64,000 nt of DNA, from contig OU452209.1 of the NCBI GenBank assembly GCA_911728435.2, positions 9,344,869-9,408,868 on the forward strand. Direction: 5' to 3'. Under the pieces are notes generated by a model. That model was not told the DNA's origin. It saw only the letters and a program-made list of their open reading frames with translations, and ran no database searches. How positions within the stretch are numbered: the stretch's first letter is position 1; each line of letters begins with the position of its first letter. The position numbers were made by a program, and so were the translations under genes. This document shows, in pieces, positions 1 to 64,000 of this stretch. The DNA is from Apoderus coryli. Lineage: Eukaryota; Arthropoda; Insecta; Coleoptera; Attelabidae.

Positions 1-1697
1 TGTTTCTTATGGATAATGATACCGTCATCCCTTATGTTTACTTCAGCCTCTTTTAGGATGTTATTTCCTACTATCATTTGGAATGATGTAGAAACTTTGG
101 GTATCACATGAAATATAAGTTCAAATTCTTCATCGTTCACTGTTGCATTGGTACTAAACGCTCCCGACGTTTCAACCTTGTTTTCTCCCAAACCTTTCAG
201 AGTTATTCGATCTTGTAACAATGGTATATTCTGGAAATGCTTATAATATACGTCCTCTCTTAATGTACAAATATCGCTTCCAGTATCAAACAATGCTACC
301 AATTCAACATCGGCTATTTTTACTTTAACGGCATTCTTTGGAGTAACTTCAATACAATTAACATTATTTGAACTTGTACCTCGCGTCGCATTTTTCACAG
401 TGCACTTCGATGAAACATGCCCATAACCGTTGCAGCTTGTTTTTCGTTGTTTTCTTTCTTGGCATTTTCTGTTTTCTTCTTATAATCGACTTCTTTCTTT
501 GGTTTTATATATGTTGAGGTATTTTTCTTCTTCTGTATCATACAATTTAAGTTTTTCTTTAAATCCTGCAAAATCTCTCGCCCCATACAAAATCAATTTA
601 TTCGACGTTTCGTCCTGTATTCCGTCGATTATGTATTGAATTACAACTTCGGTTTCAATGCATGCACGGCTTGATATTTCACGCATTTTCAACATGTATT
701 CCTGTACAGATTCGTCAAATTTTTTCTTTCTCGTCTTCAGCAGCTTATGTATTTGAGCACTGTTAACCTGTACGGCAAATTCATCAATTAAACGTTGTTT
801 TAGTGTCGACCACGAATTGATTCCTCTTTCTGACTGCACAAATAACTTGGCCAGTCCTGCTAGACATTTCTTTGCGTAGATCAGTTTCTGAAGTTCGTTC
901 CAGCCCGTAATTTCCGCAACTTCTTCAAAATCGGATATCCACGAGTGGATCGGATAATCATCCTTTCCATCAAACGTTCTTAAGCTATCTTCAACATCTC
1001 TGAAGCTTAATGTGAATGTTTCTTGTTTTTTATTTCTTCTTACTTCATTACCTGCTATGCTTTCATCACTGGATGTACCTCCAATGTGATTGTCGTCATT
1101 GTCCTTTCGTCTTCTTTCATATTGTTGTCGTCTTTGTTTTTCGTCTCTTCTTTGCTTCTCCTCATCTTTTTGTCGTCTTATCTCATCTTCTTTGTTTCTG
1201 TTTCATCTTTCTTCGGCTCTATTACTTCTTTTTCGTCTTTCGTCTTCTGCTTGTTTTTCGTCTTTTGCTCGTCTTTCGTCTTCTGCGCGTCTTTCGTTTT
1301 CTTCTTCATCTTCATTCTCTGACTCGTCATTATCTGTTCCGCTTTCTGCATCATCTTCAGGGTTTTCGTCATCGTCGTCATTTTTCGTGAAAGATATCAA
1401 GAAGGAACAAATGTACTCCACTAGTTTATTTTTATCAGATGTATAATTTAAATCAAGAACCTGACATATAGCGATTAAATCAGAAATATCTAAATTCAAA
1501 CTTACCTCTTCAACTTTTGCTAGATATTCGTCAGATTGATAATCAAAAGTAAATCCTGAAAATTCACGCAACGCCTTTCTTACTTTTCTAGGCTCACCTT
1601 CGTTACCAAAACAAATGTAGTGTAACGCTTTAACAACTTTAAATTTGCAACAGTTTATCTGATAATTTATATTATCAATTTTTCCTAAAGTGGCCAT
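1..1697 (-). pseudogene. gag-protease of gypsy element with two in-frame stops
   Basis: One minus-strand frame runs from the ATG at 1697 to the window edge. The first ~165 codons have a SAP-like N-terminal stretch and then a very acidic/basic repetitive region (EDERR-type repeats). A TGA at 1203-1205 interrupts it, in a context where CGA (Arg) would fit the RR repeats. The frame reopens through a retrotransposon gag core (about 480-839, with WSTLKQRLIDEF and VQEYMLKMREI), meets a TAA at 480-482, then continues in the same frame through a knuckle-like CNGYGHVSSKC (the first Cys of CX2CX4HX4C is not seen) into a retropepsin with LFDTGSD at about 270-293. Gag packages RNA; the protease would process the polyprotein. 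Stops are seen; loss of function is inferred. Confidence 0.8.
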
Positions 1698-2339
1698 CGT
1701 TAGGTATCTTTAAGACGTAGAAGTAAAATTACCTAAGTATCTTGGAAAATATTTAAATCAAAATTGACAAAAGTTAAATAAATAATTTGGATTATAACAA
1801 TAATTATACCTATGTACGCGGCTTTACAATAATTATACTGAAAATAATCAAATTAAAGATTTATAAAACTAAATATCCGCAACAATAGCCAATGGAATCG
1901 TCAGCGATAAGTCGAAACGTCCGTGAAATAGTAAAAATTGGATCTCCTACCTTATAATCTTCTTTTATTATATGGTAACAAACTGTTATTGAAACTCGTC
2001 TTCTTCTGCTACTCCACCGATAATCGTCTAATTTTCGTATAGCTACTTGCAATCGCCCGGCTGATTTTGAACTTCTGAACGTATATTCGTCTTTACCTCA
2101 AAGAAGTTTACGCTTTGCCACCAACCGCACACCAGCTACCAAATAGGATCATATTATATTCGGAAACAGCTTGAACTCGTTCGTTTGTCTTCTCGTACTA
2201 CTTATCACGTTCGTATTTTCATGCGTTACTAACTTACGTATTATTCTCTTATCACACTATTCTTCCTTTCGTACGTATTGATAAACTAAACTGTATTTTG
2301 TATCCCTCACAATCACTATCCGCACAATCTCTATCTCTA

Positions 2340-2359
2340 TCCCGGACAGGCCCCCAAAA
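2340..2359 (-). other. Candidate primer binding site of the gypsy element
   Basis: Directly inside the LTR, read on the minus strand as TTTTGGGGGCCTGTCCGGGA. Position fits a minus-strand tRNA primer site. I did not identify the tRNA. Confidence 0.5.
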
Positions 2360-2710
2360 TGTAGGCTTTTTTGTCGTTGTCTAGGGGTTAAAACACGTGA
2401 CGTCTCAAAAAATGATTTAATCGAATACAAAACACAACGTGAAAATATGACAACTCGGTAAGAATAATTTAACTAACTAATGGAACAATAAAATTAAGAA
2501 ATAGCTAACGCACTTAGGTACTATATTGAATTTGAAAAATTGAAATTGTGCCGTTCTTCGTCAAACGTCCAAAACCCGAATGACGTCGCATTCCATTATT
2601 GTAATGACGTCGCACTTCATATGCTCTGTAGGGAGCGGCACAAATTAATTATATACAAAATTAATTAAATATCTTAAGTAATTATACTTTTAAGATGAAA
2701 AATTCCTACA
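2360..2710 (-). repeat. 5' LTR of the gypsy element (351 bp)
   Basis: The segment begins TGTAGG and ends CCTACA on the plus strand, i.e. perfect 6-bp inverted ends of the TG...CA type. It sits directly upstream of the element leader. The partner LTR is outside the window, so identity between LTRs (age) cannot be judged. Confidence 0.75.
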
Positions 2711-2800
2711 ATATTACCTACCACTTGAAACATTTTAACAAACCCAACGAATTTGAGTAACTTAAACAGTATTTGTTAGTTTGTTTCTTTAGTTATCTAT

Positions 2801-3936
2801 TATACAGGGTGTCCATGAAATTACTGTACAACGCTTAACCAAAAATTTCTCAACTAAAAATATCTAGGCGAATATACCAAATATCCAAAGTCCAGAGGCG
2901 TTAAGTTGGGTGACCTTGCTGGCCGATTTCCGATACATCTATTAGGATATGTTTCATTTGAAAATCTGCGAACGCTGGTACTAAAGAAGGATGGCGCTCC
3001 GTCGTGCACAAACCACATTTCAGCACGAATGTGTGGTATTCTCATTGGCTTGATGAGATGGTAAAACGTCAACCGACTTTCAGGGTCCTTTGGTAAAACA
3101 TTTCGCACCTGTTAGACATGATACGCATGGAGTAACTGCTCTCGTAGAATGTTATTAATTGTACTTCTGGAAATCTCCAATCCGAACCCCTAGCGTATAC
3201 GACTTAACTTGGGATCATCTTCAATTCTGTTTAAAACTACCTCTTCAAACTCAGCAGTCCTAATTGTAAGTTGGCGTCCTAGATTAACATTATTTCCATG
3301 AAAACTACCCCTTTCTCTATGTTACTTACTTCTTAATATTCGTGAAAGTTTGATCGATAGGAATTCTGGATATTTTTCACGATAGACTCTGACACTCATA
3401 CGTTCATTTCTCTCACATAATCCATATACCAGAAGCATGTCGACCTTCTCAGCGATAGAATAATGGTTAAAGAACCAATAATTATTTACGTAAAAGAAAT
3501 AAAAACTATCGTTATGTCAGATTATTTATTTTATTGTTGTCTAGAACAAACATAACAATTATTTTAAACATTGTTCAGAATTAAAACTTTCGACATATAT
3601 TTTTTCGTGTCGAATAAATAGGCAATGATCAATTTCAAGGTATTGTAAATAACCTTTTTGTAGATAAACTGCATGTCTAGCCCAAATTTTACGGGAGGCA
3701 GAAACTTTTCTTTACGAATCACGCACCATTTTTAAATTTCTAGGCATTAACAAAAAATCGGTTAGTTTCAAAATTAGTGAAAATTGATAAAGGCGTTTAG
3801 AAAATAATTATTCTGAAAAAAACGATATTAATTTAAGAACTTTAGCGCCCTGTAGGCAAAACGGCTAGATCGGCTTATTTTTAGTTGAGGAATTTGTAGT
3901 TAAGCGTTTTACAGTCATTTCATGGATATATTATAG
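2801..3936 (-). mobile_element. Mariner/IS630-type DNA transposon relic with ~65-bp TIRs
   Basis: Terminal inverted repeats are visible: the left end (CAGGGTGTCCATGAAAT..., 2801-2870) matches the reverse complement of 3870-3936 for about 65 bases, including the words GCTTAA and CTCAACTAAAAAT. The 1.1-kb length fits the superfamily. Inside is a broken transposase on the minus strand. The right terminus has drifted (ATATATCCATG instead of CAGGGTGTCCATG). Confidence 0.75.
2854..3108 (-). pseudogene. Mariner-like transposase fragment
   Basis: 84 codons matching the C-terminal half of IS630/Tc1/mariner transposases: WFVHDGAPS carries the second catalytic Asp, and RSPNLTPLDFGYLV corresponds to the family's SPDLTPLDFFLWG block with the third Asp. 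Several consensus residues are changed (His of the PPHF motif lost, Trp lost). Upstream sequence on the same strand to ~3400 (HTH-like part) has stops. Non-functional relic. Confidence 0.7.
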
Positions 3937-4069
3937 GTACCTACTGTATGTCTTATTTTATTCTTTTAAGTAGCTATTATTTATCTATAACTTGAATTTG
4001 TTATTTATTTTATTTAACGTTATTTTATTGTTTATAGTATAGAGTATATTTTATATTTCTTTCAAAATA

Positions 4070-5445
4070 ATTTTTAAAATTACACCATACATTTTTTTAA
4101 TCCATTAATTTCGCTCTGTTCTTGCATACAATGTTCTTATTTATTTATCTTTCTTTGGGTTTTGGTTCATTACAAAAATACTGTTTTTTTTTAATCAATA
4201 TACCTAACTAGATAAAAACTTGATAAATAAGTTCAAATTTACTGGAGGGTTAATATCTGGCATTTTAACTTAAATTAATTTGTATTAATAAAGACTCTCA
4301 TAAGCCTAGCCTCGGACAGACAGACAGACATTTTTTTAAAACTACTTATTTATGTATAAAATGACCAAAAACAAGTATTTCCGGTGAAATTAAAAAAAAT
4401 TTTTTTTTCATGAAACTAATAGTCTCCATATATTACATATATGATATGGAGAGCTAAAAAGTACCAAAAGTAAACACAACGTAGATATGTGGTAAGATTA
4501 CATGAAGGTCGAAAAATGTCTAGAGGCAAACATTTGAATTTTTACAATTCGATCGCAAGAAATGGACACTGTTTCCGCTGATCTTCTGATGTTGGTTGCC
4601 TCTGGTGAAGGAATAAATAAGGATAAGGATTCCTTATAATATAGTACCTACCTTATAAGAACAAAATATTCAGCAAAAGAATCTCACTAGCTACCGTGTT
4701 ATTTCAATGTTTCGTACTTGTACTAATTGAGTAAGTTGTAAGTTGAAATTCCAAATATAAATTTTCTCAATTTTCTTGGTTTTAATCATTTTTTGTCTAC
4801 CAGTAACGAAGGAGACAATACTTTCTTTGTATGTAAAATAGAGGCTGATCAGTTATATGCACATAACATTATCTATATACAACCCGTCTGCAAAATCAGA
4901 AAACCAATCAAGAGGAATTTAGGTCAAAAAACGACCGCGAAGTTCATTATAAAAAATGGAGCCCAATAAGATGAATGTAAGTAATTGATATACAACTCCT
5001 CAACAAAACAAGTTCAATAACGACGTGAAATTTAGTTATAAAAAGACGGAGGCGATTAAAACGTGCCTGTGTTTATATAAATGATATACACAGCGGAGGC
5101 TAGTCAAAGTAGAGGCCATAAAGATACATTTACATATATTGTTTAGATATACAATATGCCTCGATATGGCAACATCGTCGGTGACCATTAGGTCGAGATA
5201 ACATATCCAATTATATACACCGGAGGAGAGTTTGTCATGTCATATGCGGAGCCCGGTTTCTATCTTGAGTCTATACTTTTTTCGTATATATTTTTTTTAC
5301 GAAATCTCTTCCCCTCTCAAGTTGCCTTTGTTTATTTTTTTCCGGGGAATTCAAATATGCAATGTATACACGCGTAAATAACGTGGTTCTGGTGGAGGCC
5401 AGGGCGCCTTATCCACGTATGGAGCCCACTAAGATAGATGTGCAC

Positions 5446-5446
<1 letters not shown>
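4070..5446 (-). repeat. Dispersed repeat copy A (uninterrupted; contains the empty target site of the MULE)
   Basis: The reverse complement of this segment matches 21080-21337 followed directly by 38266-39330. The two halves meet at 5224-5232 (AGGAGAGTT, complement of AACTCTCCT), exactly where copy B carries the 16.9-kb insertion. Diagnostic shared stretches: 5380-5446 with 21115-21185, 4790-4975 with 38529-38710, 4100-4310 with 39095-39310. About 4310-4480 is diverged, including a short (GACA)n at 4316-4331. Nature unknown; edges abut a (TA)n tract on one side. Read on the plus strand it holds the conserved small frame described at 38529. Confidence 0.8.

Positions 5447-5478
<32 letters not shown>
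5447..5478. repeat. (TA)n microsatellite
   Basis: About 32 bp of alternating TA at the junction between dispersed repeat copy A and the first Penelope-like element. Confidence 0.95.
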
Positions 5479-5481
<3 letters not shown>

Positions 5482-5599
5482 GTGAATTTGTATTATCAGG
5501 AATAGCGGTCTGTAATTATTATTAAGGTCAATGAAAACTCATTTATCCAAAAATCCTCTATATTTCGTCAACTATCAGTGACTTCATCAGGAGGCAAAT

Positions 5600-5746
5600 A
5601 CGAATTCCACCATCTTAGATTTTGAGAAGAATTTAACTAAACGCTTGTTTTTGGAAATGACCCATATTAACGGTACCAATAATACTATAAACGCTAACTC
5701 TGACATTAGCCAGCTAAGCATAATTTACTCCAACTTACTTAACTGA
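5600..5746 (+). pseudogene. Penelope-like C-terminal coding end
   Basis: 49 codons ending in TGA. The block FEKNLTKRLFLEMTHING aligns by eye with the end of the Penelope protein at 12457-13539 (EPNLTKRLFLEMFETNRD) and ends with IIYSNLLN, as does the copy at 42750. This is the tail downstream of the GIY-YIG nuclease core; everything upstream is missing. Confidence 0.75.
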
Positions 5747-6063
5747 ACAACTCTCCCTCGTATATTTAATAGACGAGAGACAATATAGGTAAATAGTACG
5801 GTAGTTAGAAAATTTTTTAAGACTGTTTTTTTTTTCCCTTTCAATATCGGAAATTTTTGTACCTAACTAGGATAATGCACTTCACAAAATTTTTATTAGA
5901 TTTTAACTGTGTATGTGAACGAAATTTGTGTTGATTTTATATATTTATTCGTTTTCATGTTTTCTGATGACGTTTTTTGGTTAGTGTAATTAACTCTGAT
6001 GTAAGTTTGTTTTTTTTTTTCTTTTTAAATGTATGTGTAATTTAAGAATACTTTGTAGCTTTG

Positions 6064-6103
6064 CCTCCTGATGAAGTCACTGATAGTTGACGAAATATAG
6101 AGG
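6064..6103 (+). ncRNA. Hammerhead-ribozyme-like motif in Penelope-like 3' end
   Basis: Sense strand shows CCTC, then the hammerhead core CTGATGA (6068-6074), stem II GTC...GAC with a ~10-nt loop, GAAA (6092-6095), a short TATA and then GAGG, which pairs with the leading CCTC as stem I. Stem III is at most minimal. Hammerhead motifs with very short stem III are known from Penelope-like elements. A reverse-complement copy is at 5555-5594. Cleavage is unproven. Confidence 0.6.
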
Positions 6104-6306
6104 ATTTTTGGATAAATGAGTTTTCATTGACCTTAATAATAATTACAGACCGCTATTCCTGATAATACAAATTCACTATTGTATAGTACGGTCGATATAG
6201 ATTATAATATATATATATATATATACTTGATTTCGGATTCTTGGGTTCAAGTCTGGATAGTAAAACATGAAATATCATTCAATTTTTTTTTATAAAATTT
6301 TATTTT

Positions 6307-6343
6307 GAGACGTTTCGACTGAAAGTTCAAGTCTTTTTCAATC
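6307..6343 (-). ncRNA. Degenerate hammerhead-like motif of Penelope-like element 2
   Basis: Minus-strand sense reads TTGAAAA, then stem GACT...AGTC, then CGAAACGTC. The GAAACGTC side is canonical for Penelope-type hammerheads but the CTGATGA side is changed, so catalysis is doubtful. The inverted copy lies in the right arm near 10375-10412. Confidence 0.35.
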
Positions 6344-6766
6344 TAAAAAATTACAAGTCATGTGGTCAATAACAACATTTCAAAAAACAAAGATACAATA
6401 ATAAAACTTACCACAAATAAAATAACAAAACATTCACATTAATATAGAAAAAAAAAAAGGACTTGCATTGTTATACAATTATTGTCAAAATAGTTGGTTG
6501 ATGATAATTACAACATATAAAAATTCTTAATAAAATATTCATTTCGGTACACGCGAGTATTAATAGTAATTATTTTGCATTTAAAATATTTTCCTTGTGT
6601 TAGAATCTTTTTACGGTTTGGATATCTGTTTAGATTTGGAATGAAAGCAACAAAAAACATATTTAAAGCTATCTCGTTTTTAGATGTATAGGGTGGTGAA
6701 ATTAAATAGGAAGGATGATTATTGTTACACTGTGTTTTAGTTAAGAAAAAAAGGATTGTTATCGTT

Positions 6767-8318
6767 TTAGTTTAATAATGAGTGGTAGAATTTGCTTAGC
6801 GATTTTGTGTCGGTTTTTGAGTTAACGTTATTAGGATTTTTTTGGATAAAAATTGTTTCGTATGTTTCCCTTTTTTTAGTGTTGTTTTCAGTTTTCAGGA
6901 TCTTTGTTTTTGTGAAATCGAATTTGTGTTTTTCATTTTTCTCATTGTTTGTTAGAGCAGTAGTATTTTTTTTTGTCGTACTTATGTCCATTTAGTCTGT
7001 CCTTCAGTAGTTGCGATGTTTGTCCTATATAAACACCGTTACAGTTCTGGCAAGGTATTTCATATACAACATTGCTTCTCTTGTTGTCCGGAATTTTAGT
7101 TTTCAATTTACTAAAATTGTTGTTTAATAATTTATGTCCTTTGTAACTTATTTTTACTTCTGTGCGCTTGAATACGTTTCTTAATTGTTCTGTTAGTGTT
7201 GGTATATATGGTAATGTTAAATATCGACCGTTTATGTTGTTAGATTGCCTTGGTGGGTTTTCATTATAAAATTTATGTATTCTTTTCGAAAAGACTGAGT
7301 TGATTAGTTTTTCGGGGTAGGAATTTTTTCTTAAGACGTTTTTTGCATGTAGAATTGCTTGTTTTCTGAAATCTGCGTCTGATAGGTTAATTGCCCTGTC
7401 TGCTATTCCGATTATGACTGTTTCTTTCTGTTTAATATGATGTTGGGAATTAAAATGTAGGTATCTACCCGACCAAGTGGGTTTGGTATACCACGCTGTC
7501 TTGATCGTACCGTTTCCTCTGTGTAGGGTGAGGTCGAGAAAGTTGATTTTTTGATCTTTCTCGATTTCTAGAGTGAATTTGAGTCTTGGGTGGTAGGAAT
7601 TAAACTTTGTCAAAATGTAATCACATTTGTTTTCGGGAATAGCTAGTATACAGTCGTCGATGTACCTATAGAAAAAAGGTAGTTGGAAGTCGAGGTTTTG
7701 AATAACAATATTTTCTAGGTCTTCCATTACCAGTTGTGCAATTGAGCTCGATATTGCCGCACCAATGGCGCATCCATCGGTTTGTTTGAAATATTTGTCT
7801 TCGTATGTGAAATACATTGAAGTTAGGGTAAAGTCTATGGCTGCTAAAAATTCGGTGAGTGGGATATCTGTATGTTCTTTGATAGTGTTCCATTGGTTTT
7901 CTATTAGGGTTTTGGCTTTCTCTATTGGGGTGTTTGTATATAAAGATATGACATCTAAGGACACCAGAATGTAGTTATCGGGAAATGTTACATTGTTTAT
8001 TTTGTTTTTACAGTCCCATGAGTCTTTTATGTAGTATTCATTTTGGTTTATGACATTTTTTAAGATTTCATTAAGGAATTTAGACAGTTTTTCGAAAGGA
8101 GATTGGATACAAGAAACTATAGGTCTTAAGGGGATGTTTTCTTTGTGTAAATTGGGGAGGCCGTATATGCGAGGGCGGATGGCGTTGTGAATTTTTAGTT
8201 TTTTAGCATTTATAGGTGAAATGTACATTTTTTTCTCCCAATTGTTTATAGTTTCATTGTTCTTTTTTTGGTGAGCATTTGTTGGGTCGTTCTTATTTTG
8301 TTTTTCGCCTGCCTGCAC
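6767..8318 (-). pseudogene. Penelope-like reverse transcriptase and GIY-YIG endonuclease (frameshifted)
   Basis: The main frame (6942-8318) starts just inside the element after the 8300-8999 insertion. In order: RIYGLPNLHKE and LVSLDVISLYTNTP (RT fingers/palm), TDGCAIGAAISSSIAQL, the catalytic FYRYIDDCILAIPENK (YIDD box), INFLDLTLHR (thumb side), then VVYEIPCQNCNGVYIGQTS, the GIY-YIG core with its CX2C. The frame ends early at 6942 because a run of nine A (GACA9TACTACT, sense) appears to have gained one base; the true tail continues in the next frame (KNTTALTNNEKNEKHKF...KRETYETIFIQKN) to the stop at 6767. RT copies the element RNA; GIY-YIG nicks the target. One-base repair would give an almost intact C-terminal two thirds. 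Confidence 0.85.
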
Positions 8319-8999
8319 TTAAACAGAGTTTTACCGCCCGCATATGCGGTAAATGACCAGTTAGCGCCCGCTCATTTTAATTTTTTTTCATAGATGGCGC
8401 TACTGTTAGATTTCCAATAATAACGTTAACATCAGTAGTTTTCACTCACTTAACTTACTGTGCATTCCATCTAAAGGATAAGTTGACAATTAATTGAGAA
8501 TTACTTAGGTAGTCGTCTGCCATTCCGCTAAACTCATTTAATTATTTAAATTTGTCCATTATTAATTAGTAATCACTTTTTAATTATTATTGTAGTACCG
8601 AAATATACCTAAGATTCTAAAATCACATTTCTATAGCGTACACGCTCAGATAATAATTTGACAGTTTCCTTCTACATTTAAAATACTCAACACTGACATG
8701 TGAGCCTGTCACATAAGTTTATCTGATCTGAGTTTGTCAAAGGATAACGCCTCTTATCATGTACGTCAAAAAATACTCCCATTAATTACTGTCAAAAACT
8801 GTCAGTAATAATTAATTATTAAAATAAAGTTCTTTTGGTTTAATATTGTAGTATGAAGAGGCAGGCGAAAAACAGTTGTAAGCACCACTGGCGGTAAAGC
8901 CGCTGCAACCCTTCGCTGTATAGCTGCCCTCGCTCGCCTCGCTCACTCGTGCGTCTATACAGCGGCGGGCTGCAACGAATGCTTTACCGCCCTTTATAC
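8300..8999. other. ~690-bp insertion inside Penelope-like element 2, class unknown
   Basis: It separates TSTYNSI from KNDPTNAHQKKN, which are adjacent in related elements. An inverted pair GTTTTTCGCCTGCCT (8300-8314) / AGGCAGGCGAAAAAC (8859-8873) bounds most of it. ACTTAA occurs near both outer edges (8318-8323, 8999-9004), so a TTAA-type duplication is possible. The right part (8889-8990) forms a long GC-rich hairpin with CGCTGTATAG / CTATACAGCG and outer GGCGGTAAAG / CTTTACCGCC arms. No coding capacity. Confidence 0.5.
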
Positions 9000-9775
9000 T
9001 TAATATACTATTATATGTACTTGTGTCAGTAAGTAGGTCGTTAATCTTTTTGTCATAGTCCGTGTCGGTCATAATTATAGTTTTATTGGACTTGTCAGGC
9101 CTAAGGATTTTCAAGTTTGGATTTTGTTTTCAGAATATCTTAGTTTTTTTTAATTTTTTAAAAAGAGTTTTTGACTCATTATTAAGATTTTGTTGGGCGA
9201 ATCGGTTTTTAAAATTCGTTATGATATTTGCACATTTTGATCGTATGTCGTCTTTGGTTTTTGTAGTAAAATTTTCTATTGCGTATTCTATATCAGTAAG
9301 GATTTCTGGGACAGGGATTTCAGTGTGTTTTTCAAGAGGTGCAGCAAAATTTGGACCTAAGCTTAGTATTTCTAATACTTCATTAGGTATTTGTAAATCT
9401 GTTAAATTCTCCACCCAGTCTGAGATTAAATTAGGAGCATTACTGTTATTTGGGTGTTGTTCAGTAAGTAACATGTTGATTTTTCCAATATTAATGTGTT
9501 TGATTTTTGAGTGAATTACTTCTTTCTTGCTGCTTTCAAAATTCATAATATCATTAAAAATATTTAATGGCAAACGAGAGCGTAAAAAGATCTGTACATT
9601 TTCTTTTTCCTTATCTAAGTTAACTATGTTTTTAGTTGTATCAGTTATTAATAGAGATAAAGTTTTATTTATAAATGTGCGGAGTACATATTTAAGAAAG
9701 TTTTCATTAAGGTTAAAATCGACAAATTGTATGTGATGCAAATTTAAGTTAAGAAATTTTGGTGTTAGATTCCAT
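8998..9775 (-). pseudogene. Penelope-like N-terminal region
   Basis: Minus-strand frame with the conserved N-terminal pattern: WVENLTDLQIPNEVLEIL-SLGPNFAAPLEK and, after an in-frame TGA at 9130-9132, ILRPDKSNKTIIMTDTDYDK and LLTDTSTYNSI. The segments on either side of the TGA are in the same frame. The apparent ORF start at 9927 lies in the antisense copy of the element's own 3' end: residues before about 9775 are a fusion artefact of the inverted arm. The frame is cut at ~8999 by an insertion. Confidence 0.75.
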
Positions 9776-11557
9776 GAGAAAAATGAAAAACACAAATTCG
9801 ATTTCACAAAAACAAAGATCCTGAAAACTGAAAACAACACTAAAAAAAGGGAAACATACGAAACAATTTTTATCCAAAAAAATCCTAATAACGTTAACTC
9901 AAAAACCGACACAAAATCGCTAAGCAAATTCTACCACTCATTATTAAACTAAAACGTTAACAATCCTTTTTTTCTTAGCTAAAACACAGTGTAACAATAA
10001 TCATCCTTCCTATTTAATTTCACCACCCTATACATCTAAAAACGAGATAGTTTTAAATATGTTTTTGTTGCTTTCATTCCAAATCTAAACAGATACCCAA
10101 ACCGTAAAAAGATTCTAACACAAGGAAAATATTTTAAATGCAAAACAATTACTATTAATACTCGCGTGTACTGAAATGAATATTTTATTTAGAATTTTTA
10201 TATGTTGTAATTATCATCAACCAACTATTTTGACAATAATTGTATAACCATGCAAGTCCTTTTTTTTTCTATATTAATGTGAATGTTTTGTTATTTTATT
10301 TGTGGTAAGTTTTATTATTGTATCTTTGTTTTTTGAAATGTTGTTATTGACAAAATGACTTGTACTTTTTTAGATTGAAAAAGACTTGAACTTTCAGTCG
10401 AAACGTCTCAAAATAAAATTTTATAAAAAAAAATGGAATGATATTTCATGTTTTACTATCCAGACTTGAACCCAAGAATCCGAAATCAAGAATATAAATA
10501 TTGGAAGTCTAAGAAAATTTAATTACGAAGTATATATATATATATATATATCAAATATGTTCAATATATTGGGGTATAGGCTAATGTTGTGGTGTAGTGT
10601 AAAAAAACTCTTTTTTACTATGCCAAGCTTTCGAAATTTTTTAATTTCTTCTTCAGGGCTGCAAATTACAAGAACAACGGTTTATGTTTTATATAAAAAG
10701 TACAATTCGCAAGTAATATTACCTTTGGTATGTAAAGGTGAGTTACATTAATGTTAAAACTGACATATTTTTTTATTGTATATAGTTGTATATAATTGTA
10801 GGAAAACAACCAAAATAATGTTTAAAATGTGAGAATTAATAATATTATTAAGCAGAAAACGTGGTGCCTATTCCAAGATCTAATCTACAATTTGATCAAG
10901 AGAACGATTTGCAAAAACTTATAGTGATAGGTATCAAATATAAAAAGTATAAACGGCGAGCGTTTCATTTATTTCATAGATGGTAACATGGGCGGACCTA
11001 TAAATAGTTCTCGCTAATTTTGAAGGAAAAGCTGTCACTCTTTTCCCCGAATAACCGCGAGATCAATGAGGTGGATATATTAAAATATAATATATTGTGT
11101 ATTTCTTTGTTCGGCAATCCTAATGTTCCATCAATCCTTTCTCTGATTTATATAATTAGTCTCACTAAAATAAGATTTCCTTTTTGTGAGCAGACTCCAA
11201 AACGGCGTTGGGAACTGTCACTTCCCCCACCATCCCGAAGCCTCCACTTCTAAACAACGTGAACGGAGACTAATTTGTTTTTTCGTAATGAGAAAACAGG
11301 CTGTCACCACTGTTTTCAGTTGTCCTGATAAGTGCAAAGCAGGCTGCCACTACTGCGTTACAAAAACATTGTATTGATGGATTGATATCTATGAGCCTTC
11401 TGACAAAATTTGACTAATCAACGTCCATGTAGACGTTAATCCATCAACTGTCGTCAAACAAATCGGGAAACAGGCTCTCACCACTGCTAACGAACTGTGT
11501 TAAAACAGAAAACAGGCTCTCACCACTGTTTTCCTATTTAATTGGTACTGACAAGGG

Positions 11558-12445
11558 CTAAATTGATCCTTGTGAGTCATCCGGCTCAGAATTGCGTGAA
11601 TCACCCAATTGGCAAATATATGTGTACATCGCGCTAGTCGTGTCTATATCTCTTCGTTTGTTTAAACAGTTTTCGTCTCTATTAGTCTCAAACATCTCCA
11701 AGAACAGTCTCTTTGTTAAGTTAGGTTCAATGTGTAAGGCTTTTGTGTTTTCGTAACTTGGAAGGTGTCCAGTGTCCAGATGATGTTCTGACAGGGCACA
11801 TGATCTCTTATTGAGACGACAATCACTTTTATGTGATGTTAACCTGTCTCTTAACACTCGAGACGTCTGTCCAATATAAGTTAGATTACAGGACTTGCAG
11901 GGAATGCTATATACCACATTCGAAGTCCTCATTGCATCATCTCTATCTTTAAGCTTTGAGAAAATATTGCCAACTGTTTTTGTATATTTCTGTGCTACTT
12001 TTATGGAATCAAATTTGCTAAAAACTTTTGCTATTTTTTGTGATACATCCTTTATATACGGAATAGCATAATAAAAGGTTCTTGTTGCCTCACTGTTGTT
12101 GTGTGTATTGGTGTGCTCATGTTCGTTATTGACTGAAGATCTATTGGTACTAGTGTTGTAAATTAGTTTTCTTAACAGCTGTTTGGGGTACGAATTTTCA
12201 ATAAGTACATCGAACAAGATTTTTTTATTTTTTTCCAATAAACTGTGGTGACAAAGGTTTTCTATTCGTTTTTTTAATCCCAAGACGGAATTGATTTTTA
12301 TCTTCGCAGTGTGGAAAGAATTATAATTTATATATCTTCCAGAATTGGTGGGTTTTACATACCAATCAACGAAAATTTTATTGTCAGGCATTCTAATTAA
12401 CTTAGTGTCTAGGAAAGGTACACTTCTATCCTTCTCCTCCTCCAT
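11558..12445 (-). pseudogene. Mirror copy of the Penelope-like C-terminal coding region
   Basis: Palindromic partner of 12652-13539, the same ~296 codons on the minus strand without the RT catalytic box. It differs in at least one codon (SFHTAK here, SFHTEK in the partner). Confidence 0.85.
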
Positions 12446-12456
12446 TAGGTACACCT

Positions 12457-13539
12457 ATGGGTGCTACTTTATCACCGATTTTAGCCCAATATGTCATGGA
12501 TGACTTATTGGACTGTGTCCTACCACTGCTGGATTTTGATTTACCCTTTCTAAAGAAATATGTTGATGATCTAATTTGTGCTATACCACACAACAAAAAA
12601 GAAGTAATACTAGAAGTGTTCAACAACTACAATGAATACATTCAGTTCACTATGGAGGAGGAGAAGGATAGAAGTGTACCTTTCCTAGACACTAAGTTAA
12701 TTAGAATGCCTGACAATAAAATTTTCGTTGATTGGTATGTAAAACCCACCAATTCTGGAAGATATATAAATTATAATTCTTTCCACACTGAGAAGATAAA
12801 AATCAATTCCGTCTTGGGATTAAAAAAACGAATAGAAAACCTTTGTCACCACAGTTTATTGGAAAAAAATAAAAAAATCTTGTTCGATGTACTTATTGAA
12901 AATTCGTACCCCAAACAGCTGTTAAGAAAACTAATTTACAACACTAGTACCAATAGATCTTCAGTCAATAACGAACATGAGCACACCAATACACACAACA
13001 ACAGTGAGGCAACAAGAACCTTTTATTATGCTATTCCGTATATAAAGGATGTATCACAAAAAATAGCAAAAGTTTTTAGCAAATTTGATTCCATAAAAGT
13101 AGCACAGAAATATACAAAAACAGTTGGCAATATTTTCTCAAAGCTTAAAGATAGAGATGATGCAATGAGGACTTCGAATGTGGTATATAGCATTCCCTGC
13201 AAGTCCTGTAATCTAACTTATATTGGACAGACGTCTCGAGTGTTAAGAGACAGGTTAACATCACATAAAAGTGATTGTCGTCTCAATAAGAGATCATGTG
13301 CCCTGTCAGAACATCATCTGGACACTGGACACCTTCCAAGTTACGAAAACACAAAAGCCTTACACATTGAACCTAACTTAACAAAGAGACTGTTCTTGGA
13401 GATGTTTGAGACTAATAGAGACGAAAACTGTTTAAACAAACGAAGAGATATAGACACGACTAGCGCGATGTACACATATATTTGCCAATTGGGTGATTCA
13501 CGCAATTCTGAGCCGGATGACTCACAAGGATCAATTTAG
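12457..13539 (+). CDS. Penelope-like RT (C-terminal part) and GIY-YIG endonuclease, 5'-truncated
   Basis: 360 codons, open to the stop at 13539. The frame is open upstream of the Met, so the start is a truncation artefact, not a real start. It begins inside the RT palm: QYVMDDLLDC, then FLKKYVDDLICAIPHNK with the catalytic YVDD at residues 35-38 (encoded by the unique spacer). After VPFLDTKLIRMPD and the connecting region, the GIY-YIG core appears as NVVYSIPCKSC (243-251) and TYIGQTSRVLRDRL (254-267), followed by a Cys/His-rich tail CALSEHHLDTGH and KRLFLEMFETN. No stop or frameshift inside. Missing: RT motifs upstream and the N-terminal domain, so autonomous activity is unlikely. Confidence 0.85.
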   Translation: MGATLSPILAQYVMDDLLDCVLPLLDFDLPFLKKYVDDLICAIPHNKKEVILEVFNNYNEYIQFTMEEEKDRSVPFLDTKLIRMPDNKIFVDWYVKPTNSGRYINYNSFHTEKIKINSVLGLKKRIENLCHHSLLEKNKKILFDVLIENSYPKQLLRKLIYNTSTNRSSVNNEHEHTNTHNNSEATRTFYYAIPYIKDVSQKIAKVFSKFDSIKVAQKYTKTVGNIFSKLKDRDDAMRTSNVVYSIPCKSCNLTYIGQTSRVLRDRLTSHKSDCRLNKRSCALSEHHLDTGHLPSYENTKALHIEPNLTKRLFLEMFETNRDENCLNKRRDIDTTSAMYTYICQLGDSRNSEPDDSQGSI

Positions 13540-14434
13540 CCCTTGTCAGTACCAATTAAATAGGAAAACAGTGGTGAGAGCCTGTTTTCTGTTTTAACAC
13601 AGTTCGTTAGCAGTGGTGAGAGCCTGTTTCCCGATTTGTTTGACGACAGTTGATGGATTAACGTCTACATGGACGTTGATTAGTCAAATTTTGTCAGAAG
13701 GCTCATAGATATCAATCCATCAATACAATGTTTTTGTAACGCAGTAGTGGCAGCCTGCTTTGCACTTATCAGGACAACTGAAAACAGTGGTGACAGCCTG
13801 TTTTCTCATTACGAAAAAACAAATTAGTCTCCGTTCACGTTGTTTAGAAGTGGAGGCTTCGGGATGGTGGGGGAAGTGACAGTTCCCAACGCCGTTTTGG
13901 AGTCTGCTCACAAAAAGGAAATCTTATTTTAGTGAGACTAATTATATAAATCAGAGAAAGGATTGATGGAACATTAGGATTGCCGAACAAAGAAATACAC
14001 AATATATTATATTTTAATATATCCACCTCATTGATCTCGCGGTTATTCGGGGAAAAGAGTGACAGCTTTTCCTTCAAAATTAGCGAGAACTATTTATAGG
14101 TCCGCCCATGTTACCATCTATGAAATAAATGAAACGCTCGCCGTTTATACTTTTTATATTTGATACCTATCACTATAAGTTTTTGCAAATCGTTCTCTTG
14201 ATCAAATTGTAGATTAGATCTTGGAATAGGCACCACGTTTTCTGCTTAATAATATTATTAATTCTCACATTTTAAACATTATTTTGGTTGTTTTCCTACA
14301 ATTATATACAACTATATACAATAAAAAAATATGTCAGTTTTAACATTAATGTAACTCACCTTTACATACCAAAGGTAATATTACTTGCGAATTGTACTTT
14401 TTATATAAAACATAAACCGTTGTTCTTGTAATTT

Positions 14435-14475
14435 GCAGCCCTGAAGAAGAAATTAAAAAATTTCGAAAGCTTGGC
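14435..14475 (+). ncRNA. Hammerhead-like motif, Penelope-like element 3
   Basis: Sense strand: GCAGCC, CTGAAGA (14441-14447), a 5-6-bp stem II (GAAATT / AATTTC), GAAA (14465-14468), GCTT, then GGC which can pair with GCC of the leader. CTGAAGA differs from the consensus CTGATGA at one position. The mirror copy is at 10622-10662. Confidence 0.45.
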
Positions 14476-14602
14476 ATAGTAAAAAAGAGTTTTTTTACAC
14501 TACACCACAACATTAGCCTATACCCCAATATATTGAACATATTTGATATTCAAACAGTAGGCTACGAAAATACTGAATTTATATATATATATATATATAT
14601 AT

Positions 14603-14940
14603 ACATACCAATCGTATGATATGACGCCCAGAGCGCTACATTGCTCGGATGATACGACGCCATTTTGGAGATACGACGCCCGACCTCGGGCGTTGGAAAA
14701 ATTCACGTGTATATTCTTGATATGTTGTTCTATAGACCCCTACCAACCCATAGACGAATTTTAGTGTGGGCGTCGTATAGTCATATACACATGGACATTA
14801 TATATGGAAATAGTTCAAGAGAAAAACGTGTAGGTGGCGCGTCGTTAAATACGTATATAGTGTTTTATACGCACCGCATGATAGGAAGCCCACATCATAT
14901 TGCGTATGATGCGACGCCCGAAAGCCTGGCAACAACGTAA
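14603..14940. other. Non-coding island rich in a GACGCCC word
   Basis: In AT-rich surroundings this stretch repeats the word ATACGACGCC(C) or its complement GGGCGTCGTAT at irregular spacing (about 14619, 14653, 14672, 14768, 14911), plus AAGCCCAC and CGGGCG. It abuts the (TA)n at 14581-14602. No coding evidence; the ORF over it reads poorly. Purpose unknown. Confidence 0.5.
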
Positions 14941-16505
14941 GGCATAACTTTTATTATTTGAATAAAGAAATTAAATCGTATTTGTACATTTATTTGCTTA
15001 TATTCAACATACCGGGTTACGACAGAAAGTTGAAACAAGAAGATAGATATTTGAAACTTAAATATTCCGTTTTCCAGAAAAATTATTAATCGACATAGCA
15101 TCTAAGTTATCAGAAATGATATCAAAATTAGACTTTTAAATGATACGCCTGGTACAAGTAAGATTTTTACATTGTACGAATCATTTAGGGTACTATACAG
15201 CAACTTTTAATACCTAAATTTAGAATTGACGGGTTTGATATATGATAAAAAATGCAATGTTTTAACTAGTTTGTATAGAAAATATATAAACTTCGAATAA
15301 AATTAAAAGCTTTCTTTCACTATTCATCCAAATTCTGATTTAAGGCAAATTATATTTTTAAGAATTTTAATAGCCATTAACAAAGCTAAATTCGTATCAA
15401 TTCTTTCATGGTTTTTTAAATGCACACATATAATTTATAAAGGGCAGTTCTTCTAAAAATTTGACACTCAGTAAAATGTTGAAATACTTTTAATTATAAA
15501 AAGCTGTCATTATGAAAACAGCCCACTCAGTATTCCTGAACTACATTCAAAATTTCAAGAGTCTGTTTATCCCAGTCATGAAATGGATAAAATTTTCCGG
15601 AGACCTGTTTTGGACCAAAAAAAATTCAAAATAAATAATTTATTCAAAAAGAGTTGAGGGAATGGGTTAATACTAAATACTCCAAAAAGGAGGGGCTATC
15701 CAAACGTATAATAATATATAGGGTATTCCATTTGCAATAAGAAAGTTCGTTTCAACTTCCGGTATAACCGGAAGTCGTACAAATATGACAATATTATAGG
15801 CTGGTATTATTACATTTCCCAAAACTTCTAATCTACCAGCAATCACCCTGTATATATCATGTCGTGAAAAAATAGACAGAATAATATGAAGAATAAAAAA
15901 GATCAGTTGAGTAACGTCTTGTCAAATAAAGGCTTGATATTTAAATAAACATTCATAAAATCCACAATTATAATAATCCCAAACAAAATGATCCTATAAA
16001 TATAAAAATGTAATTAATATCCTATGCTCCACTTCAAATTAAATTTGATAGATTTCTGGAAATGATTCTGAAAGATTACCTATTGTCAAAAAATCGACAT
16101 TTTTGTTTTAACTTTTGAATTCCAAAAAACTTTTGTCGTATCGAAAAATAAATTATTACATCACAGAAGGCGAAATTCAGCTACCTATACGACACGACGC
16201 GACCCCCATACACTCTAAAGAGCTTCCAAGGCCCGACTTGTGCGCCTAGAAGGATTAGGAGAATACATTTTTGACAGGAACGTTTTTGTTACTACAGTGG
16301 GGAAATACTAGTTTATGTGATTCCCATGATTTGAGAAGAACAACTATACGCTGCTCGTTTTATTATATTATATTACGCATATTTTACGATTGCTATTTCA
16401 AACAATTCATGTTTATGATTATAATATGGGAGATCGAACTAAATTTATTTTGAATTTGGCGGACAAAGATAAAATAGGTTAGCAATTTTAAAATGTTACT
16501 TCTAT
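14941..16505. other. AT-rich intergenic stretch with one small MITE-like segment
   Basis: No gene recognised. At about 15716-15860 a ~145-bp piece begins TATAGGGTATTCCA and ends CACCCTGTATA and holds the palindrome CTTCCGGTATAACCGGAAG (15757-15775), which looks like a deleted mariner-type element. Confidence 0.5.
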
Positions 16506-16507
16506 TC

Positions 16508-17620
16508 AATAAATATACACTGTGTCCAAGATAAGAATGGGATAGCATTGGAATCTTGGAAACGGTAGGAGTTACAATATCGGTTAAATTAGAGAAAACT
16601 TGTACAATTTAAACACAGTTTAAATGGTGTTCTTAAAAGTAAAGTGACTTTTTCGAGAATTTTTGAAAAAACTATTTTTTGCGATTTTTATTTATTTCAG
16701 CCATTATTTTTACAGATATAAAAAAATCGAAAGCACTTCCTCATTGTTACTTTTTGAGGAGAATAAGATAGCGTTTACAAATTGTCACTACGACGTTTTC
16801 GAAAAACCATCATTAACTTCGTTTTTTAAAATATGGCCCTGGATTTTTTATTGTTAAATTTAAAGCCATTTTTAATTCAAAAATAGGTGGTGTATCACAC
16901 GTAATGGTTTAAACAAGTTTTCAGTATTTTTAGCTGTTATTTAAAGTTATTCAAGAAAAATCGCTATCGTTTGGCACTCAATTTGCGTAAAACATTCATC
17001 TGAGAAAGGCGTTTTTTTAATAACCTCAAAAAGCACAAAAATTTCCCCTAAATTTAAAAAGCTGCGTACAGAATAAAATATTGTACTGAGACAGAAATAA
17101 ATTGTAAAATAATAATAAATAATTGTGAGTAACGACGAAACAATGTTTTTGGTAAACCTACTACTCTGCATTCAGTCAGCAGTGGCAAACCATGGCGATT
17201 TTTCTTGAAAAAGTTTAAATAACAGCTAAAAATACTACTACGTGTTTACATCATTACGTGTGAAATACCACCCATATTTGAATTGAAACCATTTTCAATT
17301 CAAATAAATTCAATTTTACAATAAAAAATCCAGGGGCGTATTTAAAAAAACGAAGTTGACGATGGTTTTTCAAAATCGAAAAGTCGTATTGCAAATTTGT
17401 AAACGCTATCTTATTCGTCTCAAAAATTAACAATGAGAAAGTGCTTTTTATTTTTTGATATCGGTAAAAATAATGTCAGAAATAAATAAAAACTAAAATC
17501 GCAAAAAATAGTTTATTCAAAAATTCTCGAAAACGGCTAAAGTTAAAGTTTACTTTTGAAAAAACCATTTAAAAGGTGTTTAAAAACGAATCTTGACGAT
17601 TAACAAAACAAAACAAATCT
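16508..17620. repeat. Foldback repeat with ~400-bp inverted arms
   Basis: 16600-16985 and 17165-17590 are inverted copies with many substitutions; shared words include GGATTTTTTATTG, ATAAGATAGCGTTTACAAATT, ATTTTTAGCTGTTATTTAAA. About 180 bp of unlike sequence separates them. The left margin (CACTGTGTCCAAGATAAGAATGGG) resembles a mariner-type terminus. ORFs here are not coding. Confidence 0.7.
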
Positions 17621-17639
17621 TCAAAATGTTGGCTAATAC

Positions 17640-17750
17640 TTCTCATACACAAGTCATATCTTTTATGGATAATGTTAACAGCATTATAAATATGAGTATT
17701 AGAAACGGAATTGATACAATGTCTAAAATTTGCTTTCAATTCTGCAATAT
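17640..17750 (-). pseudogene. Transposase C-terminal scrap (mariner type)
   Basis: Minus strand reads IAELKANFRHCINSVSN...IIHKRYDLCMRS, like the C-terminal helix of mariner transposases that follows the DDE core. Adjacent to the foldback repeat and possibly part of it. Immediately beyond is another terminus-like GGGGTGTCCCGTTAAATAA. Confidence 0.4.
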
Positions 17751-17759
17751 TCCGGGGTG

Positions 17760-19560
17760 TCCCGTTAAATAAACAAACAAAGTTTATAGTGATAACTAAA
17801 ATTTTTCTGAGAACGCTACTGTACTCTACGTATAAGTCCCCCCTAACTTTTATTAAAACTATTTTTAAAGAAAATATCTAAGAAAAAAAATGGCAAATAA
17901 TGCAAACCACCCTATAGGGTGATTAGTTTCTGGTATGTATACTACTTAAATGAGCCTGATTGGTACAAATGATTTAAAACAAATGATGATCTTGTCTCTA
18001 GACGGCGTCTGTACATGTTGCTTTGAGAAGATGCAGATCTTAATTTTGCCTGAATTTTATTAAGGGTTGTCAGTACTCAAATTACTTTATTTTTGGCTCA
18101 AAATACGATTTTCTATTACTCAGACCTGATTTTTTGATATTTGTTTAAAAACCTAGAAGGCTCATATCAAAAATGGTTTTTAATAAACAAAACACGATTT
18201 GGTTAGTTTGGGAGCGGATATTTTTAATTTGGTTAATTAGTTCAGTAAAAAGTATTTATTTATATTTTGGTTAATTTTGTGAAGTCTGAATTTAACTAAC
18301 AGTGTTTTGTTTATTAAAATATTTAACATGATTTCACTCATTTGAAAGAAATATCAAAAAATCAGGTCTATAGCTGCTAATAGTATTGTTTTATTTGAGA
18401 AAATCAGGTTGCACTCATATAACTGGCAATAAACTTTGGTTACTAATTGTGAATCTGTATACTTGCATATAGTTTTTGCAGAATATGTGGCGTATTAGAT
18501 CTACCATTAAAGAAAAAATCATTTTTAATACAGTAAAACGACGTGTCTTGCTAGACTCACCCTGTATGTATATTAAAACACAACATTCATATGCCACTTT
18601 TTTCGAAGGAACCCGAAGATCTGATAAATATGTCCTGAAGATACATAATGCTGGAGATTCATTTATTTTTGCAGATAAAAACATAAACAATAAAGTGAAA
18701 ATATTTCTTAAAAACGACTTTTAATGGCCTACTGAATTAGATAAAGTACAGGGTATCCCATTTCGAAACTTTTTTTGGATATCTCCGTAATTGTTAGTGC
18801 TACCAAAATATAATATAGATGTCATGTGCTTGCTCTCTTTGAGTCATACTTAAAATGGTAAATTCAAATTTGAAAATTTTGTCACAATCATATTTTAACA
18901 AAAATATTCCATCACAGGTCAAATTCAGTATTTCTACTGATTCCTAATTTATAAAATTTCAACACTCTACCATCGGTATTGTACAAAAATTGGCTGATTG
19001 ACATTTAGTTGTTTAGTTTTTTAATAGTGAATAATTAAAACCAAAAATATAATTTCTATTAAATAGCAGTAATTGATTTGAATTTAAAAATTAAGAAAAG
19101 AAGCAAATAAATAACGCCCAAAGTAAACCTCTTCTCTTATCTTTTTATTATTGTGACAATTTTCGCCCGCAAGAGATCGGCGGAAAATAAAAGTGTGAAT
19201 TTCAAAATAACCCTATATTATCTTAGTTAAAAGAGACACAGGAAAATGTTTTATGCAAAAATTTTTTTACAACGTATGTTGAATTATCTGCCGATATCAG
19301 AGTGAGTATAGTGGGTCAGGTAAAAAAGTTATCGGACCTAACCCCGTTTTTTTGAACTGGGACAACCTGTATATTTGATTCTAAGAAGATATAATTTTAA
19401 GTTATCTTTTCAAAAATATAACACCCCATGATATTGGTTTTCTATGCGATTTATTTCAACTGTATTATTTTAAACCACAGTTAGTAGTCAATGAAACAAA
19501 AGCTAATATCCTAGAAACAAAACTATGTTGATATTAAAACGAAATAAAAGATTCAGATAA
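17760..19560. other. Intergenic TE debris, no gene recognised
   Basis: Contains transposon-terminus-like pieces (ACCCTATAGGGTGATT at 17920; TACAGGGTATCCCATTTCG at 18758) but no supported reading frame. ORFs at 18415-18724 overlap on both strands and show no family signal. Confidence 0.4.
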
Positions 19561-19569
19561 AGCTATTGA

Positions 19570-20160
19570 GGTATTGGGATTTTAAGGCATTCATGATGAT
19601 CAAGTTGCTCACAAGTTAAGATGACTTCTTTATAAATTTTATTTTCCAACACTCCCCAAAGAAAAAAATCTGGAGGTGTTAGATGTGGAGATTGTGCTGG
19701 CCACCTTATAGGTCCGTGTGTTCTTATCCAACGGTTTCTAAAGTGAGTATTTAATTACTCTCTTATTCGAAGAGCGTTATGGGTCGAGGCGTCATCGGTG
19801 AAAGTAAATCTCTCGTACTTCATTTAAGGGAACATAATCAAGGATATTGAAAAAGTTTGATTAGACTATATCCAGATATCTATCTGCATTTAAATAAATA
19901 ATAATAATGAAACGTAATTTATTGGTACAAAACCCCAAAAGGCCATTGACCGAAGTCTTTCAGCCTAGCATTTAAATTTTCTTCAAACCAGTTACAAAAT
20001 TCTATCATCCCACATCATCAAATATTGGGTAATACAAACATCATAAGGTAAATATTTATTGGACCTCAAAATTCTTTGCACCTTAGATTTTTAAATTCCA
20101 ATTTTAACTGACCCCGTATACTCATTCTGAAATGCGCAGATTATTCAACAATCATTATAA
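19570..20160 (-). pseudogene. Mariner-like transposase relic, about DD40-41D
   Basis: Read on the minus strand across stops: N-terminal part with KSKVQRILRSNKYLPYDV, then FTDDASTHNALRIRE*LNTH, RNRWIRTHGPIRWPAQ and SPHLTPPDFFLWGVLENK. About 40 residues separate the second and third Asp. The segment has several stops and at least one frameshift. Termini not resolved. Confidence 0.6.
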
Positions 20161-20164
20161 ACAA

Positions 20165-21079
20165 ACTTTTATATAAAACATTTTTCTATATCTCTTTTAG
20201 CTAACACATTTTTTTATTTTCCCCCGTATCTCTGCGAGATCAAATTTTGATCTTTCAATTATAAGTTTAACCCAAAAAGAACACAGGACATCATCTATAT
20301 TACTTTCTTGAGATGTTTTTTAAGTAATTGAAGGAAACCAAATTTCTATAAACGAAAGTAGTTATCGAGGATAAATTTGAAAATTTGTAGAACGAATGAG
20401 TGAATTGACGGTGCAGTGTGTCTTAAAAATGAAGAATTTTGAATGAAATAAATTATTCGAAAATAATTTGAAAAATAGATTTCAAAGCAAATAGAGAAAC
20501 GAAAACAATACAAGAATCTTTCATGACATAATATAATAGAGGTTCACTGAACATCCAATCTGTAATGGAGAGAAAAGAGTAAATCTCTTATAATTTATTT
20601 ATGTGACTTTAATAAAACTTGTATGATTAAAATTATATTTCTGCATGGAAGAAGATTATTTCCTTTAAAAACACTTACAATTACATAATATTTATGTTGT
20701 TTTCACAAGTTAAAGGACTCCCGTTATATTAGGAGTACTATATGATGCCCATGTGTGTATGTTGTATAATATAGATTCTACCGCTTTAATGATGCCCGTT
20801 AATGTTGTCACTAAAATGTGATAGAGGCAACGTTGTCGGGCGTTATTGAATATGTAATATATATACAATATATACAAACGGGCTTCATATAGTTGTACAT
20901 ACATAGCGGGCGTTTGGAAAACTGGAAAATATCAAAATTTTGTATATTGTTTAAAGCTACCCCTCCCAGGTTGCCTCGACTAAACAAATTAAATCAAACC
21001 GTTATATACAAAATACAATGCCCCTGGCCCTCTAGAAGTGCCGGGCGTCTGAGTGCCCATAGTGTGTACTGGGCTTCCT
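20165..21079. other. Intergenic; GATGCCC/GGGCGTC-rich island at 20735-21075
   Basis: No gene. The last ~340 bp hold a GATGCCC or CGGGCG(T) word repeatedly (about 20745, 20783, 20837, 20907, 21043) with GGGCTTC and GTGCCC, similar to 14603-14940. The island ends near the (TA)n at 21095-21114. Confidence 0.45.
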
Positions 21080-21337
21080 AAAGGTAGATAGGTACGTATA
21101 TATATATATATATACGTGCACATCTATCTTAGTGGGCTCCATACGTGGATAAGGCGCCCTGGCCTCCACCAGAACCACGTTATTTACGCGTGTATACATT
21201 GCATATTTGAATTCCCCGGAAAAAAATAAACAAAGGTAACTTGAGAGGGGAAGAGATTTCGTAAAAAAAATATATACGAAATAAGTATAGACTCAAGATA
21301 GAAACCGGGCTCCGCATATGACATGACAAACTCTCCT
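21080..21337 (+). repeat. Dispersed repeat copy B, left piece
   Basis: Matches the reverse complement of about 5233-5480 (for example ATCTATCTTAGTGGGCTCCA and CACCAGAACCACGTTATTTA). It ends with AACTCTCCT (21329-21337), the left target duplication of the 16.9-kb transposon. Confidence 0.85.
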
Positions 21338-21664
21338 ACCAGTGTGAAAACAGCAGTTAAAATTCTAGCAGTTAATTCCGAACATTGCCGAATGGAGTAT
21401 ACCGGGGTGATTGATGATTTACATCAAATTGATGCAATGCAAATGCAAACTACATGTAGTATCATTAATATAAGTTAATTTACTTATATGGTAATAATTA
21501 TTTGTCAATAAATAAATATTTCGACAGACATATTTGAGGTTAGAATATCAATTAATTCAAATGTTGTGTTCAGAGTGGTTATATACTACTAATATCAAGA
21601 AATTCATATATAAATAACATATATATTTCAGTGATATAATTATCAGAGCCGTATTATTAATTTT
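21338..21664. repeat. Left unique TIR of the foldback MULE
   Basis: About 327 bp complementary to 37938-38265 with few differences, e.g. GTGGTTATATACTACT versus a 3-base-shorter form on the right. It runs into a degenerate first satellite unit (CAGAGCCGTATTATTAATTT). Confidence 0.9.
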
Positions 21665-24600
21665 TAAGCCCCCAACAACATTATAGCTGCTGACCTTATA
21701 GCTCAAAACTCGCAAGGCGTGCCACTTTGAAATTTATAGCATAGATAGTCCTCTACATGTCCTTTGAACTCATATATGTTAGAATGACTTACACCCCGTC
21801 AGAGCCGTACTATATGATTTTTTTATTCCGGGATAATATTTTAACTGCTGACCCCATATCTCAAAACTAGCAAGGCATGCCACCTTGGAATTTAAAGCAT
21901 AGAGAGTCCTCAACATACCCTTTGAACTCATAAATGTCAGAATGACTTACACCCCGTCAGAGCCGGACTATCTGATTTTTTTATTCCGCGACAGGTTTTA
22001 ACTGCTGAACTCATAGCTCAAAACTGGCAAGGTGTGCCACTTTGAAATTTATAGCATAGATAGTCCTCAAAATGTCCTTTGAACTCATATATGTGAGAAT
22101 GACTTACACCCCGTCAGAGCCGTACTATATGATTTTTTTATTCCGGGATAATATTTTAACTGCTGACCCCATATCTCAAAACTAGCAAGGCATGCCACCT
22201 TGGAATTTAAAGCATAGAGAGTCCTCAACATACCCTTTGAACTCATAAATGTCAGAATGACTTACACCCCGTCAGAGCCGGACTATCTGATTTTTTTATT
22301 CCGCGACAGGTTTTAACTGCTGAACTCATAGCTCAAAACTGGCAAGGTGTGCCACTTTGAAATTTATAGCATAGATAGTCCTCAAAATGTCCTTTGAACT
22401 CATATATGTGAGAATGACTTACACCCCGTCAGAGCCGGACTATCTGATTTTTTTATTCCGCGACAGGTTTTAACTGCTGAACTCATAGCTCAAAACTGGC
22501 AAGGTGTGCTACTTTGAAATTTATAGCATAGATAGTCCTCAAAATGTCCTTTGAACTTATATATGTGAGAATGACTTACACCCCGTCAGAGCCGTACTAT
22601 ATGATTTTTTTATTCCGGGATAATATTTTAACTGCTGACCCCATATCTCAAAACTGGCAAGGCGTGCCTCCTTGGAATTTATAGCATAGAGAGTCCTCAA
22701 CATACCCTTTAAACTCATAAATGTCAGAATGACTTACACCCCGTCAGAGCCGGACTATCTGATTTTTTTATTCCGCGACAGGTTTTAACTGCTGAAGTTA
22801 TAGCTCAAAACTGGCAAGGCGTGCCACTTTGAAATTTATAGCATAGATAGTCCTTAAAATGTCCTTTGAACTCATATATGTGAGAATGACTTACACCCCG
22901 TCAGAGCCGTACTATATGATTTTTATATTCCGGGGTAATGTTTTAACTGCTGACCTCATATCTCAAAACTGGCAAGGCGTGCCACCTTGGAATTTATAGC
23001 ATAGATAGTCCTCAACATACCCTTTGAACTCATATATGTGAGAATGACTTACACCCCGTCAGAGCCGGACTATCTGATTTTATATTCCGCGACAGGTTTT
23101 AACTGCTGAAGTTATAGCTCAAAACTGGCAAGGCGTGCCACTTTGAAATTCATAGCATAGATAGTCCTCAAAATGTCCTTTGAACTCATATATGTGAGAA
23201 TGACTTACACCCCGTCAGAGCCGTACTATATGATTTTTTTATTCCGGGATAATATTTTAACTGCTGACCCCATATCTCAAAACTAGCAAGGCATGCCACC
23301 TTGGAATTTAAAGCATAGAGAGTCCTCAACATACCCTTTGAACTCATAAATGTCAGAATGACTTACACCCCGTCAGAGCCGGACTATCTGATTTTTTTAT
23401 TCCGCGACAGGTTTTAACTGCTGAACTCATAGCTCAAAACTGGCAAGGTGTGCCACTTTGAAATTTATAGCATAGATAGTCCTCAAAATGTCCTTTGAAC
23501 TCATATATGTGAGAATGACTTACACCCCGTCAGAGCCGGACTATCTGATTTTTTTATTCCGCGACAGGTTTTAACTGCTGAACTCATAGCTCAAAACTGG
23601 CAAGGTGTGCCACTTTGAAATTTATAGCATAGATAGTCCTCAAAATGTCCTTTGAACTCATATATGTGAGAATGACTTACACCCCGTCAGAGCCGTACTA
23701 TATGATTTTTTTATTCCGGGATAATATTTTAACTGCTGACCCCATATCTCAAAACTGGCAAGGCGTGCCACTTTGGAATTTATAGCATAGAGAGTCCTCA
23801 ACATACCCTTTGAACTCATAAATGTCAGAATGACTTACACCCCGTCAGAGCCGGACTATCTGATTTTTTATTCCGCGACAGGTTTTAACTGCTGAAGTTA
23901 TAGCTCAAAACTGGCAAGGCGTGCCACTTTGAAATTTATAGCGTTGATAGTCCTCAAAATGTCCTTTGAACTCATATATATGAGAATGACTTACACCCCG
24001 TCAGAGCCGTACTATATGATTTTTTTATTCCGGGATAATATTTTAACTGCTGACCCCATATCTCAAAACTGGCAAGGCGTGCCACCTTGGAATTTATAGC
24101 ATAGAGAGTCCTCAACATACCCTTTGAACTCATAAATGTCAGAATGACTTACACCCCGTCAGAGCCGGACTATCTGATTTTTTTATTCCGCGACAGGTTT
24201 TAACTGCTGAACTCATAGCTCAAAACTGGCAAGGTGTGCCACTTTGAAATTTATAGCATAGATAGTCCTCAAAATGTCCTTTGAACTCATATATGTGAGA
24301 ATGACTTACACCCCGTCAGAGCCGGACTATCTGATTTTTTTATTCCGCGACAGGTTTTAACTGCTGAACTCATAGCTCAAAACTGGCAAGGTGTGCCACT
24401 TTGAAATTTATAGCATAGATAGTCCTCAAAATGTCCTTTGAACTCATATATATGAGAATGACTTACACCCCGATAGAGCCGTACTATATGATTTTTTTAT
24501 TCCGGGATAATATTTTAACTGCTGACCCCATATCTCAAAACTAGCAAGGCATGCCACCTTGGAATTTAAAGCATAGAGGGTCCTCAACATACCCTTTGAA

Positions 24601-25945
24601 CTCATAAACGTCAGAATGACTTACACCCCGTCAGAGCCGGACTATCTGATTTTTTTATTCCGCGACAGGTTTTAACTGCTGAACTCATAGCTCAAAACTG
24701 GCAAGGTGTGCCACTTTGAAATTTATAGCGTTGATAGTCCTCAAAATGTCCTTTGAACTCATATATATGAGAATGACTTACACCCCGTCAGAGCCGTACT
24801 ATATGATTTTTTTATTCCGGGATAATATTTTAACTGCTGACCCCATATCTCAAAACTGGCAAGGCGTGCCACCTTGGAATTTATAGCATAGAGAGTCCTC
24901 AACATACCCTTTGAACTCATAAATGTCAGAATGACTTACACCCCGTCAGAGCCGGACTATCTGATTTTTTTATTCCGCGACAGGTTTTAACTGCTGAAGT
25001 TATAGCTCAAAACTGGCAAGGCGTGCCACTTTGAAATTTATAGCATAGATAGTCCTCAAAATGTCCTTTGAACTCATATATGTGAGAATGACTTACACCC
25101 CGTCAGAGCCGTACTATATGATTTTTTTATTCCGGGATAATATTTTAACTGCTGACCCCATATCTCAAAACTGGCAAGGCGTGCCACCTTGGAATTTATA
25201 GCATAGAGAGTCCTCAACATACCCTTTGAACTCATAAATGTCAGAATGACTTACACCCCGTCAGAGCCGGACTATCTGATTTTTTTATTCCGCGACAGGT
25301 TTTAACTGCTGAAGTTATAGCTCAAAACTGGCAAGGCGTGCCACTTTGAAATTTATAGCATGGATAGTCCTCAAAATGTCCTTTGAACTCATATATGTGA
25401 GAATGACTTACACCCCGTCAGAGCCGTACTATATGATTTTTTTATTCCGGGATAATATTTTAACTGCTGACCCCATATCTCAAAACTAGCAAGGCATGCC
25501 ACCTTGGAATTTAAAGCATAGAGAGTCCTCAACATACCCTTTGAACTCATAAATGTCAGAATGACTTACACCCCGTCAGAGCCGGACTATCTGATTTTTT
25601 TATTCCGCGACAGGTTTTAACTGCTGAACTCATAGCTCAAAACTGGCAAGGTGTGCCACTTTGAAATTTATAGCATAGATAGTCCTCAAAATGTCCTTTG
25701 AACTCATATATGTGAGAATGACTTACACCCCGTCAGAGCCGTACTATATGATTTTTTTATTCCGGGATAATATTTTAACTGCTGACCCCATATCTCAAAA
25801 CTAGCAAGGCATGCCACCTTGGAATTTAAAGCATAGAGAGTCCTCAACATACCCTTTGAACTCATAAATGTCAGAATGACTTACACCCCGTCAGAGCCGG
25901 ACTATCTGATTTTTTTATTCCGCGACAGGTTTTAACTGCTGAACT
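21665..25945 (+). repeat. Left satellite array, main block (~27 monomers of ~157 bp)
   Basis: Tandem monomers counted by the anchor TTACACCCCGTC, mean spacing about 157.5 bp. Two monomer types mostly alternate. Type A: GTACTATATGA, CCGGGATAATATT, CATATCTCAAAAC, CAACATACCC. Type B: GACTATCTGA, CCGCGACAGG, TATAGCTCAAAAC, CAAAATGTCC. The A-B dimer (~315 bp) is a higher-order repeat; B-B runs break the alternation, e.g. near 22420 and 24300. No reading frame. Confidence 0.95.
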
Positions 25946-27497
25946 TGTAACCGTATGTAATTAGCGGATGTTATATACATTCAGACGAATACTAATGTTA
26001 TAGTTTCATCCAAATGAACTCCGATATGCTATTAAATTGGTTACGGGTTCGCTTCCATATTTTACGAGCGGTTTAAAATAAAGAAGAACAACCAAAGAAT
26101 ATCAACTTGAATAATAACAGAATCAAATTATTATATGAACAAACAAACAACTAAAATAAGCTTTATTAATCTGTACTGAAGTAATGCAAAATTTACTTAC
26201 CAATATAGTATTTTTCACTATCGGTCACCGACTTTAATTAAAAAGGACTTTTTAATTGGTTGACCTTTTTGAAACTAATTTATTGAAAACTTTATTAGAA
26301 ATAAAACACATATTTTTGTGGGCTAAAAACAACTAATTTAATAATTAAAACTAATTAAAGAAATTTAATAACAAATAAAGAAATAAATATGTGTAAATAA
26401 AAGAAAGAGAAAGAATAAAACAATTAAGCAATAATGAGAATTTAAAAGAAAATCGTAGTTATTACTGTACTACTTAAAAATAGGAAAAATTAATATAATT
26501 CGAATAATTATATTAATTTCTATACGAGACTTTAACATACTAGTGAAAACGGAACTTAATTCATTTACTACAGAAATAACTTTAAACTTTGTATAACAAA
26601 AAAAACTGATTAAACAAAAAGGCCTTCAATTAAAAGTATATCAAAACTTACGGAACTTTATACAAATCACAATTTCCGAATAAAAAGAAATGAACTTAGT
26701 CTTTAAACAAAAACTAGAAAATAATTCTTAACTGATAATTTACTAAGTTCAAAAAAGAAATTAAAATATTTAATTTAACATTTATAATTAGAGAAAACAC
26801 TTCTTTATTCAACAAAGACCAAGACCAATCTGAATATTTAAAAACTTATTCTTTTCTAGCATGTCTCATCAAAGTTAAAAAGCAGGTACCTAGACGGAAA
26901 ATAACCGACCAGCAAAAAGAAGGACATTTATGACATAGTTACCCTTATACATTTACAGGGTGAGAACAAACAAGATACATTTTTATTCGTATGTCGACTT
27001 TAATAAATTTGCTTGATTGCGTCTGGATAAAAACCCATAGTTTTTTATTCGCCCGTTAAGTATATTATTTTGATATGGGAAACCGTGACGCTTTTCAATT
27101 AGCTGGAGTATATAATCAAAAATGTTCGACATTTAATTTGCATGAAGATCTATCGAGTAATTATGAGTGAACACGCTGTAACCCAACATCTGGTTCTCTT
27201 CTCTATCTTTGGCCTACCCATAAAACAAAATTGTATATTCTCGATAACGAACTAAAAGGTTGTTCTCCCAGATACGTCACCATTCTTTCAGGCAAAGATA
27301 ATACTTGCATTATCTGCATATGTTGAAAAAAACCCATATCAATAAACGACAAAATAAACAGAAAGTATCCCTTACATTTTTATGACCGAGAGAATATTTA
27401 TACCCATTCTACCCAAAAACTAATATTAACCATAAAACCTAGACATAACCACAGGGCCGGACAACAGGAAATTCCATTGCTCATTCGTTTTATTACA
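25946..27497. mobile_element. Solo LTR (~1.55 kb) inserted in the satellite array
   Basis: Begins TGTAACCG and ends TTATTACA, with 4-bp duplication AACT on both sides (25942-25945, 27498-27501), splitting one satellite monomer cleanly between GCTGAACT and AACTCATAGC. No coding capacity, no internal region. Best read as a solo LTR left by recombination; family unknown. Confidence 0.7.
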
Positions 27498-28345
27498 AAC
27501 TCATAGCTCAAAACTGGCAAGGTGTGCCACTTTAAAATTTATAGCGTTGATAGTCCTCAAAATGTCCTTTGAACTCATATATGTGAGAATGACTTACACC
27601 CCGTCAGAGCCGTACTATATGATTTTTTTATTCCGGGATAATATTTTAACTGCTGACCCCATATCTCAAAACTGGCAAGGCGTGCCACCTTGGAATTTAT
27701 AGCATAGAGAGTCCTCAACATACCCTTTGAACTCATAAATGTCAGAATGACTTACACCCCGTCAGAGCCGCACTATCTGATTTTTTTATTCCGCGACAGG
27801 TTTTAACTGCTGAAGTTATAGCTCAAAACTGGCAAGGCGTGCCACTTTGAAATTTATAGCATAGATAGTCCTCAAAATGTCCTTTGAACTCATATATGTG
27901 AGAATGACTTACACCCCGTCATTGCCGTACTATATGATTTTTTTATTCCGGGATAATATTTTAACTGCTGACCCCATATCTCAAAACTAGCAAGGCATCC
28001 CACCTTGGAATTTAAAGCATAGAGAGTCCTCAACATACCCTTTGAACTCATAGCTCAAAACTGGCAAGGTGTACCACTTTGAAATTTATAGCATAGATAG
28101 TCCTCAAAATGTCCTTTGAACTCATATATGTGAGAATGACTTACACCCCGTCAGAGCCGGACTATCTGATTTTTTTATTCCGCGACAGGTTTTAACTGCT
28201 GAACTCATAGCTCAAAACTGGCAAGACGTGCCACTTTGAAATTTATAGCATATATAGTCCTCAAAATGTCCTTTGAACCCATATATGTCAGAATGACTTA
28301 CACCCCGTCAGAGCCGTACTATTTATTTTCTTCATTAAGCGACAA
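27498..28345 (+). repeat. Left satellite array, inner block (~5 monomers)
   Basis: Continuation of the array after the solo LTR. Contains a recombinant short unit at about 28040 where an A-type CCCTTTGAACTCAT runs straight into B-type AGCTCAAAACTGG. The last unit decays at 28320-28345 into the core. Confidence 0.9.
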
Positions 28346-29956
28346 TGGTTTAACTATAAATATCTACGTCATAAGCAAAATAATAAATAATGAATGTTTG
28401 AATTAAAAATAAAGTAGATATAATTTTAAATTAGATTATTAAGTTAACTTGTTTTTATCATGCTTTTTTTTAAGGAAAGCTCTACTTCGTCAATTGAGTA
28501 AACCCAAATATGGTCGTTTGCAGTATAAAAATGATGTTGACTTTATTTGAGGATGAATGACATGTTCTCAGAAATTTTCAAAAGTTTGGTCGCACTCTAT
28601 TAAACGTCTGTACTGTATGGTTCCAACTGTAGCTTTTAGCACGAGATATCAAATGACAACAAGATGTAAGGGACGACATCTAGTGTGAGCAGGCAATATG
28701 CCCGGTAAAACAAAATTTACAAGCGATGGCCGGTCAAGAAGTAAGAACTCCATTAAATCCTATTGCCAACACTAAATACGCCTGAATTCCCTAGTGGGAG
28801 GCTTTATTTACGAAATGTTTGTTACACAATCTAACAAGACTTTAAGTAAGTTTGAAATGTGTTTCACACTATGGCGCTTTCACTTTGAGCATATTATTAC
28901 ATTATGTAACAAGCATTCGTAAATAAAGTCTTTCGTCAGGGATTTCGGGCGCATCTAGTGTTGGAAATAGGATTTATTGGAGGTGTTTACTTTTTGTCCG
29001 TCCAACGTTTGTAAACTTTTTTCACCAAGCACATTGCCATCTCACACTAGTTGTCGCCACATACATTTTGTTGTCATTTACTATATTTATTTTTTCACCA
29101 TGCAAAATAGTTTGCTAGAAGGAACGCCAAATGAAAGCAAAAGATTTTGAAGGCCAATAATTATGTGTTTAATAGTAATTATTATTTAATCGAATGTATT
29201 TTTATCTGGTTTACGCAACCGTCCAGCAAGAACCAACGAGGAGGTGTAGAGCGCTCTTGCCTGAAGGGGTAGATATTAAGACATTTTTCGGTAATAAGAT
29301 AATAATTTTAATTAAAAATCTTTAAAAAAATAGTACAACTAGAACATACCTTGGCTAACTAAGCGTTACTTGAGTGTTACTACTTATACCGAAAAGTGAC
29401 CTATTTAAAAGGAATAGGAAGGATTCTTTGGAATGGAATTTGGTTTAGAACCGGTTAGTAAGAAAACAAAAATATTATTTTAAATATAAAAATTAAAAAT
29501 AATAAGAATAAAAATTATAAAACGTAACGTAATAAAAAAATCGCATAACGTTTCTTCATGGACGTTCGACCTGTCAAATAAACTAAACTGATGTCACATC
29601 GATCAATCACATCATCGAAAACTAACAAAACGTATATTCTAAAAACAACATAATAAGTACAAATAATATAACAAACAAAATAAAATCCATGTCTCTATGA
29701 GTCAACAAAAATAAACTTAAAAACAATCGGTTAATCGATGATCCAAACAGCTGTACTATCGAAGGTCAAAAACAAAACCAAATTAAAAATATATTCTAAA
29801 AATTTATAACAATAAATACGTGTTTCATGTCTTTGGCAAAAAATGTAATTTCACTGGTCATTTTTAGTTAATACTAGCGTTTCGAGAATTATTCACTCAT
29901 TATTTATTTAATTGAAAATAGCTTTATTGGTGGACAGAAAGAACACAAAATTGTTG
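28346..29956. other. Non-coding core flank downstream of the transposon genes, with a MITE-like insert
   Basis: No gene recognised. 28650-29082 is a ~430-bp inverted-repeat piece: AAATGACAACAAGATGTA at its left is matched by the complement of TACATTTTGTTGTCATTT at its right, and the inner arms share CTAGTGTGAG and AATCCTATT. Target duplication not resolved. Confidence 0.55.
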
Positions 29957-30856
29957 TTAGTATTTTCGGCACAAAGAACACATGTTGCATTCAATAAAAT
30001 TTGAATTATCATTCAGGGATTTATTGCATAAAGAATGAATATTTCTATGGCAAAATTGACATTCTAAGGAAGTTGATTTATCAACAACATTACGTCCACA
30101 TAATAAACATTTGTCGCCCATGTCCGACGATCTCCCTAAGATAATCCGTTTTATGGTATCTCTATAAGAATCAATACCACACGATTCATCAAGAGGCTTA
30201 CCTTCTAAAATGTTATTAAAAAAATAAATGATATATGGACCGCAATTATATTGATCTGTTTGAATAAGATGATTGAGGGAAAGAATTGAAAAATCGGTAT
30301 AATCGATCGGTTTGTCCAAAATTGCCTGATATTGATTCCAAAAATGTTTGAATTTTTTGTAATATATGTCCGCCATTTTACGAGTTGAACCCATGGGATC
30401 TAAATATATAAAAGTTTTTAAACGAAAATCTATTAATATTAGACAGAAATGATTGCCACCGACGACTATAGGCATTGCAAGAGGCTTATCAAAAAATTTC
30501 ACTTTTTTTAAAAAATCAGTTGAAAACGAACTAAAGTTTTTAAATATTTCGGTACCGATTATGTCCTCAACAATAGTGTATTTCTGATATTTATCCAAAG
30601 CTATCATTGCTAATGTAACAGTAGTACCAGTTAGCCACGATTTGCCAGTTAAGGAATTAAAATCTGAAAATAAAAGTTCCTTTATTGTGATATCAGTGTC
30701 ATCAAAAGTGGCAACAACATATTCGCGATCTACTTTTTGATAAAAATTAATATTATTTACTAAACCATTGGGAAGTAAAATTATCTCATTTAGGGTTGTC
30801 CATTTTCTCGCAGCAAATAGGGGAATTTCATGGGATGGTAGTAATAAAGCTGGCAT
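29957..30856 (-). CDS. Ulp1-type (C48) cysteine protease with C-terminal PHD-like zinc finger
   Basis: 299 residues. The protease fold is supported by SWLTGTTVTLAMIAL (~74-88), H136 in GGNHFCLILID, D153 in IYLDPMGS, Q199/Q202 and C205 in QTDQYNCGPYIIYF: the His-Asp-Gln-Cys arrangement of Ulp1/SENP desumoylating proteases. Residues 250-296 form a C4HC3 finger (C250, C253, C266, C269, H274, C277, C290, C293). It is in the same frame as the transposase ORF, 24 nt downstream of its TGA and with no stop between, so it may be translated by readthrough, reinitiation or as part of an originally continuous polyprotein. Ulp1 domains recur in several eukaryotic DNA transposon groups; substrate unknown. 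Confidence 0.85.
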   Translation of the reverse strand: MPALLLPSHEIPLFAARKWTTLNEIILLPNGLVNNINFYQKVDREYVVATFDDTDITIKELLFSDFNSLTGKSWLTGTTVTLAMIALDKYQKYTIVEDIIGTEIFKNFSSFSTDFLKKVKFFDKPLAMPIVVGGNHFCLILIDFRLKTFIYLDPMGSTRKMADIYYKKFKHFWNQYQAILDKPIDYTDFSILSLNHLIQTDQYNCGPYIIYFFNNILEGKPLDESCGIDSYRDTIKRIILGRSSDMGDKCLLCGRNVVDKSTSLECQFCHRNIHSLCNKSLNDNSNFIECNMCSLCRKY

Positions 30857-30880
30857 GTAATAAAAATAATAAAAAAAATT

Positions 30881-33853
30881 TCATCGGGGAAACATTATAT
30901 TCCAAAATTTAGTGTCCCTACGAATTCTTTCGATTTTTAGAACCACCGTAGTGTAGATAACAAAATCACACCAAGGTCGGTTGGTTATTTCTAAAAGTCC
31001 TTGAATTTGACAATAGTACTCATGCGTAGTTTTCAAGTTGCCAGAAGAATCCAAGTAAGCAAGGATATTTATATCAATTTTGGAGTTTCGAATGCTATAA
31101 GGGCACTTTACCTCAATCAATCCATCATCATCAATAAAACCGTCGGGAGATCCTGCGATATAATTATGTTGTTTATGAATAACAAGTCCAGCTTTTTTGA
31201 AATGACATTTGGTTTGAGAAACATATAATTTGATGGCATTATTTTCATTAGTAACTCCATAATTTACTGAAGGAATGTTACATAAATTGCGATTCTGCAA
31301 TATTTGTTTGGCTAAATTGATCTTGCGCTTCTCACTAGAAGCTGTAAAAACTTTGCCAAAATTTGAAGCAGTTAGGCGAACTTGTCGTTCTCTAACCCAG
31401 ATAGTAGAGCTTCTCTGTCGTACCGTCTCTTCTTGAATCAAATTCATCGCTCGAGGGGACAGTGTCAAGGTTTGCAAGTGTTGCAAACACTTTTCGCGAA
31501 TAGTTGTTTCAGCCTGACAGTGTATATTGATGATATCGACAGTTGGGTTGCTTAAGCAAAGACGACAAACAAATGCTCCAGAATAAGACTTTTCTAGCGT
31601 AGAAGAGTCACATTGCTGATGAATCCATCCATTACACGTATCGCATTGGACCCAGTCGGCAGTTGCATCTAGTCTTCCGCGTAAACAATATAAGCATTTG
31701 TCAAAAACTGTGTCATTTTGACCAACGTCTTGAAATGATATAAGATAATTGCCAGAAAAATGTGTGGTAATTGATGTTTTTGGTCTTTTGCACCAACTCT
31801 CTTGAGATGTGTATTCATCTGAACTCAAATCTTTACTGAAAAGCCTTTTTCTCGCAAGTCCTTTTTTCGGTATGTTTAATTGAATTTCTTTGTAAACAGA
31901 GAGTACATTTATTCTACTTTTTCTAATAAATCGTGAAGCCTTTAGGTTTTTTTGACCCTCTAACAAAATATTTTTTAACTGTCCAAAATAATTTTCCACA
32001 ACAGAGTTACTTAATCTATCTATTTTGTATTCTTTTCTAATTAAAATCCCTGTCCACAATGGACAAAATGGCATATATTTAATTAAAACTAAATTTAAGA
32101 ATTCTGGATTATAAAATACATTTTTTTCTAATTTTCGTTCACTAGACACTAGTACATGTTTATCAAACAACATTTTAAAATATTTATAAAAAGGACTGCG
32201 CTTATATAGGGCAGTCTCGCTTTCGTCGATAGGGGCAACAGAAATATCACAACTATCTGAATTATAAGTACTGTTGACATTTTCAATATTATTATGCATA
32301 GCAAATAAACGTGTTTTAGCAAGAACAACTTGGTTGCTTACATCCACAGATAATAAAAGTGTTGTTAAATCAGTAAACCAGTTAGATATGACAGTAATAT
32401 CCTTTTGAAGAATACAAATAGCCAACAAATTTTTTAAAATTCCTTCAAGCTCTTTTTCATCCTTAAAATGCAGCGCAACATCTTTGGACACCATTTTCAT
32501 AAAGTGGGCGCAACACATATGTATTGTAATTATATTAGAATCCAAATGTTTATTATTAAATGCAACTTCGAAAGTTAAATCTAAATATTCATAAAGCAAT
32601 AAACGATTACATGCTTTGGTGATTGCGTGGATATTTGCAAATGAGAAATCTGTAACAACAGCACCAAATGCTGGCCATTTATTATGCTCTTCGCAGAAGG
32701 TTCTAAATTCATTAAAAATTTTGAAAATTGTTTTTGAATTATGGTTCGATGACAACATTTCAAAAATAGGGACTATCCTCTTGTTCTGAATATGATTAAT
32801 AACTCCAGAATATAGATAAACTCGATTATCCATTGAATTTACTTTTCTTGCAATACTGCCAGTTGCATCAAAATGAATAATTGGAGGAACGTCCATAAGA
32901 GTTTGTTGATTTTTTAAAATGTGTAATTGTTCCATACTATATGTTTTGACGCAAAATGGAATACATACTTCTTGCAAGTACTCTGGATGATCGCGTTGCA
33001 TTTTAATTAAGTCTAATATATCGTCCTTATCTCTATCTAATTGTGCTAGCGCATCTGATCTAATTTTGCGAACAGTTGAATCAGATTTAATTTCTCCAAG
33101 ATTTTGAGTTTTTAATATGAATTGGGAGTTACTATTTATAATATCATTGGCTTTTATAACAGATGGTTTTTTACTTAAACAATCTTGCATTTTTAAAACT
33201 CGTTTAATACCCTTTAAGTATGATGTCACAAATTGATGATGCGAAAAGTTCAATCCTGAACTATATACCATAACAACTAAATCTGGATTAATAATAATTT
33301 TAAATTTTTTGCATTTATATGCATTATGTTTGCAGACAGCAAAAATAGTAATATTTTGTTTCGAGTAATTTGTATATTTAAATATTATGTTGCAAGTATT
33401 ATTGGCCGATTGAGAAATTTTTTGTTTTAAATATGAAGGCGCATAATAAGCATTTAATTTAGAATTTTCTGATACCAATTGCCATGCCCTTTCCGAAATA
33501 TTAAATGTTCCTTCGAAATGATTACAGTCTTTGTAAGTACAAGTCGGTAGATTATCGAGATTTTGAGATCCGCGGGGTAAAAGCTCATCATTATCACATT
33601 TAGCATTACTAAATAATTCGTAAGGCATCGGTTTTTTTTCAGGAGTCGGTATAATTGGTTCTTCATAGTTTTCACTTTCATGATTAACACACGTTGGAAC
33701 AATAATGGAAGATGGTTCTGAGCTTAAACCATAATTTTCTACAAGAGAACTGTCGCTGCATCTATGATTTGCAATAGGTGAAATGGGTTGCCAATCTTCG
33801 TGATTTATTGTTATATCCTCTACATTTGGAGTTGAGCAGAATATAATTGGCAA
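30881..33853 (-). CDS. MULE-type DDE transposase fused to PHD finger and YqaJ-type exonuclease
   Basis: 990 residues. Candidate catalytic residues: D329 (IIHFDATGS), D402 (AVVTDFSFANIH), the CxxH insert C447/H450 (IHMCCAHFMKM) and E620 (LSNSVVENYFGQLK), the D-D-CxxH-E order of MULE transposases. Residues 720-766 form a PHD finger (C720, C723, C737, C740, H745, C748, C763, C766). Residues ~820-975 match the YqaJ/lambda-exonuclease PD-(D/E)XK fold: RLTASNFGKV, NYGVTNENNAIKLY, SPDGFI (D904), GLIEVKCPYS (E914, K916) and YYCQIQGLLE (Q949). Expected role: cut and join the element ends, with the PHD possibly reading histones and the nuclease processing DNA ends. The first Met (33853) is arbitrary: the frame is open ~28 codons further up and joins the upstream ORF if one base of an A11 run (33950-33960) is removed. 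Confidence 0.85.
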   Translation of the reverse strand: MPIIFCSTPNVEDITINHEDWQPISPIANHRCSDSSLVENYGLSSEPSSIIVPTCVNHESENYEEPIIPTPEKKPMPYELFSNAKCDNDELLPRGSQNLDNLPTCTYKDCNHFEGTFNISERAWQLVSENSKLNAYYAPSYLKQKISQSANNTCNIIFKYTNYSKQNITIFAVCKHNAYKCKKFKIIINPDLVVMVYSSGLNFSHHQFVTSYLKGIKRVLKMQDCLSKKPSVIKANDIINSNSQFILKTQNLGEIKSDSTVRKIRSDALAQLDRDKDDILDLIKMQRDHPEYLQEVCIPFCVKTYSMEQLHILKNQQTLMDVPPIIHFDATGSIARKVNSMDNRVYLYSGVINHIQNKRIVPIFEMLSSNHNSKTIFKIFNEFRTFCEEHNKWPAFGAVVTDFSFANIHAITKACNRLLLYEYLDLTFEVAFNNKHLDSNIITIHMCCAHFMKMVSKDVALHFKDEKELEGILKNLLAICILQKDITVISNWFTDLTTLLLSVDVSNQVVLAKTRLFAMHNNIENVNSTYNSDSCDISVAPIDESETALYKRSPFYKYFKMLFDKHVLVSSERKLEKNVFYNPEFLNLVLIKYMPFCPLWTGILIRKEYKIDRLSNSVVENYFGQLKNILLEGQKNLKASRFIRKSRINVLSVYKEIQLNIPKKGLARKRLFSKDLSSDEYTSQESWCKRPKTSITTHFSGNYLISFQDVGQNDTVFDKCLYCLRGRLDATADWVQCDTCNGWIHQQCDSSTLEKSYSGAFVCRLCLSNPTVDIINIHCQAETTIREKCLQHLQTLTLSPRAMNLIQEETVRQRSSTIWVRERQVRLTASNFGKVFTASSEKRKINLAKQILQNRNLCNIPSVNYGVTNENNAIKLYVSQTKCHFKKAGLVIHKQHNYIAGSPDGFIDDDGLIEVKCPYSIRNSKIDINILAYLDSSGNLKTTHEYYCQIQGLLEITNRPWCDFVIYTTVVLKIERIRRDTKFWNIMFPR

Positions 33854-33935
33854 AGAATCGTTTCTATTAAAATATTGTTTACATATTTTATGAATTAACT
33901 TTCTATTTATAACAGAGTTTTTTTTACTAAGTATT

Positions 33936-34301
33936 TTACATAAGTTTCCAAAAAAAAAAATTAATGTCTTTCCTATATGCTCCGACTTTCAGAAAATCTT
34001 CTGCCGAAAATTTCAAATTGGCCAAATAGTTAAAAGTTTTACTTTCTAAAGTTTGTTTTTCACAGTTTTCAATATTATTTGCAAGTACCTGCTTAAATTT
34101 ATCATTGTTTCTCTTAATATACAAAGAAATTTGACTTGGAAATACTTTTTTCTTAGTAGTACTTAAATGATTCGCTATTTCGTGCAATATAGGATCGTTA
34201 TTTTTTAATAAAGACAACCTATCAATCGTGATTTCCGGACATACTTTTAATATTACATTTATAATTTTGTCTAAATAGCTTTGTGTAGTAGTTTCAACCA
34301 T
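33936..34301 (-). CDS. N-terminal segment of the foldback MULE transposase
   Basis: 121 residues, no recognised domain, mostly helical and Lys/Asn-rich (KVCPEITIDRLSLL, PSQISLYIKRNNDKF). It ends right after a T11 homopolymer on the coding strand; with ten T the frame would run on through KILSKKNSVINRK into the 990-residue ORF. I therefore read it as the true N terminus of the transposase, separated by a one-base change that is either a mutation or a homopolymer sequencing error. Confidence 0.65.
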   Translation of the reverse strand: MVETTTQSYLDKIINVILKVCPEITIDRLSLLKNNDPILHEIANHLSTTKKKVFPSQISLYIKRNNDKFKQVLANNIENCEKQTLESKTFNYLANLKFSAEDFLKVGAYRKDINFFFWKLM

Positions 34302-35261
34302 TGTTTACTATTTTATGATAACCAAATTAGCTATTATGTCTTGTTTTGAATAACACTAAAAATTAATTTTTTTCTTACGTACCGCTAATAGGCATAGGTA
34401 CCTACCAATAATAATTTAAGTGATTTATCAGTGTAAATATATATTTTCGCGGGCTTTGTAAACTATTATTCGCTATACCATAGTGAATAATACGCTAGGT
34501 ATACTAAAAATGCCAGCTTTAATTAAATGCAAACGCAATAAATATTCGAAAATAAATCAAAAATATCTTACCTTTACAAAAAACAAAAAAACAATAAAAT
34601 ACCTGCTCTGATCACTTTGATGCATATTATGCATTATTTGTTTACCTTATGCCGCGGGCCGCATTTTACAATGTACCTCCAGCATTAGAATAAAAAGTTG
34701 ACGAAAAATAAAAAATACGCGCCAAAACAGACACGCTCAAAAAGATCGAGATAGATTAGGTATGGTATCTAATATGAGGGTGATATTATTTTACAGGGTT
34801 TTAAATAAAACCTATTTTTAAATATATTTATTCGTATTATTGTGGACATATTAGCTCATATTTATCGTAAGTATTATTTTTTCCTATATGTATACCTATA
34901 TAATTGAAAAATAATTTTGTGGCGTATATTATTATATTTATCACCTCTCTGAAAATGACTATAAAATTGGGATTTTTTTCAGAAGTCAACTAAATTGAAT
35001 CAATGTGACAATATCAAAGTTTTAACAAAACTTTGGACAAAATCACCTCCCAATTGCTTGCAGTATAATTTCGTTCTACAAGTAACTTTGGCAAAAGGAA
35101 CTCGCAATAGGATGAGGTGATGGTAATCATCTGATATTTTCTGATATTTCAAATGAGAGCATAATTGCTACTATACTTTATTGTTATAGTCACAGCTAAC
35201 ATACACATAGCTGTGTTATAGTCGTCAAAATCCAATCTAAATCATAATCGCATGTCCCGGT
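34302..35261. other. 5' flank of the transposon genes (probable promoter region)
   Basis: AT-rich, no ORF. Lies between the first ORF and the right satellite array, so the promoter is expected here. I could not pick a supported TATA box or initiator. Confidence 0.35.
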
Positions 35262-37937
35262 ATAAAAAAATCATATAGTACGGCTCTGACGGGGTGTAAG
35301 TCATTCTGACATATATGAGTTCAAAGGGTATGTTGAGGACTATCTATGCTATAAATTCCAAGGTGGCACGCCTTGCCAGTTTTGAGATATGAGGTCAGCA
35401 GTTAAAACATTACCCTGGAATATAAAAATCATATAGTACGGCTCTGACGGGGTGTAAGTCATTCTCACATATATGAGTTCAAAGGACATTTTGAGGACTA
35501 TATATGCTATAAATTTCAAAGTGGCACGCCTTGCCAGTTTTGAGCTATGAGTTCAGCAGTTAAAACCTGTCGCGGAATAAAAAAATCAGATAGTCCGGCT
35601 CTGACGGGGTGTAAGTCATTCTGACATATATGAGTTCAAAGGGTATGTTGAGGACTATATATGCTATAAATTCCAAAGTGGCACGCCTTGCCAGTTTTGA
35701 GATATGGGGTCAGCAGTTAAAATATTATCCCGGAATAAAAAAATCATATAGTACGGCTCTGACGGGGTGTAAGTCATTCTGACATATATGAGTTCAAAGG
35801 ACATTTTGAGGACTATCTATGCTATAAATTTCAAAGTGGCACGCCTTGCCAGTTTTGAGCTATAACTTCAGCAGTTAAAACCTGTCGCGGAATAAAAAAT
35901 CAGATAGTCCGGCTCTGACGGGGTGTAAGTCATTCTCACATATATGAGTTCAAAGGGTATGTTGAGGACTATCTATGCTATAAATTCCAAGGTGGCACGC
36001 CTTGCCAGTTTTGAGATATGAGGTCAGCAGTTAAAACATTACCCCGGAATATAAAAATCATATAGTACGGCTCTGACGGGGTGTAAGTCATTCTCACATA
36101 TATGAGTTCAAAGGACATTTTGAGGACTATCTATGCTATAAATTTCAAAGTGGCACGCCTTGCCAGTTTTGAGCTATAACTTCAGCAGTTAAAACCTGTC
36201 GCGGAATAAAAAAATCAGATAGTCCGGCTCTGACGGGGTGTAAGTCATTCTGACATTTATGAGTTCAAAGGGTATGTTGAGGACTCTCTATGCTTTAAAT
36301 TCCAAGGTGGCATGCCTTGCTAGTTTTGAGATATGGGGTCAGCAGTTAAAATATTATCCCGGAATAAAAAAATCATATAGTACGGCTCTGACGGGGTGTA
36401 AGTCATTCTCACATATATGAGTTCAAAGGACATTTTGAGGACTATCTATGCTGTAAATTTCAAAGTGGCACACCTTGCCAGTTTTGAGCTATGAGTTCAG
36501 CAGTTAAAACCTGTCGCGGAATAAAAAAATCAGATAGTCCGGCTCTGACGGGGTGTAAGTCATTCTGACATTTATGAGTGCAAAGGGTATGTTGAGGACT
36601 CTCTATGCTTTAAATTCCAAGGTGGCATGCCTTGCTAGTTTTGAGATATGGGGTCAGCAGTTAAAATATTATCCCGGAATAAAAAAATCATATAGTACGG
36701 CTCTGACGGGGTGTAAGTCATTCTCACATATATGAGTTCAAAGGACATTTTGAGGACTATCTATGCTATAAATTCCAAGGTGGCACGCCTTGCCAGTTTT
36801 GAGATATGGGGTCAGCAGTTAAAATATTATCCCGGAATAAAAAAATCATATAGTACGGCTCTGACGGGGTGTAAGTCATTCTCACATATATGAGTTCATA
36901 GGACATTTTGAGGACTATCTATGCTATAAATTTCAAAGTGGCACGCCTTGCCAGTTTTGAGCTATAACTTCAGCAGTTAAAACCTGTCGCGGAATAAAAA
37001 ATCAGATAGTCCGGCTCTGACGGGGTGTAAGTCATTCTCACATATATGAGTTCAAAGGGTATGTTGAGGACTCTCTATGCTTTAAATTCCAAGGTGGCAT
37101 GCCTTGCTAGTTTTGAGATATGGGGTCAGCAGTTAAAATATTATCCCGGAATAAAAAAATCATATAGTACGGCTCTGACGGGGTGTAAGTCATTCTGACA
37201 TATATGAGTTCAAAGGACATTTTGAGGACTATCTATGCTATAAATTTCAAAGTGGCACGCCTTGCCAGTTTTGAGCTATGAGTTCAGCAGTTAAAACCTG
37301 TCGCGGAATAAAAAGTCAGATAGTCCGGCTCTGACGGGGTGTAAGTCATTCTAACATTTATGAGTTCAAAGGGTATGTTGAGGACTCTCTATGCTATAAA
37401 TTCCAAGGTGGCACGCCTTGCCAGTTTTGAGATATGGGGTCAGCAGTTAAAATATTATCCCGGAATAAAAAAATCATATAGTACGGCTCTGACGGGGTGT
37501 AAGTCATTCTGACATATATGAGTTCAAAGGACATTTTGAGGACTATCTATGCTATAAATTTCAAAGTGGCACGCCTTGCCAGTTTTGAGCTATGAGTTCA
37601 GCAGTTAAAACCTGTCGCGGAACAAAAAAATCAGATAGTCCGGCTCTGACGGGGTGTAAGTCATTCTGACATATATGAGTTCACAGGGTATGTTGAGGAC
37701 TCTCTATGCTATAAATTCCAAGGTGGCACGCCTTGCCAGTTTTGAGATATGGGGTCAGCAGTTAAAATATTATCCCGGAATAAAAAAATCATATAGTACG
37801 GCTCTGACGGGGTGTAAGTCATTCTAACATATATGAGTTCAAAGGACATGTAGAGGACTATCTATGCTATAAATTTCAAAGTGGCACGCCTTGCGAGTTT
37901 TGAGCTATAAGGTCAGCAGCTATAATGTTGTTGGGGG
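35262..37937 (-). repeat. Right satellite array (~17 monomers, inverted)
   Basis: Same ~157-bp monomers as the left array in opposite orientation (anchor GACGGGGTGTAAGTCATT occurs about 17 times from 35287 to 37806). A and B types alternate here too. It is about half the length of the left array. Confidence 0.95.
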
Positions 37938-38265
37938 CTTAAAAATTAATAATACGGCTCTGATAATTATATCACTGAAATATATATGTTATTTATATAT
38001 GAATTTCTTGATATTAGTAGTATACCACTCTGAACACAACATTTGAATTAATTGATATTCTAACCTCAAATATGTCTGTCGAAATATTTATTTATTGACA
38101 AATAATTATTACCATATAAGTAAATTAACTTATTTTAATGATACTACATGTAGTTTGCATTTGCATTGCATCAATTTGATGTAAATCATCAATCACCCCG
38201 GTATACTCCATTCGGCAATGTTCGGAATTAACTGCTAGAATTTTAATTGCTGTTTTCACACTGGT
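37938..38265. repeat. Right unique TIR of the foldback MULE
   Basis: Complement of 21338-21664, ending TTTTCACACTGGT directly before the target duplication AACTCTCCT (38266-38274). Confidence 0.9.
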
Positions 38266-39330
38266 AACTCTCCTCCGGTGCATATAATTTAATATGTTAT
38301 CTCGACCTAATGGTCACCGACGATGTTGCCATATCGAGGCATATTGTATATCTAAACAATATATGTAAATGTATCTTTATGGCCTCTACTTTGACTAGCC
38401 TCCGCTGTGTATATCATTTATATAAACGCAGGCACGTTTTAATCGCCTCCGTCTTTTTATAACTAAATTCCACTTCGTTATTGAACTTGTTTTGTTGAGG
38501 AGTTGTATATCAATTACTTACATTCATCTTATTGGGCTCCATTTTTTATAATGAACTTCGCGGTCGTTTTCTGACCTAAATTCCTCTTGATTGGTTTTCT
38601 GGTTTTGCAAACGGGTTGTATATAAATAATGTTATGTGCATATAACTGATCCGCCTCTATTTTACATACAAAGAAAGTATTGTCTCCTTCGTTACTGGTA
38701 GACAGAAAATGATTAAAACCAAGCAAATTGAGAAAATTTATATTTGGAATTTCAACTTACAACTTACTCAATTAGTACAAGTATGAAACATTGAAATAAC
38801 ACGGTAACTAGTGATATTCTTTTGCTGAATATTTTGTTCTTATAAGGTAGGTACTATATTATAAGGAATCCTTATTTATTCCTTCACCAGAGGCAACCAA
38901 CATCAGAAGATCAGCGGAAACAGTGTTCATTTCTTTCGATCGAATTGTAAAAATTCAAATGTTTGCCTCTAGACATTTTTCGACCTTCATGTATTCTTAC
39001 CACATATCTACGTTGTGTTTACTTTTGGTAATTTTTTATTTTATTTATGCCTTCTGGTTTTAAAGCCACATTTATGGTTAATATTAGTACATCTAACAAA
39101 ATTGCTCCGAGGCTAGGCTTATGAGAGTCTTTATTAATACAAATTAATTTAAGTTAAAATTTGAACTTATTTATGAAGTTTTTATCTAGTTAGGTATATT
39201 GATTAAAAAAAAAAACAGTATTTTTGTAATGAACCAAAACACAAAGAAAGATAAATAAATAAGAACATTGTATGCAAGAACAGAACGAAATGAATGGATT
39301 AAAAATGTGCGAAAGAAACTATATTCGTTC
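38266..39330 (+). repeat. Dispersed repeat copy B, right piece
   Basis: Matches the reverse complement of about 4070-5232. Starts with the target duplication and continues CCGGTGCATATAATTTAATATGTTATCTCGACC as in copy A with small changes. Homology fades near 39330. Confidence 0.85.
38529..38723 (-). other. Small open frame conserved between both dispersed repeat copies
   Basis: About 64 codons ending in TAA, also open at about 4778-4969 on the plus strand in copy A. Motifs: NEGDNTFFVCKIEADQLY and KPIKRNLGQKTTAKFI. Of six differences over the shared codons, five are synonymous and one changes Thr/Ile. There is no ATG in either copy, so if coding it is an internal exon or fragment. No family recognised. 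Confidence 0.35.
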
Positions 39331-40100
39331 GACTAAAATATGACTATAAAGTTGTTGTCCCGGAAAAAATTGTGAGTCAAAGGATCCGAGAAAAGTACGA
39401 ATTAAGAATTATCTATGATTATGGGAAATTATATTTCAAGACATAAAAGAAATTCGAAGTCACTCCCATAAAAAGAGAAATATATTATAAAATTTGCTTT
39501 ATGAACAAAGTACTATTTTCGACTTTGGTAATTAGCTACTGTTAAGCAACAAATAGATTCTTGCGCAAAGCAAATTTTAAAATAAAACTGAAAAAACTAT
39601 GTGTTTATTATTGGCCAACTAGTACGTGGAGCCCATTGCAACTAGCGGACAAGTACGTGTGTTGCTATGACAGGTTGAGAAATCAAATATACTTTACAAT
39701 ACCTAAAATAAATAATTCTAGCGACGAAATATACACATGAAGGTTTACGATATATGTTAGCTGGTATCATTAGCCACCAGTAACGTTGCCAAATTTAGGA
39801 GGCTAATATGTGTACTTACACGTGGAGCCCAGTGCAACTAGCGCACAAGTAAGTGTGTATATATGTGTATGTCTAACGCGCCACGTGGTGGAATTTTTTC
39901 AAACCCGGTTGTATATGTGTATGTGTGTATACTACCCCGTGGGCTCCACCCTAAAATTTGCCAGATGGGTGGGTATACCCTGTAGACCTGAAAAAACACT
40001 ATATACACGGGGGTACGTAGTGGCCTCCGAAAAAACGCAGTCGCCTCCGTTTTGGAGCCCAGTGCGCTTAGCGTATATATATTTTGGAGGCCACTTTAAC
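39331..40100. other. Intergenic; GGAGCCC/GGAGGCC-rich island at 39610-40100
   Basis: The second half repeats GTGGAGCCCA or GGGCTCCA and GCCTCCG/GGAGGCC (about 39629, 39824, 39950, 40023, 40041, 40052, 40085) in AT-rich sequence and ends in a (TA)n at 40108-40127. The same words pepper 4960-5430 and 38270-38560. The ORF here is not convincing. Confidence 0.5.
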
Positions 40101-40127
40101 GTTTTGCATATATATATATATATATAT

Positions 40128-40448
40128 AAAGAAAAATGAAATAAACTAACTTGTACGAATCAAAAAAATCTCGTGACACAAGCTGGATTTGAACCAACAT
40201 CTCCCAATTGCCGGTCAGGTGTTTTAACCAATTAAACTATCGTGGCACATGAATGAAACTTCTTTAATTCGTACATGCCTTGCTTCCTATGTGCTGTGCT
40301 ACGCCTCGACCTTTTAATTCAAAGGCAACATAGACTACACACTGCCATAATGCAATGTTATTTCTCTTTTGCTCATCGCAAATAAATATAAATAAACAAA
40401 CAAAGATATTCAACTAAGTTGACAGAGTATAGTATATCACCGATATAC
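40128..40448 (-). repeat. tRNA-derived SINE-like unit 1
   Basis: Minus strand contains a tRNA-like core: TGCCACGATAGTTTAATTGG (acceptor, A box), CCTGACCGGCAATTGGG (anticodon-type arm) and TTGGTTCAAATCCAGC (B box), then CTTGTGTCACGAG. There is no clean 7-bp acceptor and the core continues into an unrelated ~200-bp tail, so this is a SINE rather than a tRNA gene. Confidence 0.65.
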
Positions 40449-40745
40449 AAAGAAAAATGAAATAAACTAACTTGTACGAATCAAAAAAATCTCGTGACAC
40501 AAGCTGGATTTGAACCAACATCTCCCAATTGCCGGTCAGGTGTTTTAACCAATTAAACTATCGTGGCACATGAATGAAACTTCTTTAATTCGTACATGCC
40601 TTGCTTCCTATGTGCTGTGCTACGCCTCGACCTTTTAATTCAAAGGCAACATAGACTACACACTGCCATAATGCAATGTTATTTCTCTTTTGCTCATCGC
40701 AAATAAATATAAATAAACAAACAAAGATATTCAACTAAGTTGACA
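40449..40745 (-). repeat. tRNA-derived SINE-like unit 2, direct tandem copy
   Basis: Repeats unit 1 with a 321-bp period, apparently identical over the tRNA-like core and tail. Ends within TCAACTAAGTTGACAG. Confidence 0.7.
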
Positions 40746-40902
40746 GTTGACAACACCTGACCGGCAATTGGGAGATGTTGGTTCAAATCCAGCTTGTGTC
40801 ACGAGATTTTTTTGATTCGTACAAGTTAGTTTATTTCATTTTTCTTTGTATATCGGTGATATACTATACTCTGTCAACTTAGTTGAATATCTTTGTTTGT
40901 TT
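40746..40902 (+). repeat. tRNA-derived SINE-like unit 3, inverted partial copy
   Basis: Opposite orientation; begins at ACACCTGACCGGCAATTGGG (lacking the A-box half) and runs through the B box to TTCATTTTTCTTTG, then the complement of the unit-1/2 junction (GTATATCGGTGATATACTAT) to a (TA)n at 40903-40923. Confidence 0.65.
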
Positions 40903-40949
40903 ATATATATATATATATATATATTTTATTTTATAATATTTCGGCTAAA

Positions 40950-41943
40950 TATATTTAAACTATTGTGTGTAAGGTTTTGGGGTGTCAGCCTATATAAGTT
41001 AAAACTCTTTTTACTTTCCAAGCTTTCGGAACACTTTAATTCCTTCTTCAGGGCTAAAAAATACAACGACAATATGAAACTACACTTGTAAGAAAAATCA
41101 ATTTTACAATTAAATGAATATAAATATTGCTTTACCTTTTTTCTAAGTAAGTGAGTTATAGTACAATGCTTTTAGATTTTTTAGACATCACATAATTTAA
41201 CAATAACGGTAGAGAACGATCTATTGACATACACCTATGTAAACAATATTCTCATAAAATCATTACAGATATAATTGTTGTTTGTTACATTTTTGAGTTT
41301 GTTTTAAACGAGACCGGTGTTTGTAACATCCAAATTTTCACTAAATATATGCTTAAATAGTTGGTATTTATTATCTATTTTGTTAATTGATAAAGCCAGA
41401 ATATACGAAATCGATGGATTTTTAATTTTTTTCCTTTTCTTGATAGTTTTATATCGTATAGACCAAGATCTAAGAGCAAGTAAGTGTTTTATCATTATGG
41501 AACCACGATATATTACCAGACTGCCACTATCTGACAAAAACCATAGTCCACACGAAAAAAAGGAATGTGATATGTGTTTAACAGTGTTAGGGAAATACCT
41601 CACAAAATACATCAAAAAAAATGGGAGTTGGGTCTACAGCTGTCACTACTGCAAACTTCAAATCCCATGATCTCTTTTCAGGTCATCACATTCTCCCGAA
41701 GAACATACCAACCTAAGACTGTCACTCCCAGGTCTAGCCAGATCATACACGAGACACAATAACCCGTATTTTTAATTGTGTAGGTACCTACTAATTTTCA
41801 TTGAGTATTAGTATAATTGTAATGGTAAATCCTGTATTGATGGTTATGGAGTTCAGCGGCTGTCACTACTAAAGTGTTCCGAAAGCTTGGAAAGTAAAAA
41901 GAGTTTTAAGTTATATAGGCTGACACCCCAAAACCTTACACAC

Positions 41944-41950
<7 letters not shown>
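40950..41950 (-). mobile_element. Penelope-like element 4, 3' end only
   Basis: Outer segments 40958-41035 and 41870-41950 are inverted copies (TGTGTGTAAGGTTTTGGGGTG... with its complement). Interior is 3' UTR-like, with GCTGTCACTACT at 41639 and 41859. A hammerhead-like core lies at 41014-41055 on the minus strand: CTGAAGA, stem GGAA/TTCC, GAAAGCTT. No coding region left. Confidence 0.6.

Positions 41951-41990
<40 letters not shown>
41951..41990. repeat. (TA)n microsatellite
   Basis: About 38 bp of alternating TA separating Penelope-like elements 4 and 5. Confidence 0.95.
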
Positions 41991-41992
<2 letters not shown>

Positions 41993-43165
41993 TGTTAAAA
42001 GTTTTGGGGAGTCTGCCTTGGTTCTTCTGCGAAATAAAACTCTTATTTACGTGCCAAGCTTTCGAAAATTTTTATTTGTTGTTTCCTTCTTCACGGCTGT
42101 GGAAAATACAGTTACAGTTACAAAACAATCACATACTGTTCAAAAATCTCTAAATATTTATGTTATACAATTTTTATTTATTTATTTATTTTTTCTATTA
42201 CCTTGCAAAGTGAGTTAAAATAATTGAAAATTTAACTGAACATAGAAAGTCGTTGATTACAACTTTTCTAAAATAGGTTGTGTTACATCGATCTTTGTTT
42301 TATTTACTTGTTAAGTATATTGTTAGTTTAAAAGACAGAAAAATGTTTAGTTGGTGGTTCTCAGTATTGGAATATCCAACTAAGTGTATTTATTTATCAG
42401 TTTAAAATTTTTTTAAATTTCAATAAAACGAAATATTTTTTATTATTATACCTGTGAGGTCCAACGAATACATTTGCGTGCATTAAATTTTTGAAAGAGT
42501 TGCAGAAATATTTCTATATAAATATTGGCAGTGATAAATATTGTTGTGTGAGAGGAATGAAGAAGCCAAATGCCACTTTTGGAAGAACCAACCCCTCAGA
42601 ACACTAAGGCTCAAATTAGACAGCGCTTATACAGTTTTTTTTTCGCTGTGTATATGGTAGTTGCTGGGAACAGAAGCTGTCACTACTTATGTTCCCAACC
42701 TCTACGATAGTAAAGCCTGAAAAAACACTGCCATATAACAGTAGGTGTTTTACTGAGAGCTGAAAAGATTTGAATATATGATATTAATATCCTCCATATC
42801 TCTTCGTTTGTTCATGGCTTTGTTATTAAGGTTTGTTTCAACCATTTCTAAAAATAACCTCTTTCGCAAATTTCTTTCCGTGAAAACAACTTTAACTTCC
42901 TCATAATTGGGTGAATGTCCCGAATCTAAGTGATGTTCGGATAGTGCGCATGACCGCAGGATGAACATGGAATGGCGTATACAACGTCTGACGATTTATT
43001 GGGAGGGATTTTATCTTTGGTTTTTGAGAAAAGGTTACCAACAGTGATAACACTTTTTTGAGCTATTTTTATAGAAGGTTGATTTTTTAAGATTTTGATA
43101 ATTTTCTGAGTTACACTGTCAATTGCTGGTAGAGAAAAATATTTGAACTCACTGTGAACCTCCCC
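41991..43165 (-). mobile_element. Penelope-like element 5, 5'-truncated
   Basis: Minus strand. The 3' end at 41991-42100 has a hammerhead-like core (GTGAAGA, long stem with GAAA...TTTC, GAAAGCTTGGC). 3' UTR carries GCTGTCACTACT at 42676. Coding relic from 42750 up to about 43160. Sequence 43166-43440 beyond is unassigned, perhaps more of the same element rearranged. Confidence 0.65.
42750..43160 (-). pseudogene. Penelope-like GIY-YIG tail with internal deletion
   Basis: 43160-42970 reads YFSLPAID, QKIIKILKNQPSIKIAQKS and DVVYAIPC, matching the linker and the start of the GIY-YIG core of 12457-13539. It then jumps to RSCALSEHHLDSGHSPNYEE and RKRLFLEMVETNLNN and ends IIYSNLFSSQ. The YIG...DRL part of the nuclease is deleted, so no nuclease activity is possible. 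Confidence 0.7.
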
Positions 43166-44379
43166 AAAATTTTACGGCCTTCCCAAGATAAATAAACCCA
43201 CCCTATCATTTAGACCAATAATATAATTTCGGCCACTTCCATAGTTCGGCATTGGTTTCAATGTAAACTTCTCACTCTTCATGAAGTTGAGGTATTTCCA
43301 CCCGGTTTCGGGTCAGTTCCCTCTTATTATCCATTATATAATATAGACTGAAAATGATACGCCAACGGCGTGCAGGCAAGTATTGTAGAAATAATTAAAA
43401 TTGATCAAAATTATATGTGAACAAGATAAAACTTAATAATAATATACAGGGTGACTCATCTTAAGTGGCCTATTCAAAGTTCTCGGGAACTACAAAAGAT
43501 ATGTTGCAGAATCTTTGGGGTTTGGTGATATCGGAAAGGTTCTTTATTGATTTACTATTTCCGGGTTTATATTACTTCCGGATATACAGGAAGTAACCAC
43601 CTACTTTGTTAAGGACCACATTTTGTATTTTTTTTCAGATTCCCTATAAAATTTAAAGGCCACTTTGTTAAGCATTCCCTATACCAAAACCCAACAGATT
43701 TTTTTCTAGAATTCTACAAAAAAAAAATATTTTTATGATTATTTCATTCAAGCAAGCAAAATTTTAAAATACATTAGAGGGAAAGAAGTTTTGTATACAA
43801 ATGATATAGTCCAAGGTCGTCAGGCAGTTGCAGAACCAGATTTCATTGACTTTAAGCTTGAACCACGTGTTTACAAGGAAAAGTCAATTTTTTTAAATGG
43901 AATGGTATATATTGAACTATGCCGTTCGATAGACAAAAAAATAACCTTTTTAATGATATATTACTTCCCTATACCTAAAATATTCCATTTCTTCAATATT
44001 TTGCATTTTAAATATTTTTGTGATAATGGGCCGCAATTTGCATCTAGTAGACAAACGCCATAATCAACGTTACGTTTACAGAAATGTCAAATATTGACAA
44101 TTACATCATTGTTAATATTACTGCAGTTTGTTTAACATACCAGTTAACTAAGTTGAAGAAAGTAATGCAACATAATCACTCGAATTTAGATGTTTTTCAC
44201 TTATTTCAAATATGTGGACAATACAATCAATACTCCGTCGATGAAACCAAAGACATTTAGACGACTACAGAGAAGATTTATAATATTTGAAATTTTAAAT
44301 ATTACACAAAAAAAATCTAAAATAAATGTTCAAAATGATTTCCGTTCACTTCTAAACATTTTGGTACCCTTTTATTAAC

Positions 44380-45600
44380 CTCGTGAGTTGTAGCTCGCCG
44401 AATTTCGTTGTTGTCTAAATTCTCAAATTCACGCCTGACCATTTCTAATAATTCCTCTCGTGTGTATTATACACGTTATTTTTTATTCTACCCCACAGGA
44501 AAAAGTCCATGGGAGCAGGCCAATTACACGGACCTAAACGGCGATTCTAACGATCTTCAAACATAATATTCAGTTCATTACTCAACTCTGCAGTACAATG
44601 CGGTGGAGTTCCATCCAATTGGTACCAGCAAGTGCCATATTGGTGAAAGGCAAATCTTCTAAAAAATTTGAAACGGTGTTCTGTAATGTTCAAATATTTT
44701 CTCCCATTTAAATTTTCTTCGTTTAATATAAAATTCTAATTTATTATCCATTAATAAACAAAACATATTAAAGCGAAAATTATCTTGGTACCCCCTTTCT
44801 CGGGTTACGTGTGGATTTTGATTGTTCCAGAAATGTAAATTTCGTCTATTAAAAATACCTTCTCTACTAAATTTTGCTTCATCAGGCCAAATAATTTTTT
44901 TTGTGAATTCTGGATCCTGAAACCAACAAAGTCTCGAAAAATTGAACTCGATGTTCTGCCTCTTGCGGGTAGAGCTCTTGTACAGTTGAATATTTAAAAC
45001 TATTAAATTTTTTTAATTTCAGAGAAGTTTATAAACGTATATTTAGAAAAAATGTTTAAACTGTATTGTGTTTGTAACCGTGAAGATCTGTATAATATAT
45101 GTATTTTTAGTGTGAAAAAAAAAGAATTTTTTTTTAAAGTATGATTTTCAAATGTACTCGTATCAGTTATATTCTGAATTTTTGAGAAAATGTAAAAGGG
45201 GAAAAGAAATAATAGAATGACCTGAAGAAGGCGACAAACCATCGCCGAAACGTTGTTACTTATTTATTTAAAAAAAAAAATTAAAAAAAAAATGTTGTTT
45301 TCAAGAACCTTAAACCCAAAGAAAAACAAGAATAAAAAAAATATTTTTTTTCTTTAAAATACGCTGCATGAAACTGTAAGCAATACCTGATTCTTCAGCT
45401 GCTGAACGTATGGAAACGTTGGGATTTGCAATGAAATAACTTAATATGTCAACTACAACATCTCCATTTAATGTAACGGGTTGTGTGACTCGTCTACTAA
45501 TATTTCGACTTCCAAATCTTATAAAACTTATCTGTAGTCATTGGCGTTAATTCAGGATACATAGTATTAAACGTGTTACATGTCCTACTAATAACTTGAT
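44380..45600 (-). pseudogene. Mariner-type transposase relic in the 43.4-kb element
   Basis: Minus strand, read across stops: N-terminal HTH region RVTQPVTLNGDVVVDI, NPNVSIRSAAEESGI (45380-45500) and, downstream, WYQLDGTPPHCTAELSN with the second Asp and PAPMDFFLWGR with the third. A few residues of the SPDLTP block are missing. Stops and frameshifts throughout; about 45000-45370 is extra AT-rich sequence. Confidence 0.6.
45000..45370 (+). other. AT-rich insert with hammerhead-like core in the mariner relic
   Basis: Splits the transposase relic. At 45215-45260 it reads CCTGAAGA, stem GGCGA/TCGCC with a 7-nt loop, then GAAACGTTG, a hammerhead-like core like those at Penelope 3' ends. Possibly a very short Penelope-derived or other ribozyme-bearing insert; edges unclear. 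Confidence 0.4.
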
Positions 45601-47440
45601 TGCACTGTTCATAGATTTGAAATAAATTAAAAACATCTAAGTTCGCGTAATTATGTTGCATTTTCTTTAACTTAGTTAAGTGATAATAATATGTTAAACA
45701 AACTGCAGTAATATTAACAATGATATAGTTGTCAATATTTTACGTTTCTGTATACCTACTACTTATGTGACGTTGATTATGGCATTTGTCTACTAAAAGG
45801 TTGCTGCAAATTGTATCAAGTATGACAAAAATGTACAAAATTCAAAATATTGAAGAAATGGAATATTTTAGGTATAGGGAAGTAATAATATATCACTAAA
45901 AAGGTTATTTTTTTGTCTATCGCACGGCATAGTCGAAGATATACCATTCCATTTAAAAAATTGACTTTTCCTAGTAAACACGTGGTTCAAGTTTAAATTC
46001 AATGAAATCTTGTTCTGCAACTGTATCATTTGTATACTCAGTATTCCCTCTAATCACAGTATATATAAACATACAATAAGAAAGCTAGCTAACCAGAAGT
46101 TTGACTTCGTGTAAATAGCATTGATTTGTATGGGATTTTTTGAAACTCGCGCAGATTTTGTGCGCATCATAGTATTGTTCACAATATCAAACAAGCGGGC
46201 AATAAATTCTGTACTAACAATTAAAATAGTACACAATTTCACATAAGCGGAATATTTTCGCGCAACTTTCGCAATAAAAAAAATATGTTTAATTTAAAAA
46301 AAAACTTTATTATAATAATATTTATTTCGTCTCATTCGTACTTATGTACATACACGTCGGTAACCCAAAGTATAAAACATACGTAGTTTATTTTAATATA
46401 TAATAAAAACATAATAATAGCTACATAAATATCTATAAATGTGTCTACAAAAAAAAATTTAAACAAAACAGAATGTTATCATTGGTCAGCATTTAGAAAT
46501 TTTTGCAAATGTGTTGTCAATTAGTAGGTTTTTTAATTAGCTCTCCATATCATATTATATATGAGGTCTGTTTCATGAATTTTTTGAATTCCACCGTGTA
46601 GAAGGGGTAAAAAACTCAAAAAAAAAAAATATTTCCAAAACAATATAAATATTGCCTAGTTATTTATAGCTTTGATAGAATATAACCTATGAATTGTATC
46701 AGAAAAACGTGCTTACCCAATGCGTTCGTAAATAGTGTCTAGTCACATAATCATGATTACTACGAGAATGATGTTTTGTTTTAATCATATCTCAGAATCA
46801 TGATTACTGCGAGAATCATGTTAAGTTTTAAAAGTATCACAGAGCTTTAAAGGCCTCCAGACAACTACCTCTAAGCGTCTTTATAATGCAATATCAGCTA
46901 CGTGGGAAGGGTTCAAATGATGATCTTACAACTTTTATTAGGGAGTTAAAGCTGTACATGAGACGAGACGTATCTATGCTGACGTAACGGAAATTATTTA
47001 GGATAAGTCAATTGAAAAATCTAGGACCGAAAATGAGTTAAAGTTTGATTAGCAACTTAACGCATTTTTCTTAGGTTATGTTTATATTTGTTTAACTCGT
47101 ACGGATACCTCCGGTCATACAATCGAGGATTTCCGGTAGAATGCGTTCTCGTCTGAATGACACGCAAGAGACCGTATGGATACGGGATACGTATCCGCAA
47201 ACGAGATGAAAATTTCATTTGCGCATGCCTAGCTGTCAATAGATACGTATACGTTCTTGTCTCATGAACAACTTTAACTCCTTATTATCTGCATTTACAT
47301 GCATTCATTTCTTAATTCTTACAGCTAACAGGAAATCGACTTATGTCAACAATCAACAATGTCACTTATAAATTAACGAAAACACTAAGCGCGAAATTTG
47401 AATTTCAACAGGCGTAACAAAATAGTTTACGCTACACAAA

Positions 47441-47540
47441 TGATTTTAAGAAAATTGCCTTAACTCTATATTTTTTGGGGCCAACTTTGTATAAGCATCT
47501 ACAGAAAACTTTTTTTTTTGCCCTCCTAGTCAACATTATG
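47441..47540 (+). pseudogene. Inverted scrap of the P-type transposase
   Basis: Plus strand reads KKIALTLYFLGPTLYKHLQKTFFFAL, the counterpart of the minus-strand segment at 47790-47870. It forms an inverted pair with a ~250-bp spacer that contains the DEMS region. Confidence 0.65.
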
Positions 47541-47559
47541 GAAAATAACTTCGAAGTGA

Positions 47560-48680
47560 GAAAGTACGGTGAACGCACAAAAAAAAATTTTGAGATAAAG
47601 ACGGATATAACCATTTTGAAGTTCCCTGAGACGATTAAGTTCGTCTTTAATGACATTTCATCTATGCAAATTATACAGGTTTTAGCACTCGGTTCTAAAT
47701 TGTTAATTTTGAGTGAAATTGTTTTAAAAATAAAATCATTTAAGCCAGAAAAAATATGCCATTCAGAAGTTATTGTCCAGAGGGTTGACTTACAAGGCAA
47801 AAAAAAAAATGTCTTGTAAGTGTCGATATAGTTTAGGTCCAAGAAAATATACAGTTAGGGCAAATTTCTTGAACTCACTTGTATATCTCCGACCTTGCAA
47901 TGATTTGTTGGATAAATTGTACTGCATAATTACAAAATTAGCCAAGACTTCCTTAAAATTAGTTTTAGCAAACTCAATGAAATCTTCTTTATTGAAAGGT
48001 CTGTTCGAAAGTTCCGATGATTCCGAAATTCTGTCAAACTTTCTCTTAAGGTTCTTCACCTCCAGTCTCAAGGCTTTTTTTCTTGGAGATTGCTCAGATA
48101 TGCCTGGAGATGTTTGCAGTTGTTCTGTAGTTGAGAATTTCATCTAATACATGAAGATAGAATTTGTAGTTAAAAGTAACTTACTATCTAAAGGGTTTTT
48201 TTCCAAATGCAGGTCATCAAAAACCAGAGAAGATCCATCCGAAATCATGCCTGACGTCGATGGTTGTGGTGAATCGCCGCGCACTTAAAATAAATTAATT
48301 AAATATGTACATACGACTGACACAACATTCATTAAACATTTACCTTGTTTGCTAGCCACCTTTTTAAAAATAGTTGGTATGGCTTCATTTTTCAGCTTGC
48401 TGTTGCCAAAACCGGCAAACATTTTCTTCTCAAAATGTTCGCTACAAACTTTGCGGTTAGACACTTTCTCCGGTTCGTTCGACATCAAGTCTAACCTGCC
48501 AATGTTTTCCAACCATTGAAGTTGCCTTTAAAATTATTTACAAAATAGCTAAAACATGCAACTTTTTGTGTAGGTACATACATACCTTATTGGATCACTC
48601 GGAATTCTGAAATAACTTATTAAGTTTCCAGTTTTGCGGCTGTTGTTGTCAGAACCGTTAACACTACAAGAATTTGGCAT
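47560..48680 (-). pseudogene. P-type (THAP) transposase, broken
   Basis: Start at 48680. Exon 1 (48596-48680) begins MPNSCSVNGSDNNSRKTG: THAP pattern, but the second zinc Cys (expected at NGC) is Ser. A 70-nt intron (48526-48595, GT...AG) leads in frame to exon 2 (48344-48525) with QLQWLENIG, KVCSEHF (the C-x2-H pair) and AIPTIF, the AVPTIF-like THAP signature. A further exon (to ~48190) and 47790-48143 follow, the latter with KFALTVYFLGPKLYRHLQ. After a frameshift near 47795 the frame continues CICIDEMSLK, which holds the first catalytic Asp of P transposases. The gene is truncated near 47560, lacking the rest of the DDE core and GTP-binding region. Confidence 0.75.
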
Positions 48681-50760
48681 TGTCTTTCACCAAAGATTTT
48701 CTTATGTACACAATTATTGATCTATGCTTTCAGTAACACTTATTAAATAAACACTATTACACTACTGTTCTTAAAACTAGAATTAAATAAATCTTATAAC
48801 CAAATAACTAATAAAAATGGAAAAACGTTGAAAACTTTTTAGAAAATGAAATAAACGAATGTAAACAATCATTAATATTCGTCCATATTGGAATTTTACC
48901 CAATTTGACAGCTTGCGCACAAAATCGCGCGAACGAACACTAAATCCCACCGAAATCGTCAAGTCAAACTTCTGGTTAGCTAGCTTTCTTATTCTATGAT
49001 ATAAATATGGACAGTAAAACCACTATGAAATCTACCCGAAATATTTGACTATCGGTCGCTACTCTTTTCTGGAGGCAGTCGGGAGACGCGCTTGGTTCTG
49101 ATTTATACCGGTTGACCTGCAGCATCTACAAGAGTATTATTATACCAGTTGTACTTTGTTGTATGAGATTAAATAGTTTTTACTGAAATAAATAATAATA
49201 AGAATTATTAATTTTTAATTAAAAATGAATGAATAATAATTTGATATTAGAACAAAAACTTTTTCCGCTATATTCTTAACATTAAATTGTCCAATGACTT
49301 ATAAACATGTAATTAGATATACGTTGCATATTTATCTTTGTTTACACAAGAAAATATTATAAACAGAATATTTACAAAATAACTAAGTTAAGACCCAATA
49401 GGTTTCACACAACAAAGTTCTCCAGATTAAGATAGACGATTTGATTATTTTAGCACATGTGGCTACATATAAAAACAGGACTAAATCTGTCTTCTCTTAG
49501 CATTGTGGAATTTATAATCAAAACTGAAAATATAGGTATTTGTGCTGAATTTCAATAACTTGTGTAACCAATATCATATTGGTAAAAAATTAAAAGAGTT
49601 CTTTAAAAATGAAGCATTTTCCTTTTGACTATTTTTTATTTCTTTATTCACGCCTGCGCATTTATTATACTTTAAAATTTGCCAATCGCGACTTAAATGT
49701 GCAAATCAAAGCTAGAAATTCTAATAAGTGGTAAAACCTGAAAATCTTTAAAAAAAATATAATGTGATATGAATAATACAATTTTAGATCTTGAAAATAA
49801 ATACTCGTAATAAGGAACAGATCTATTAGATTTTACCATGCTATAAAACTAACAACCCCAGTTTCTATACAGAATTAGTATAAGAAACTCTAATCAAACT
49901 ATATTAATTTTGTTCTAAGCATCTAGGGATTTAATATATAATAACATTTATTTAGTTTATATAAAATATAGCTGATCAATTCAAGGTCTATATAAAATAT
50001 ATATTATTACTAATATTTCTATTTTTCATGTGCTAAAACATTGTGTTTCATACCTATGTTTTAATTTATTAAATACTTAGTTAAGTAGGTATATGTAATT
50101 TTGTACTTTTTCAATTTATTTTTCTTTTGTAGATATGTTATCTTTGTTACATTTTTTTGTTAGAAATCAAACATCGGTAATTTGTGTAAAATAAATAAAA
50201 ATAAAGCTTTTATGTAACAATAGTTTTAGTTTAAAAATTACCTGATTCATTTAAATACCAACGAATATACAATTACAATTTTTTCCCCCTCGTAAGAATA
50301 ATTTTTTATCTGTTATCTTCTATTGCTGCATGTCTCGATAGGCGGTATCTCTCTATAAATGCAAAACAAAGGGTGTGCATGTACTATCCCTTATATTTAC
50401 GATGCTCTAATGTATTCTAAAATTTTGCTTGCTTGAATGAAATAATCATAAAAATATTGTTTTTTTTTTTTTGTAAAAGTCGAAAAACGTAAAAAAAAAT
50501 GATGGAAAAATCTGTTAGGTTTAGGTATAGGGAATGCGTGACAAAGTGGCCTTTAAATTTTATAGGGAATCTGAAAAAAAAATAAAAAATGTGGTCCTTC
50601 CATTTAAAATAACAAGGTAGGTGGTTACTTCCGGAATAACCGGAAGTTATATCAACCCGGAAATACATCAATATAGAACTTTTTCAATATTACCGAACCC
50701 ATATCCTTTGTAGTTCCCGAGATCTTTGAATAGGCCAATCAGGATGAATCACCCTGTATA

Positions 50761-51741
50761 TTATCAATAATGATAATATTGCAACAAAAAATTTAACACA
50801 TCTTAGTAATTTCTAAAAACTCTACTTTACATAGATTGTTATACAACATTTAAATTATATTAGGTTATATTCCTCATCTTCATCTGAGGAACTTTCATCA
50901 CCTCTTGAAATTACTATAATCAAAGGATCGAACGTCTGCTCGCACAATTTCTCCTTCTCTTTAATCACATGCCGTACTGCTTTTCACTTGTCCTCTGATG
51001 TCACTTGGTTAATGGCTTCATCAAACAGTGGCTTTATCTAGGGTGGGTACTATTTCTTTTTTGAAATAAAAAGACTGAACTTTTCTTCAAATTGCACATT
51101 TGGTGTCACCAAGGACTATACGGCTTTATGGGTCAGTCACAAAACAAAGTAGCGCCTATGCACGACTACGACATTCAGGCAAACTTGGCGGAATTGCCCA
51201 TTTTTAATCTAGACCTTTCTGAAATAAACTATAGCCTATTCCAGTTGAGCAAACTCATTGAAAAAGAATATACGGTTGATATATCGAAATCACAGCTTCT
51301 TTATGCTGTGTCCAAAAAATGTGGAAACATCTCCCAGTATGGGTACACCAGCTACAAATTATATGCAGTATTCCTACCAATATACAATACCTTTTATTTT
51401 TTCTAACTAACTTTGTCTATGACTTTTTTGGCAATCAAACTACTGTATACTATTCACTGTTAACTGTTCTGCGATCCTCTACGTTTAAAGGAATTGTTGA
51501 AACGTGTCTTGTACAGCCGTAGAAACAAGGAAATTAGTTTGGTAGTGCTTCGTGCTTTTCTGGGATTCGGTCCATCTTGGAACACCTATACACCAGATCA
51601 TTGCTTTGTTTGTGGCTTGTACAAATATGTCCATGTTTTAACAACTGTGAAGATGTTGTTTCCGAATTTTGGAGTTCTTACATCTAATTTGTTAAGCATT
51701 TCCTTACCAATTTACAGGAGCTTTCCCGACAAGATATAATA
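50761..51741. other. Intergenic, no gene recognised
   Basis: Plus-strand ORFs at 51092-51406 and 51494-51739 and an acidic minus-strand reading (ESSSDEDEE, about 50885) look like pieces of an old element, but I cannot name a family. Confidence 0.3.
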
Positions 51742-52984
51742 AGGGGTTTTTCAATAAGAGTGATATGATTTCTTTAAAAAAAAAACACTTATTGTTAAGG
51801 AAATTCTAAAGTTTTTTTATTGAATGTGAAGTACAATCGATACACTTAAGTTCTAAATAAAACGTCATTCAAATGGCCTAGACGACTTCTTCTGCAGGAA
51901 CGAATTCGATGAACCCAATTCGAGCACTTTTTCCACTAAATCAAGTCGTATGTCATGAATATTGACTTGTAAAACTTGAAGAGAGGCTGGTTTATTTCGA
52001 AAGACCAATGACTTCAAATAACCCCACAAGAAATAGTCTAATGGTGTTATATCACAACTTCTTGGAGGCCATTCAATATCACAATTTTTTGAAATAATCG
52101 AATCTCCAAACTTTTCACGCAATAATTCAATTGTTGCATTTGCTGTGTGGCACGTAGCCCCGTCTTGCTGGAACCAAATGTTGTCAAGATCAACTTCTTC
52201 CAAAATCCAAAAATAAAAAGTTGGTTATCATCGATCTATACCGCTCTCCATTTACAGTAACGGTGTTACCAGCATCACTTCGAAAGAAGTACGGACCGAT
52301 GATTCCACCAGACCAAAAACCACACCAAACTGTCAATTTAGGTGAATGTAATGGTTTTCCATGAATAATTTGTGGATCTTCTTCGCACCAGAATCGACAG
52401 TCTTGTTTATTTACCGCACCACTCAGATGAAAGTGTGCCTCATCGGAGAAGATGTTTTCTTAAAAAAATTGTTATCGTTTTCAAGTTGTTCCAAGGCAAA
52501 ATCAGCAAATTCACGACGTTTACGGAGGTCCAATGGTTTCAGTTCTTCAGTGAGAACAATATTAGACGGATGCAAATCCTTTCTCAAAATCCGCCAGGTT
52601 GTGCTTTGAGACAGTCCCAATTGTTGAGAACGTCTTGGAATCGACAAATTGCGGTCTTCAGCAACACTTGCCTGAACGGCAGCAATATTTGCATTACTTC
52701 GGGTGGTTCTTTGTCTTATTGGCACTTGAATATTATGTAAAGAAAATGTACGCTCAAAATTTTCAACAATTCGACGAATAGCGAGCATACTTGGACAATT
52801 ATTACGAACATAAAATGGCAAAAGCGCACGAAAAGTTGCAATTGGAGAACGATTATTTTGATAATAAAACTGAATAATTTGTAAACACTACTGAATACAA
52901 TGACAAACAAATGACAGATCATGACATATTACAAATAGCCGCAACGTCGCTCCAAAATCATATCATCCCTATTGCAAAACTTTA
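51742..52984 (-). mobile_element. DD41D (rosa-like) mariner, 1.24 kb
   Basis: Flanked by TA (51740-51741, 52985-52986). TIRs of about 28 bp: GTTTTTCAATAAGAGTGATA on the left versus GTTTTGCAATAGGGATGATA (complement) on the right, both followed by TGATTT. Size is that of a full mariner. One minus-strand transposase gene, with two frameshifts. Confidence 0.85.
51865..52821 (-). pseudogene. Mariner transposase (DD41D), two frameshifts
   Basis: 52821-52423: N-terminal paired-type HTH (AIRRIVENFERTFSLHN, RSQQLGLSQSTTWRILRKDL). Near 52455 the frame slips; the next frame gives IFSDEAHFHLSG (first Asp) and KLTVWCGFWSGGIIGPYFF. It slips back near 52210 to the 51865-52203 frame: IWFQQDGATCHTA (second Asp) and RSCDITPLDYFLWGYLK (third Asp). 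Forty-one residues lie between the second and third Asp, the spacing of the DD41D/rosa-like lineage. SCDIT replaces the usual SPDLT. Cut-and-paste at TA; this copy is inactive. Confidence 0.85.
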
Positions 52985-53120
52985 TATAATCAAAAATATA
53001 TGACCTGCGAAACGAAACTGAATTTTAATAATTACTATTATTATTGTATTCTTGACATTATTTCCAATAAACTATCGTAACAAACTAACTACTTTATTCA
53101 AAAATTAGAAAAAAAATATT

Positions 53121-53260
53121 GCCAGAGCTGGGATTCGAACCCAGAACCTTCAGCATTCGAAGCGCACGCTCTGTCAATGACGGCAAAATCCCTTTATCAA
53201 TTTAGCTCAATTGGTTAAAGCGTTTAGGCACTTTCGTGGAAGAATACATAGAGACAGACC
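53121..53260. repeat. tRNA-derived fragments (head-to-head)
   Basis: Minus strand 53121-53186 has a B box (GGGTTCGAATCCCAGC) and TGCC...GGCA ends but a damaged D arm. On the plus strand at 53203-53225 is a lone A box (TAGCTCAATTGGTTAAAGCG). Neither folds into a complete tRNA by eye; SINE remnants are likely. Confidence 0.45.
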
Positions 53261-53610
53261 ACAGACAGGCAGACTTTCATCTGGAGATAGCCTTAATCGT
53301 CTCAAGGAATCAAAATGGTTATATCCGTCTTTATAGATTTTTTAACAAAAAAAAAATTATTAGTATAGCTTTTTATTTTATTTTTTCGAAAACGAACCTA
53401 TATTTTAAGTTAGTATTTAAGTCTTGTAACTCTACCTATACCCTAGTATAGAAAAACAAAATATATAGCAACACAAATTTTATACTTAAAGATTATCACA
53501 CTAAAAACTAAAAACTGAAAATTTGAATTTTTTATGTTTTAAAAAATGGTATCCTAATTTCGGATGAGCCGGTTCCTAATTTCGGATACATGGCTCACAA
53601 AAAAAAAGTT

Positions 53611-53868
53611 TTACTTCAAACAAATGTCGCAAATGTATTCTTTCTTCTTATCACTATTAGCACACTCCTCGTGCAACCATCGGGAGCATTTTCTACATCT
53701 GATCCACTGTTCTCCTCTGACATCCTCCGAAAATAGACCATTACAAAAGAAACACTCGACATCCACATCATTGGCGTCCATGTCAGCATCGTTATCAAAT
53801 ACAGGATCATCGCCGGAATTTTTTTGGCATAAGTTGCCTATAAACATGCTACGCTTTATTTTACTCAT
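53611..53868 (-). pseudogene. PHD-finger tail of a pogo/Tigger-type transposase, truncated
   Basis: 85 codons. Acidic linker (FDNDADMDANDVDV) then CFFCNGLF, EQWIRCRKCSRWLHEECAN and YICDIC: a C4HC3 finger of the type at the C terminus of many insect pogo-like transposases. No transposase core upstream (53870-54200 has no matching frame), so a fragment. Confidence 0.55.
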
Positions 53869-53899
53869 TATATAATACTGGAGAGCTTCAAAAATCGCG

Positions 53900-55640
53900 G
53901 ACTATAAGTGGTTAAATCACCAAGCAAAATGTCTCTTGTCTGGTCTAGAGTGGCGAAGCGAGTAGCAAACTAATGCACAGCTAGCTCCAAAATTAAACCC
54001 ACAGAACAAATCTACGTTGGTGCAAAAATCTCAAAAAAACAAAAGGGGTGGGCCGACGCCACTGACTTAATTGCGGGAAAAGCCAGAACCCTACGATCTT
54101 TAGTACACCCTATGCCACATAAGCCAACATCAAACAGTGAAACGTGTTGCAGAATTGAAATAAAATTACAATGTAAAATTGTAAATATGCACAGAAAAAA
54201 AAACCTTGGTTCAGATAGATAAAAAACGTAAGCACCACAGGGACAGCCAAAACCTTGTCTACCCCTTCTAGAAAAATTTACTGGATATACATTATGTCAT
54301 TTAGATAATATTCTTGAATAGTTTACATATGCTTCTTGTCTAAAAGAGACAAACACTTTTTGTCATTTAAATAAAAATATATTGTATGCCAGCAAAGTTT
54401 ATTAGTAATTTTAGTAATGTAGAAAAATTTACTGGATAGACATTGAACGGTTCTCCCTGTATAATTTTCTAATTTTTTAGTAATTTTTCGTAATTTTAAT
54501 AACTTTCCTTTTTTTCCTGCTTGTCCTTGTTCTCCTGCATGGAAAAGAAGAATACATGCGCATTAACTTTTTTGGTGCTATGTGCGCATTATTTTAAATT
54601 CAGTACCATTTTAATAGCTATAGTGGAAGCGTGCGTGGGATATAAAATTTTGAAAAAACCGTTAATTAATTACATAAACAATGTGTTACAATATATGGTG
54701 TGTGATAGTTATGAAGACACAAGAAGATTGATCATTGGAAAACGACGTGGAGGGCCCTCCGGAATCTGCAAACGTTATCAGTGTGAGTGCTTTTCACCAT
54801 CTTTAATATTTTTTCCATCTTTCCTTATTTAATATATCTAATTCAATAAAAACAATCAACCAAAAATACAGTCCACTTAACAGACGATCCTCGTCCCAAC
54901 ATTTTTTGATCCTTCGTCCGGATTTCATTTTCTCCTTTAAAATTTATTGTTTTAAAATTTCATATTCGGCAGTCCGCCATATTTAAATTTTGTCCTTATA
55001 AATTAAATTATTAATAGCTAATTTCTTTTCAAAATCTTTATATACATACGTATGTTCATTCCACCTATACAAATACCTAATAGGTACTCATAGGTATATC
55101 TTGCTAATACAAAATAATATTTAAATCTTATTTGTCGCTGAAGTCAGGTGACACAAAATCACACTCTGTGATTGGTTCTTCGCCACGCGTTTGTCAATGC
55201 GTGCTATACAAGCGTGAACGACCCCGTTCACCTATATTTAATTAGTTTAACAAAATTTTCGCCGGTTTGTTTATGCCGCCATATTTATATTGATATTAAG
55301 AATAAGTTTAATATTTTCAAAAGTGATTTTGTATTATAAATCAAAAATAAACGCGCTTGTACCGAAAGTTAATTAAATTTCAATCATTGTACACATTATT
55401 TACAGTACATTTATTGTGCGTATTTATTCTAAATCAAAACAAGTGTAACTCTTGTTGTTTTCAAAATTTAACTGATGTTTTTGCCGTTGGTTTATGGTGA
55501 GTGACTGGCACTGTCTCTTTCTATTTATTACCATTATATTTGGGAAATCTGTTCGCATTTGTAAATCAGTTTTCTTTCACTCTATCTGCAGTGTTTTGAA
55601 CTAGTGTTTTTACCCACCTGTTTATGTATTATTATTTGCA
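53900..55640. other. Region upstream of the BEL/Pao gag; LTR and leader not resolved
   Basis: The 5' LTR and leader of the BEL/Pao element must lie in the right part of this stretch, but with only one LTR visible I cannot set its edges. The ORF at 54521-54832 is unrecognised. No host gene seen. Confidence 0.35.
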
Positions 55641-57349
55641 ATGGCAACAGCAGGAACAATTACTGACAAAATAAATAAAGCTGCACTTAAACGTACAGTG
55701 GCTTTTAATCGATTGCAAGAAACATATAATTATGTTGTAGCGCTGGGTGATGATGCACATGCTTCAATATTTTTGGCTAGAGCAGAAAATATAAGTGATG
55801 CTTACGATGATTTTTATGAGAATCATAATGTTGTTATTTCTTTATTGACAGGTGAGGGTGAGGCCTTTGATACCCATGATGACGTGCGGAAATCGGCCGA
55901 TGAACTTTTTTATTACATAAAAGCAAAACGAATTAAGTTTGAAAAACAAGAACAACTGCAACTTAATGCTAGTACTTCTTCAACAGATTTTAATGGTAGA
56001 ACTTCAAATTTAAAACTTCCCAAAATCTCTATACCCGTTTTTGATGGCAATTTTAAAAGTTGGCCGTCATTTTTCGATCTATATAATTCGTTAGTTCACA
56101 ATAACTGTACTTTGTCAAAAATTGAAAAGTTTCAATATCTTTTAACCTCGCTGGCGGGAGATGCTTTGAGTTTAGTGAAGGTTTTGCCAGTTTTGGACTC
56201 TAACTATGATATAGCTTATGCCACATTAAAGAAACGATATCAGAACAAAAGGCTATTGGCTACAGGGTATTATAACGAAATTTGTAATACACCTGTGTTA
56301 CAGAGAGTTACAGCTAAAGACTTACGTAATCTTATCGATACTTTTTCGGAGAATATTTCTGCTCTAAATGCCCTTGACTTCGATACCGATTCTTGGGATT
56401 TCTTATTATTCAACATGCTTCTACGGAAGTTAGATTCAAAATTAAGAACACAGTTTGAGGTTGAGCATAGCAGTCTAGAACTTCCTAAGTATTTTAACTT
56501 AACAACATTTTTAGAAAATCAATGTAAAGCTTTGGAATCAATGCAGCTCTCATCCTCAACGCCTATTAAGTCAAAACAAAATTCATTCATTCGAATTTTT
56601 CAAAACAAACGCCTACATCTGTTTTACATATCAGCACATCGAATGCACATTGTTCAAACACTGCAGATTCAGAGCGCCCTGTTAAAAAAAGGTGTATTCT
56701 CTGCTCATCAACACATGACATTTATCGCTGTCCTAATTTTTTATCCAAGTCGCCCTCTGCACGGTTTTCTTTGATTAAGCAACACAAATACTGTGTTAAT
56801 TGTTTAAATTCTCCGCATTCTCTTAAAAATTGTCGTTCTGTCTCGAAGTGTCGCATTCGTAATGCTCCACATCATACATTGCTTCATTTTAATGAAAATA
56901 CAAGCAATAAGGATATTTCTAGAAATACTTCGAATACTGAGCGGGACTGTCAAAATTCGGAACCTGTACAGGCTTCAGTTTTGCAGTCATCTTCACAGGA
57001 TATACCACCGTCTTTAAGTGCTTTAGCCAGCTCCTTACAACCGACTGCAAGCACTGTATTGCTATCTACGGCTGAGATAGATATTCTTGACTGTCGTGGT
57101 AATTTCCAAAGAGTTCGTGCTTTGCTTGATTCAGCAAGCATGGCTAATTTTATATCCGAGCGCTGTTCTAAGCGACTGGGGCTTCGCAGAAAACCTTTCT
57201 CTATACCTATTGAAGGATTAAATAGTATGACGTGCGGTTCAACTAAGGTATTACACATTGTCAAATTAAGTCTAAATATAGTTTGCAATCTATATTTTCC
57301 TTTAACGCTATTATCCTGCCGCAAGTATGTTCTGATTTGCCAAAAGTAA
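55641..57349 (+). pseudogene. BEL/Pao gag and protease
   Basis: ATG at 55641 (MATAGTITDKINKAALKR). Residues ~125-290 match the Pao gag core (LPKISIPVFDGNFKSWPSF, KFQYLLTSLAGDAL, YATLKKRY). A one-base frameshift near 56590 separates gag from its Cys-rich part, which continues in the frame of 56771-57349: KYCVNCLNSPHSLKNC then SKCRIRNAPHHTLLH, zinc-binding. The protease follows with VRALLDSASMANFISE, where the DTG-type site reads DSA as in many Pao elements, and SIPIEGLNSM. A second frameshift near 57290 moves into the pol frame. Confidence 0.8.
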
Positions 57350-59859
57350 ATGTAAGTATCGGTGGCTGGTCTCATATCCAGGGTTTACAATTGGCAGATG
57401 ACAATTTTCATATTTCAGCACCTATTGATCTTCTAATTGGTGCCGAAATTTTACCCTATATTACTAGATCGGGTAAGCTAATGGGTAAGATGAATGAACC
57501 TGTGGCGCTCGAGACGGCATTTGGATGGATTCTTCAGGGTAGGGTTGCTGTTCCACAACCTGATACTCATCTTTTTAGTTGTCATACCTCGCTAAGTTCT
57601 ACCGATACGACCGTAGATATAGTTTTACAGAAATTTTGGGAACTTGAGCAAATCAAGTCAGCTCCAAAACTTTCTACTGATGAAATTAAATGTGAAGAGA
57701 TTTTTCAAACTTCATATTATCGCCTTGACACTGGTCGCTTTGTCGTTCCCTTACCGTTTCGTCACGATAAACCTATTTTTGAGAATACATACTCAAATGC
57801 TTATCGTAGGTTTTGCCTTTTGGAATCTCGCTTCCGAAAGCAACCTTCTCTAAAGGTAGCTTATCATGCATTTATGCAAGATTATTTAGATCAGGGTTTT
57901 ATGTCACTCGTTCCCATTTCTGAACAAAAATCAGAATCAGCATTTTACCTGCCTCATCACTGCGTGCTTAAACCAGACAGCTTATCAACTAAGTTGCGTG
58001 TGGTATTCGATGCAAGTGCAAAAGATTCGTCTGGTATTTCGCTCAATCATACATTGTTGCCAGGCCCCAAGCTTCAGCACGATATCTCGGAAATATTACT
58101 TATCTTTCGCTATTATAAAGTGGTTTTTATATGCGATATTAAACAAATGTATCTGAACATTCTTTTACAGCCTCAGGACAGGGACTATCAGAGGATATTG
58201 TGGCGATTTTCTGATGATGCTACGCTGGACGAATACCGACTGAATAGCGTGACTTTCGGAGTAGTATCATCACCATATTTGGCTATCCGCACCCTTCAGG
58301 AACTGTCCCGCTTAGAAAAAACAAATTTTCCTAAAGCATCGGATGTATTGGAAAACAATATTTATGTGGATGACATTGTGACAGGTTGTGACAATGTTGA
58401 TTCGGCGTTATTCTTGCAAAAGGAACTTATTGAGTTCCTAAAAAGGGGAAATTTTGAACTTAGAAAGTGGGCTAGTAACTGTCCTGCTCTGCTAAAAACT
58501 GTACCTTTAGCAAGTAGTCAAATGATTTTGATTTTTGACAAGGAAGGTCCTCACTTTTTAAAGGTTCTGGGCCTACAGTGGGACTCCAACGCCGATCAAT
58601 TTTCATATTCTTGTATCCCTCTTTCACGTCCGTGTACAAAAAGACACATTTTATCAGAGATCGCGCGGATATACGACCGCATAGGATTTTTGACTCCACT
58701 TGGAATGAAAGCCAAGCTCTTTATGCAGCATTTGTGGTCACTTAAGATAGAATGGGATAGTACACCACCTGATTATATTGCATCTGCTTGGAAAAAGTTT
58801 ATAGGTCAATTTTCTGAACTGTCAAAGGTAAAACTTGATCGTCATGCTTTTTTCGACATTTGTTCGCGAATCGAACTACATGGTTTTTGTGACGCCTCAC
58901 TTTCTGGTTTTGCTGCTGTCGTCTACGTGAAAGTTTTTGATCTTAATGGATCTAGTAAAGTGCAACTTTTAGCGGGACGCAGTCGTGTAGCGCCACTTAA
59001 AACACAACAATCTCTTCCCAGACTTGAATTGCTTGGAGCGGTTCTTTTGTCTGACCTCATTCTCTTTATCAAAACTACATATTCAAAACTCTTTTCTTTC
59101 GATAATATTCACGCTTGGACTGATAGTCGGGTTGTTTTAGCGTGGTTGTCCTCTCCAGCACAACGTTGGAAGATTTTCGTGGCAAACCGAGTCGCGCATA
59201 TTCAAGAAATTTTACCAGTCCAGTCATGACATTATGTACCTTCAGGTGACAATCCTGCTGACTGTGCTTCTAGGGGCTTGTTTCCTGCTGAATTGATTAA
59301 TCACACTCTTTGGTGGTGCGGTCCAGGTTGGTTGCGGGAGCATCCTCAGGAGTGGCCGGAGCAGGCTCCAGTAAGGTTGACGGACATTCCCGAATATATT
59401 CAGGAAGAAAAACCTGCAATTCTTAGTTCTTTAGTTACAGAAACTTCAGATAATATAATTTCATTTTTATTACACAGATTTTCGTCTCTTAAAAGAATTA
59501 TTCGTATTCTAGCTTATATACGAAGATTTTTTGCAAGTACCCGATGCCGGGCGGATCGGACATATGGCGTTCTTACTCCTTCCGAACTCTCTCAATCCTC
59601 TTTGGTGATAATAAAGTTTGTTCAACAAGAAAGTTTCGATGATATTTTTAGACTTATTAAAAGTAATAAATTGTTGCCGAAGCCCCTACGAAAACTTGCC
59701 GTTTTTTATTGATCGAGAGGGTCTTCTTAGGGTGGGTGGTAGGCTAAGAAATTCTCAATTAGTTTTTGATATAAAGCACCCTATTTTGCTTCCGAAAGAA
59801 CACAGATATACTATTAGCAGAGTGCTTATTTGCAGTAAAGTTAAGTTACTAATGTTGAC
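57283..59859 (+). pseudogene. BEL/Pao pol: RT, RNase H, integrase N terminus
   Basis: After the protease tail (DLLIGAEILPYI, ETAFGWILQGRV): RT with LRVVFDASAKDSSG, VVFICDIKQMYLNI (first Asp), LNSVTFGVVSSPYLA and NIYVDDIVTG (YVDD box). RNase H follows with HGFCDASLSGFAAVVY, LPRLELLGAVLLS and AWTDSRVVLAWL. A TGA at 59227-59229 interrupts QS*HYVPSGDNPADCASRG. Downstream is a WWCGPGWL block and, after a frameshift near 59690, the integrase start DREGLLRVGGRLRNS and HPILLPKEHRYT. Coding is then cut by the copia LTR at 59860. Confidence 0.85.
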
Positions 59860-59967
59860 TGTTTAGAATAATTTATTGACAACTTATATTAGCATACAAC
59901 TTATTAAAAATATAATATCACATAACATATACAGTGTGTATTACAATATACAGTGTGTATTCTAACA
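59860..59967 (-). repeat. 3' LTR of the copia element (108 bp)
   Basis: Minus strand begins TGTTAGAATACAC and ends TATTCTAAACA. Contains a doubled ATACACACTGTATAT word. Unusually short LTR. Flank TTGAC (59855-59859) may be the target duplication; partner not visible. Confidence 0.8.
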
Positions 59968-59977
59968 CCCCCACTTT
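59968..59977 (-). other. Polypurine tract of the copia element
   Basis: AAAGTGGGGG directly upstream of the LTR start (TGTTAG) on the minus strand, overlapping the polyprotein stop codon. It would prime plus-strand synthesis. Confidence 0.75.
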
Positions 59978-62900
59978 ATGTGATATTACTACACAGTCCT
60001 AATTGCTTCACAAATTTTGAAAACTTTTCATTACACAAAGGTTTCGTGAGTATGTCAGCTGTCATATCATTAGTACCAGTCGAAACAATTTTGATTTCTT
60101 CGTTGTCTTGTTTCTCTCTCACGAAATGATGTCTTAGGTCTATGTGCTTAGTTCTAGGGCGAAACGCTGCATCTTTACTGAGATCAACAGCTCCTTTATT
60201 ATCACAAAATATTTGGACTGGAGCATTCGTTCGTAGACCTATCTCTTGCAATATATTTCGGAGGAATATAGCCTCTTGTGTAGTAAAACTTAATGCCATA
60301 TATTCCGCTTCAGTTGTGGATAGAGCAACAGTTGCTTGTTTTTTTGAGCACCAACTGATTGCACCCCCACAAGAGGCAAATACATATCCAGTAGTCGACC
60401 TTCGATCATCCACATTGCCAGCCCAGTCAGAGTCACTAAAACCACGTATGTCATCTTCAATCCGTTTAAAAGTTAATTTAAAATTTTTGGACCCCTTTAA
60501 GTAGCGCAAAGCTCTTTTGGCAGCTATCCAGTGCACTCGTCCCGGATTCTGATTATATCTTGATAAAACCCCCACTGCATACGAAATGTCTGGTCTAGTA
60601 CACTGTGCAGCATACATTATGCTCCCAATGGCTTCCTGGTACGGTATCTTGGACATTTCTTCTTTTTCTCGTTCGTCTTTTGGTTGCATATCTTTTGTTA
60701 ATTTTTGATTTGGATCAAACGGAGTCTGTACAGGTTTGCAGTCATGCATCCCAAATCTTTGTAACAATTCATTTATATATTTTTCTTGATCAACCGTAAT
60801 TGTTCCTTCAGCTCTATTTCTCATAATTCTCATTCCCAAACAATAATGAGCTTCTCCCATATCTTTCATTTTGAACCTTCTCATGAGTGCGGATTTTATA
60901 TCTGCTTTTTCACCTTGATTATTTGAGAAAATGAGTAAGTCATCTACATATGCTGCGATGACGACGAGACTCTCTCCATTCTGTTTAAAATAAATACACG
61001 GATCAAGTTTGGATTGTTTGAACTTGAATTGTTTAATTGCAGAGTCCAACTCTTTATTCCAAACACGGCTCGCTTGCTTTAAACCATACAATCCCTTTAA
61101 TAATCGACAGTATGTTTGATCAGGTAACTGCATATAAATCTCTTCTGAAATTTTTGGATTTAGAAATGCAGTTACTACATCCATTTGATCAACATCCCAA
61201 TCAAATTTAGCTGCTAGCGACAAAAGAAGTCTGATTGAACTATAACGGACTACTGGTGAATAGGTCTCTTCGTAGTCTAAACCTGGTCGTTGAGAGTACC
61301 CCTTCGCAACCAAACGAGCTTTGTAGCGTTCGATATCTCCGTTGTGGTTCAATTTTCTTTTGATTGTCCATTTACATTTAATTGCTTGTTTACCTGGGGG
61401 TAAGTCACATAACTTCCATGTTCCATTTTCCGCATGTGCCTTAATTTCTTCATCCATAGCCTTTTTCCACTCATCCCGTTCTTCAGAATTCAATGCTTCC
61501 TCAGAAGTTTTAGGTTCTAGCATATTTAAGAATGCTTCACAGACAAAATTCTCATTAAAAATATTTTTGTTCGGCTTAGAAATTCGAGTGGTCCTGCGGC
61601 GTTCACTTTCTGGTAACTCGCCAGTTGATTCTGTGTCTTCTACACTTTTGTCAATTTTGATATCATGTTCTGATCTGCTTTCTTCGATTTCTATTTCTTC
61701 TGCCTCAGGATATTGTTGCTGTTGTTCTTTCCCCCCTTCAACAGTATTTTCGATAACTTCTAAATAGTGTTGAACTTCCTCTGGGAACAATTGATCAATA
61801 TTTAGCTGCGAAGAAATACCAGAATCGTCTTTTGTTTGAAATACATACTCATCTTCATAAAACGTCGCGTCTCTGGAAATTTTCAGTTTCTTTGTTTTTG
61901 GATGGATAAATCTGAAGCCTTTCGAACATTCGCTGTACCCAACGAAAATATATTCTTCTGCTTTTCTATCAAATTTCTTGCGATTTTCTTTAGGTATATG
62001 TATCAGTGCTTTACAACCAAACACATGAAAGTATGAGACGGTTGGTTTCTTATTTGACCAGATTTCTTCAGGTGTAGAATTTTTCAGTGCTTTTGTAGGG
62101 GCTCTGTTTTTCAAGTAGACGGCCGTATTTATCGCTTCTGCCCAAAACTCAGTAGGTAGTGATGACTCAATTAACATGGTTCGTGCATATTCGACTAACG
62201 TTCTGTTGAGTCTTTCAGCTACTCCGTTCTGCTGAGGTGAATATGGTACAGTTTTCTGATGATGTATTCCGTATTTTTTTAGGATACTCGAAAATCTATT
62301 GTTCACATATTCAGTGCCATTGTCTGTTCTGATGCACTTGATACGATGACCAGTTTGATTTTCTACAAAATGTCTGTATTCTAAAAATTTATCTGCGAAT
62401 TCATCTTTTGATTTAAGCATATAAACAAATGTCATTCTTGAAAAATCATCAGTGAAAGTCAAAAAATATTTTGCTCTACCTAGTGAATTTGTTTGCATTG
62501 GACCACACAAATCGGAGTGAACCAATTCAAGTAAACAACTGGAACGATTATTTTCAATGCTTCTGAATGGTGATCTGCTTAATTTTCCTTGAACACATAC
62601 TTTACATCGATTGTTTTCCGCATTTAAATCAGTAAATTGAAGACCCGTTACTAGATTTCGTAATATTTTCATACTTGCTGGATTTAAATGTCCAAGACGA
62701 CGATGCCATAAGTTGTAGTTCTTATTATTCGCGGAATTTGCTTGAAGTATAGACTGATTTAGCTGATACATTCCATTTAATTCAGTGCCTGTTGCTAAAA
62801 TATCTTCTTGCTTCAAGTAAATATTTTTCTCAGAAATTCGACAACCATTTTTCTTGTCAAAAATTACCGTTTTTCCTGTGCTTACAATTTTGCTCACTGA

Positions 62901-63956
62901 CAGTAAATTTAGCTTTATTTCAGGAGCTAGTATAACATCTTTAATTGTAGCAATCCGCGTGTTCGGTAAACTAATTTCTACTTCGCCTTGACCAATACAT
63001 TTCAAATTTTCTCCATTTGCGACAGCCAATTCTCTGTCACTAATGTACTGAAAATTTTGAATCAAATTTTTACTATTAGTAAAATGAGCTGTGGCACCAG
63101 AATCAATGTACCATTGGTCTTTCTTTGACTGGAAGTCTTCACACGCCATAGCAAAGTTTGCTTCAGGCTTTCTTTTTGGTTTTGGACAAACATTCGCTTT
63201 ATGACTGTATTCATTACATTTGTAACAGCGTGGACTCTTAAATTTGCTATGAGTTTTCTTACCATATCGATATTTTCCTGAAAATGCGGCTTCTTCTGAA
63301 TTTGTTTTCTGATTATTACTTAAATTTTGAATATTTTCTTGAAGTAATAAATTTTTAACAAATTCTGTCGTTGTGGTCTGTTTAGAGCCTTGTATACCCA
63401 TGATTAGAGGTCTGTATTCATTTGGTAAACCGCCTAAAATAATCCCACCAACAACATGATCTTTAAAGGGTTCGCCTATATTTTCTAGCTGTTCGGCAAT
63501 TTTAATTATTCCACTTACATAAGCTTGCATAGATGAACACGTTTCAAATTTTTTTCTAAATAAACTTGAATATAATCCAACTAACCTTACGATTCCAGAA
63601 TCCTCATACGCTCTTTGTAAATTTAACCAAGCTTCGGCTGAAGTTTTTGCTTTTCTCGTTTCTGACGCAGCATTCGGTTTAAGAGAAAGATTAATTTTTG
63701 CAAGAGCACGTTGATCTAATTCAGGATTTACTTCTTGATTAGGTTTTGGTTCAACACAACACCAGAGTCCAGCATCAATAAAAAAATTTTTCATCCAAAA
63801 TTTCCATTCAGTATAATTAGTATTTCCTTCTAAATGTTTAAGTTCAGATAAACCGCCAACTGATGTACTAATTATAGTGGACTTATTTGTGTTCCTACCT
63901 TCAAGTTGTCTTCTTAAATCCTCAATTTGTTGTTGTAATTCTTCAGTAGTCGTCAC
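59976..63956 (-). CDS. Copia Gag-Pol polyprotein (1,326 residues, intact)
   Basis: No stop or frameshift. Order: coiled-coil start (EELQQQIEDLRRQLEG), gag (to ~235), zinc knuckle CYKCNEYSHKANVC (C244, C247, H252, C257), protease WYIDSGATAHFT (D285), GAG-pre-integrase LWHRRLGHLNPASM (~420), integrase with CKVCVQGKLS, ELVHSDLCGPM, FTDDFSR, DNGTEYV and SPQQNGVAERLNRT (the D-D-E core), RT with WKLCDLPPGKQAIKCKW, VDQMDVVTAFLN and the catalytic YVDDLLIFSN, and RNase H with GFSDSDWAGN, LSTTEAEYMAL and KHIDLRHHFVREK. It ends a few bases before the LTR. Domain order integrase-before-RT defines Ty1/copia. All key residues are present, so this copy may be competent if its LTRs are intact. Confidence 0.95.
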   Translation of the reverse strand: MTTTEELQQQIEDLRRQLEGRNTNKSTIISTSVGGLSELKHLEGNTNYTEWKFWMKNFFIDAGLWCCVEPKPNQEVNPELDQRALAKINLSLKPNAASETRKAKTSAEAWLNLQRAYEDSGIVRLVGLYSSLFRKKFETCSSMQAYVSGIIKIAEQLENIGEPFKDHVVGGIILGGLPNEYRPLIMGIQGSKQTTTTEFVKNLLLQENIQNLSNNQKTNSEEAAFSGKYRYGKKTHSKFKSPRCYKCNEYSHKANVCPKPKRKPEANFAMACEDFQSKKDQWYIDSGATAHFTNSKNLIQNFQYISDRELAVANGENLKCIGQGEVEISLPNTRIATIKDVILAPEIKLNLLSVSKIVSTGKTVIFDKKNGCRISEKNIYLKQEDILATGTELNGMYQLNQSILQANSANNKNYNLWHRRLGHLNPASMKILRNLVTGLQFTDLNAENNRCKVCVQGKLSRSPFRSIENNRSSCLLELVHSDLCGPMQTNSLGRAKYFLTFTDDFSRMTFVYMLKSKDEFADKFLEYRHFVENQTGHRIKCIRTDNGTEYVNNRFSSILKKYGIHHQKTVPYSPQQNGVAERLNRTLVEYARTMLIESSLPTEFWAEAINTAVYLKNRAPTKALKNSTPEEIWSNKKPTVSYFHVFGCKALIHIPKENRKKFDRKAEEYIFVGYSECSKGFRFIHPKTKKLKISRDATFYEDEYVFQTKDDSGISSQLNIDQLFPEEVQHYLEVIENTVEGGKEQQQQYPEAEEIEIEESRSEHDIKIDKSVEDTESTGELPESERRRTTRISKPNKNIFNENFVCEAFLNMLEPKTSEEALNSEERDEWKKAMDEEIKAHAENGTWKLCDLPPGKQAIKCKWTIKRKLNHNGDIERYKARLVAKGYSQRPGLDYEETYSPVVRYSSIRLLLSLAAKFDWDVDQMDVVTAFLNPKISEEIYMQLPDQTYCRLLKGLYGLKQASRVWNKELDSAIKQFKFKQSKLDPCIYFKQNGESLVVIAAYVDDLLIFSNNQGEKADIKSALMRRFKMKDMGEAHYCLGMRIMRNRAEGTITVDQEKYINELLQRFGMHDCKPVQTPFDPNQKLTKDMQPKDEREKEEMSKIPYQEAIGSIMYAAQCTRPDISYAVGVLSRYNQNPGRVHWIAAKRALRYLKGSKNFKLTFKRIEDDIRGFSDSDWAGNVDDRRSTTGYVFASCGGAISWCSKKQATVALSTTEAEYMALSFTTQEAIFLRNILQEIGLRTNAPVQIFCDNKGAVDLSKDAAFRPRTKHIDLRHHFVREKQDNEEIKIVSTGTNDMTADILTKPLCNEKFSKFVKQLGLCSNIT

Positions 63957-64000
63957 TTTTCAGAAAAAAAATTTGTCACTTTTTGATCGGAACTGTCAAA

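Follow-up and report, generated by a model that had tools for sequence, protein, structure and literature searches.

Foldback elements are suspected of seeding satellite DNA. Tetris, a foldback of Drosophila virilis, has been proposed as such a source; its TIR is described as composite, with outer flanking, tandem-repeat and inner domains, a variable count of ~220-bp repeats and a stretch found both in the outer domain and in the repeated unit, and its authors found no autonomous copy (PMC4079207). Composite TIRs with a variable number of internal repeats, in that case of ~14 bp, are also described for Tm1, a Mutator/Foldback element of root-knot nematodes which makes mostly 9-bp duplications and of which a subset codes for transposase; PHD and Ulp1 are unmentioned in the main text of that report (PMC3169594). 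In Galileo, a foldback of the P superfamily whose transposase has a THAP domain, the tandem repeats of the TIR are said to hold additional transposase-binding sites (PMC4079207). Probably closest to the locus presented here are the Rehavkus elements, represented by Rehavkus-1_TC of the beetle Tribolium castaneum (Repbase Reports 2006, through PMC10218199 and PMC6446971). These accounts describe 9-bp target site duplications (8-11 bp in Mutator-like elements, MULEs; PMC6446971), one ORF with a PHD finger, and inverted termini with a tandem array of the 164-bp satellite TCsat23, whose arrays in Tribolium are mostly of five and eight monomers.

In the window, the whole 64,000-nucleotide stretch of Apoderus coryli DNA that was analysed, positions 21338-38265 hold a whole transposon copy of 16,928 bp, as read from its ends. 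The left end at 21338 is ACCAGTGTGAAAACAGC, and the complement of ACCAGTGTGAAAACAGC closes the right end at 38265. The 9-bp target site duplication AACTCTCCT flanks the copy on the forward strand at 21329..21337 and, perfectly matched, at 38266..38274. The left outer terminus (21338..21680, + strand, 343 bp) begins ACCAGTGTGAA, and the right outer terminus (37926..38265, - strand) is an inverted copy of it at 98.5%. The boundaries, termini and perfect duplication claimed in an earlier note on this DNA, made from sequence alone, all proved exact, and its satellite-built inverted repeats are indeed 157/315-bp tandem arrays at both ends. The left arm (21680..25945, + strand) consists of a 157-bp unit in a 315-bp dimer, with 13.6 dimer copies or ~27 units, and its remaining inner part lies at 27498..28355 (+ strand). 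The ~1.5 kb between them (25946..27497, unstranded) has no counterpart within the six other copies whose interiors were compared and is likely a later nested insertion. The right arm (35253..37926, - strand) is inverted relative to the left and holds 8.5 copies of 315 bp (35253-37919), or ~17 units. Inverted pairs of up to 1250 nt at 97% place the arms of this copy far beyond chance. Between the arms lies a unique, unstranded interior of ~6.9 kb (28355..35252), which is 99.4-99.6% identical to the gene-bearing copies C15 and C12.

The 343-bp terminus has at least 40 full-length matches in the genome at 99-100% identity. One of these is the left end of the window copy itself, and the search for further copies which the earlier note had called for thus returned at least 39 others; the count is a lower bound, 40 of 213 candidates having been scored. 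Besides family A, that of the window copy, at least three related families were found in this one genome, and the satellites are of 157 bp (A), 156 bp (B), 164 bp (C) and 158 bp (D). All four carry satellite arms and perfect target duplications and share ACNNNTGTGAA in their termini, and each includes at least one copy whose gene is open. Family A has arms of up to 7 kb, family C of more than 10 kb. A perfect 9-bp duplication was present in every element with both ends read (23/23: A 14, B 7, C 1, D 1), among them 13 other family-A copies with termini identical in kind. Scoring by script covered nine of ten elements; the tenth was read by eye, its duplication intact and two terminal bases altered. 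Mismatched end pairs, used as a control, agreed in 0/90 cases (9 of the 90 include the end that is altered and unscored by script).

The likeness to Rehavkus as described extends to the beetle host, the 9-bp duplications, a single ORF with a DDE transposase and PHD finger (here a 1447-aa frame) and a tandem satellite of the ~160-bp class in inverted ends (here 156-164-bp units in four families). There are differences: the Tribolium arrays are short compared with arms of 7 kb and more than 10 kb, and the genes of families A-C hold a YqaJ domain, whereas YqaJ and Ulp1 are unmentioned in the Rehavkus descriptions cited. Tetris and Tm1 as described share the composite TIR and its variable repeat number; they differ in repeat length, Tetris also in that gene-bearing copies with an open frame occur here. 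Galileo, alike in the additional sites proposed for its repeats, is set apart by description through its transposase. Taken together, these data show 21338-38265 to be a satellite-armed DNA transposon with a perfect 9-bp duplication and one gene; quite probably it is of the Rehavkus kind and would move by DDE-catalysed cut-and-paste. The Rehavkus link is one of described features.

The earlier note had seen in this copy an insect NOF-like MULE. Such an NOF/FB-type element would be a foldback built around a MULE transposase, its additional domains being carried as cargo, and the 9-bp duplication does fall within the MULE range of 8-11 bp. However, Pfam scans of the protein listed no DDE/MULE or Transposase_mut family, and the beetle relatives and 156-164-bp arms favour Rehavkus; we regard the NOF/FB reading as unlikely on these grounds. 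The homologue searches gave no match named NOF, most matches carrying no name. Slightly less likely again is a Galileo-like foldback of the P or hAT superfamily with a Rehavkus look by convergence. In the DDE fold comparison ISCth4 and the P element were tied, with Hermes and retroviral intasomes near 10, and the modelled fold does not tell IS256/Mutator transposases apart from those of P or hAT. P and hAT elements, however, make 8-bp duplications, against 9 bp in 23/23 elements here, and Pfam lists neither a THAP nor a BED domain.

The transposase gene (29957..34301, - strand) is broken in the window copy. Its ORFs at 30881-33853 and 29957-30856 are in the same frame, separated by a single TGA (30881..30883, - strand) between the YqaJ and Ulp1 parts, and a 121-aa N-terminal ORF (33936..34301, - strand) is out of frame with the remainder. 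The earlier note had taken the two ORFs for two proteins, a transposase-PHD-exonuclease and a Ulp1-PHD protein, which would make the TGA a true gene boundary or a read-through signal. Both window ORFs are open apart from this codon, as two working proteins would require. Nevertheless, the frame continues past the TGA site in C11, C12, C15, C19, the family-B and -C genes and the relatives from other beetles, sister copies have a single open frame (1447 aa in C11, 1442 aa in C12), and the window copy has the additional frame change near its N-terminus; we therefore consider two proteins very improbable and a single gene, split by the TGA in the window, the correct description. The N-terminal frame change also occurs in C15 and, to judge from how long their frames are, in C10:29924243 and C23:3174, and because it is repeated in several copies it may be a short intron. 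Equally improbable is a gene that is separate from the satellite and landed in, or came to be flanked by, inverted arrays by chance, the outcome that the earlier note had named as refuting its view. Satellite without the listed terminus does exist, at 3 of the best 150 of 583 satellite matches; the other 147, judged from the satellite and terminus match lists, lie in or beside elements with the listed 343-bp terminus. Paired termini enclose all seven family-B genes of full length, and homology between the A and B satellites is evident, at 72-73% over kilobases, beside 81.5% for coding DNA. Genes and satellites are therefore one element, whose two parts have diverged together from A to B, and the separateness of gene and array is largely refuted by paired termini, joint divergence and satellite placement. 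When satellite units of different families were compared locally, A-B was clear, while B-C (p 0.01) and C-D (p 0.013) are weak matches given 12 comparisons. A circular global comparison (60 shuffles each) placed A-B, A-C, B-C and C-D above all shuffles in shared orientation, and A-D and B-D not above them; this shuffle null is imperfect, as B-C in reverse orientation likewise exceeded it (3 versus a maximum of 0).

The gene encodes, on the - strand, an RNase H-fold DDE core (31811..33118; residues D, D, CxH, E, from fold models and matches), a first PHD finger (31556..31696; Pfam PF00628, 6e-6), a YqaJ/lambda-exonuclease-type nuclease domain (30977..31399; Pfam 3e-13), a Ulp1-type (C48) cysteine protease domain (30131..30823; Pfam Peptidase_C48, 2e-10; H/D/Q/C present) and a second PHD-like finger (29960..30127). 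The PHD, YqaJ and Ulp1 domains claimed earlier were thus recovered by Pfam; the second finger is weak in Pfam on the window protein and clear with a family profile. D, D and E of the DDE core are present in all 23 proteins of the catalytic residue table. The YqaJ domain has the fold and the catalytic D, ExK and Q of YqaJ/lambda-exonuclease nucleases, and the best 50 of 354 matches in a viral structure library are YqaJ-type or other nucleases where named, or uncharacterised. For Ulp1/SENP, counted among those of the 23 proteins that reach each position, H is present in 22/22, D in 18/22 with N in 4/22, and Q and C in 21/21. The order DDE-PHD-YqaJ-Ulp1-PHD is complete in 17 of the 28 proteins mapped, 15 of these 17 having also served to build the domain profiles. 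Between A and B, dN/dS is 0.10 for DDE, 0.065 for PHD1, 0.14 (0.08-0.24) for YqaJ, 0.17 (0.10-0.26) for Ulp1 and 0.26 (0.08-0.66) for PHD2; purifying selection thus acts on the DDE, YqaJ and Ulp1 modules. A transposase is thus fused to a predicted lambda-exonuclease-type nuclease and SUMO-type protease, both selectively maintained, a fusion of which no description was found among the literature matches listed.

Family D has neither YqaJ nor the motif AGCAGYYAAA, but its satellite arms are long and it shows a 9-bp duplication, so both are unnecessary for arms or insertion; the idea that YqaJ is linked to satellite arms is rejected. YqaJ is also absent from the Tribolium relative P0033, which has two Ulp1-like modules and falls just outside the YqaJ clade, and from P0020, inside that clade on a long branch. 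The tree comprises 29 rows (25 of 39 distinct homologues, 14 being left out, and 4 from this genome), and its root is unsure because the outgroup P0042 sits on a very long branch. As it is missing from the Tribolium relative and family D, YqaJ was probably acquired within the lineage.

In families A, B and C, AGCAGYYAAA recurs in the terminus and in the satellite units, at 0.95 (A), 0.73 (B) and 0.99 (C) per unit; AGCAGYYAA stands at positions 15 and 30 of the left outer terminus. The terminus and unit of family D have no long motif in common. Chance values for AGCAGYYAAA are too kind, the motif having been chosen after the sequences were inspected. We propose it, from its recurrence, as a candidate transposase-binding site.

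The transposase would bind AGCAGYYAAA-type sites, two per terminus and about one per satellite unit, so that each arm would offer many binding sites. The DDE core would make 9-bp staggered cuts, and the broken window copy would be moved in trans by intact copies. Ulp1 may strip SUMO, perhaps off host silencing proteins, and the PHD fingers may read chromatin. The YqaJ nuclease, which the lineage probably acquired later, may chew back DNA ends, with the donor gap then repaired by copying. A more speculative idea, and one that we hold only tentatively, is that the satellite is a self-grown working part, in which every unit, ~160 bp long and thus nucleosome-sized, would repeat a motif of the terminus bound by the transposase, the arms acting as chromatin-scale platforms for a PHD transposase, while a captured phage-type exonuclease would force copying repair, multiplying the element and re-sizing its arms. 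The copy at 21338-38265 likely illustrates a mobile element that carries and spreads satellite DNA, and four armed families, open genes and the clear co-divergence of gene and satellite between A and B make this link testable.

Unequal exchange or repair inside the arms may change their length. Among ten copies with termini 98.5-100% identical, arm length ranges from 0.8 to 7.2 kb, and three copies that share one deletion junction (30415/34704) differ in arm length. Homogenisation of arms within a copy was rejected as a general rule, median identity being 94.15% within versus 95.0% between copies (10 within-copy and 180 between-copy pairs, the C11 right arm taken without its outermost bases). 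Near-identical arms within one copy were seen in C19 only, at 99.9%.

The transposon occupies 21338-38265 and is flanked by a perfect 9-bp duplication, AACTCTCCT, as the earlier note had described. Inside outer termini of approximately 343 bp each lie tandem arrays of a 157-bp unit, inverted relative to one another. These units are often paired as a 315-bp dimer and fall into two main types, representatives of which differ at 22 positions. Sequence at 25946-27497 breaks up the left arm; the interiors of six further copies contain no match to it. A single gene, encoding domains in the order DDE-PHD-YqaJ-Ulp1-PHD, lies in the interior on the minus strand. It had previously been read as two proteins, a transposase-PHD-exonuclease and a Ulp1-PHD protein. 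However, the window ORFs of 990 aa and 299 aa lie in the same frame and are parted by just one TGA. A single open frame is found in copies C11 (1447 aa) and C12 (1442 aa), and the frames in C15 and C19 also continue through the TGA site. The fused gene is also found in relatives from Ceutorhynchus, Phaedon and other assemblies. Since sister copies are open and relatives fused, the window most likely holds a defective copy from a family that was active recently. Its N-terminal 121-aa ORF is severed by a frame change (33936-33988) that C15 shares, as do C10:29924243 and C23:3174 to judge from the lengths of their frames; this is either an old defect common to several copies or a short intron.

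The genome (428 Mb, 129 contigs) was surveyed for the 343-bp terminus. With 40 of 213 candidates scored, at least 40 full-length matches of 99-100% identity were found, together with two partial ones. Leaving aside the left end of the window element, at least 39 full-length matches remain; the check for further copies suggested in the earlier note was thus successful. Ten copies of this family (family A) were examined whole, including that in the window. These ranged from 2.4 to 29.4 kb, counting nested insertions, and all ten were flanked by perfect 9-bp duplications, each of different sequence. The ends alone were examined for four further A copies and six copies of a related family, B. Nine of these ten were scored by script; in the tenth the duplication is intact and two terminal bases alongside are changed. 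Overall, perfect duplications were found in 23/23 elements, including the elements of families B, C and D examined end to end, that of D being chosen among small offsets by the criterion of matching termini. The copy at C19:10260211-10279991 contains a second, partial gene and an additional satellite block, and its outer arms, unlike those of the remaining copies, are 99.9% identical across 2.7 kb. At C12:3118759-3119325 and C12:3262025-3262584 a family A terminus abuts a diverged (88-89%) partial terminus with outer ends facing, resembling two elements joined tip to tip.

At least four families are present in the genome, with B, C and D sharing approximately 80%, 47% and 39% protein identity with A, and all four carry satellite arms. 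The unit is 157 bp in A, 156 bp in B (48.6 copies in the left arm), 164 bp in C (64.6 and 49.1 copies) and 158 bp in D (37.2 and 31.2 copies); the B and C elements examined end to end are 28.9 kb and 28.3 kb long. At two more loci with related genes, C-type (164-bp) and D-type (158-bp) repeats adjoin the gene. Between A and B the satellites align at 72-73%, beside 81.5% for coding DNA, and on this comparison of sequences the repeat has evolved together with the gene. Paired termini enclose 7/7 full-length B genes, the satellite having been examined in one such element. A termini likewise enclose 7/7 full-length A genes: both ends were read for five, one lies at a contig edge and one has the left terminus alone among the matches listed. 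Among the best 150 of 583 satellite matches, 147 lie in or adjoin elements with termini among the matches listed, the exceptions being C16:14125384, C12:3318554 and C22:7209911. Unit length is held at 156-164 bp across A-D despite sequence divergence, and is near nucleosome size; the unit of Tribolium TCsat23 is likewise 164 bp.

Terminus and satellite also share a motif. In families A, B and C, each terminus contains AGCAGYYAA at two places (positions 15 and 28-30). The number of AGCAGYYAAA per satellite unit is 0.95 in A, 0.73 in B and 0.99 in C. The chance of one AGCAGYYAAA in a shuffled unit is 0.001-0.0035, for a motif picked post hoc. The satellite motif is direct with respect to the terminus in C and inverted to it in A and B; the motif was found in neither the terminus nor the satellite unit of D. 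We propose AGCAGYYAAA as a candidate transposase-binding site. A similar sharing of sequence between terminus and repeat unit is described for Tetris and Galileo (PMC4079207).

Among known kinds, Rehavkus is the best match, as compared by its descriptions. It is reported from arthropods and annelids, makes 9-bp duplications, and has a single ORF, a PHD finger and a minisatellite close to its end (PMC6446971), and the 9.5-kb Rehavkus-1_TC has inverted termini containing a 164-bp satellite (PMC10218199). Rehavkus serves as the outgroup in a 2026 survey of arthropod MULEs, whose main text contains none of the words PHD, Ulp1 and YqaJ (PMC13359780). No description of a transposase-YqaJ-Ulp1 fusion was found among the literature matches listed, which do not include Repbase Reports, the source of Rehavkus-1_TC. 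In a tree of the core, the root of which is unsure, family D and a Tribolium relative (P0033) fall outside a 26-row clade (support 83/87) that takes in every row where YqaJ was detected. The clade also holds four fragments (P0019, P0032, P0034, P0035) and a long-branched row (P0020) without detected YqaJ. From tree placement and domain distribution, a single gain of YqaJ is probable, perhaps followed by one loss. Both P0033 and D carry a pair of Ulp1-like modules, of which the first is weak, with a PHD after each. Two further proteins, P0023 and P0024 (one from the oyster Saccostrea), carry a YqaJ domain like that of this transposase; neither gave a match to the DDE core profile, and they are possible cousins of the captured nuclease.

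The DDE core would most likely act by cut-and-paste at ends recognised via the terminal motif, with cuts staggered by 9 bp, and defective copies, including that in the window, would be mobilised in trans. Domain identity suggests that YqaJ could serve in end resection, Ulp1 in de-SUMOylation and PHD in chromatin reading. Three deletion derivatives share a common junction and have arms of unequal length, which argues that arm length changes after, or during, spread.

Elsewhere in the window, BEL/Pao-type retrotransposon genes (DUF1759, a weak aspartyl protease, reverse transcriptase and Peptidase_A17) lie at 55641-59712, and a long ORF of 1326 aa at 59976-63956 (minus strand) encodes a Ty1/copia-type polyprotein. 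Reverse transcriptase and/or GIY-YIG pieces at 6942-8318 (-), 11558-12454 (-) and 12457-13539 (+) are of the sort seen in Penelope-like elements; the latter two are divergent neighbours with GIY-YIG at the end of each. A 321-bp unit at 40122-40746 is present in 1.9 copies at 99%, each with a predicted tRNA-Ala (GGC) gene. Finally, at 47432-47842 (minus strand), a TNP-like RNase H N-terminal domain lies in a fragment that is possibly a P-element-type relic.
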